Below are positions 1 to 39,500 of a stretch of 39,500 bases of DNA, piece by piece. The notes below the pieces were generated by a model that was not told the origin of the DNA, made no database searches, and was given only the letters and a program-made list of their open reading frames with translations. The position numbers were made by a program, and so were the translations under genes. Each line of letters opens with the position of its first letter. The stretch's first letter is position 1. Where the stretch lies: assembly GCA_031272095.1 (NCBI GenBank), contig JAISUM010000090.1, positions 1-39,500 of the forward strand, read 5' to 3'. This DNA comes from Candidatus Symbiothrix sp. (GTDB taxonomy: Bacteria; Bacteroidota; Bacteroidia; Bacteroidales; Azobacteroidaceae).

Positions 1-61
1 TTTCGCAGCAGTAGAGCGACAGTGCCATCAGGGCTATATAAAATAACTTTGTGCGTTTCAT
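1..61 (-). CDS. Partial CDS running off the left edge; N-terminus MKRTKLFYIALMALSLYCCE, lipoprotein-type signal peptide identical to that of the gene at 1050..1859
   Basis: Reverse complement of 1..61 reads ATG AAA CGC ACA AAG TTA TTT TAT ATA GCC CTG ATG GCA CTG TCG CTC TAC TGC TGC GAA; identical to the N-terminus of the 1050..1859 protein. Confidence 0.75.
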   Translation of the reverse strand, partial: MKRTKLFYIALMALSLYCCE

Positions 62-66
62 GGTGT

Positions 67-1053
67 TTATTCTGTTAAAATCATTTGTTTAATATCTACT
101 TTTTGTCCATCGGCGATCAGGGCATAATAATAGATGCCTGCCGGAAATTCTGAGCCGGAAATGATCAATGATCCTGCGCCACGCTGCTGAACAGGATATT
201 GTTTCAACTGTTTGCCCTGCAAATCATAGATGCCGATAAATGCAGCGCTGATCTTGTCGGCAATGCTGTATTTAATAGTCGTCGCTTGTGAAAACGGATT
301 GGGGGCATTTTGTTCCAATCGGCAATCGGAAACAATAGACGGCGTCGCTGATATTTTTTCGGCAACGTTTGATTGTGCTGCTATTTGCAAGCGCTTGCTT
401 TGCAATTCTTCTATCTGCTCTTGCTGTCGGTCAATCAATTGTTGTTGTTCCTTGATTGCCTCAATCAGTAGTCCTGTAATTTCGCCGTAGGCAACGGATT
501 TTCGACCGTCTTCATTGGTGAGAACGACTTCCGGAACAATTTTCTCAATTTCTTGCGCAATCACTCCAATGCGTGGTTTGGAGTATTTTTCATCCATCCA
601 TTTTGTCAGTTCTTCGGTCTCTTTGAGGTGCGATACGGGCAAGGGCTTCAATTGATAGCTGACGCCCCTTAATTGCAAGACTTTACTTAACGGCGACTGG
701 ATGTTTTCGATATTTTGTTTGAAGTTCCAATCGGAAATCGTATAATAAGCCGATGCATAGACGCCTGTTACATCAGCCGCAAAATACATTTGATCAGGAT
801 AATATCCGCGAATAAAATCCGTCATGGGATAATCTACCGTAACGAGCGTTGCCATTGCTGCCTGCCCATCCTGTTGAATAGAAAGTGCAGGATAATACGA
901 GTTAAAAATCCGAACTTTGTAGGACTGATCCGGCGTCGTACCAAAACCTACATTCCCCACTGCATTCTTTTCTATTTGCGCCTGTGCCGCCAGACACAGC
1001 AACAAACATGCAGTAATCAATACTTTTCTTAATAATAACTTTGTGCGTTTCAT
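67..1053 (-). CDS. Peptidase S74 (intramolecular chaperone) domain protein with T9SS type A C-terminal sorting domain
   Basis: SDWNFKQNI (S74 Ser-Lys spacing), YSKPRIGVIAQEIEKIVPEVV, C-terminal NAPNPFSQ...IYDLQGKQLKQYP...FPAGIYYYALIADGQKV; ATGA overlap with the upstream gene. Confidence 0.85.
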   Translation of the reverse strand: MKRTKLLLRKVLITACLLLCLAAQAQIEKNAVGNVGFGTTPDQSYKVRIFNSYYPALSIQQDGQAAMATLVTVDYPMTDFIRGYYPDQMYFAADVTGVYASAYYTISDWNFKQNIENIQSPLSKVLQLRGVSYQLKPLPVSHLKETEELTKWMDEKYSKPRIGVIAQEIEKIVPEVVLTNEDGRKSVAYGEITGLLIEAIKEQQQLIDRQQEQIEELQSKRLQIAAQSNVAEKISATPSIVSDCRLEQNAPNPFSQATTIKYSIADKISAAFIGIYDLQGKQLKQYPVQQRGAGSLIISGSEFPAGIYYYALIADGQKVDIKQMILTE

Positions 1054-1859
1054 AATCTGTGATATTTTAAATATTGTTGAACTCCTTGCATTTCGTAAAA
1101 AAATTTTAATTCGGTCTTGGTATAAGAATATGAAGTAAGATATTCCACTGCTTGCCGGAAAATTTCACCGTCGCCATATTCTCCCACCTTATCCCCCCAT
1201 ATACTTGGGGGATCAACATCCAACTCTATACATATCCAATTTCTTGTTGTCCAGCCTTCGCCTCTTATGTCCGTATCGAATATGATTGTGTAACAATATA
1301 TGCAATCCATTGGATCCAATACTTGCACCAAGTTGTCTTGCATATCATATATGCCGGATAATTTCCAAGCAGTAGTTGCCAAATGAAAGGGTTCTTCCGA
1401 ATTAGCGGTTTCTCCGCAACGATGATATTTTAAATATTGTTTGACACCATCTATTTCGTAAAAGAACTTGAATTCGGTTTTCGAGTAAGAATACGCATTG
1501 ATATATTCGAGAAGAGAATAAAAGAATTTGCCATTTTCATCTTCTCGCAGTTGTAGATTGCGCCCTGTCTCTATTGTTAACGAGTCTTGGTATAATTCGA
1601 CGGATATTCGCGTATCAGTGATATATCCTACACCGATAGTATCGTTACCGAAAATTAGCGTGTAATAAAGTGGGTAATGCGCTGTCGGTTCCAATACCCG
1701 CACCAAACTGTCCTGCATATCGTATATGCCGGACAATTTCCAAGCGGTACCTGCCAAATGAAACACTTCTTCCTGATCGGGGTCGGGTTCGATGGTTTTT
1801 TCGCAGCAGTAGAGCGACAGTGCCATCAGGGCTATATAAAATAACTTTGTGCGTTTCAT
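1050..1859 (-). CDS. Hypothetical lipoprotein with two tandem copies of a ~115-aa domain
   Basis: Lipobox-like ...LSLYCCE; internal repeat FHLAGTAWKLSGIYDMQDSLVRVLEP...SYSKTEFKFFYEIDGVKQYLKYHR / FHLATTAWKLSGIYDMQDNLVQVLDP...SYTKTELKFFYEMQGVQQYLKYHR. Confidence 0.75.
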   Translation of the reverse strand: MKRTKLFYIALMALSLYCCEKTIEPDPDQEEVFHLAGTAWKLSGIYDMQDSLVRVLEPTAHYPLYYTLIFGNDTIGVGYITDTRISVELYQDSLTIETGRNLQLREDENGKFFYSLLEYINAYSYSKTEFKFFYEIDGVKQYLKYHRCGETANSEEPFHLATTAWKLSGIYDMQDNLVQVLDPMDCIYCYTIIFDTDIRGEGWTTRNWICIELDVDPPSIWGDKVGEYGDGEIFRQAVEYLTSYSYTKTELKFFYEMQGVQQYLKYHRL

Positions 1860-1874
1860 GGTGTAATAATTATT

Positions 1875-3407
1875 TTATTGAATCCATTCTTTTGTTGTTT
1901 TTCCGCCTTGCGTGATCAGGTAAATGCCGGTCGGGACGCGGCGGCGCCAAGCGTTGTTGTCGGTGCCGTGATAGATTGTTCTGCCGTAGATGTCGCGGAC
2001 ATACAGGTCGTCGGTGGCGACGGCGACGGCGACGGATGGAAGGGCGAGGTCGAGTTCGTTATTTGTCTTGCCATAGACGTTGGTATTGTAGAATTTCACC
2101 CGATAGCCCCATTGTTCGTCGTTGCTGTAGTTGTCGTCCCAAGCGTGTTGCCAATGTTCGGTGGGCGCTCCGCTGATGACGAAGAAGACGCGACCTCCGG
2201 CGGGACATTCAAAATAGAGGGTATCTTTGGGGATGGCGCTTGCTACCGACGTGTGCAAAGCGTGCACCGGACTGTAGAGGCGCGTTCCGTCGGGGCGATG
2301 CACGACAAATCCGAATCGCCAGCCGTTGTATTGTGCTTTTACGCTCCGGTAGTCATTGGTCGCTTTGCCGAGCAGTCCATCAACGCAGGCGACAATGGTG
2401 GTCGCTTTGGCGGGCGGATTGAGGCGGATGATGTTGTGTCCGTAGTTTTGGATACATTTCGAGGTGTCGATCTGAAAATATCCGTCTTCTACGGCATTGA
2501 GTTTCGGGATGCCGCGATCGACCACATGGGTTTTGCCCAAGTCGATCAGTTCGGGGATATCCCAAGTTACGAAACGGGCGGCGAGGTCGTACATTTCGTC
2601 GTTGAATTCTTCCTGCGTGATGCCGGTCAAGCGTTTGTAGGTCTCTATCGGGTCTTCCGGACTGACGGATTGTTGCCAAAGGCGAGCGATAATATCATCT
2701 CCGTGCTTATAAGTCCAATAATTTTGTATAAAGTGATTGGCATAGCGGGGCGATTCGTGCATCGGATTGAGGTGTTCGTTGCTGTAATATTCCGAAAGGC
2801 GTTCTGAAAATTTGTTTTGCGGCAGCACTCTCAGCGCCATCCATTGTGCGCACATTTCCCAAAAGACATTGCCTGACGAGCCTCCGATACCGTGCATATA
2901 GCCGCCCGGAAAGCCATCGCAATGGACTTGATATTGAAAGCAATGTCCGACTTCGTGCGCGACGGTTACGCCCAGCGCCGACGCCGACCAAGCCGTGAGC
3001 GTCAGCAGCCCTATTTTGTCGTCCATACCGGAGCCGGTGGCTTCCCATTCGTCGGTGTAGCGCAACCGGATAATCATTTTGTAGAGGTCGGTGAGCGAAT
3101 TGCCGCGCTCGATAAATTTGAGCGTGTCGGCATAATAATCGAATGACTGCTCGGCAAGCGCCAAGACTTTATTGACGTCAACGGTGTATTTCCCGTTTGG
3201 CTCGACTTTTTTACCGTCGGGATTGTCGCCGTAGCCTGCTTCCCAGAAGACGACAAAATTTGCCGATTGCCGACTGCGGCTGAGACTCCACTGATTGGCG
3301 TCGTTATTCACATTTCCCAATGCGCCGGGAATATACAAGGTTTTTTCCGCCGACAAATAGGCGCCGACGGACAAAAATAACACGAAAAAAGTAACAGTAC
3401 GTTTCAT
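1875..3407 (-). CDS. Secreted gluzincin-like metallopeptidase (DUF6055-like) with T9SS-type C-terminus
   Basis: HEVGH motif in TVAHEVGHCFQYQVHCDG and downstream FWEMCAQWM (candidate third Zn ligand); C-terminus VRDIYGRTIYHG...VPTGIYLITQGGKTTKEWIQ. Start moved from 3491 to the Met at 3407 (MKRTVTFFVLFLSVGAYLSA signal peptide) because the -7 box at 3446..3453 lies inside the longer ORF. Confidence 0.75.
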   Translation of the reverse strand: MKRTVTFFVLFLSVGAYLSAEKTLYIPGALGNVNNDANQWSLSRSRQSANFVVFWEAGYGDNPDGKKVEPNGKYTVDVNKVLALAEQSFDYYADTLKFIERGNSLTDLYKMIIRLRYTDEWEATGSGMDDKIGLLTLTAWSASALGVTVAHEVGHCFQYQVHCDGFPGGYMHGIGGSSGNVFWEMCAQWMALRVLPQNKFSERLSEYYSNEHLNPMHESPRYANHFIQNYWTYKHGDDIIARLWQQSVSPEDPIETYKRLTGITQEEFNDEMYDLAARFVTWDIPELIDLGKTHVVDRGIPKLNAVEDGYFQIDTSKCIQNYGHNIIRLNPPAKATTIVACVDGLLGKATNDYRSVKAQYNGWRFGFVVHRPDGTRLYSPVHALHTSVASAIPKDTLYFECPAGGRVFFVISGAPTEHWQHAWDDNYSNDEQWGYRVKFYNTNVYGKTNNELDLALPSVAVAVATDDLYVRDIYGRTIYHGTDNNAWRRRVPTGIYLITQGGKTTKEWIQ

Positions 3408-3445
3408 TTTTATATGCTGTTTATTTATTAATTCTTTGAACGCCA

Positions 3446-3453
3446 CAAAGTTA
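3446..3453 (-). promoter_or_regulatory. Bacteroidetes -7 box TAACTTTG for the 3407..1875 operon
   Basis: CAAAGTTA on + strand (TAACTTTG on -), 39 bp upstream of the start codon. Confidence 0.65.
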
Positions 3454-3477
3454 ATAATTTTTTTTCGCTTGCATGTT

Positions 3478-3510
3478 GAAAAATCATTCACTTTGGGGGG
3501 AATTTTAATT
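3478..3510 (-). promoter_or_regulatory. Conserved upstream element, copy A (candidate operator)
   Basis: gaaaaatcattcactttggggggaattttaatt; 29/33 ungapped identity to 10094..10126, same 24-nt spacing to the -7 box. Confidence 0.5.
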
Positions 3511-3554
3511 TTTAATTTTTACTGAGCGTTGGGACGATATTGAGTTTTTGAGTT

Positions 3555-6500
3555 TTAATATTCCAATATTTCTCCTTTTTCTAAATCAAGTTCTCCTTGA
3601 ACATCAACTACTCCTAAATATCTTAATTTTATTCGCCCGTCTTGTTGCATAAGTACTGAACCTCCCGGCAAAATTTTAACAGAACAATTATATAACTGTC
3701 CACTTTCCAAAACTAATGTGGCTCCATTTTTTATTATAACCAAAGCGGATGGAGAATCCATTGTAACTTTAGCATATTCACTGATAGTTAATGTGCCTGA
3801 ATCTACAATTAAATTGCCGCAAATGTGCTTGTCTGTGTTCCAATTTGTATTGGCACTAATAATTGTTGGTTCGCATATTGTATGATATTCACCACTATTA
3901 TATGCATCATGTCGCGAACTCCCCCATTCAACACGCGAAGAATTTCCATTAGTTTCCCAAACGTAAATCATACCGTTTGTTCCTGCAACAATTTCCGATT
4001 TGCCGTTTTTATCCAAATCTGCAATTGCAGGCGAGGAAGGATATAGAAAATCTTGTTCAACTTCCAATGGGAATCCTAATACGTTACTGCCATCATAATT
4101 GAAACCATAAATTTCTTTGCCATAATAATGCGTAACAATAATTTCTACGTCGTCATCTCCGTCTATATCCGCTAAAATTGGAGTTATTAATTGGCTCTCA
4201 ACACCACTTGCTTGAATAGTATTTAATAAGATGCCTGCATTATTCCAGATTTTTACGCAATTAGAACCAGAAGCTACCACTTCCAAATTTCCATCGTGAT
4301 TCAGATCTCCAACAACTAATTCTTTAGATAACCCTTGTACACTAATCTCATTGGTGGATGAATTATATGTGTTTTGTCCTGTCAGACCCCATCCCGATAT
4401 TAATTGCCCATTAGTATTTATAGCAAAAATTCTACAGGAAGAAGTGCCACTATAAGCTGATATTAAGATATCTTTATTGTCGTCCTTGTTGATATCACAA
4501 ATAATCGGCGATGAAGAAAATGAATAATTGCTATTAGCGTAAATAGGATTAGACGACAAGAAAGAACTACCATTGTGATGCCAAACATAAATTCCGGATT
4601 GAAATCCTGCAATAATTTCTTTGTCGCCATCATTATCCAAATCAGCAACCGCAACCGCACCATAAGTATAATCGTTGGCATTTGCCGATAATTCTCGCAG
4701 TAAAACTCCATTATAATTATATATTTGAATTTTATATCGGCTTGAAGAAGGACTATTTCCATCTGCTATTAAAACTATTTCCATAGTGCCATCAGGGCTA
4801 TTATCAATATTGGCAATCACAGGATTAGTAACAGAAGTTCTCTCAAGTGGCTTTTGCCACAATATATCCGGCAAATGATCACCATTCGCATCTTCTACCG
4901 TATGACAAGTTAATTTATTATTGCTCATTGAGTTATGAAAACGAGTCATAGAAACTATGTCATTCACGCCATTATTATTTACATCACCGATAGCAACACC
5001 TGCACGAATAGGCGCATTGAGATAGGCAAATCCGCTGTAAATAGTAATATTGTTATCAATGTCAAATAATTCTTCACCTTCATGCGACAAAGCAATCAAG
5101 GTGCCAAGACTTGCTCCATCGTGGTCGCATAATGCACCAAAAATTTCTTTATAACCATCATAATTTACATCAGCTACAACAAAATCGGCAATGATTCTAT
5201 CATAGGAAAAATCCATTTTGACTGGAAACATACCTTTCGTTGGATAAGATGTCCAAGTCAATAATCGCGAAGCTTCGCTTTCCATACCGGACGGCGACAG
5301 CGCTGTTACTTTATAATAATATTTGGTCAGTTGACTTAAACTATCGATATCTTTATAATATAGAAAAGTTACAGGCATGGTATTCAGTTTTTTATAAGTT
5401 CCTAATTCTGTGTTATTTGCACCAACGTCGCAACGATAGATATTATAAGCATTTGCGCCTGCTACTGCATCCCAAGTTAACAAAATCGAAGATTCGGCAG
5501 AAGTCGCTTTCAATCCGGTAACGGTATCCGGCATATTCAAATTAAATTCAAAAGTCCACTGTTTGCCATAAGTATTATGTACTTGTAATACGAAATTTGT
5601 TGTGCCTATTAATGATTTTGCAATAGAATAAATAGATAACGAGGATTGAGAATCATGATAATTAATAGTTGGGAACCCTATATTGTAACCGACATTGTTA
5701 TAAGATAAAGTGCCTGATAATCCTATTGCCGGAGCTTTACCCAGGTTCTGCAGTTGTAATTTAAAAAACAAAGTAATGGATGATTGAGATATGGTAACTT
5801 TATTCCTTAATGCTAATTCTGTTGAAAAAACATCAATATTAAAAGTTCTTGTCCAAATTTCCCCTGATGCATCAGTCATTTCTAATTGAAAGGTAATCGG
5901 ATTTTGTGAATTAGCAAGATGTTCGGATAAATCTTTGTCTATATGATATAAAAATTGACCAGTAGCGGATGCTGCTGTTGCAATATTACCGTAATTGAAT
6001 ATGCCATTGAGAATTTCTATGGAGTCGGAATTACATGTTAAAGTAGCTATCAAGCCGTTTGTTGCCGTATTGCCACTGTTTTTCACTTTCAATTCCAATA
6101 AAATAGTTTCACCTGCATCATTGAGAGCGTCGCTGTTTCCAATGCTACTATTGTTACCAGTATCAATAAAATTAACAGACTCTATATAAGGATTAGCCGT
6201 AGATGCTCTTAAATTTGCGTTTATTGTTCTTTCCACAGGAATATAATTATGAGCAGTAATTGTAAGAGATATTTGACCTGCCTTTCCACACGAAATCGGA
6301 ATCGGATTGTTGCCATTACCTCCTTGGAACACTTCGTATATTTCCGTCCCTTTTTGAACACAAATCTGTGCGGAATCTCCCGCAAGAAGACCGCTTATAT
6401 TAACATTAAGTGTTTGAGTGCCTGCAAAAATCATTGAAGGCAAACCTGTTACAGTCAAGGCTTGTGGCGTATTTGTCCAAACTTGCATTTCGGGGTCTCC

Positions 6501-8342
6501 AAGAAGGTGAAGACGCCATTTTTGATGCTGCATATTTATATTTGCATTTTGAAATGCACTGCCTATATCATATCGTCCTATGCTTGGATGCCCAGTCGTA
6601 GAATAAATTGCATCCATAAAACATTGTAGTTGAGTCCTGTCGGAGTCCCATCCAATATCCGTATTTCCCATAAATGCCACTCCTCCATTTTGATTAATTA
6701 TATAATGTTTTCCTAAACAATCATAAGTGAAATTTGCAGGGTGACAACCGCCAGATAGCATAATTTGATAGGATGTTCCATTGCTTAAATTATCTATGTC
6801 TGTTCTGATAACATGTTCTCCTTTGTCTTTATTGGATGTGGATATAGATGTGGCATTAGAATGATCTAAATGATAGATAAAATGAAATTTTCCAATACCA
6901 AAATTTGCGCCAAAGTTTAAACATGACAAAAAATTCTCACGAGAAAGTTCAATATCCCCACCACCGGAAACACATCCTGCCGTATATCTGTTTGTATTTC
7001 CCGAACAATCCGCATTATCACAGATATATTTATTATTTATATTTGAAGGGACATAATTTGCAACATAACCTTTAATAAAGGAATGAGAACAATTTGTTAA
7101 TGCTCCTGATTCATATATCAAATATGCATCTGCATAAAGATTATTTTTTAAATAAATCAAATCACCTATTCCGGTCGCTTTCTCGTATGCTATTACTTTA
7201 TTGATATACACTGCAATTTCTTGAACGTTATTCACAGGGACTCTACCAAGAATGTTAATGTAACTGATAGAATTATTGCCGTTAAACAAATCTGCACTAT
7301 CAATCTCCCAAGCAGTGGAAGTTGAAAAATATTTATCAGAAGGATAAGATAAATTGTTATGTACACCCCTGATTTTTCTGGAAGGAACAATATCTATATT
7401 ACCGCCTAATAGGACATACAATCCGGCACCCCAATTAGTATGTGCCTCTAATAAATAATTTCTGATTTTTTCTGGCAAATCACTTCCGCGATAATTTGAA
7501 TTAATATCTTCAATGGTAGCAATAGTTGTAAATATACCTTTTTTTGTTTTCCAATTAACCAATGGCTGAAAGGCGGCTTTCAAAGAATCTCTTGTAATAA
7601 TGATATAATCAGGAATAATTTCATCTAATACGGATGGCTCGAATGAACGTAAACTTCCCGCATTAGACTGAACAATCTTTCTCCCATTGACCAATGTTTG
7701 AGCATTTGAACCGATTTTTTCCACATCCGATGAATTTCTGACAATATGTGTGACGAAATTTTTACATAATTTTGCTCGTACAATGCTTTGTCTTTTCGGT
7801 CGTAATACATTTTTATTGTAGTCCGATTCATATTCTACCGTATATTCCAGATTAGGATAATAATTCAGTATTCTACTTTTAGGAATATATTCAAAAGGAT
7901 ATAAACGAATGGTTACAATATGATAACCATGAAAAATATCATCCGACTCTATTTCATATAATTTTTCGGGGAATGGAGCATCGGAATTATATATTTTTTC
8001 ATCGGGACGCACAAAGGCTATCGGTTTTGTATCCGCCACCGGTATTTGTGGTTGCGCGGGATAAATAAGTACATCTTTCTGAAATAGCTGTTTGTCTTTT
8101 GACAAAAATTTAATTCCGTTAAACTTGGCATCTGTAGGCAAAACATAAGAGACCCTTATCATTGGCAATTCCGGATTTCCTTCATCAGTGATTTTGTAAT
8201 CAGACGACCAAATAAATCTATCATACGATTGTTCTTTAGTTATTTTAAAATCATCGTTATGAACAGTGATACGATCTTGTATTTGCGCTTGCAGATTGCA
8301 AACAGCAATCAAACACAACGAAAGGAATAATTGGGTCTTCAT
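3555..8342 (-). CDS. Peptidase C25 (gingipain-like) family cysteine protease with fibronectin III and FG-GAP/VCBS repeat regions
   Basis: FHFIYHLDHSNATS (catalytic His region), MLSGGCHPANFTYDCLGKHYIINQNGGVAFMGNTDIGW (catalytic Cys region), TGLKATSAESSILLTWDAVAGANAYNIYR (FN3), DVNYDGYKEI / DLDNDGDKEI / DINKDDNKDI / DLNHDGNLEV / DIDGDDDVEI / DLDKNGKSEI repeats. Confidence 0.88.
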   Translation of the reverse strand: MKTQLFLSLCLIAVCNLQAQIQDRITVHNDDFKITKEQSYDRFIWSSDYKITDEGNPELPMIRVSYVLPTDAKFNGIKFLSKDKQLFQKDVLIYPAQPQIPVADTKPIAFVRPDEKIYNSDAPFPEKLYEIESDDIFHGYHIVTIRLYPFEYIPKSRILNYYPNLEYTVEYESDYNKNVLRPKRQSIVRAKLCKNFVTHIVRNSSDVEKIGSNAQTLVNGRKIVQSNAGSLRSFEPSVLDEIIPDYIIITRDSLKAAFQPLVNWKTKKGIFTTIATIEDINSNYRGSDLPEKIRNYLLEAHTNWGAGLYVLLGGNIDIVPSRKIRGVHNNLSYPSDKYFSTSTAWEIDSADLFNGNNSISYINILGRVPVNNVQEIAVYINKVIAYEKATGIGDLIYLKNNLYADAYLIYESGALTNCSHSFIKGYVANYVPSNINNKYICDNADCSGNTNRYTAGCVSGGGDIELSRENFLSCLNFGANFGIGKFHFIYHLDHSNATSISTSNKDKGEHVIRTDIDNLSNGTSYQIMLSGGCHPANFTYDCLGKHYIINQNGGVAFMGNTDIGWDSDRTQLQCFMDAIYSTTGHPSIGRYDIGSAFQNANINMQHQKWRLHLLGDPEMQVWTNTPQALTVTGLPSMIFAGTQTLNVNISGLLAGDSAQICVQKGTEIYEVFQGGNGNNPIPISCGKAGQISLTITAHNYIPVERTINANLRASTANPYIESVNFIDTGNNSSIGNSDALNDAGETILLELKVKNSGNTATNGLIATLTCNSDSIEILNGIFNYGNIATAASATGQFLYHIDKDLSEHLANSQNPITFQLEMTDASGEIWTRTFNIDVFSTELALRNKVTISQSSITLFFKLQLQNLGKAPAIGLSGTLSYNNVGYNIGFPTINYHDSQSSLSIYSIAKSLIGTTNFVLQVHNTYGKQWTFEFNLNMPDTVTGLKATSAESSILLTWDAVAGANAYNIYRCDVGANNTELGTYKKLNTMPVTFLYYKDIDSLSQLTKYYYKVTALSPSGMESEASRLLTWTSYPTKGMFPVKMDFSYDRIIADFVVADVNYDGYKEIFGALCDHDGASLGTLIALSHEGEELFDIDNNITIYSGFAYLNAPIRAGVAIGDVNNNGVNDIVSMTRFHNSMSNNKLTCHTVEDANGDHLPDILWQKPLERTSVTNPVIANIDNSPDGTMEIVLIADGNSPSSSRYKIQIYNYNGVLLRELSANANDYTYGAVAVADLDNDGDKEIIAGFQSGIYVWHHNGSSFLSSNPIYANSNYSFSSSPIICDINKDDNKDILISAYSGTSSCRIFAINTNGQLISGWGLTGQNTYNSSTNEISVQGLSKELVVGDLNHDGNLEVVASGSNCVKIWNNAGILLNTIQASGVESQLITPILADIDGDDDVEIIVTHYYGKEIYGFNYDGSNVLGFPLEVEQDFLYPSSPAIADLDKNGKSEIVAGTNGMIYVWETNGNSSRVEWGSSRHDAYNSGEYHTICEPTIISANTNWNTDKHICGNLIVDSGTLTISEYAKVTMDSPSALVIIKNGATLVLESGQLYNCSVKILPGGSVLMQQDGRIKLRYLGVVDVQGELDLEKGEILEY

Positions 8343-8361
8343 GATTTACAGTATTTAAAAG

Positions 8362-9027
8362 TTACAATATCAGTTTTTTAGTAACAACGCTCGAATCTTT
8401 ATTCACGATGCGTACAATATAAATGCCTTTCTCAAAATCTTTTGTGTGAATAATAGTATTTACAGGATGAGAAATAGAGGCTATTCGGCTCCCGTCTATT
8501 CTGAATATATTTACAGATAGAATATCATCAGCATTGAAGATTTTGATTTGTTTTTGATGCCGATCAAACACAAGATCTTTTTGTAAGGTAATTTCTTGAA
8601 GTGATATTGGAATGCCAATATTATATTCTTTATTTGAGGGTGCTGATTCGCCGTCAGGATTGGAATATTTTGCTGTTACCCATAGATCACCTGCTTCGTA
8701 ACATCCTCCCTTTTGAAAATATGTCTCTGTTGTGGTAGCAATCAATTTTGGGATTCCCCATTCGTTGGTGTCAACATTCCGAGATTGAAAATAAATATTG
8801 TATTCGATTAATTGTAATTCCGTTCCGGATAAATCGGGAGCCTCCCATTGATAACTAAAGCAACAAGTGATGTTACAAAGTGATTCTCCGCCGCAAAAAC
8901 CGGGAGGACACTCTCCTAATAGTATATAATACATAGATGTTTTAAAATTATAAGGAGCGGGATATTGGGCAAATACTGTGTTGCACACAGACATACAAAC
9001 CACCAAAAATAATATACATTTTTTCAT
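8362..9027 (-). CDS. Small secreted protein with T9SS type A C-terminal domain
   Basis: Signal peptide MKKCILFLVVCMSVCNTVFA; C-terminus IKIFNADDILSVNIFRIDGSRIAS...FEKGIYIVRIVNKDSSVVTKKLIL. Confidence 0.7.
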   Translation of the reverse strand: MKKCILFLVVCMSVCNTVFAQYPAPYNFKTSMYYILLGECPPGFCGGESLCNITCCFSYQWEAPDLSGTELQLIEYNIYFQSRNVDTNEWGIPKLIATTTETYFQKGGCYEAGDLWVTAKYSNPDGESAPSNKEYNIGIPISLQEITLQKDLVFDRHQKQIKIFNADDILSVNIFRIDGSRIASISHPVNTIIHTKDFEKGIYIVRIVNKDSSVVTKKLIL

Positions 9028-9039
9028 TGTTTTATCTCC

Positions 9040-10011
9040 TTATTCTGTTAAAATCATTTTTTTTACATTCACTTCTTGTCCGTCCGCGATCAGAGCATAA
9101 AAATACATTCCGGCTGCAAATTCTGCACCGGAAACAGCTAATGAACCGACGCCACGTTGTTGAATTGGGTATTGTTTCAACTGTTTGCCTTGCAAATCAT
9201 AGACACACAAGGATGCGGTTTGTATTTCAGGCGTCAGATAAAATTTGATGAACGTAGTCTGCGCAAAGGGATTGGGCGCATTTTGGTACAAGCGACAATC
9301 GGCAATGGCAGTGCCGGATATGTCGGTAACTGTTTCTGAAGATCGCAACTGATTGAGGTTGAACTCGTTGAGTTGCTTTTTCAGATCTTCGATCTCTTGT
9401 TGCTGTTCTTTGATGGCTTCTATCAGCAAGCCGGTGATTTCGCCGTAAGCAACAGATTTTCTGCCGTCTTCGTTGGTATCAACCACTTCCGGAATGATTT
9501 TTTCAACTTCCTGTGCTACCAATCCGATGCGTGTTTTGGAATATTTTTCTTCCATCCATTTCTTTGCATCGGATAGATCTTTCTCACGAACACTGTCGAG
9601 CGCTAAAGGCTTTAATTGATAACTGACACCACGCAATTGCAACACTTTACTTAGCGGAGATTGAATATCCGCGATATTCTGCTTGAAGTTTTCATCGGAC
9701 AGACTATAAAAACTTGTAGCATACAATCCCGTATTATTGGCACGCAAATAAGCTGTACCAAGATAAGTCCCGCCAATATAATTGGTCGTCGGATCATCTA
9801 TACCAATACCTATTGAATACATAGTTTGTCCATGTTGCTCTATACGGATAGACGAATATTCAGTGTTGGTAATCACTAATTTATCCGTTGAAGCCGGCGA
9901 CATACCTAATCCAGTATTACCGTACATGTTAACTCTCATCTGCCCGATTGCAGAAATACTTACTAAAACGCTTACGCAGATAACTGCGATTTTTTTGACT
10001 GACTTTTTCAT
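9040..10011 (-). CDS. Peptidase S74 domain protein with T9SS type A sorting domain (paralogue of 67..1053)
   Basis: SDENFKQNIADIQSPLSKVLQLRGVSYQLKPL, YSKTRIGLVAQEVEKIIPEVV, C-terminal APNPFAQTTFIKF...YDLQGKQLKQYPIQQRG. Confidence 0.85.
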   Translation of the reverse strand: MKKSVKKIAVICVSVLVSISAIGQMRVNMYGNTGLGMSPASTDKLVITNTEYSSIRIEQHGQTMYSIGIGIDDPTTNYIGGTYLGTAYLRANNTGLYATSFYSLSDENFKQNIADIQSPLSKVLQLRGVSYQLKPLALDSVREKDLSDAKKWMEEKYSKTRIGLVAQEVEKIIPEVVDTNEDGRKSVAYGEITGLLIEAIKEQQQEIEDLKKQLNEFNLNQLRSSETVTDISGTAIADCRLYQNAPNPFAQTTFIKFYLTPEIQTASLCVYDLQGKQLKQYPIQQRGVGSLAVSGAEFAAGMYFYALIADGQEVNVKKMILTE

Positions 10012-10061
10012 GGTTTTTTTGTTTAATTTTTGTTGAACTCATTTGTTATTTGATTTTTTGG

Positions 10062-10069
10062 CAAAGTTA
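10062..10069 (-). promoter_or_regulatory. Bacteroidetes -7 box TAACTTTG for the 10011..3555 operon
   Basis: CAAAGTTA on + strand, 51 bp upstream of the start codon. Confidence 0.65.
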
Positions 10070-10093
10070 ATACATATTTTTATATCACAGGTA

Positions 10094-10126
10094 GAAAAAT
10101 CATTCATTATAGAGGGAATTTTAATT
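10094..10126 (-). promoter_or_regulatory. Conserved upstream element, copy B (candidate operator)
   Basis: gaaaaatcattcattatagagggaattttaatt; same spacing to -7 box as copy A. Confidence 0.5.
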
Positions 10127-10244
10127 CAATAGGGGAATTTTCGGTAATATTTGTCCGAACTGTGATTGTCGTTGAATATCGGTTATGAAAATCAAGCCCA
10201 TTCGGGCTGTTGGGCACTCTCAAAAGTCCGCAATGACGGCTCTT

Positions 10245-10291
10245 CTCACCCCTTGACCCCTCTCCGGCACAGAGAGGGGTCGGGGGGTGAG
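10245..10291 (-). terminator. Strong hairpin immediately 3' of the hybrid two-component system stop codon
   Basis: ctcaccccttgacccctctc-cggcaca-gagaggggtcggggggtgag; ~20-bp stem with two mismatches, 2 bp after the stop at 10294; no clear U-tract, so it may be a repeat rather than a terminator. Confidence 0.4.
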
Positions 10292-10293
10292 GA

Positions 10294-13200
10294 CTATTGC
10301 TGCTTTTGATATTCCGAAGGGGTGAGGTTGTAGGTGTTTTTGAAGCAGAGAGAGAAGTATTTCGGATCGCTGAAACCGGTGGCGTAGGCGACTTCCGTGA
10401 TGCGCATCGAATCGTCTTTCAGCAGTTTGCAGGCGTGTTTCATTCGGACGTTAAGAATAAATTCGATGGGCGACAGTCCGGTCAGGGCTTTGATTTTGCG
10501 GTAGAGCGTCGATTTCGACATATTCATGTTTTCCGCAAAATTGTTGACGTCAAATTCGTTGTTGTCGATATGTTTGTTGATCAGCTTGACCGCATCTTCC
10601 AGGAACGATTCGTCTATTGAATGGTATTCCAATGTTTCGAGGTTGAGGTTGGCATCGGAGATAAATTCGGTCTGGCGCTGTTGTTTATTGCGCAGCAGAT
10701 TGACGACACGCGCTTTCAAGACTTGCATTTCAAAGGGTTTGGAGATGTAGGCGTCGGCTCCGGCGTCGTAACATTCGACGCGGTCTTCGATCTGATTTTT
10801 CGCCGTCAGCAGCAGGACGATGATATGGCTGGTCTCAAAATTGCCTTTCAGTCGGCGACAGAGCGCCAAACCGTCGATCAGCGGCATCATAATGTCGCTG
10901 ACAAGGATGTCGATTTTTTGTTCTTGAATGATGTTCAGGGCTTCCTGTCCGTTGTTGGCGGTCAGCACCTTGTATTGCGAGCGGAAAGCATTGGCGACCA
11001 ACATCCGCAATTCTTCGTTGTCTTCGGCGATCAGGAGGGTGATGTCTTCCGCTGTTTTCGGTTTGTTGTCTTCCTCTTGCAAAGCTTGGTCGATATGCGC
11101 CGTAACCGTTTCGGGCTGGCTGATGGTGGCGTCGTCCGAAAAATCGTAAGCGGCAAAAGCGGTTTTGTCCACCGGAATTGTTACGGTGAACGTGGTGCCT
11201 TCGTGCAGTTTGCTTTCCACGTCGATCGTCCCGTGGTGCAGTTCGATCAGGTCTTTGGTGAGCGACAGTCCGATGCCGTTGGTTTCTTTTTGCAGGGTAT
11301 CGTTGTTGTTGAAAAAGCGTGTAAAGATATTCGGCAGGTCTTTCGACGATATGCCTTTTCCGGTATCGCTGACGGTTATTTTGACGAATTTGGTTTTGCC
11401 GTCTATCTGTTCGCCGAGAATCACGACCGAGATATAGCCATCGTCGGGCGTATATTTAAAGGCATTGGAAAGCAGGTTGAAAATCACTTTGTCGATCTTG
11501 TCGGGGTCAAACCACGCTGTAATCTTTTCGGGATAGGCGTCAAACGAGAAATTGATTTTTTTCTTTTCGATCAAAGGTGAAAAATTGGTATAGCATATAT
11601 TGCGGACGAAGGCGACGATTTCGTCTTCGGAAAGTTTCAGTTTCATATTGCCGGTTTCCATTTTGCGGAAGTCCAAGACTTGTTGCAGCAGGCGTTTCAA
11701 CCGGCTGATATTGGAGCGCATAATATCGTGTAGCGGGATATATTCTTTCGATTTGTTTTCGATTTCGTCCATTGCACAGGAGATGATGGTGAGCGGCGTC
11801 AGCAAATCGTGAGAGATATTGGTGAAATAGCGCAGTTTGGTTTGCATCAGTTCTTCCGATTTGTCTTTGTCGATTTGCGCGATTTTCAGCTCGTTGATCA
11901 GCTTGATGCGGTTTTTGACCGTCCGGTAAGTGTAATAAATGATCAGTCCGATGATGATCAGATAGAGGAAGTAAGCCATTGTTGTTTCGTAAAAAGCGGG
12001 GTGTCGATAGATGGTCAGGATGGTTTCGTCTTTGTCCCAGATGCCGTTTTCGTTGGTAGCTTTCACGCGAAATTGGTATTTGCCTTTGTCTAAATGGTTG
12101 TAGAACGCAAACTGCCGGTCTTGGTCGGTATAAGACCAGTCGTAATCGACGCCTTCCATTTTGTAGGCATAGCGGACTTTCGACGAAAAGCTGTAGTTGA
12201 GCGACGAGAAATCTATTTCTATATTGAAATCTTTGGGTGTGAGGTTCAATGTTTGTTTGGCGATGTCGAATTGCCGATTGCGGGATCCTTCGAGCAGCGA
12301 TTGGTTGTTGATTTTGACGTCGGTGATACAGATACGTCCGGCGTCGGTTATTCCCGACAGATTTTCTATCGGCGAGAAGATCGATACACCACGATTGCCG
12401 CCGAACAAGAGGTTGCCTTCGTTGTCTTTGTAGCAGGCGTTGGTGAAGAAACTGTTGACCAAAACGCCGTCGTGATCGTTATAGTCGCGAAAAGCCTGAT
12501 TGACAGGATTATAGACGATGATTCTTTTGACGGTCGAAATCCAGATATTGCCCATGTCGTCGTTGAGAAAATTCAGCGCTTTTTCGCCGGACAGTTTGAT
12601 GATTTGCGACAGGTCGTTGGTCTGCTTGTTGAAAGTGTTGTATGTCAGCACTCTGCCGTCTTGTGTGGCAAACCAGATTTGTCCGTTGCGGTCGCCGCAG
12701 ATCGTCGTAACTTGCAGGTTGTTGACTACCCGTTGGGGCGTTGCAATGGAGTCGTGGCTGATATTCACTACATCTAATCCATCGTTCGACGACAGCCAAA
12801 TATTGCCGCAAATGTCTTCGGTGATGCCTGTGATACTGTTGAATTGACGGGGGATGGTTTTCAGTTTTTTATCGTCTGCCGTGAGAACAAACAGGCGAAA
12901 GGCGCTTGCTATCCAGATATTGCGATGCTGGTCTTCTATCATAAAACGGACGTTTCGACCGGATACAACCTGCGTTTCGACCGGCACTACCACCCGATTG
13001 ACCAACTGCAACTGATTGTTTTTTTGTTTGACGCGATAGATGATCGGCTCGTATTCCTGCGCCAGCCATAATTCGTCGGGATAGTCCGAAAAAGAACGGA
13101 TAAAACCGATATTCGACAGGTTGAAATCGGGCGAAAAATAATTGTAAAGATTCAGTTTTTTAGTCGTGATATTGTAACTGCACAGCCCGAAACGATTCTG

Positions 13201-14301
13201 ATTGAACCACAGCTCGTCTTTGTATTTGTAGAGCGAGGTCGGATACGCCACTACATTGGTGTGCTTTTTGATGTCGGGCATATCGTAGTTTTGCACTATC
13301 GGTTTGTTGAAATTGATTTGCAACACGCCTTCGCTGAACGTGCCGATCCACAAGTTGCCTTTATTGTCTTTGATGACGTCGCTGAACACATTGTTGTAAT
13401 TTTGGAAGACCGACGAGAGGTCAACGGCTTGCAGTCGGTTGTCGGCGTCGTATTCAAATCCGTGCAAACCGGAATACGACATCGCCCAGATACAGTGCGA
13501 ATGGTCGTCCTGCACGAAGCCGTAAACAGCGTGGATTTCTTTTTGTTTCTCCTTGCTGTACAGCGGCACAGCGGTATAGATGCGCTCTTTGCTGTTGGGG
13601 TTCATCAGGAACAGACCGTCACCCCAAGTGCCTACCCACAACTGTTGGTGGTCGTCTTCAAAAATACGAAACGGGTTGTTCTTTTTCCCTATCGGCGGCA
13701 TCGCCTCAAAACGGTCGTCGGTCGGGTCGTAGCAGAACAAACCATGCTCCCAAACGGCAATCCAGATGCGTCCCTTTGAATCTTGAAAAATATGCGTAAC
13801 GCTTTGTACGGGCAACTCGTCGTATTTCTTGACGAAAGAATAATCTTCGTCGAAGCGGAACAGCGCGGTAGTGGTGCCTACCCAAATATCCTTATCGGAG
13901 GCGATACAAATGTTCACAACGACGCTGTCTCGAATGTGCGCATCGTTCAATGGCGTGATGTTGTAGGTGTTTTTATTGAGCAGATTCAGCCCTTTTTCGG
14001 TACCGATCAGCAGATTGGATGCATCTTCAGCGATACATTCAATGAAATTGTTGGTCAGCAACCGGGGATTGGCGGCATTGCTCATAAAAGTCAGGAATCG
14101 GTATCCGTCGTATCGGCACAAGCCATCTGTGGTACCCATCCAAATATAACCCTGCGAATCCTGAAAGATCCGCCGAACAGAATTAGTCGGCAGTTTACCG
14201 GTCAGCGGCAAGGGACTAACCATTACATCCGCAGCCAAACAAACGATCGAACCGGTTAAACACAAGGCGCATATCACCCATTTTAAACAACACATTTTCA
14301 T
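10294..14301 (-). CDS. Hybrid two-component system sensor/regulator (HTCS): beta-propeller, Y_Y_Y, histidine kinase, receiver, AraC-type HTH
   Basis: RRIFQDSQGYIWMGTTDGLCRYDG repeats; FTNISHDLLTPLTII; GIGLSLTKDLIELHHG; LVSDIMMPLIDG; ITEVAYATGFSDPKYFSLCFKNTYNLTPSEY. Confidence 0.95.
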   Translation of the reverse strand: MKMCCLKWVICALCLTGSIVCLAADVMVSPLPLTGKLPTNSVRRIFQDSQGYIWMGTTDGLCRYDGYRFLTFMSNAANPRLLTNNFIECIAEDASNLLIGTEKGLNLLNKNTYNITPLNDAHIRDSVVVNICIASDKDIWVGTTTALFRFDEDYSFVKKYDELPVQSVTHIFQDSKGRIWIAVWEHGLFCYDPTDDRFEAMPPIGKKNNPFRIFEDDHQQLWVGTWGDGLFLMNPNSKERIYTAVPLYSKEKQKEIHAVYGFVQDDHSHCIWAMSYSGLHGFEYDADNRLQAVDLSSVFQNYNNVFSDVIKDNKGNLWIGTFSEGVLQINFNKPIVQNYDMPDIKKHTNVVAYPTSLYKYKDELWFNQNRFGLCSYNITTKKLNLYNYFSPDFNLSNIGFIRSFSDYPDELWLAQEYEPIIYRVKQKNNQLQLVNRVVVPVETQVVSGRNVRFMIEDQHRNIWIASAFRLFVLTADDKKLKTIPRQFNSITGITEDICGNIWLSSNDGLDVVNISHDSIATPQRVVNNLQVTTICGDRNGQIWFATQDGRVLTYNTFNKQTNDLSQIIKLSGEKALNFLNDDMGNIWISTVKRIIVYNPVNQAFRDYNDHDGVLVNSFFTNACYKDNEGNLLFGGNRGVSIFSPIENLSGITDAGRICITDVKINNQSLLEGSRNRQFDIAKQTLNLTPKDFNIEIDFSSLNYSFSSKVRYAYKMEGVDYDWSYTDQDRQFAFYNHLDKGKYQFRVKATNENGIWDKDETILTIYRHPAFYETTMAYFLYLIIIGLIIYYTYRTVKNRIKLINELKIAQIDKDKSEELMQTKLRYFTNISHDLLTPLTIISCAMDEIENKSKEYIPLHDIMRSNISRLKRLLQQVLDFRKMETGNMKLKLSEDEIVAFVRNICYTNFSPLIEKKKINFSFDAYPEKITAWFDPDKIDKVIFNLLSNAFKYTPDDGYISVVILGEQIDGKTKFVKITVSDTGKGISSKDLPNIFTRFFNNNDTLQKETNGIGLSLTKDLIELHHGTIDVESKLHEGTTFTVTIPVDKTAFAAYDFSDDATISQPETVTAHIDQALQEEDNKPKTAEDITLLIAEDNEELRMLVANAFRSQYKVLTANNGQEALNIIQEQKIDILVSDIMMPLIDGLALCRRLKGNFETSHIIVLLLTAKNQIEDRVECYDAGADAYISKPFEMQVLKARVVNLLRNKQQRQTEFISDANLNLETLEYHSIDESFLEDAVKLINKHIDNNEFDVNNFAENMNMSKSTLYRKIKALTGLSPIEFILNVRMKHACKLLKDDSMRITEVAYATGFSDPKYFSLCFKNTYNLTPSEYQKQQ

Positions 14302-14359
14302 TGCATTCAGAAATCACGCTGCAAAGTAACAAAATATTTTTTATATCTACAAATAATTT

Positions 14360-14389
14360 TTGTACGGATATATGGAATATTGTACGAAT
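14360..14389. promoter_or_regulatory. Direct repeat TTGTACGGAT-N10-TTGTACGAAT in the divergent HTCS intergenic region
   Basis: Two 10-bp half-sites with start-to-start distance of exactly 20 bp. Confidence 0.4.
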
Positions 14390-14416
14390 GTGTGTGGTTT
14401 TTGGAAAAATTTATGC

Positions 14417-14424
14417 TAACTTTG
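14417..14424 (+). promoter_or_regulatory. -7 box TAACTTTG immediately upstream of the 14429 HTCS start
   Basis: TAACTTTG ends 4 nt before the ATG. Confidence 0.55.
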
Positions 14425-14428
14425 TCTT

Positions 14429-17400
14429 ATGAAAAATATTCGATACTGTATGATAGTCGTTGTCACCCTGTTTTTGGCAGGTTGGCAACAAGGTTTCGCC
14501 GAGCAAAATATCCGCTTTCAACGAATCAGCGAACATGACGGGTTGTCGCAAAACACGGTCAGATGTATTTTGCAGGATAGTCGTGGCTTTATCTGGCTGG
14601 GGACAATCAACGGACTGAACCGCTACAACGGCAAAGAATTTACGGTGATGCGCCCCGAAATCGGCAAAGCTGTTTCGCTCTCCGACAACCGCATCCGCAG
14701 TCTGATGGAAGACCGCTTCGGCTATATCTGGATTCGGACGGTGGATAATACCTACGATTGCTACAACCCTACGATTGAAAATTTTGTGGATTATGCACCC
14801 GCCGTCAAACGAAAAAATTTCGTCCGCGCCGTCGAATTGCCCAATGGCGATGTCTGGCTGTGGGGCGGCAATGTGGGTTGCTGTCGCGTTCGACATATCG
14901 ACAAACAACTGCAATCGACCTGTTTCAACGAAAAAGATTTCGGCGTTTCGACTATCTATCAAATTATGGCAGACACGAATGGGCAAGTCTATATCCTGAC
15001 GGCGAATGGCGTCTGGCAAATCGACGCCGATGGACGCCTCGAACCGTTTTGCTCCGAAACGTTCATGCGCATCCACGAGTTTGACGGACAAATTTTTCTG
15101 ATCAACAACCGGCAAATACTGACTTACAGTCTGACTGACCGACAATTCGGCGACACGATCTCCTACACGGTCGCCCCCGACGATATGCACGTCAGCGCAA
15201 TGTCGAAAGATGGGATTATTTTGATAGAAACGCCGAGTGATGTGCTGGTTTTCGACGCCCGAAAAAAACATTTTATCGCCTCCGCCGCTGTTTTTCATGA
15301 AAAGATTCCCAATGCCAATTTTTATGCCGACAACAAGGGAAATATCTGGATCTACAACCTCACAGGCGCCATTTGGCGGCATATTGCGGACACGCAATTC
15401 GAGAAAATCACGCTGATGCCGCCCGCCGTAGTGTCGCTCATCGACGCCGAGCGTTACGAGATTTGCCACGATGCGCAAGATATGATCTGGATCAGCACTT
15501 ACGGCGCCGGACTCTACGCTTTCAACGCGCAAACCGGAGAAATGGATCACTATACGACCGAGAACAGCGACCTGCCGACCAATTATCTGTTGAGCATTGC
15601 CGAAGACCGATCGGGCGAGATCTGGGCAGGCACCGAATTTTCGGGCGTCTGTAAAATCTCGCGTAATAATTACCCGGTACGACTGTTCGAACCTGCCGAA
15701 AACGATGCCCACTATCGCAGCAATTCCGTCAGAATGATTTATCAGGACAGTCGGGGGCGGTTCTGGATGGGAACACGCAGCGGCTATCTCTATGTCTATG
15801 ATGCGGCACTGCAACTATTGAAATTGCACCGCATCGCAGCAGGTTTGCCGTTCTGTGCCATAGAAGACAAAAACGGCAATATATGGATAGGTACACGCGG
15901 CAATAAACTGATGGTTTTTGCACCTTCGGCAGACCGCATTGTCCGCTCCTGCGATATTCAGCACACTTTCGATTTGACGATTGACCGCGAAAACCGCATC
16001 TGGGTGGCGTCTTTCGGATCGGGCTTGTATTACGCCGATCTCGACCATCCCCAACTGCAATTTGTCAATATCAGCTTGGGGAATGCTTCCCGCGATATGG
16101 GGCGCGTCATTCTGCAAGACAGGGAAGGTTGGATCTGGCTCGGTACCAACGAAGGCGTCAATGTTTTTCAGCCCGACCGACTGATCGCCGATCCCCAAGC
16201 GTATATCAATTTTCATTTCGACATCAATGACAGCCATTCGCTCAACAACAACGAAGTCAAAGCCATTTACGAAGATTCGCAGGGGCGACTGTGGCTGGGG
16301 ACTACCGGCGGCGGACTGAACTTGCTGGTACGCGAAGATCCGCTTTCGCAGTCGTGGTTCAAACATTATACCGCCAAAAACGGCTTGTCGAACGAAGTCG
16401 TCCAAAGCATCTGCGAAGACCGCGAAGGCAATCTTTGGCTGACCACCGAAGGCGAAACGGGAATCTCGAAATTTAACCCGACAACCGAACTGTTTGAAAA
16501 TTTCAACTTTACCGGCGGCAAACAAAGCAATCTGTTCAACGAGTCGGCAGGTTGGCAAACCGACGACGGCAAATTGATGTTCGGCAGCTCGGCAGGCGTG
16601 TATGTTTTTGAGCCGGAAAGCATCAAATATGACGCTTATGCGCCGCCTGTCGTGATCACCGGCTTGAAAATCAACGGCGCTGACGTCCGCCCTTTGGAAA
16701 ACCGCTCGCCGCTCGTCGAAAGCATCAGCCTGACAAAAACGATTAGACTGCCATACGGACAAAATTCGTTCAACATCGAATTTGCCATGCTGAATTTCCA
16801 ATCTCCGGATTTCAACCAATATGCCTATTATTTAGAGGGTTACGAAAAAGAATGGAACCCGATCAGTCGCTACAATGTTGCCGCTTACCGCAACCTGCCC
16901 GCCGGTGATTATCGTTTCCGCGTGAAAGGCAGCAATGCTTTCGGTGTTTGGACAACACAGGATACTTGCTTGGAAATCACGATTTTGCCGCCATTCTGGA
17001 AATCGGCTTGGGCATACCTGATCTATCTCCTGATCGGCGCAGGCGGCATTTGGTTTGCCGTCGGAATCATCCTGCACATCAACCGTTTGAACTTAGCAGT
17101 CAAGGTCGAAAAACAGCTGACCGACTATAAACTGCGCTTTTTCACCAATATCTCGCACGAGTTTCGTACCCCGCTCACCATCATTCGTGGCACTATCGAA
17201 AATCTGACTGCCTTCGACAATTTGCCGCCCGAACATGCCAAGTCGATCCGACTGCTGAACAAGAGTTCCAACCGACTGCTGCGGCTGATAGATCAGCTGC
17301 TCGATTTCCGAAAACTGCAAAACAAAGGCTTGGAACTGAAAGTGGAACGCACCGAAGCTGTGAGCTTTTTCTACGACATCTTTTTGGTTTTCAGAGAAGT

Positions 17401-18634
17401 AGCCGAGAAAAAGAATATCCGCCTGCTGTTTGAACACAACCTGCCGCGATACGATATGCTGTTAGACCGGAATAAATTCGACAAAATTACTTACAATCTG
17501 CTCTCGAATGCGCTCAAACATACACCGGAAGGCGGAGTGATATTGATGAAAATTCATTTTTCGGAGGTAAATAATCGTATGACTTTGAGTGTCGCCGACA
17601 GTGGCGCCGGCGTGCCGAAAGACCGGCAAAACGCACTTTTTGTCCGTTTTGCGCAAATCGACGACCGGATTGGCGGCACCGGCGTAGGCTTGCACCTGAC
17701 CGCTGAAATGGCTGCCGTCCACAAGGGGACGGTCGAATATTCCGACGCCGAAACCGGAGGAGCCTGTTTTAGCGTGTCCGTCCCTTTGGCAGACGCCAAC
17801 TATTCGCCCGACGAGATTGTCCGTTCGCAGCCGCTTGCGACCAAATCGCCGGAGATGATCACGGTCGATGGACGGTTCAAAAATTACCGCATCTTGGTGA
17901 TAGAAGACGAAGACGACGTGCGCGAATTTATTGTCGGTCAGTTGGAAAAATATTTCAGCATTATTGCCGCCAAAAACGGGCGAGAAGGCTTGGAAACGGC
18001 GATTGCCGTACAACCCAACCTGATTGTCTGCGACGTGATGATGCCCGAAATGGACGGTTTTGAATTTACGCGCCGCCTGAAAACCGATTTCCAATCGAGC
18101 CATATTCCGGTCATCCTGCTGACGGCTCATTCGTCCGAAGAAGACCGTTTGGAAGGGATTCAGGCAGGCGCCGACTCGTATATCACCAAGCCTTTCAGCG
18201 TGCAATATCTGCTGACACGCATCGTCAATCTGATTGAAAACCGCGAAACCCTGCGGCAAAAATTCGCACAGGAACCCCGACAAAGCTTGCCAATGAATGC
18301 TTTCACCGACAAAGACGCCGATTTTCTGCGCAAAGCAGACGCCGTCATCGAACGCCAACTCGAAAACATTCATTTTTCGGTCGATGATTTTGCGCAAACC
18401 ATGAAAATGGGACGCACCACTTTCTACAAAAAAATCAAAGGCTTGACCGGCTATACGCCCAACGATTATATGATGATTCTCCGTATGAAACGTGCCGCCG
18501 ACCTCCTCAATACTACCGACCTCAATATCTCCGAAGTCGCCTACAAAGTCGGTTTCGACGACCGCCTCTATTTCAGCAAATGTTTCAAAAAACAGTTTGG
18601 CGTGCCACCCAAAGCGTATAAAAAGAGTGGTTAG
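14429..18634 (+). CDS. Hybrid two-component system sensor/regulator (HTCS), second copy, divergent
   Basis: Propeller repeats (VRCILQDSRGFIWLGTINGLNRYNG), FTNISHEFRTPLTII, GTGVGLHLTAEMAAVHKG, IVCDVMMPEMDGFEF, ISEVAYKVGFDDRLYFSKCFKKQFGVPPKAY. Confidence 0.95.
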   Translation: MKNIRYCMIVVVTLFLAGWQQGFAEQNIRFQRISEHDGLSQNTVRCILQDSRGFIWLGTINGLNRYNGKEFTVMRPEIGKAVSLSDNRIRSLMEDRFGYIWIRTVDNTYDCYNPTIENFVDYAPAVKRKNFVRAVELPNGDVWLWGGNVGCCRVRHIDKQLQSTCFNEKDFGVSTIYQIMADTNGQVYILTANGVWQIDADGRLEPFCSETFMRIHEFDGQIFLINNRQILTYSLTDRQFGDTISYTVAPDDMHVSAMSKDGIILIETPSDVLVFDARKKHFIASAAVFHEKIPNANFYADNKGNIWIYNLTGAIWRHIADTQFEKITLMPPAVVSLIDAERYEICHDAQDMIWISTYGAGLYAFNAQTGEMDHYTTENSDLPTNYLLSIAEDRSGEIWAGTEFSGVCKISRNNYPVRLFEPAENDAHYRSNSVRMIYQDSRGRFWMGTRSGYLYVYDAALQLLKLHRIAAGLPFCAIEDKNGNIWIGTRGNKLMVFAPSADRIVRSCDIQHTFDLTIDRENRIWVASFGSGLYYADLDHPQLQFVNISLGNASRDMGRVILQDREGWIWLGTNEGVNVFQPDRLIADPQAYINFHFDINDSHSLNNNEVKAIYEDSQGRLWLGTTGGGLNLLVREDPLSQSWFKHYTAKNGLSNEVVQSICEDREGNLWLTTEGETGISKFNPTTELFENFNFTGGKQSNLFNESAGWQTDDGKLMFGSSAGVYVFEPESIKYDAYAPPVVITGLKINGADVRPLENRSPLVESISLTKTIRLPYGQNSFNIEFAMLNFQSPDFNQYAYYLEGYEKEWNPISRYNVAAYRNLPAGDYRFRVKGSNAFGVWTTQDTCLEITILPPFWKSAWAYLIYLLIGAGGIWFAVGIILHINRLNLAVKVEKQLTDYKLRFFTNISHEFRTPLTIIRGTIENLTAFDNLPPEHAKSIRLLNKSSNRLLRLIDQLLDFRKLQNKGLELKVERTEAVSFFYDIFLVFREVAEKKNIRLLFEHNLPRYDMLLDRNKFDKITYNLLSNALKHTPEGGVILMKIHFSEVNNRMTLSVADSGAGVPKDRQNALFVRFAQIDDRIGGTGVGLHLTAEMAAVHKGTVEYSDAETGGACFSVSVPLADANYSPDEIVRSQPLATKSPEMITVDGRFKNYRILVIEDEDDVREFIVGQLEKYFSIIAAKNGREGLETAIAVQPNLIVCDVMMPEMDGFEFTRRLKTDFQSSHIPVILLTAHSSEEDRLEGIQAGADSYITKPFSVQYLLTRIVNLIENRETLRQKFAQEPRQSLPMNAFTDKDADFLRKADAVIERQLENIHFSVDDFAQTMKMGRTTFYKKIKGLTGYTPNDYMMILRMKRAADLLNTTDLNISEVAYKVGFDDRLYFSKCFKKQFGVPPKAYKKSG

Positions 18635-18689
18635 TGGTTAGTGGTTAGTGATTAGTGATTAGTGGTTAGTTAGTGGTTGTGATTAGTGA
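18631..18689 (+). repeat. Imperfect TTAGTGR heptamer array
   Basis: TTAGTGG TTAGTGG TTAGTGA TTAGTGA TTAGTGG TTAG TTAGTGG TTGTGA TTAGTGA; the first copy contains the HTCS stop codon. Confidence 0.85.
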
Positions 18690-18763
18690 ATTAAAATCAA
18701 GTCATTCACCCCGAATTTTGAACAGTTTGCACGTGATTTTTTTATCATGTTAAAAAAAATGCT

Positions 18764-18771
18764 TACCTTTG
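18764..18771 (+). promoter_or_regulatory. -7 box TACCTTTG upstream of 18796
   Basis: TAnnTTTG match 24 nt upstream of the ATG. Confidence 0.5.
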
Positions 18772-18795
18772 CCGGATTAATATCACAAAAAGTAA

Positions 18796-19272
18796 ATGAA
18801 GACACATGTAAAAATTCTTTTTGCCCTCTGCGTCTTGCTTTGCACAGCAGGCATGGATGCGCAGACGCGGGTTCTACTGACTAAATACGATGGCAGCGAA
18901 CAGGCTTTTATGGTTTCCGACAACGGACAACTGACTTTCGACGCTACTCATGTACTGATCGACGAAGATGGCGCCAATACTACGACTGCCATTTTGCGTA
19001 GCGAAATTCGCAAAATCACCTTTGCCACGCTCACCGGATTGGAAACAACGGAACCGTCGGCGCCACTCTTGGTGTATCCCAATCCGGCAAGCGATTTCAT
19101 CCGTATCGCCACCGACGACGAAACGTTTTCCGTCCGGATTTTCTCGCCGCAGGGCGTCTGCGTCCTGTCGCAAATCTGCAAAAAAGGCGATGCGATTGCT
19201 GTTTCAACTTTACCGAAAGGCTTCTATTTGTTGCGCGTGAATAATTCTATCATTAAATTCGTAAAACAATGA
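18796..19272 (+). CDS. Small secreted protein with T9SS type A C-terminal domain
   Basis: Signal peptide MKTHVKILFALCVLLCTAGMDAQ; C-terminus YPNPASDFIRIATDDETFSVRIFSPQG...LPKGFYLLRVNNSIIKFVKQ. Confidence 0.75.
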   Translation: MKTHVKILFALCVLLCTAGMDAQTRVLLTKYDGSEQAFMVSDNGQLTFDATHVLIDEDGANTTTAILRSEIRKITFATLTGLETTEPSAPLLVYPNPASDFIRIATDDETFSVRIFSPQGVCVLSQICKKGDAIAVSTLPKGFYLLRVNNSIIKFVKQ

Positions 19273-21359
19273 AATACATCACTTTAATTCTATGTCTGTT
19301 AAGCAGCTGGGTCTGTTTGGCACAAGAGCAAGTTAAGATTTATCAGGGCAATTCGGTGCTGTATCAACATACGGTTTCCGATATTTCTTCGATTAAATTC
19401 AATAACGGCTCGTCCGTTTTTACGTTTTCCGATCATCAAACAATGTCTATCCCTTTGACTTCGATAGACAGTTTGCTGTTTGCCACCGACGTCATCTATA
19501 CCGGAGAAGCTGTCTATATTACTTATAACGACGATAATGTTACGGTAGTCAATCCGTATGAAAATCAGGGTGTTACAGTAACCGCTTTTCAAACGAATGT
19601 AGTGGTCGCGGCAACGACTGATCTGGATAATATTTTATATGTCGTTTCGGGCAGTTCGACCAACGGGTCACTCTATTTGGCAAGCGCAAAAGATCTTCGT
19701 TTGCAACTGAACGGTATTTCGCTGACCAATCCGGCGGGTCCGGCAATACAGATCTATGGCGACGCCAATGCTACCGTTGAACTTGTTGCCAACACGGTCA
19801 ACGCTTTGTCCGATGGCGCTAACAATACAAAAAATTCGTGTTTCAAATTCGGAGGCGCTTTGCACTTGACCGGACAGGGAACACTGAACGTTACATCTGT
19901 CGTCAGACACGCGATTGCCGCCGATAAAGCTGTTACCATCGACAACGGTAATCTGAATTTGACGATTTCGGCAGCAACCACTTTGGAACCGTCGGGCAGC
20001 GGCAACGAAACCAACCACGCCGCCGGTCTCAAAAGCAAGGATAACATCACCATTTCGGGCGGCGAACTGACAATTACCGCTACATCAACCGCCACCGGAG
20101 GCAGAGGAATTTCTGCCGATAAAGATATTAATATCACCGGCGGAACCATCAATATCTCTACTGCCGGAAATGGCGGAACTTACACCGGCACAACCGGCGT
20201 TACCGATTCCTACTCTTCGGCATGTATCAAAAGCGACGGCATGCTGTCGATCACAGGCGGCGTCATTACTTGCCAAAGTTCCGGCAGCGGCAGCAAAGGC
20301 TTGTCGGCAGACGGAAATATAAGCATTACCGGCGGAACCATCAATGTAAAAACAACCGGCGCCGGCGCCAAATATTTGGTGAGTGGATCGACTTATGATT
20401 CCTATTCCTCTTGTTGCATCAAATCCAATGCCAATATCTCACTGCTTGGCGGAAATATCACTTGTTCGAGTAGCGGTTCGGGCGGAAAAGCCATCAAAGC
20501 CGACGGCACCATGACCATTGGCGTCGCAGGCGCAAGTAATGATAATTTGTACATCACAGCATCCACCTCCGGCGCAAGATTTCAAGTATCCGCAAGTAGC
20601 AGTGGCGGCGGCGGCGGACCCGGTGGTGGTTTCGGCGGCGGAATGGGCGGCAGTTCTACCGATTATTGCAATCCCGACATCATCAAATCCGAAGGCAATA
20701 TGGTGATTAACAGCGGAATCATTCGCGCAAACGGCACTCAAACAGCCGAAGGTGGCGAAGGAATGGAAACTAAAGCCGCTCTCACCATCAATGGCGGCGA
20801 TATTCAAGTTACAACTTATGACGACTGCATCAATGGCGGCACCAGCCTAACGGTCAATGGCGGCACCATTTTTGTCGCAGCACGCGGACAAGATGCAATG
20901 GATAGCAACGGCTCGCTCACATTCAACGGAGGGCTGGTTATTTCCAACGGCGTGAAAGGCGACGGCGAAGCTTTCGATGGTCAAACCGGCAAATATCCTA
21001 TCAATGGCGGCGTATTGCTTGGCACTTGCGGCTCGCTGATGGAATATCCTTCGGGACCGCAGAAAGCAGTCATTTTCACTGCCGGCGCCGGAAAATCCAT
21101 TTGCGTCAAAAAGGGAGATGAAGTGATTTTGATGTTCACCGTGCCTGTTATATCGGGTGCAACCAGCACTACAACAGGATTGAAAGTGGTCTTTTCAGAT
21201 CCGCGCCTTGTGGCAGGAACCTACACGCTGCAATACAACGGCGCCATTACGGGAGGCACGGATTTTAATGGCTATAAAACCGGTGGAACTTATTCGGGTG
21301 GCTCAACGAAAACCTTTACTGTCAGCACATCGGCGTATTCGTCAGTAACAGCGCAGTAA
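19269..21359 (+). CDS. Carbohydrate-binding beta-helix protein, Cthe_2159-like, with internal Gly-rich loop
   Basis: Repeated ISGGELTITA / ITGGTINIST / ITGGVITCQS / ITGGTINVKT / LLGGNITCSS rungs; CIKSDGMLSI, KGLSADGNISI; internal GGGGGPGGGFGGGMGG; overlaps the upstream stop. Confidence 0.75.
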   Translation: MKYITLILCLLSSWVCLAQEQVKIYQGNSVLYQHTVSDISSIKFNNGSSVFTFSDHQTMSIPLTSIDSLLFATDVIYTGEAVYITYNDDNVTVVNPYENQGVTVTAFQTNVVVAATTDLDNILYVVSGSSTNGSLYLASAKDLRLQLNGISLTNPAGPAIQIYGDANATVELVANTVNALSDGANNTKNSCFKFGGALHLTGQGTLNVTSVVRHAIAADKAVTIDNGNLNLTISAATTLEPSGSGNETNHAAGLKSKDNITISGGELTITATSTATGGRGISADKDINITGGTINISTAGNGGTYTGTTGVTDSYSSACIKSDGMLSITGGVITCQSSGSGSKGLSADGNISITGGTINVKTTGAGAKYLVSGSTYDSYSSCCIKSNANISLLGGNITCSSSGSGGKAIKADGTMTIGVAGASNDNLYITASTSGARFQVSASSSGGGGGPGGGFGGGMGGSSTDYCNPDIIKSEGNMVINSGIIRANGTQTAEGGEGMETKAALTINGGDIQVTTYDDCINGGTSLTVNGGTIFVAARGQDAMDSNGSLTFNGGLVISNGVKGDGEAFDGQTGKYPINGGVLLGTCGSLMEYPSGPQKAVIFTAGAGKSICVKKGDEVILMFTVPVISGATSTTTGLKVVFSDPRLVAGTYTLQYNGAITGGTDFNGYKTGGTYSGGSTKTFTVSTSAYSSVTAQ

Positions 21360-21374
21360 TAATTAAGGGAAATT

Positions 21375-22433
21375 TCAATCGTTCAGCGCCGAATCGTCTT
21401 TGGTAAGATCTAATTTTTCATTATCGGAGCCCCGTTCAAAATATTGTTTTTTGAGCGGGTTTCTGCGAATATAGGCATTGGTTTGACGATTGTGATAGAT
21501 GTCCACCGCCATGTAGATTGCATTGCGGAGCGAATCGGGCGGCGTAGCGTTTTTTCCGGCTTGTTCAAAGGTAGAATAAAAGTTGGGCGACGCGACGATA
21601 TGGGGTATGCCGCCGATATACAGCGAGTTTTCTTCTTTGGCAAGGGTATGAAAAATCGTTTTCCCCTGATCTTGGCACAGCGCCAAAATAGCGTCGAATT
21701 TTTTATATTCTTCGGACGCAAAAAACGTTTCGAGGTCGTAAACGCCAAAGCACTGCACGCCTTTGTCGCTTGCTGCTCTGATTGCCGGAACGATGATTTC
21801 GTGCTCTTCTTTTCCTGCCGGAGTGTTCAACGCTAAAACGGCGATGCGTGGATTCAGCACCATGAAATCGTTGGTCAAACCGGCATGCAACGCTATCAGT
21901 TTTGCCGTTATCGACTGTTGTGTCATTGCGGCAGACGCATCGGAACTGTTCATCGCAGTGGTTGCAATGGCGATCCGCAAAGTGTCATTCACCCAGATCT
22001 GAAAGCCTTCTTGCGGGGTGTTGAGCAGCGGGTGCATCAGCAAAACGGGGTCGATAGATGTCGGAGCGATCACCAAAGCGTCTATCAGATTGTTTTGCAG
22101 ATCCTCCACAGCGCGTAGCAACGCCATATCTGCATAGCGGGCGCTTTCGGGCGTCGCTTTGCCAATCTCTACCCGAATTTCCAACTGCGTAACATTGATG
22201 ACATTGACACGCTTGACGTCGGCATCTTCTACCTTCGCTATGTTGTTGATATTCAAGGGCGGTACCTCTATCGCTTTGCGGTGATATGCCAGCACTTTGG
22301 ACGAACCATAGACGATCGGCGTACAGATTTCCAAGAGATGCGCGTCGTTCAGCGTTTTCAGTATCAGTTCGGAGGCGATGCCATTGGGATTGCCGTGCGC
22401 GATACCTATTTTGATTAATTTATGCTCGTCCAT
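21375..22433 (-). CDS. pdxA: PdxA-family (4-hydroxythreonine-4-phosphate dehydrogenase-like) protein with divergent active site
   Basis: GIAHGNPNGIASELILKTL...CTPIVYGSSKVLAYHRKAI...ALVIAPTSIDP...PRIAVLALNTPAG...EEHEIIVPAI...FDAILALCQDQGKT...SPNFYSTFEQAGK. Start placed at MDEHKLIKIG (22433), 4 bp after the gyrB stop, rather than at 22484. Confidence 0.75.
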   Translation of the reverse strand: MDEHKLIKIGIAHGNPNGIASELILKTLNDAHLLEICTPIVYGSSKVLAYHRKAIEVPPLNINNIAKVEDADVKRVNVINVTQLEIRVEIGKATPESARYADMALLRAVEDLQNNLIDALVIAPTSIDPVLLMHPLLNTPQEGFQIWVNDTLRIAIATTAMNSSDASAAMTQQSITAKLIALHAGLTNDFMVLNPRIAVLALNTPAGKEEHEIIVPAIRAASDKGVQCFGVYDLETFFASEEYKKFDAILALCQDQGKTIFHTLAKEENSLYIGGIPHIVASPNFYSTFEQAGKNATPPDSLRNAIYMAVDIYHNRQTNAYIRRNPLKKQYFERGSDNEKLDLTKDDSALND

Positions 22434-22437
22434 TGCA

Positions 22438-24402
<1,965 letters not shown>

Positions 24403-24433
24403 TTATGTATTTTAAATGCTTCTAAAAAGCAAG

Positions 24434-24441
24434 CAAAGTTA
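24434..24441 (-). promoter_or_regulatory. -7 box TAACTTTG upstream of gyrB
   Basis: CAAAGTTA on + strand, 38 bp upstream of the gyrB start. Confidence 0.55.
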
Positions 24442-24557
24442 CAAAAAAATCGGCAAACAGCCAAATCTTTTCGAGAAACTTCAAGCGTTTTTAAAAATCA
24501 GATGAAAAAATTGTGCATTTTTTTTGCAAAAAAATTGTGAGTAACAAAAATTGTCTT

Positions 24558-24565
24558 TATCTTTG
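24558..24565 (+). promoter_or_regulatory. -7 box TATCTTTG upstream of the SusC-like gene; TTG at 24535..24537 is 20 nt upstream
   Basis: TTG-N20-TATCTTTG, 29 nt before the ATG. Confidence 0.6.
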
Positions 24566-24593
24566 CTGCGCTTTAATTTAATACATAATTAAT

Positions 24594-27500
24594 ATGAATC
24601 TAATTATCAAAGAAAAACATGGATTCGCAAGCCTCATCGCAAAGTGCCTACTCACTGCGATTTTCGCTTGTTGTGTGATGGAAGTATCGGCGGCAACGAC
24701 CGTAACCGGTCGTGTTACCGATGTTTCGGGTGAGCCTCTCATAGGCGTAACTGTCTCTATTAGAGGCGCTTACGTGGGTGGGGCAGCAGTTACTAATTTC
24801 GACGGCAATTATTCTGTCTCTGTCCCCGACGGAAATGCTGTATTGGTCTTTGCTTATCTTGGGTTTTCTACTCAAGAGATTACGGTCGGTAATCAAGCAG
24901 TCATTAACGTAATTTTAAAAGAAGACGCCAAAGCGCTCGAAGAAGTGGTGGTTGTCGGCTATGGTACGCAGAAGAAAGTCAATTTGACCGGTTCTGTGGA
25001 GCAAATCAATTTTGCAGACCAAGCCATGACGCGACCTATCACAACGGTTTCAAGCGCCTTGTCGGGATTGCTTTCCGGTGTGTCGGTAAGGCAAACCAGT
25101 GGTGAACCGGGTTCGGATGGCGCAAGCATCCTGATTCGCGGTCAAGGTACGATGAACGACGCCTCTCCCCTGATTATCATCGATGGGATCGAAGGCTCAA
25201 TGGATGCGGTCAATCCGCAGGACATTGCCACCATCACCACGCTGAAAGATGCGGCATCCTGCGCCATTTACGGTGTGCGTGGCGCTAACGGTGTCATTTT
25301 GGTAACGACCAAAAAAGGACAACCGGGTAAAGTCCATCTGAACTACTCCGGCGTTTTTTCGTGGAACCGTCCGAGCAACCTGATTGATCTGGTTTCGGAC
25401 TATGCTACCTACATGGAGTTGATGAACGAAGGCTACAACAATGTAGGGCTGGCTGACAATTTTCCGCAGGCAACCATTGATCTGTGGCGCGAAAAAAGCA
25501 AAAATCCCAATGCGACAGACACACCATCGGGCGTTCCCAACTACGTTGCCTATCCCAACACCAAATGGGCAGACGAATTTTATCACGGCGATGTGATGCA
25601 AGACCACAACCTTTCGCTGTCGGGAGCTGCCGACAATGTGCGTTACCTGTTGTCGATCGGATTTTTAGACAATCCGGGCTTGGTCGAAAACACAGGGATC
25701 AAACGCTATTCGTTGCGGTCGAACCTCGAATCGGACGTTACCAAATGGCTGACGGTCGGTTTGAATTTATTCGGTTCGCAACGGGATAAAGATGTGGGAC
25801 GTTTCAGCACCGCCAACAATTACCTGAGACAAACCACGCCGGGCGTCTATCCGCGTTGGAAAGGTATCGCAGGCGGTCCGGAAGTTGCCGAAGAAAGTGC
25901 AATGGCAAACAGCCTCTACACTTTCCTCAATGCCAATGACGGCAGAAACACAAGGACGCAATACAGCGCAACGATTTTTTCCCGTGCCAAAATTTGGAAA
26001 GGACTGTCTTGGGATTTCAATTATAACTATTCCAAACAGGTCAACGAGAACAAGCAATGGAGCAATGCGCAAAATGCCCGCAAAATGCGATTCAGCGACG
26101 GCTATCTGCTCTCGCAGGCAACTTCGTTGAGCGAGATGACCTCCGAATTTACGATGGCAGGCAACAAAGCTTACACCCTGCAAAACCTGTTGCGCTATAA
26201 TACCGTTATCAACAAAGATCATGATTTGAACGCTTTGCTTGGGTATGAAGAAACCGCTTATTACGAATACAGCTATTATGCCAGCAAAAAAGGGTTTACG
26301 GCAGAAAATTTGAATGTGCCGGACGCAGTTTTGAACAACGAAAACAAGATTACGGGAACGGCGCTTGACAGGGCTTCACGTTCCATTTTCGGACGTATCA
26401 ATTATGCCTATCAAAACAAATATTTGGCAGAATTTGACCTGCGTCGCGATTATTCGTCACGCTTTGCAGCCGACTATCGCGGGGGGACTTTCCCTTCGGC
26501 GTCTTTGGGCTGGCGAGTGATGGAAGAATCGTTTATGGACAATCTCCGCGACAAGATCGACAATCTGAAATTACGCTTGTCATACGGACAACTCGGGAAT
26601 CAAGGTGGTAGCGGATTGGGAGAATATGACTATCAATCGCTTTACGGATCAGCCAATTATCCTATCGGCGACGCGGTAGCCACCGGTTTCAAATCGGCGT
26701 TATGGTCTAACTCTTCATTGTCGTGGGAAACCACCAATATCACCAATGTGGGTATTGACATCGCCGTCTTGCAAAATCGTTTGAATGCGACCATCGAATA
26801 TTACGACAAGTTTGTGGATGGGATTCTCTATTATCCGCCCATTCCGGAAATGGCGGCAGACGCCTCTGCTCCCAGAATGAATTTAGCGCAGGTAGATACC
26901 AAAGGGCTTGATTTTTCTATCAACTGGAACGACAAAATCGGTAATGTTTACTATTCGGTAAGCGGCAATTTCGGCTACAATCACAACCGTATCGTCAAAT
27001 ACAAAGGCGCTTTCACTGCCGGTTGGGTAGATAATCCCGACGGCACCAGAACATGGACGACCAATTTTGCCGATGTGAATTATGGGGACGTAAATTCGGG
27101 TTATGGCGTCGAAGGACATCCTATCGGAACTTATTATTTAAGAACGGTTTATCATGGCGACGGCACTTATTTCAACGCCGACGGTACGCCCAATCCCAAT
27201 GGCGGTCCGAAAGACGGTATGATTCGCACCGAAGCCGATATGCAATGGCTGACCGCGATGATGGCAGCTGCCGACGGTTCGGGGAAAGACCTCTATACTT
27301 TCAAGCCGAATGATGCGGCAGCTCCCTCGCAAACCAAATTGTGGTATGGCGACTTGATTTATGCCGACAACAATGGCGATGGTATTTTCGGCGACGACAA
27401 CGACCGGAAATTTCATGGCTCGCGTGTCCCGAAATACAACTACGGTTTGCAAGCCTCCGCTGCATGGAAAGGCGTTGACTTTTCGATGAACTGGGCAGGC

Positions 27501-27935
27501 GCAGCAGGTTTTCAACTCTATTGGGCGCCCGAAACCGGATATAACTCTACCGGTGTGCGTCTGGGGTTAGCAATTCCGACGGCAATCGCCAACGATCACT
27601 ATTACTACGACCCCGCTGATCCGAACAATCCGAAAACCAATATCAATGGCAAATATTCGCGTTTGGTGGCTGCCGAAAGCGGTTATCCCGCACAATACGC
27701 CAGCGACTACTATTTATTTAAAGGCGATTATCTGAAATTGAAAAATTTGACGATTGGCTACACGCTCCCGCAACAGCTGACGCGGAAAATCTCTCTCGAT
27801 AAAGTCAGAGTGTTTGCCACCGGCGAAAACTTGCTGACGATTACCGCCTTCCCCGGATTAGACCCCGAAATGGGTTACAGCACAGGTTATACATCCATGA
27901 GACAGTTTGCTCTGGGTATCAATGTTTCATTTTAA
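24594..27935 (+). CDS. SusC/RagA family TonB-linked outer membrane protein
   Basis: VTGRVTDVSGEPLIGVTVSIRG, ALEEVVVVGYGTQKKVNLTGSV, LIRGQGTMNDASPLIIIDGIEG, DAASCAIYGVRGANGVILVTTKKG. Confidence 0.95.
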   Translation: MNLIIKEKHGFASLIAKCLLTAIFACCVMEVSAATTVTGRVTDVSGEPLIGVTVSIRGAYVGGAAVTNFDGNYSVSVPDGNAVLVFAYLGFSTQEITVGNQAVINVILKEDAKALEEVVVVGYGTQKKVNLTGSVEQINFADQAMTRPITTVSSALSGLLSGVSVRQTSGEPGSDGASILIRGQGTMNDASPLIIIDGIEGSMDAVNPQDIATITTLKDAASCAIYGVRGANGVILVTTKKGQPGKVHLNYSGVFSWNRPSNLIDLVSDYATYMELMNEGYNNVGLADNFPQATIDLWREKSKNPNATDTPSGVPNYVAYPNTKWADEFYHGDVMQDHNLSLSGAADNVRYLLSIGFLDNPGLVENTGIKRYSLRSNLESDVTKWLTVGLNLFGSQRDKDVGRFSTANNYLRQTTPGVYPRWKGIAGGPEVAEESAMANSLYTFLNANDGRNTRTQYSATIFSRAKIWKGLSWDFNYNYSKQVNENKQWSNAQNARKMRFSDGYLLSQATSLSEMTSEFTMAGNKAYTLQNLLRYNTVINKDHDLNALLGYEETAYYEYSYYASKKGFTAENLNVPDAVLNNENKITGTALDRASRSIFGRINYAYQNKYLAEFDLRRDYSSRFAADYRGGTFPSASLGWRVMEESFMDNLRDKIDNLKLRLSYGQLGNQGGSGLGEYDYQSLYGSANYPIGDAVATGFKSALWSNSSLSWETTNITNVGIDIAVLQNRLNATIEYYDKFVDGILYYPPIPEMAADASAPRMNLAQVDTKGLDFSINWNDKIGNVYYSVSGNFGYNHNRIVKYKGAFTAGWVDNPDGTRTWTTNFADVNYGDVNSGYGVEGHPIGTYYLRTVYHGDGTYFNADGTPNPNGGPKDGMIRTEADMQWLTAMMAAADGSGKDLYTFKPNDAAAPSQTKLWYGDLIYADNNGDGIFGDDNDRKFHGSRVPKYNYGLQASAAWKGVDFSMNWAGAAGFQLYWAPETGYNSTGVRLGLAIPTAIANDHYYYDPADPNNPKTNINGKYSRLVAAESGYPAQYASDYYLFKGDYLKLKNLTIGYTLPQQLTRKISLDKVRVFATGENLLTITAFPGLDPEMGYSTGYTSMRQFALGINVSF

Positions 27936-27947
27936 AAATATACAGAT

Positions 27948-29789
27948 ATGAAAAACTTAAAATATTTGATTTTGTTATGCGTATCCGCAGCAGGATTTTT
28001 TATGCTGTCTTGCAACGAATTGGATACGGTTCCTTACGAACAATTGGCTTCGGGTTCGATGTACACCGATGAGGCAACGACAGATGCCGGTGTAATAGGC
28101 GTATATAATGTTTTGAGGCAAGAATATGTTGCCGGAGGATCCGGCATAGGGCTTGCTTTGATAGATTCGTGGGGCGTCAATTCCGATAGCCGCGACGCTT
28201 CGGATGTGCCGCTGAATACGGCGAAAGCTTCTAATACGACCGGCACTTTCCAAAATTATTGGAAACAGCACTATTACGGCGTTTTTCGTGCAAATACGGC
28301 GATAGCATCTATTCCGAAATCGCCGGTATCCGACGCTAAAAAAGCGCGTCTGATAGCCGAATGTCGTTTCCTTCGCGCCTATTTCTATTACAGGCTGAAT
28401 ATGGTCTTCAAAGGCGTGCCTTATTACGAAGGAATTACGGAAATTTCGGAAATGACCAAAGGACGTGAAACAGAAGCGTTTATCTGGGATAAAATTATCG
28501 AAGACCTGACGGCATGCGCCGCCGAAACCAATCTGCCTGATCGCTACGATGCGGGCGACGGTAATTTTGGACGCATCACGCAAGGCGCCGTGCAGGCATT
28601 GCTGGGCAAAGTCTATTTGTGGCGTCAGGAATACGACAAAGCAGAAACTGCCTTCAAAGCGCTGGAAGCGATGGGCTATGAACTCTTTGCAGGTGCAGGC
28701 GCCGACAGCTATCGTCAGCTCTTCAAAGAAGCCAACGAACAGAGCAAAGAAGCTGTCTTCGCACTTCAATGTGTCGGTCTGTCGGGACAAGGTCAAGCGA
28801 TGAGTTTCCGTTACGGCGGACGCACTTCTTACGGATCGTGTTGGAATACCATTCTTCCGAATACGGATTTTGTGGACAGCTACGAAAACATAGACGGCAG
28901 CCAATTCAACTGGGACGATATTATACCCGGTTATACGGCGAAAACTCCGGCAGAACGCAAAGTGTATTTCTATCGCGACAAAGACGCTGTAGAACCTTTC
29001 AAAGATGCCAGTGGAAAATCGGCATACGATATATTAGTGCAGGCTGAAATCGATTATCCGACGGAATATCTGCCTACAGGCAACGAAGCGCGTATCAAAT
29101 CGGCGTATGAAAATCGCGACCCGCGTCTGAAAATGACCATCATCACGCCTTATTCCACTTATTTGGGAATAGGCGGTGGCGTCGATCAAACCCTTACTTT
29201 GCGCTGGCCCTGCTGGAATTCCGACGCCGTCGAACCTTTCGATATTCGTACCGATACGCCGGGTCGTTTCCACTATCTTTATCGCAAATTTGTAGCCGAA
29301 GGGAATTCCGAAATTCCTAATCGCGAATATTCTCCCATCGACTTGCCGATCATCCGCTATGCCGACGTGCTGTTAAACTTGGCGGAAGCCTTGAACGAAC
29401 AGGGCGCCGCTAATCTGAACGAAGCCGTTGCTGCCGTCAATAAAGTGCGGAGCCGTGCCGGAGCAGCCTTGTTGCAGACGACCGACGCTACCAAACCAAC
29501 TTATGTCCCCGACCAAAACAATCTGCGGGAACGAATTCGCAACGAGCGACGTTGGGAATTTGCGGGCGAAGGCGTGAATTATTTCGACGAAATTCGTTGG
29601 AGAACGCTTGCCACAAGCAAATTCAAGACAGACGCTTCGGGCGCCGCTGTTTCCGGCAATTTGGAAATTTGGGGAACGCCTTGGTACACTACCGAATGGG
29701 GTGGCGACAAGTATTATACTTGGGCTATTCCGAATGCCGAAAGGCAGAAAATAAAAGCGCTCACCCAAAACGAAGGATGGGAAAATTAA
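27948..29789 (+). CDS. SusD/RagB family nutrient-binding outer membrane lipoprotein
   Basis: Lipoprotein signal ...FFMLSCNELDTVP; AECRFLRAYFYYRLNMVFKGVPY; LPIIRYADVLLNLAEALNE; VNKVRSRAG; IRNERRWEFAGEGVNYFDEIRW. Confidence 0.95.
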   Translation: MKNLKYLILLCVSAAGFFMLSCNELDTVPYEQLASGSMYTDEATTDAGVIGVYNVLRQEYVAGGSGIGLALIDSWGVNSDSRDASDVPLNTAKASNTTGTFQNYWKQHYYGVFRANTAIASIPKSPVSDAKKARLIAECRFLRAYFYYRLNMVFKGVPYYEGITEISEMTKGRETEAFIWDKIIEDLTACAAETNLPDRYDAGDGNFGRITQGAVQALLGKVYLWRQEYDKAETAFKALEAMGYELFAGAGADSYRQLFKEANEQSKEAVFALQCVGLSGQGQAMSFRYGGRTSYGSCWNTILPNTDFVDSYENIDGSQFNWDDIIPGYTAKTPAERKVYFYRDKDAVEPFKDASGKSAYDILVQAEIDYPTEYLPTGNEARIKSAYENRDPRLKMTIITPYSTYLGIGGGVDQTLTLRWPCWNSDAVEPFDIRTDTPGRFHYLYRKFVAEGNSEIPNREYSPIDLPIIRYADVLLNLAEALNEQGAANLNEAVAAVNKVRSRAGAALLQTTDATKPTYVPDQNNLRERIRNERRWEFAGEGVNYFDEIRWRTLATSKFKTDASGAAVSGNLEIWGTPWYTTEWGGDKYYTWAIPNAERQKIKALTQNEGWEN

Positions 29790-29807
29790 ATTATGCAGAA
29801 AAGCCGC

Positions 29808-29917
29808 GTCATTCCGGTGAAAGCCGGAATCCCCTTCCAATCGTTAAATCCTAATATACAGTTATTTAGCATTTGACGGTCTTCGGGGGATGGCGGATCA
29901 AGTCCGCCATGACGGGC
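29808..29917. repeat. REPIN-like inverted pair of palindromes (copy 1)
   Basis: cgtcATTCCGGtgaaagCCGGAATcccc ... ggggATGGCGGAtcaagTCCGCCATgacggg. Confidence 0.65.
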
Positions 29918-29939
29918 TTTTGAGACAGCCCCATTGTTA

Positions 29940-29977
29940 AAAAGAGACTGCCCCATCGCGGGGGAGTCTCTTTTTTG
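29940..29977. terminator. Bidirectional Rho-independent-type terminator between convergent susD and beta-barrel genes
   Basis: AAAAAGAGACTgCCCCatcgcGGGGgAGTCTCTTTTTT. Confidence 0.85.
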
Positions 29978-30011
29978 AGTACAATTAAAAATATAATATC
30001 TACATACATTT

Positions 30012-33000
30012 TTACCACATTCCGCCACCCGGACCGCCGGGTCCGCCGCCAGCGCCGCGCATTCCGCCGCCTTCGGGAGGTCCGCCACCCCAACGGCGTC
30101 CGCCTTCTTCGGAATTACCCGAACCTCGGCTGTTTGTTGGGAAAGCCGTGAATTTATAGATAAAACTACACATGAAAAAGCTCGGAATCACATTTGCCGT
30201 CGTAATCTGGTAGCCGTTGTTGGTAGCCGACGCCGAGATGCTGCTGCGACTTTGCAAAATATCATAAACGCTTAGTTTCAACGAGCCGGTGCCATAGCGT
30301 TTGCTGAATAATTGCTTGGTGATGGAGGCGTTCCACATTGTTTCGGGAACGTTGTATTCATCAAACGAGCCGCTGCGTCGGGTGTAGTTGATGTCGGTTT
30401 CGATGGTCCAGTTGCGGGGCAAATAGAACGATATGTCGCCGCCCAGTCCCAAATTGAAAGTCTGTTTGTTGTCGTCGGGACGCACGGTATAGCTGATGTC
30501 CTGAAAATTTCCCGATGCGCTTAATCCGACGTCAATCCAATCGGTGCGAAATCCGAAACGAGTGTTGTCGCCCACATTATAAGTGATGGTCGTACTTTCC
30601 GTCTTGTCCAATTTGACATCTGTCAAGTCGTCCAAATCGTTGGGATCAAAATTGTTCAGAATATAGCTGTTTTGATTGCGTTGGCTGAGGTTGATGCTGC
30701 TGCTGATCGTGAATTTTTTGTTTTTCAACGGGAGATTAAACATTCCTCTGAAACTGGTGTTCCAGTTGCCATTGACGTTATCGTAGAACGTATATTGGAT
30801 TTTTTCGGCGTCGCGGGCAGTCATCGACGAAATGTCATTGACCGAGAAACCGCCGTTCAATTCAAAACTGTACATCAGTTGCGTTTCGGGAATGAATTTC
30901 TGAAATCTCACCCGCAAGTTGTTGGAGTAGCTTGGTTTCAAATTCGGATTACCTACCACATAGTTGGTCGGGCGTGTTTTATCGACATAGTCACGCAACT
31001 GTGAAGCGGAAGGCTGACCGGTTTCGCCGTCATAATTGATGCGCAAATTGCTGCGTTGTCCGAAGATATAGTTAAAATTGAGGGTAGGCGACCAGTTATT
31101 AACTGTCTGTGTGATAGACTGATATAGTGAATCTTTGGTGATATCTCTCACGTTATAGCTCGCCAAACTTTTGTTTTGATCATAGGGTGCCAATAAAAGA
31201 TCATTGGCGTAAGGTTGATAGGTATTATTGACCGAATGGCTGGGGTCGTAGTTCAGCCCGATGGTATAATTATATTTCGGACGGACAAATTTCAAGCTCA
31301 AACCTATACGTTGCGAGAAAGCATTGCGGAGTGTCGAGCGGCTCAATGAATCGACGCGGGGCACCTCAATATAACCATGACCGGTATTCGACAAGTCAAA
31401 CGTGCTGTTCACGCTTTCCGTATTGCTGTACGAAATTCGGTAGGTTGCCTGCAAAAAGACATTTGTCCAGAGTGGTTCGACGAATGACAGCGTTGCCCGA
31501 TAGCTTGACGACCAGTCTTTCGTTTCGTCCTGTTCTTTTCTGTTATAATAGTTTTTTTGTGGAACACTCTGATCGGGATAATCATAAATGGTATTGGAAC
31601 GTTCCATCGAGGTGCTGGTATTCAGACTTCCGTTCAAATTGACGCTGAACACGCGACCGGGTTTGCTGAATTTGTGCGCATAATCCAAAGATCCGCCGAC
31701 ATTGTATCCGACACCTTCGTTATAAGCTGTTGAATGAGATCGGAATATCGTGTCGGAGATGATATCATCGAGATCCAAATCATAGCGATCGGCAGATTCC
31801 GTTTCGTCACTGTGGCTGAAATTCACCCCAAAAGTCGGTCTGAAAATCAAGGTGTTCATCGTATCGGGTTTCCATTCCAAATTAAAATTGGCGGCAATAT
31901 TATTGGAGGTGTAATTATTGGTCGAGTTGGTTATAGATTTCGTTCCATAGTCGGTATAATGAGTAACCCGTTCGCTGCCGCTTGTGCTTACGCGGTCGGA
32001 GCCGTTGAAACGCAGGTCTCCGTTGAAGTTAAAAGTCGGCGAAAATTCTTTATTCATATTCAGCATTACGACATTGGAGGTTGCCACGCCGCCGCCGCCG
32101 CCACGTCGCATACGCATGCCGCCAAAACGGTTAGCGCCCAAGTCGCCTGCGCCCATATTGTTGTTGTTGTTGGAGTTCAGCATCAGGGTATAGCGTGTGT
32201 TGTTGTTCATGTGATTCAGGAACGCGCCGCCTTGGTAGCGCAAATCGGTATCTTCATTGATGTCTCTACCTAAACCTGCCAGCGCATTGCCCATCGTTCC
32301 GCGTTTCATCCCTTCACGGATGGTCAGGTTGATGATGGTATTTTCTTCGCCGTCGTCGAAGCCGGTCATACGCGCCATATCCGACTTTTCGTCAATGACT
32401 TGCAACTTTTCAATCATATCTACCGGCAAATTTTTGGAGGCAATGGTCGGGTCGTCGGAGAAGAAGTCTTTGCCATCCACCTTGAATTTTTTGACTTCTT
32501 TGCCATTGACTGTGATTTTGCCGTCTTTATCTACTTCGGCGCCGGGCAGTTTTTTGATCAGGTCTTCTACGACGGCATTTTCCGGCACTTTGAAAGCGGT
32601 GGCGTCGTACTCGATCGTATCATTTTTCACGACCACTTCGGGTTTTTTACCTTCAACTACCATTTCTTTCAGCATAATGGCGTCGGTTTCCAAATAGAGT
32701 TTGCCGACATTCATAGATTGATCAATTTTGACATTGATGTTTTTCAGAAATGTTTTGTAGCCGACATACTTCACGCGGATGATGTAGGCGCCTGCCGTAC
32801 TTGGCATTTTCAGCGAAAAACGTCCTTTGGCGTCGCTGACGCTGCCTGCAACTAATGTGCTGTCTTTGCTGCTTTTCAACAATTCCACACTGCCTGCTAT
32901 CACAGGTTCTTCGGTTTCTTTATCTAAGATTGAACCGGAAATTGTTCGTGTTGTTTGACCGAAAACAGTCGCTGTGCCGAACAAAAAGAGGGCGAGAATC

Positions 33001-33020
33001 CCAATCAAAATTTTACGCAT
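30012..33020 (-). CDS. Outer membrane beta-barrel family protein (TonB-dependent-receptor-like) with Gly-rich C-terminal tail
   Basis: Signal peptide MRKILIGILALFLFGTATVFG; RTISGSILDKETEEPVIAGSVELL (carboxypeptidase-like regulatory domain); plug-like VPENAVVEDLIKKLPGAEVDKDGKITVNGKEVKKFKVDGKDFF; start moved from 33113 to the Met at 33020. Confidence 0.85.
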   Translation of the reverse strand: MRKILIGILALFLFGTATVFGQTTRTISGSILDKETEEPVIAGSVELLKSSKDSTLVAGSVSDAKGRFSLKMPSTAGAYIIRVKYVGYKTFLKNINVKIDQSMNVGKLYLETDAIMLKEMVVEGKKPEVVVKNDTIEYDATAFKVPENAVVEDLIKKLPGAEVDKDGKITVNGKEVKKFKVDGKDFFSDDPTIASKNLPVDMIEKLQVIDEKSDMARMTGFDDGEENTIINLTIREGMKRGTMGNALAGLGRDINEDTDLRYQGGAFLNHMNNNTRYTLMLNSNNNNNMGAGDLGANRFGGMRMRRGGGGGVATSNVVMLNMNKEFSPTFNFNGDLRFNGSDRVSTSGSERVTHYTDYGTKSITNSTNNYTSNNIAANFNLEWKPDTMNTLIFRPTFGVNFSHSDETESADRYDLDLDDIISDTIFRSHSTAYNEGVGYNVGGSLDYAHKFSKPGRVFSVNLNGSLNTSTSMERSNTIYDYPDQSVPQKNYYNRKEQDETKDWSSSYRATLSFVEPLWTNVFLQATYRISYSNTESVNSTFDLSNTGHGYIEVPRVDSLSRSTLRNAFSQRIGLSLKFVRPKYNYTIGLNYDPSHSVNNTYQPYANDLLLAPYDQNKSLASYNVRDITKDSLYQSITQTVNNWSPTLNFNYIFGQRSNLRINYDGETGQPSASQLRDYVDKTRPTNYVVGNPNLKPSYSNNLRVRFQKFIPETQLMYSFELNGGFSVNDISSMTARDAEKIQYTFYDNVNGNWNTSFRGMFNLPLKNKKFTISSSINLSQRNQNSYILNNFDPNDLDDLTDVKLDKTESTTITYNVGDNTRFGFRTDWIDVGLSASGNFQDISYTVRPDDNKQTFNLGLGGDISFYLPRNWTIETDINYTRRSGSFDEYNVPETMWNASITKQLFSKRYGTGSLKLSVYDILQSRSSISASATNNGYQITTANVIPSFFMCSFIYKFTAFPTNSRGSGNSEEGGRRWGGGPPEGGGMRGAGGGPGGPGGGMW

Positions 33021-33123
33021 ATAAAATAGGACTTTATTAATTAATCCGATGTAAAAGACCGTAAAAAACATAAAACGTTTAATCGGATTTTCAATCTTTG
33101 AATAATTTAACACAAAATAATCG

Positions 33124-33131
33124 TAGCTTTG
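33124..33131 (+). promoter_or_regulatory. -7 box TAGCTTTG upstream of the ABC exporter
   Basis: TAnnTTTG match 29 nt before the ATG. Confidence 0.5.
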
Positions 33132-33160
33132 CAGTCTGTTTTCTGAAATTATAGAATTAA

Positions 33161-35014
33161 ATGAAAGATTTTATACAGGTATTAAGACGTTTTGTGCCGC
33201 CTTATAAAGGTTATTTGCTGGCACATATTGCAGTAACTTTGTTGTCTGCATTTTTTACGCTGATTTCTTTTTGGGGCATTATTCCGATCTTGCAGATACT
33301 GTTTCAAACGGGCGAAGTGCAGGAGGTATTGACCTACCAAAGCATCCATATCGACTGGCTGTCGTTCAGCTCGTGGAAGGCGGCGGTGGACAGTTTTCAA
33401 AACAATCTGGATTGCTATCTGGCGGAATTGATTCGGTTGCGCGGCGAACTGTTTGTGTTGATCATGGTGTGTCTCTATGTGGTCGTTACGACGATTTTTC
33501 GCACGGGCGTGATGTATTTGTCGTCTTATTTTCTGATTCCGTTGCGCACGGGCGTTGTTCGCGACATTCGCAATCAGATCAATAAAAAAATTCTTGCGCT
33601 GCCCCTTGCCTTTTTCTCCGAAGAACGGAAAGGCGATATTATGGCGCGTATTTCCGGCGACGTCAACGAAATCGAAAGTTCGATTATGAGTTCGTTGGAT
33701 ATGCTGTTCAAAAATCCGATTCTGATTTTCTTCTATTTGGTCGCTATGCTGCTGATGAGTTGGCAACTGACTGTTTTAGTGCTGGTTGTCATACCGGTCG
33801 TTGCTTATATTATTACTGTCATCGGCAAAAATCTCAAACGGCGCTCGGCGCAGGGACAACGGCAATGGGGGCAACTGATGTCGCAAATTGAAGAGACCTT
33901 GAGCGGTCTGCGGATCATCAAAGCTTTCAATGCCGAAGAAAAAATCGTCAAACGGTTTCAAAAAGACAATGAAACTTTCCGCCGCACGACCAACAAAATT
34001 TTCAGTCGGCAACAGTTGGCGCACCCGCTCAGCGAACTGCTCGGCACGCTCACGGTGGCTTTTGTCATCGGCTACGGCGGCTACCTGATTCTGTCGGAGC
34101 ATAGCAGTATCAGCGGACCGAGTTTTATCTACTACCTGACGATTTTCTATATGTTGATCAATCCGACGAAAGACCTCTCGAAATCGGTGTATGCCATACA
34201 AAAAGGCTTGGCGTCGATGGACAGGGTCGATAAAATTTTGCAAGCCGAATCGACCATCACCGACCCACGACATCCCCAACCGCTGCATTTCGATCGGAGT
34301 ATCCGTTATGAAAATATTTCTTTCCGCTATCGCGACCAATGGGTGATCAAAAACGTGGATTTGGAAATTCCGAAAGGAAAAACCGTTGCGCTTGTCGGAC
34401 AATCAGGCTCCGGAAAATCGACCTTGGCAGATCTCTTGCCGCGTTTCTACGACGTGCAACAGGGGAAAATCACCATTGACGACACCGATATTCGCGATTT
34501 CACCACCCACGATTTGCGGCAATATATGGGGATTGTCAATCAGGAAGCCATTCTGTTTAACGACAGCTTTTTCAATAATATTGCTTTCGGCGTGGAACAT
34601 GCAAGTATGGAACAGGTCGTCGAGGCGGCACGCATCGCCAACGCTTACGAATTTATTATGGCGTCGGAAGAAGGTTTCGATACCAATATCGGCGACCGAG
34701 GCTGCAAATTGTCGGGCGGACAGCGTCAGCGTATCAGTATTGCCCGCGCAGTGCTGAAAAATCCGCCTATACTGATTTTAGACGAAGCCACCTCCGCTTT
34801 GGATACCGAATCGGAACGTTTGGTGCAGGACGCTTTGGAAAAATTGATGAGCCATCGCACGACTTTGATCATTGCTCACCGACTTTCGACTATCAAAAAT
34901 GCTGATATTATCTGTGTGATGCACGAAGGTGAAATTGTAGAGCGCGGCACGCACAATGAGCTGACCAAGCGGAACGGTTACTACCGCAAATTGTGTGAAA
35001 TGCAATCTTTTTGA
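33161..35014 (+). CDS. ABC exporter, fused permease/ATP-binding protein (MsbA/lipid-A flippase-like)
   Basis: N-terminal TM domain; Walker A GQSGSGKST; LSGGQRQRISIARAVLKNPPILILDEATSALDTESE. Confidence 0.93.
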   Translation: MKDFIQVLRRFVPPYKGYLLAHIAVTLLSAFFTLISFWGIIPILQILFQTGEVQEVLTYQSIHIDWLSFSSWKAAVDSFQNNLDCYLAELIRLRGELFVLIMVCLYVVVTTIFRTGVMYLSSYFLIPLRTGVVRDIRNQINKKILALPLAFFSEERKGDIMARISGDVNEIESSIMSSLDMLFKNPILIFFYLVAMLLMSWQLTVLVLVVIPVVAYIITVIGKNLKRRSAQGQRQWGQLMSQIEETLSGLRIIKAFNAEEKIVKRFQKDNETFRRTTNKIFSRQQLAHPLSELLGTLTVAFVIGYGGYLILSEHSSISGPSFIYYLTIFYMLINPTKDLSKSVYAIQKGLASMDRVDKILQAESTITDPRHPQPLHFDRSIRYENISFRYRDQWVIKNVDLEIPKGKTVALVGQSGSGKSTLADLLPRFYDVQQGKITIDDTDIRDFTTHDLRQYMGIVNQEAILFNDSFFNNIAFGVEHASMEQVVEAARIANAYEFIMASEEGFDTNIGDRGCKLSGGQRQRISIARAVLKNPPILILDEATSALDTESERLVQDALEKLMSHRTTLIIAHRLSTIKNADIICVMHEGEIVERGTHNELTKRNGYYRKLCEMQSF

Positions 35015-35035
35015 AAAAAAAATCGGATGATTGTT

Positions 35036-35065
35036 TTGTGGTTTCAAAAAAATATATTACCTTTG
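35036..35065 (+). promoter_or_regulatory. Consensus Bacteroidetes promoter for the tRNA region: TTG-N19-TACCTTTG
   Basis: TTG at 35036..35038, TACCTTTG at 35058..35065. Confidence 0.7.
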
Positions 35066-35076
35066 TGCCCGCAAAT

Positions 35077-35146
35077 GCGGAAATAGCTCAGTTTGTAGAG
35101 CACGACCTTGCCCCAAGAGGTACACGGGAACCCGACCTTGGCAAGG
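35077..35146 (+). pseudogene. Rearranged tRNA-Gly fragment: sense 5' half plus inverted, deletion-bearing 3' segment
   Basis: 35077..35112 equals the first 36 nt of tRNA-Gly with one mismatch; 35131..35146 cccgaccttggcaagg is the exact reverse complement of tRNA-Gly ccttgccaaggtcggg. Confidence 0.75.
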
Positions 35147-35171
35147 AAGGATGTGAAACCGACAAAAAAAT

Positions 35172-35244
<73 letters not shown>

Positions 35245-35276
35245 CTTATTGATTTTAAATGGTTTATATTTCGCCC

Positions 35277-35359
35277 GCTCGGATGGTGGAATGGTAGACA
35301 CGCAAGACTTAAAATCTTGTGACCATTAGGTTGTGCGGGTTCAAGTCCCGCTCCGAGTA
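35277..35359 (+). tRNA. tRNA-Leu (TAA)
   Basis: GCTCGGA...caagacTTAAaatcttg...GCGGGTTCAAGTCCCGC...TCCGAGT A; long variable arm; anticodon TAA. Confidence 0.93.
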
Positions 35360-35378
35360 CACTACAAAAAGTCGCATT

Positions 35379-35722
35379 GTCATTCCGTAGCGCAGCAAGG
35401 AATCCCCTGCTCATCGTTTCAAAAAGCCCAAAAAGACCTCATTTTTACCTCATCACAAACAAGAAACCTCAGTAGCCGGTTTTTACCACAAAGGCAAAGA
35501 AAGGCAAAAACAGACACCCTTATTCCTGCGGGCGCCCTTAGTAGCTTGGAGTTGAATGTCTGCAATTTTTTACCCTTATTCCCTTATTTTCAAAAGATTA
35601 ATAAGGTAATGAGGTTGGCGTTTGTATATTGCAACATATATGCTACTGATGTTGTTTTGTTTGTGATGAGGTAAAAATGAGGTTTTTGCAGGGGATGGCG
35701 GATCAAGTCCGCCATGACGGGC
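35379..35722. mobile_element. MITE/REPIN-like non-coding element (copy 2) with palindromic ends and long inverted repeats
   Basis: Left end gtcattccgtagcgcagcaaggaatcccctgc, right end gcaggggatggcggatcaagtccgccatgacgggc; perfect 26-bp internal inverted repeat 35436..35461 / 35658..35683, extending imperfectly to ~47 bp. Confidence 0.6.
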
Positions 35723-35729
35723 GGTTTTT

Positions 35730-35762
35730 ACTGATAGCATCACTCGCAGTGATACTATCAGT
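35730..35762. other. Strong hairpin
   Basis: actgatagcatcact-cgc-agtgatactatcagt, 15-bp stem with one mismatch. Confidence 0.7.
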
Positions 35763-35770
35763 TCCCCCCC

Positions 35771-35839
35771 CACTAATCACTAACCACTAACCACTAACCA
35801 CTAATCACTAATCACTAATCACTAACCACTAACCACTAT
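35771..35839 (-). repeat. TTAGTGR heptamer array (CACTAAY on + strand), nine full copies plus a partial, flanked by poly-C tracts
   Basis: CACTAAT CACTAAC CACTAAC CACTAAC CACTAAT CACTAAT CACTAAT CACTAAC CACTAAC CACTAT. Confidence 0.9.
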
Positions 35840-35942
35840 ATTCCCCCCCCTTCACAGCCCCTTCTCGCCGCGATTCCAAAAAAACTTTTGCGAATTAAAA
35901 AACATTAACGTTTTTTTTTTTTTTTGTTCTCGGAAAATAACT

Positions 35943-35950
35943 TACCTTTG
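35943..35950 (+). promoter_or_regulatory. -7 box TACCTTTG upstream of 35998; a 15-nt T tract lies at 35911..35925
   Basis: TAnnTTTG match; the homopolymer lies in the expected -33/spacer region. Confidence 0.55.
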
Positions 35951-35997
35951 TCGCTCAATATTAAATTTATTTATTCATTAATTAAAAGTAAAATTTT

Positions 35998-38900
35998 ATG
36001 AGAAAGTTATTTTCTTTATTGTTAGCTCTGACGGCGCTGTGGTGCTGTGGAGCAGTGGCAGTAAATGCCAAAACAATTTATGTAACTCCTTCGGGAGCAG
36101 GTAATAAAGACGGAAGCGATTGGGCGAATGCTTACGACAATGTGAGTACGGCTGTTGCCGCTGCTGCATCGGGTGATATTGTTGCCTTACAACAAGGCAC
36201 CTATCAACGTACAGGACATATAACTCCGGTTGCAACAAACGTTCAACTGCAAGGCGGTTATACCGGTGTTGGCGATACGCGCGAGATTAATCCGGCAAAT
36301 ACGATTTACAAAGCAGAAAATACGCCGGGACGTATCTTTGAAGCTACAACTGATGCTGCCAATGGCTTTACATTAAGCGGAATCACCTTTACTGCCAATG
36401 AGGGTAATTTAGGGCATGGCGGATTTTTGCAGTTGAATAATAACGTTATTATTGAAGACTGTATCATTGACGGATTCATTAACACTTATTCTGCCACCAG
36501 TGCTACGGGCGGCGGTCTTTTCCGTACAAGCGTTGCCGGTTATACATTGACTATTAACCGTTGTCGGATAACTAACTGTCAGGGTAGCAGTCATAGTTCT
36601 TACAACGCTATTTTTGTATTTGGTAATCAAAACGGTACATTCAATATCTATAATACCATTATAAATGGCTGTACTACACGTTTGTTGGCATCGGCGAGTA
36701 ACGATGCTCGTTATGTAAATATCATCAACTCTGTTTTGGCAAACAATACAGTAGGCATTGATTTTTCTACTAACAGCGGGAAAGTGATAACGAACAGCAT
36801 TATTTACAATACTCCGGTAACTTCAACATCAGGTGCGCAGTTTACTAACTGTTATGCGAATGGCAGTCTTGGCAGCAATACGCAAACAGGCTGCTATTCA
36901 TTTACAAGTTTGTCTGAAGTCCTTACGGCAAATTATACGCCAACAGCAGCATTAGTAGATAAAGGTACGACAGTATCCGTTGGCGCAACAGACATTGCAG
37001 GCAATCCGCGTACTTATGGTAGTATTGATATAGGTCCGTATGAAAATATTGAGGTAACAAATTATACAGCCGGAGCAAACATCGCAAGTTTGAGCGCTTA
37101 CGGGCTGTATGGATCGACTGCTGTTTATGTAAGTTTGACTACGGCAGGCAATGATTATGTTCCTGATTATCAGGACGGCGTTATCTTTACTCAAGTTAAT
37201 GGCGCAAGCTATACGGCAATTGTTACGAACAGTATTCCGGTTACTAAAACGGCAGACATTGAGGCAAAAACTTTTACGGCCTCACAAGCAACTACCACCG
37301 TAACGGTATCCTATCCTTCGTATATTACTGTTACCGGCCCGGCATTGTCGAATGTAACCACCAATAACGGCATAACGACCGGAACATATTTGGCGCCTGC
37401 CAATTCCGCTATCTATTTTTCGCTTGAAGCTATATATGAAAATCCGGAAGCAACTGTTACCGATGCCACAGCAGGAGCTATTACCGAAACAAACGGCATT
37501 TATACGCTGCCTCTGACAAATATAATTGCCGGAGCTACGGTAAGGCTGTCAGCGTCTCTGATAAACTATACGCTCAACAAAGTTGAAAGCAACGCAACAG
37601 TCAGCTTCGCGGGAGGCACTTCTGCTACAACGGCGCATTATAACGATGAAGTAACCGGTACGGTTAGCGTTACAAGTCCTTATCACTCGCCTTATGTGTC
37701 GGTAGATGGCGTATATACGGCTTTGGACGGAAATAATCAATTTACTTTTACGGTAACAGGCAACACAACTGTGGCAGTTACGGCATTTGCCGAAAATGTG
37801 ATTCCGGTGAGCGAAGATACTTATGTGAGCGGGAAGTCAGGGAATCAAGGTGATAGTTATTCTTCAGATGTTTCGCTTAGAATACGTAAAGCAACTTCTA
37901 CTTACGATGATCTTCGCAGTTATATTCGTTTCGTTATACCCGAAGATATACGTACTTCATATAACAAAGCGGAACTCAAACTGAGTTTGCAGCGAGTTTC
38001 TGTGGCGACTAAATTGGAACTGCGCAAGGCAAATGCTACGGTTAGCGCTGTAGCAACACTTAATGGACTGACTTGGAGTGAGTGTGGTGAAACGAACAAT
38101 ACATTTTCCGGCGATATCATCTGGCAGGCTACGGCAAATCATGCCGTAGGCAGTGAAGAAAATGGTTATTTAACTACCGACGAAGTTGTGTCTATTGACG
38201 TTTCGTCTTGTATCACAGAAGATACTGAAACCATTACGTTGCAACCGTCGCAAAACGGAGGTGGTGGATATGTAATGTACCGTTCCCTCGAAAACGGCAA
38301 CCCCGATTACGTCCCCGTGCTTGTCTTTTCGCAGCCTGCTTTCAAAGTTTCGGCACCCCAGAATGCATCGGCAAGCAATTATATAACTTCGGGCGACAAT
38401 GCCAACGGCGACGTAATCTTCTACGAAGACGGGCAGTTGCTCGATGCAACGGATTTCACCCCCGTCAATGGCGTTGTGAAAGTAGTCAAAACCTTTCAAA
38501 CCGACAAGTGGTATCCCATCGGCGCACCGTTTGAAATAGCGAGTGTCAGCATCAACGATGGTACAACAACTCATGTTGGCATACCCTACATTGGTACGGA
38601 AACCGTTCCGGCAGATCCTGCTAATTTTGTCGATGCAGACGACAACAACAGTGTAGCCGACAATTTCTTCCTTGCCGAATACGATGGCGAAGGCGATAAG
38701 TTTAAATTCACTCAAACTTTCACGCAAAATAAAGGCTATGTCATCGAGTTCCCGTTGGAAGGGTTCCAAGTAAATTATGTAACGGTAACTTTCACCTCAA
38801 CGGCAAATCCTTTGCTTAAGAGTACTGTCGGAATACCGGAAACAATGGGAAGTGCAACGTATAAATTGATAGCCAATCCCAATGTGGCAAATTGGGCAAC

Positions 38901-39291
38901 GCCCGGCATCACCGGCGCAACGGCATACTATCAATACGGCTACGACAACAGCGGTAATTACGTCGGCAACAACAACCACTTCGGAATTGTAGTAGATTCA
39001 TACTCCAATCCTGCCACTACATTGACTCGCCCGCTGCAACCGTTTGAAGCATTTGTGGTCACGAAATCTGGCTCTTTGCGCTCCTCCATCGGCATCGGCG
39101 CCACCGAAACGCCGGTCGCCTTGCCCGCAGTGATCACGAAAGATCCGGTCGTCAAAACGGAATATTACAATCTGCAAGGGCAGAGATATTCCATTTCTCC
39201 GAAAAATGGAATATCTGCCGGCACTCCCTATATCGTGAAAGAAGTGCACCAATCGGGGAAAGTAACTTCTAAAGTGATTAGTGGTAAGTGA
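35998..39291 (+). CDS. Large secreted surface protein: right-handed beta-helix region, then DNRLRE/CBM96-like domain and C-terminal region
   Basis: Signal peptide MRKLFSLLLALTALWCCGAVAVNA; KTIYVTPSGAGNKDGSDWANAYDNVSTAVAAAASGDIVALQQGTY; SEDTYVSGKSGNQGDSYSSDVSLRIRKATSTYDDLRSYIRFVIPE; C-terminal YYNLQGQRYSISPKNGISAGTPYIVKEV. Confidence 0.8.
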   Translation: MRKLFSLLLALTALWCCGAVAVNAKTIYVTPSGAGNKDGSDWANAYDNVSTAVAAAASGDIVALQQGTYQRTGHITPVATNVQLQGGYTGVGDTREINPANTIYKAENTPGRIFEATTDAANGFTLSGITFTANEGNLGHGGFLQLNNNVIIEDCIIDGFINTYSATSATGGGLFRTSVAGYTLTINRCRITNCQGSSHSSYNAIFVFGNQNGTFNIYNTIINGCTTRLLASASNDARYVNIINSVLANNTVGIDFSTNSGKVITNSIIYNTPVTSTSGAQFTNCYANGSLGSNTQTGCYSFTSLSEVLTANYTPTAALVDKGTTVSVGATDIAGNPRTYGSIDIGPYENIEVTNYTAGANIASLSAYGLYGSTAVYVSLTTAGNDYVPDYQDGVIFTQVNGASYTAIVTNSIPVTKTADIEAKTFTASQATTTVTVSYPSYITVTGPALSNVTTNNGITTGTYLAPANSAIYFSLEAIYENPEATVTDATAGAITETNGIYTLPLTNIIAGATVRLSASLINYTLNKVESNATVSFAGGTSATTAHYNDEVTGTVSVTSPYHSPYVSVDGVYTALDGNNQFTFTVTGNTTVAVTAFAENVIPVSEDTYVSGKSGNQGDSYSSDVSLRIRKATSTYDDLRSYIRFVIPEDIRTSYNKAELKLSLQRVSVATKLELRKANATVSAVATLNGLTWSECGETNNTFSGDIIWQATANHAVGSEENGYLTTDEVVSIDVSSCITEDTETITLQPSQNGGGGYVMYRSLENGNPDYVPVLVFSQPAFKVSAPQNASASNYITSGDNANGDVIFYEDGQLLDATDFTPVNGVVKVVKTFQTDKWYPIGAPFEIASVSINDGTTTHVGIPYIGTETVPADPANFVDADDNNSVADNFFLAEYDGEGDKFKFTQTFTQNKGYVIEFPLEGFQVNYVTVTFTSTANPLLKSTVGIPETMGSATYKLIANPNVANWATPGITGATAYYQYGYDNSGNYVGNNNHFGIVVDSYSNPATTLTRPLQPFEAFVVTKSGSLRSSIGIGATETPVALPAVITKDPVVKTEYYNLQGQRYSISPKNGISAGTPYIVKEVHQSGKVTSKVISGK

Positions 39292-39300
39292 TAAGTGATG
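39274..39300 (+). repeat. Degenerate TTAGTGR-like heptamers at the 3' end of the 35998 CDS
   Basis: gtga TTAGTGG TAAGTGA TAAGTGA tg; supplies the stop codon. Confidence 0.6.
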
Positions 39301-39306
39301 AATGAG

Positions 39307-39380
39307 CCCGTCATTGCGGCGAACCGCAACCCCCTGATTAACGGTGTTCAGGGGATCCCGCGTCAAGCGCGGGATGACGG
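39307..39380. repeat. REPIN-like inverted pair of palindromes (copy 3)
   Basis: cccgtcaTTGCGGcgaaCCGCAAcccc ... ggggATCCCGCGtcaagCGCGGGATgacgg. Confidence 0.65.
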
Positions 39381-39413
39381 CAAAAAACAGAGATCTTCAA
39401 AAAACAGAAAAAT

Positions 39414-39500
39414 ATGAAAAAGATAATATTATCAGCTATCGCAATTGCCCTTGCCGCAGGCAGCGCATTTGCATTTGGAGAGAGAGTAACGCGCGATGCA
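39414..39500 (+). CDS. Partial CDS running off the right edge, signal-peptide N-terminus
   Basis: MKKIILSAIAIALAAGSAFAFGERVTRDA, open to the window end. Confidence 0.65.
   Translation, partial: MKKIILSAIAIALAAGSAFAFGERVTRDA

Follow-up and report, generated by a model that had tools for sequence, protein, structure and literature searches.

A tandem-repeat promoter element in front of two secreted-protease operons of Candidatus Symbiothrix sp. is a probable operator of the adjacent HTCS

The DNA motifs recognized by hybrid two-component systems (HTCSs) in Bacteroides are direct repeats, with tandem sites 21 bp apart on average, and the similarity between these motifs follows the similarity between the DNA-binding domains of the respective regulators (Ravcheev et al., 2013; PMC3878776). 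The regulons described in that study serve glycan use, and its main text does not use the terms protease, peptidase or small RNA. In Porphyromonas gingivalis, T9SS components are regulated by PorY-PorX-SigP, an ECF sigma cascade (PMC4800418). Finally, FopS and GibS of Bacteroides thetaiotaomicron are paralogous small RNAs with links to glycan metabolism, FopS being transcribed from ordinary sigma promoters and GibS from PM2 (PMC11697453). The locus described here resembles the operators of Bacteroides polysaccharide utilization loci in that a direct repeat with an offset of about 21 bp is found beside an HTCS gene and its target operon, and in that the motif follows the AraC-type DNA-binding domain; it differs from them in its adjacent targets, which are operons for a C25 protease and a DUF6055 protein, and in the presence of two sites before non-coding units. 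T9SS-secreted proteases in a member of Bacteroidota are a feature common to this locus and the P. gingivalis system (PMC4800418), but in place of an ECF sigma cascade there are primary-sigma -7 boxes combined with a predicted tandem activator site. The likeness to FopS and GibS consists in paralogous small RNAs, which are candidates here; unlike FopS and GibS, the twin units are arranged in tandem, behind predicted HTCS-type operators.

The window, that is, the whole stretch of 39,500 nucleotides that was analysed, is one complete contig (C95) of a 2.3-Mb genome that is assembled into 141 contigs and is 87% complete. Read along the minus strand, the order is HTCS, promoter P2, S74-T9SS protein, small T9SS-tail protein, C25 protease, promoter P1, DUF6055 protein (HEVGH), lipoprotein-like protein and a second S74-T9SS protein, so that P1 and P2 are both downstream of the HTCS gene and are read in its direction. 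The features are as follows.

67..1053, minus strand: protein with an S74 chaperone domain and a T9SS tail, third gene of operon 1, overlapping the preceding gene by 4 nt
1050..1859, minus strand: lipoprotein-like protein of operon 1, with a Cys after a hydrophobic leader and a match to DUF1402 below threshold only
1875..3407, minus strand: predicted secreted gluzincin-like protein of the DUF6055 family with HEVGH, first gene of operon 1, assigned by Pfam PF19527 (E 3e-136), HExxH and C-terminal sequence
3446..3453, minus strand: -7 box of P1, TAACTTTG, 25 nt past the core, with the -33 TTG absent
3478..3510, minus strand: predicted operator of P1, proximal half-site TGAATGATTTTTC at 3478-3490, distal half weaker with an offset of 22 bp
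3555..8342, minus strand: C25 (gingipain-type) protease of operon 2, with C25 propeptide and FG-GAP repeats
8362..9027, minus strand: small protein of operon 2 with a weak T9SS sorting tail (Por_Secre_tail, 23.5 bits, under the 27-bit cut-off)
9040..10011, minus strand: S74 and T9SS-tail protein, first gene of operon 2
10062..10069, minus strand: -7 box of P2, TAACTTTG
10094..10126, minus strand: predicted operator of P2, proximal half TGAATGATTTTTC at 10094-10106, distal half TGAATTAAAATTC with an offset of 22 bp
10294..14301, minus strand: HTCS, proposed activator of P1 and P2, with (Pfam) Reg_prop propeller, Y_Y_Y, HisKA, HATPase, receiver and AraC-type HTH

The DUF6055 gene starts at the ATG at 3407; a longer ORF with a GTG start would cover the promoter. 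Its product has no match in the other 40 genomes of the genus, and therefore the protease operon is not traceable by orthology. A second HTCS gene (14429-18634) is divergent from the first. Close to the end of the contig, the window also contains an ORF of 1097 codons (35998-39291, plus strand) to which Pfam assigns no domain.

The original prediction was of two 33-bp elements with identical spacing to a -7 box, and both are present on the minus strand, at 3478..3510 and 10094..10126, and match at 29 of 33 positions. In each of them the core TGAATGATTTTT is followed, 25 nt further on, by TAACTTTG, which is 24 nt from the end of the 33-mer, and direct reading bears out that there is no TTG about 19-21 nt upstream of either -7 box. 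Aligned locally, the two promoters share 78.5% identity over a gapless stretch of 65 bp that takes in everything from the element to the -7 box. None of 100 shuffles of the window contains the pattern AATTCCC-N7-TGAATGATTTTTC, and the genome-wide search proposed for it returns P1 and P2 as the only exact matches.

Further copies were sought by pattern searches of the contigs. In the first genus-wide search, the full two-part pattern gave, elsewhere, only matches resembling those in coding regions; because the distal half is too variable, the search was switched to the proximal core and its spacing to the -7 box. In this form (core-N25-TAnnTTTG) the pattern has five exact sites in the 2.3-Mb genome compared to about 0.0009 expected under an order-3 model, namely P1, P2, the promoter of a GH43 gene on contig C16 and two tandem non-coding units on contig C129 (positions 5247 and 5474). 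The next-best sites carry at least two mismatches. With up to three mismatches allowed, there are 40 genomic matches versus 5 for the reversed control, and the latter has none in this genome at up to one mismatch. At the C16 site (position 10992), 21 nt lie between the end of the -7 box and the ATG of the GH43 glycosidase, the gene for which comes after GH88, GDSL and GH106 genes.

When the five sites are compared with themselves, upstream sequence included, the summed matches amount to 51 at an offset of 21 bp and 42 at 22 bp, and do not exceed 34 at any of the remaining offsets between 12 and 28. The word conserved between P1 and P2 is the promoter-proximal half of a tandem direct repeat of 21-22 bp; across the five sites we observe, as in HTCS operators, a same-strand repeat about 21 bp apart. 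The identity between half-sites is highest in C129 site A (15/18 at 21 bp), followed by C16 (12/18), P2 (10/18) and P1 (8/18); in P1 and P2 the distal half-site is weak and is offset by 22 rather than 21 bp.

This distal half and the 22-bp offset are common to P1 and P2 and absent from the C16 and C129 sites, which, along with the 65-bp gapless alignment, would fit a local copy of the promoter, such that P1 and P2 are alike mainly through common descent rather than through selection for a single regulator. Each operon has an S74 gene, and the two are indeed paralogous (55% protein identity between 67..1053 and 9040-10011), but the specific proposal that the promoter was duplicated together with them does not hold, given that these genes are located at opposite ends of their operons, first in operon 2 and third, with no promoter of its own, in operon 1. 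Moreover, the gene that follows P1 (DUF6055) is unrelated to the gene that follows P2, and the core precedes unrelated genes both in this genome and in others. We consider it quite improbable that descent accounts for most of the similarity; copying of the 65-bp promoter and shared function are, in any case, compatible.

The placement of the element beside an HTCS gene is typical of HTCS operators: P2 is located between the stop codon of the HTCS (10294) and the next gene, and P1 is at the next operon. Relatives of this HTCS, compared over the receiver-plus-HTH region, were gathered from genus, family, order and GTDB genomes. The closest relative in the genus (L043, 63% identity over receiver and HTH) has an exact core directly past the HTCS stop codon, 26 nt before TAACTTTG and ahead of a SusC gene; the core sites of other relatives precede GH2, GH43 or SusC genes. 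A core with up to three mismatches, 24-26 nt from a -7 box, is found in 15 of the 27 relatives (at least 48% identity) versus 2 of the 21 other HTCSs (below 46%; Fisher p=9e-4, with these cut-offs set after the data had been seen), and the adjacent promoters of 12 of the 27 relatives contain no good core. Over all loci, the rank correlation is modest (rho -0.35, p=0.012). Because this scoring uses the core of the window itself, a separate enrichment was run without the window, in which TTTGAATGATTT ranks first of the 14,055 12-mers separating the promoters of the relatives from those of other HTCSs (14/27 vs 1/20; p=6e-4, uncorrected for the 14,055 words). Outside the genome of the window, exact sites occur in 6 of the 392 genomes of the order, in particular in 2 of the 13 with a strong HTCS relative as opposed to 4 of the 379 without one (p=0.014). 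The motif tracks the DNA-binding domain of the HTCS across genomes and, as judged from sequence, the element follows the HTCS encoded directly upstream (10294-14301) and not the S74 paralogues. In practical terms, TTGAATGATTTTTCnACC about 25 nt before TAnnTTTG is a usable recognition word for one HTCS subgroup.

One or both promoters might instead be regulated by a different HTCS of the same genome, either assembled or missing. There are several more HTCSs in the genome, the assembly is incomplete, and related half-sites are found on contigs C121, C135, C76 and C103. However, the HTCS adjoining P2 is the very one whose relatives carry the core, the core is absent from the promoters adjoining the second HTCS of the window, and the promoters beside the other HTCSs examined in this genome differ from it at no fewer than 4 of 12 positions, so this alternative appears unlikely. 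Far less likely still is recognition by PorX or by an alternative sigma factor of the ECF type, for instance SigP. It would agree with the lack of a -33 TTG in P1 and P2, with the T9SS cargo among the products and with the role of PorY-PorX-SigP in P. gingivalis (PMC4800418), but both promoters have the TAnnTTTG -7 box that is canonical for the primary sigma factor (PMC7366714), the element has a tandem-repeat structure, and further copies of it precede SusC, GH2 and GH43 genes next to relatives of a single HTCS. Thus, of the activator or alternative-sigma dependence suggested originally, the activator part is favoured by the missing -33 box and the abutting tandem repeat, and the sigma part is not; among the several candidate regulators, it is the adjacent HTCS that gains support for co-regulation.

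Hence the AraC-type output domain of the HTCS at 10294-14301 very probably has the 33-bp element as its tandem operator. From the observed sites, spacing, repeat and link to HTCS relatives, together with general knowledge of AraC-type activators, we infer the following mechanism. The HTCS would sense a periplasmic ligand, probably a glycan fragment, and phosphorylate its own receiver, whereupon the half-sites, separated by two helical turns, would each be occupied by one of two DNA-binding domains pointing the same way. Between the end of the proximal half-site and the primary-sigma -7 box downstream of it there are about 24 nt, and this half-site would abut the place of the missing -33 element; the bound activator could then substitute for the -33 contacts and recruit the primary-sigma polymerase to TAACTTTG, so that transcription is turned on and both secreted-protease operons are switched on together. 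The same site would also drive the GH43 enzyme on C16 and the two non-coding units on C129. We take these latter sites to be served by this HTCS rather than by one that is not in the assembly, although another HTCS of the same specificity could be missing because the genome is 87% complete. Related half-sites (TTGACCGATTTTTC...) are present in the same genome and are probably used by its other HTCSs, so cross-recognition is possible.

The HTCS itself combines all the expected domains in one chain, from the sensor propeller to the AraC HTH. In many HTCSs, an S/CHIP-DK interface between receiver and HTH is inhibitory, being frequent and not obligatory, and the S/CHIP receiver motif is reported to keep the DNA-binding domain inactive (PMC11253607). 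In the HTCS at 10294-14301, SHII replaces S/CHIP, and Asn is found at the alpha6 position that we align with the conserved Asp. The Pro of S/CHIP is often absent in the subgroup to which this protein belongs (SHII, SHIF, SHIS, SHVA, SHIN and others), whereas nearly all less related HTCSs in the same alignment retain it. With the Pro missing from this HTCS and from many of the proteins closest to it, the HTCS may be activated in a way that departs from the standard scheme.

Operators of this kind are already known; the unusual feature here is the cargo that we predict, namely secreted proteases of gingipain-like and gluzincin-like type along with twin small RNAs. The idea of a shared regulon stands, but its restriction to secreted proteases was too narrow considering that the element also precedes a GH43 gene and two non-coding units. 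As a tentative interpretation, somewhat less than an even bet, an HTCS of the glycan-sensor type might have been re-targeted to a mixed regulon of secreted proteases (C25, DUF6055 and T9SS-tailed partners), GH43 and two tandem small RNAs. This would offer a candidate answer to how gingipain-like and gluzincin-like secreted proteases can be switched on in a Bacteroidales species without the PorXY-SigP route and, if true, would include a direct HTCS-to-small-RNA arm, for which we found no precedent in the literature compared on HTCS operators and Bacteroides small RNAs.

The C129 region in question (5217-5632, plus strand; L196) consists of two tandem, near-identical units of about 115 nt with no evident ORF, located between a divergent gene for a trypsin-like protease and a convergent NAGLU gene. 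Each unit has a predicted HTCS-type operator, TACCTTTG, and a 12-bp stem with a U-run at the end. BLAST finds no match to the units in the other genomes among the 41 of the genus and 393 of the order that were searched, Rfam yields nothing above the gathering score for the region, and the folding of the two RNAs is only a little more stable than that of shuffles (z -1.2 and -0.5). Since Rfam is empty and the folding is close to that of shuffles, their status as candidate small RNAs derives from the promoter, the stem followed by the U-run and the duplication. Among potential duplexes with 15 translation starts, the one nominal match involves the trypsin-like protease gene next door (0.02 of shuffles) and is not significant after 15 tests. 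The occurrence of the twin units behind the same operator makes the link between the HTCS and small RNAs testable.

A relaxed search for half-sites identifies additional 21-22-bp tandem repeats at C121:9223, C135:4172, C76:48583 and C103:9353 (L221, L239, L217 and L236, respectively). Their half-sites are of the type TTGACCGATTTTTCnACC, with a -7 box about 19-20 nt further on, and the genes behind them encode proteins with N-termini that look secreted; these repeats are probably operators of other HTCSs in the genome. A distinct promoter-like element, TTAACG-T14-GTTC...GAAAAT...TAnnTTTG, is found at C14:3793, C28:6213, C36:3452, C122:8238 and C134:17950, and the genes that follow it seem to be mutually unrelated in the three of these five places that were examined.

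Follow-up and report, generated by a model that had tools for sequence, protein, structure and literature searches.

In Escherichia coli the 4-hydroxythreonine-4-phosphate dehydrogenase PdxA (PF04166, TIGR00557) holds its metal through three histidines, His166, His211 and His266. PdxJ is the next enzyme after PdxA in vitamin B6 synthesis, and PdxS is the core enzyme of the alternative B6 route. Pseudoenzymes are catalytically dead proteins that are kept as scaffolds or regulators.

Here we analyse a gene of Candidatus Symbiothrix sp. (Bacteroidales), found in a stretch of 39,500 nucleotides of contig JAISUM010000090.1 that we refer to as the window. Its product is like PdxA in full-length homology, predicted fold and (among its relatives) gene position; it is unlike the enzyme in that the metal histidines are missing, lysine, asparagine and arginine residues of the substrate site are changed, the GHT loop is deleted, pdxJ is absent and the score falls below the level set for functional equivalents. 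The fold family also holds D-threonate 4-phosphate dehydrogenase and terephthalate dihydrodiol dehydrogenase (6e85, 8zhy), but these are catalytic, whereas the window protein is without the histidine triad. With pseudoenzymes in general it shares the loss of catalytic residues from a fold under purifying selection; unlike them, the Bacteroidales case concerns the single orthologue and not a paralogue, and conversions that are repeated within one order, mostly in genomes lacking the rest of the route.

The original prediction for this gene, made from the DNA alone, offered a choice between a non-catalytic protein and an enzyme with new chemistry. That choice is broadly supported, but the gene is not the single, gyrB-linked oddity that it appeared to be: the change recurs across the order and gyrB is incidental. 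The best explanation, and one that we consider probable, has two parts. To judge from sequence, the window protein would be a true Bacteroidales PdxA orthologue that has lost its 4-hydroxythreonine-4-phosphate dehydrogenase activity; and Bacteroidales PdxA would have a second, catalysis-independent role – probably that of a binding protein – that outlives the loss of the B6 route.

An intact reading frame with the PdxA fold

The gene occupies positions 21375–22433 of the minus strand, from an ATG at 22433 to a stop that ends at 21375, and encodes 352 amino acids in an intact frame. The coordinates first given for it are correct; the strand, left unstated at the time, is minus by translation. 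The Pfam PdxA profile (PF04166) matches the protein with an E-value of 1.5e-51 and 176 bits (cut-off 27) over profile positions 1–286, that is, over the whole profile. Against the NCBIfam PdxA equivalog TIGR00557 it scores 146.4 bits, below the cut-off of 290.35. An AlphaFold2 model built with 48 related sequences shows an intact PdxA fold (pLDDT 89, pTM 0.87), and its best structural matches by Foldseek are PdxA crystal structures (TM ∼0.8), including those from Legionella (6xmy, E 4e-25) and E. coli (1ps6). Translation, profile and model agree with the earlier view of an intact frame with fold-level similarity to PdxA. No second PdxA homologue, and no canonical pdxA copy, was found in the window's genome (2.3 Mb, 87% complete).

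Loss of the active site

Alignment with E. coli K-12 PdxA confirms that all three metal-binding histidines are missing: Ala160 (21954–21956, minus strand) stands in place of His166, Pro205 (21819–21821, minus strand) in place of His211 and Gln254 (21672–21674, minus strand) in place of His266. The same alignment rules out histidines conserved at shifted positions. One element of the original prediction fails, namely the reading of GHTE to NTPQE as a change of ligand: the loop that carries GHTE (E. coli 128–137, with His136 and Thr137) is deleted throughout the genus, and the two strings do not form a true alignment pair. GHTE, which contains His136, is not a metal-ligand motif; the first ligand, His166, is found within E. 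coli TTHLPL, the counterpart of which in the window protein is TTAMNS. Residues K123, K274, N283, R292, H297 and T299, which are invariant in catalytic Bacteroidales PdxA, are all changed, and the former ligand positions drift, one of them being filled by A, S, K, D, R, N or Q within the genus alone. The pocket of the window protein may still bind NAD or a similar ligand, but not the metal and the substrate.

In several lineages that have lost the site independently, His266 is replaced by tyrosine (YHDQG to YYDQG). This is a one-base change, and possibly one that is structurally favoured too.

A protein that gained a new chemistry on the same fold after the loss of the B6 route – a metal-free dehydrogenase, a decarboxylase or a transferase – would account for a pocket that is partly retained (N209, Y265, D267 and Q268) and for the recurrence, in several lineages, of lysine at His166 and tyrosine at His266; the PdxA fold is, moreover, common to phosphotransacetylase-type enzymes. 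Nevertheless, we regard such an enzyme as unlikely: the old ligand positions are highly variable even among members of one genus, the GHT loop has been deleted, no new invariant catalytic set is found at the old site, and the same activity would have needed to arise in many lineages.

Selection on pdxA

Across pairs of genus members with measurable dS, the dN/dS of pdxA is 0.085–0.27, values inside or near the range that adjacent genes show in those pairs. For the window gene itself dS to the nearest relatives is saturated, and the case for selection rests there on the intact frame and an unchanged C-terminal tail. Neutral decay, named at the outset as the finding that would overturn a functional reading, is not borne out for the genus, given these ratios and a tail that is nearly frozen; a pseudogene in progress is ruled out there on the same grounds. 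By way of the genus relatives, the gene combines lost catalytic residues with purifying selection, a combination expected of a pseudoenzyme.

Could pdxA nevertheless be a relic on a slow path to loss, once B6 synthesis had been lost or replaced? The body of the protein evolves fast, and the copies in two reduced genomes are very divergent and tail-less. Set against this are dN/dS values at the level of neighbouring functional genes, long frames without internal stops throughout the genus, a tail that is the most conserved stretch of the protein, and the retention of pdxA by 44 of the 46 pdxJ-less genomes of the order. Slow decay is contradicted for the genus, where we hold it to be very unlikely, and may apply to endosymbionts. 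The two reduced genomes (∼1.1 Mb; G003, locus L032, and G023, locus L051) have PdxA open frames of 334 and 288 amino acids, respectively; the dN/dS of the pair is ∼0.42 and selection looks relaxed.

Vitamin B6 genes in the genus

We take the genus of the window's genome to be the Candidatus Azobacteroides lineage. A PdxA match is present in 36 of its 41 genomes (the window's included), and not one of these 36 orthologues has the full histidine triad. pdxJ was detected in none of the 41, several of which are 97–99% complete. In the window's own, 87% complete genome neither pdxJ nor a second canonical pdxA, both of which the original prediction proposed to look for, was found, and the DXP-dependent B6 route is, by its PdxJ marker, not detected. 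The suggestion that pdxS might be present holds for most of the genus – PdxS was found in 26 of the 40 genomes searched, including the two reduced ones – and not for the window's own incomplete genome, in which neither PdxS nor pdxJ was found. Seven further families also have PdxS among their genomes without pdxJ, and it was found above its cut-off in no pdxJ-positive genome searched; some lineages have neither and are presumably B6 auxotrophs. Within the same family, two genomes (G041 and G043) have both the triad and pdxJ, while G042 and G044–G047 have neither.

Four members of the genus (G004, G019, G020 and G026; loci L018, L023, L026 and L067) carry a second PdxA copy with an intact histidine triad. 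These copies form a separate clade, perhaps with a role in sugar-acid catabolism, and pdxJ is absent from these genomes too. We therefore rejected the idea that B6 synthesis is left to another, canonical copy: the window's genome has none, and the copies of these four members belong to the separate clade, in genomes that lack pdxJ.

It might be argued that the protein still makes the PdxA product, its metal site having been rearranged, and that the B6 route relies on a PdxJ that goes unrecognised. The intact fold would be in keeping with this, as would those pdxJ-less lineages that are also without PdxS; but the metal ligands, the substrate residues and the GHT loop are all gone, no genome of the genus has pdxJ, and PdxS makes the route unnecessary in most of them. 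We judge this reading to be highly improbable.

Recurrent loss across the Bacteroidales

The survey covered 392 Bacteroidales genomes that are at least 90% complete, with the window's own included as an exception. PdxA is present in 384 of the 392 and pdxJ in 346, and all but two of the 46 genomes without pdxJ retain PdxA. A tree was inferred by a quick maximum-likelihood method from aligned PdxA proteins, 60 with a lost site and 61 with an intact one; for pdxJ-positive genomes outside the alignment an intact site was assumed from high Pfam scores only. Of the 60 proteins with a lost site, 58 belong to genomes without pdxJ. The tree implies 10 changes between intact and lost site, at least eight of which are forced by strongly supported branches; the majority are losses, the count admitting a few changes in the opposite direction on the tree as drawn. 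In some pdxJ-less lineages (e.g., G150, G234 and G400) the triad is kept and other site residues are lost, a pattern expected of intermediate stages.

Among named genomes, the site is lost in Segatella albensis DSM 11370, Hallella seregens ATCC 51272 and several Prevotella, and pdxJ is absent from all eight named site-lost genomes that were tested. The triad and pdxJ occur together in B. fragilis, P. distasonis and Phocaeicola coprophilus. The rest of the phylum offers little contrast: of 218 genomes outside the Bacteroidales 212 have pdxA and 213 have pdxJ, the two co-occurring almost constantly, with one family (two genomes) lacking both.

The two site-lost proteins from genomes with pdxJ belong to a single genus (G364, locus L117, and G311, locus L119), in which PdxJ is accompanied by a PdxA without the metal site and there is no further PdxA copy; in the sister genome G248 pdxJ is lost. 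Since the site was lost here with pdxJ kept, events did not follow one order everywhere.

What is conserved: the N-terminal lobe and the C-terminal tail

Other parts of the protein persist. The N-terminal motif GIAHGNPNGIASE (residues 10–22; 22368–22406, minus strand), which reads GIxxGDxNGIGxE in relatives, is retained with or without the metal site, and its G14, N17 and E22 are invariant across 48 sequences. The segment YGSSKVLAYHRK (residues 42–53; 22275–22310, minus strand) is conserved in catalytic and non-catalytic Bacteroidales alike and is mostly absent from E. coli PdxA and from paralogues. In E. coli numbering, the residues kept in both classes of Bacteroidales PdxA are G12, N15, E20, K24, K41, K48, N71, D107, P120, D195, F196, A204, N209, G242, D259, Q268 and R328. 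Seven of these (N15, K41, K48, N71, D107, D195 and A204) are not shared by E. coli or by most paralogous PdxA copies, and are therefore unlikely to be required for dehydrogenase catalysis. The remaining conserved residues may in many cases serve to maintain the fold alone.

Conservation peaks in the C-terminal tail NPLKKQYFERGSDNEKLDLTKD (residues 325–346; 21396–21461, minus strand): this 22-amino-acid stretch ranks first of 332 by conservation within the genus. Between the window protein and other genus members mean identity is 92% in the tail and 44% in the body. In the genus pN is 0.084 in the tail versus 0.318 in the body, while pS is similar (0.82 versus 0.76), from which it follows that the constraint acts on the protein; a cause at the nucleotide level is ruled out, as silent sites vary freely. 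The second half of the tail is predicted to be disordered and has low confidence in the AlphaFold2 model. Conservation combined with predicted disorder is the typical pattern of a short binding motif, and suggests that the tail contains one. It was found in no other ORF of the fetched loci and in no PDB chain. Some site-lost lineages (e.g., G048) are without the tail, and in the reduced G003 and G023 it is eroded or missing.

Gene context

Four bases upstream of pdxA lies gyrB (22438–24396, minus strand; stop at 22438). The spacing is as originally described, but the link that it seemed to suggest falls away: gyrB adjoins pdxA in this genome only, and every other pdxA locus examined lacks it. 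We abandoned the idea of a functional tie to gyrase for this reason, and gyrB is probably not part of pdxA function. Elsewhere in the window (14429–18634 and 24594–29789) are a 1401-amino-acid hybrid two-component regulator and a SusC/SusD-like outer-membrane pair, as judged from sequence.

Upstream of pdxA, members of the genus usually have rlmN and a gene for a SurA-like prolyl isomerase. B. fragilis and Segatella share the arrangement rlmN, a DUF4837 lipoprotein gene, pdxA, (in Segatella) LPG_synthase_TM, a sigma-54 activator gene and lptE; in E. coli it is lptD-surA-pdxA-rsmA (NC_000913, 51609–57109). pdxA is therefore found near a SurA-type chaperone gene and an rRNA methyltransferase gene (rlmN or rsmA) in two distant phyla (L068, L033, L199, L220 and E. 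coli), and near an LPS-transport gene (lptE or lptD) in B. fragilis, Segatella and E. coli. We treat this shared company as a lead to the second role and not as evidence for it.

That the ORF is kept for its place in an operon (through translation coupling or transcript structure) and not for its protein is extremely unlikely: relatives do show a conserved gene order in which pdxA is flanked by rlmN and other genes, but the constraint is on amino acids with silent sites free, and the gene stays intact beside other neighbours in the window and in several relatives, relocated copies that largely contradict the idea.

A probable second, catalysis-independent role

Together the above analyses favour an older second role of PdxA over a new chemistry: one fold and one set of surface residues outlast losses that happened independently, and the former ligand positions drift to different letters. 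Such a role would already exist in the catalytic Bacteroidales PdxA; once the B6 route was lost or replaced, the active site would become dispensable and the protein would still be needed. Least certain is the mechanism, in what we take to be its most likely form: as a scaffold or binding protein, PdxA would receive a partner on its N-terminal lobe, at GDxNGIGxE and YGSxK....RK, and, in this family, also on its flexible C-terminal tail.

pdxA is listed among the essential genes of Porphyromonas gingivalis (PMC3547785), a result that is in keeping with a second role but does not separate the two roles and could simply reflect B6 synthesis. Our search of the open-access literature found no paper on a non-catalytic or moonlighting PdxA. 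Neither the fold nor the family is new. What we did not find described is that a single orthologue has turned, repeatedly, into a protein that is retained but apparently no longer catalytic.

A broader reading, to which we give about an even chance, is that Bacteroidales PdxA is bifunctional, combining B6 synthesis with a conserved catalysis-independent role that is possibly tied to its envelope and ribosome neighbours (the SurA-like chaperone, RlmN and LptE), and that loss or replacement of the B6 route has exposed this role repeatedly, including in the Prevotella group. If so, a protein that is nearly universal in the order (384 of 392 genomes) would have an undescribed role. As pdxA is annotated as a gene of B6 synthesis, predictions of B6 synthesis in Bacteroidales that are based on it would be wrong wherever copies act otherwise. 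Evolution would already have run the separation-of-function experiment repeatedly, which makes the proposal directly testable in genetically tractable Bacteroides.
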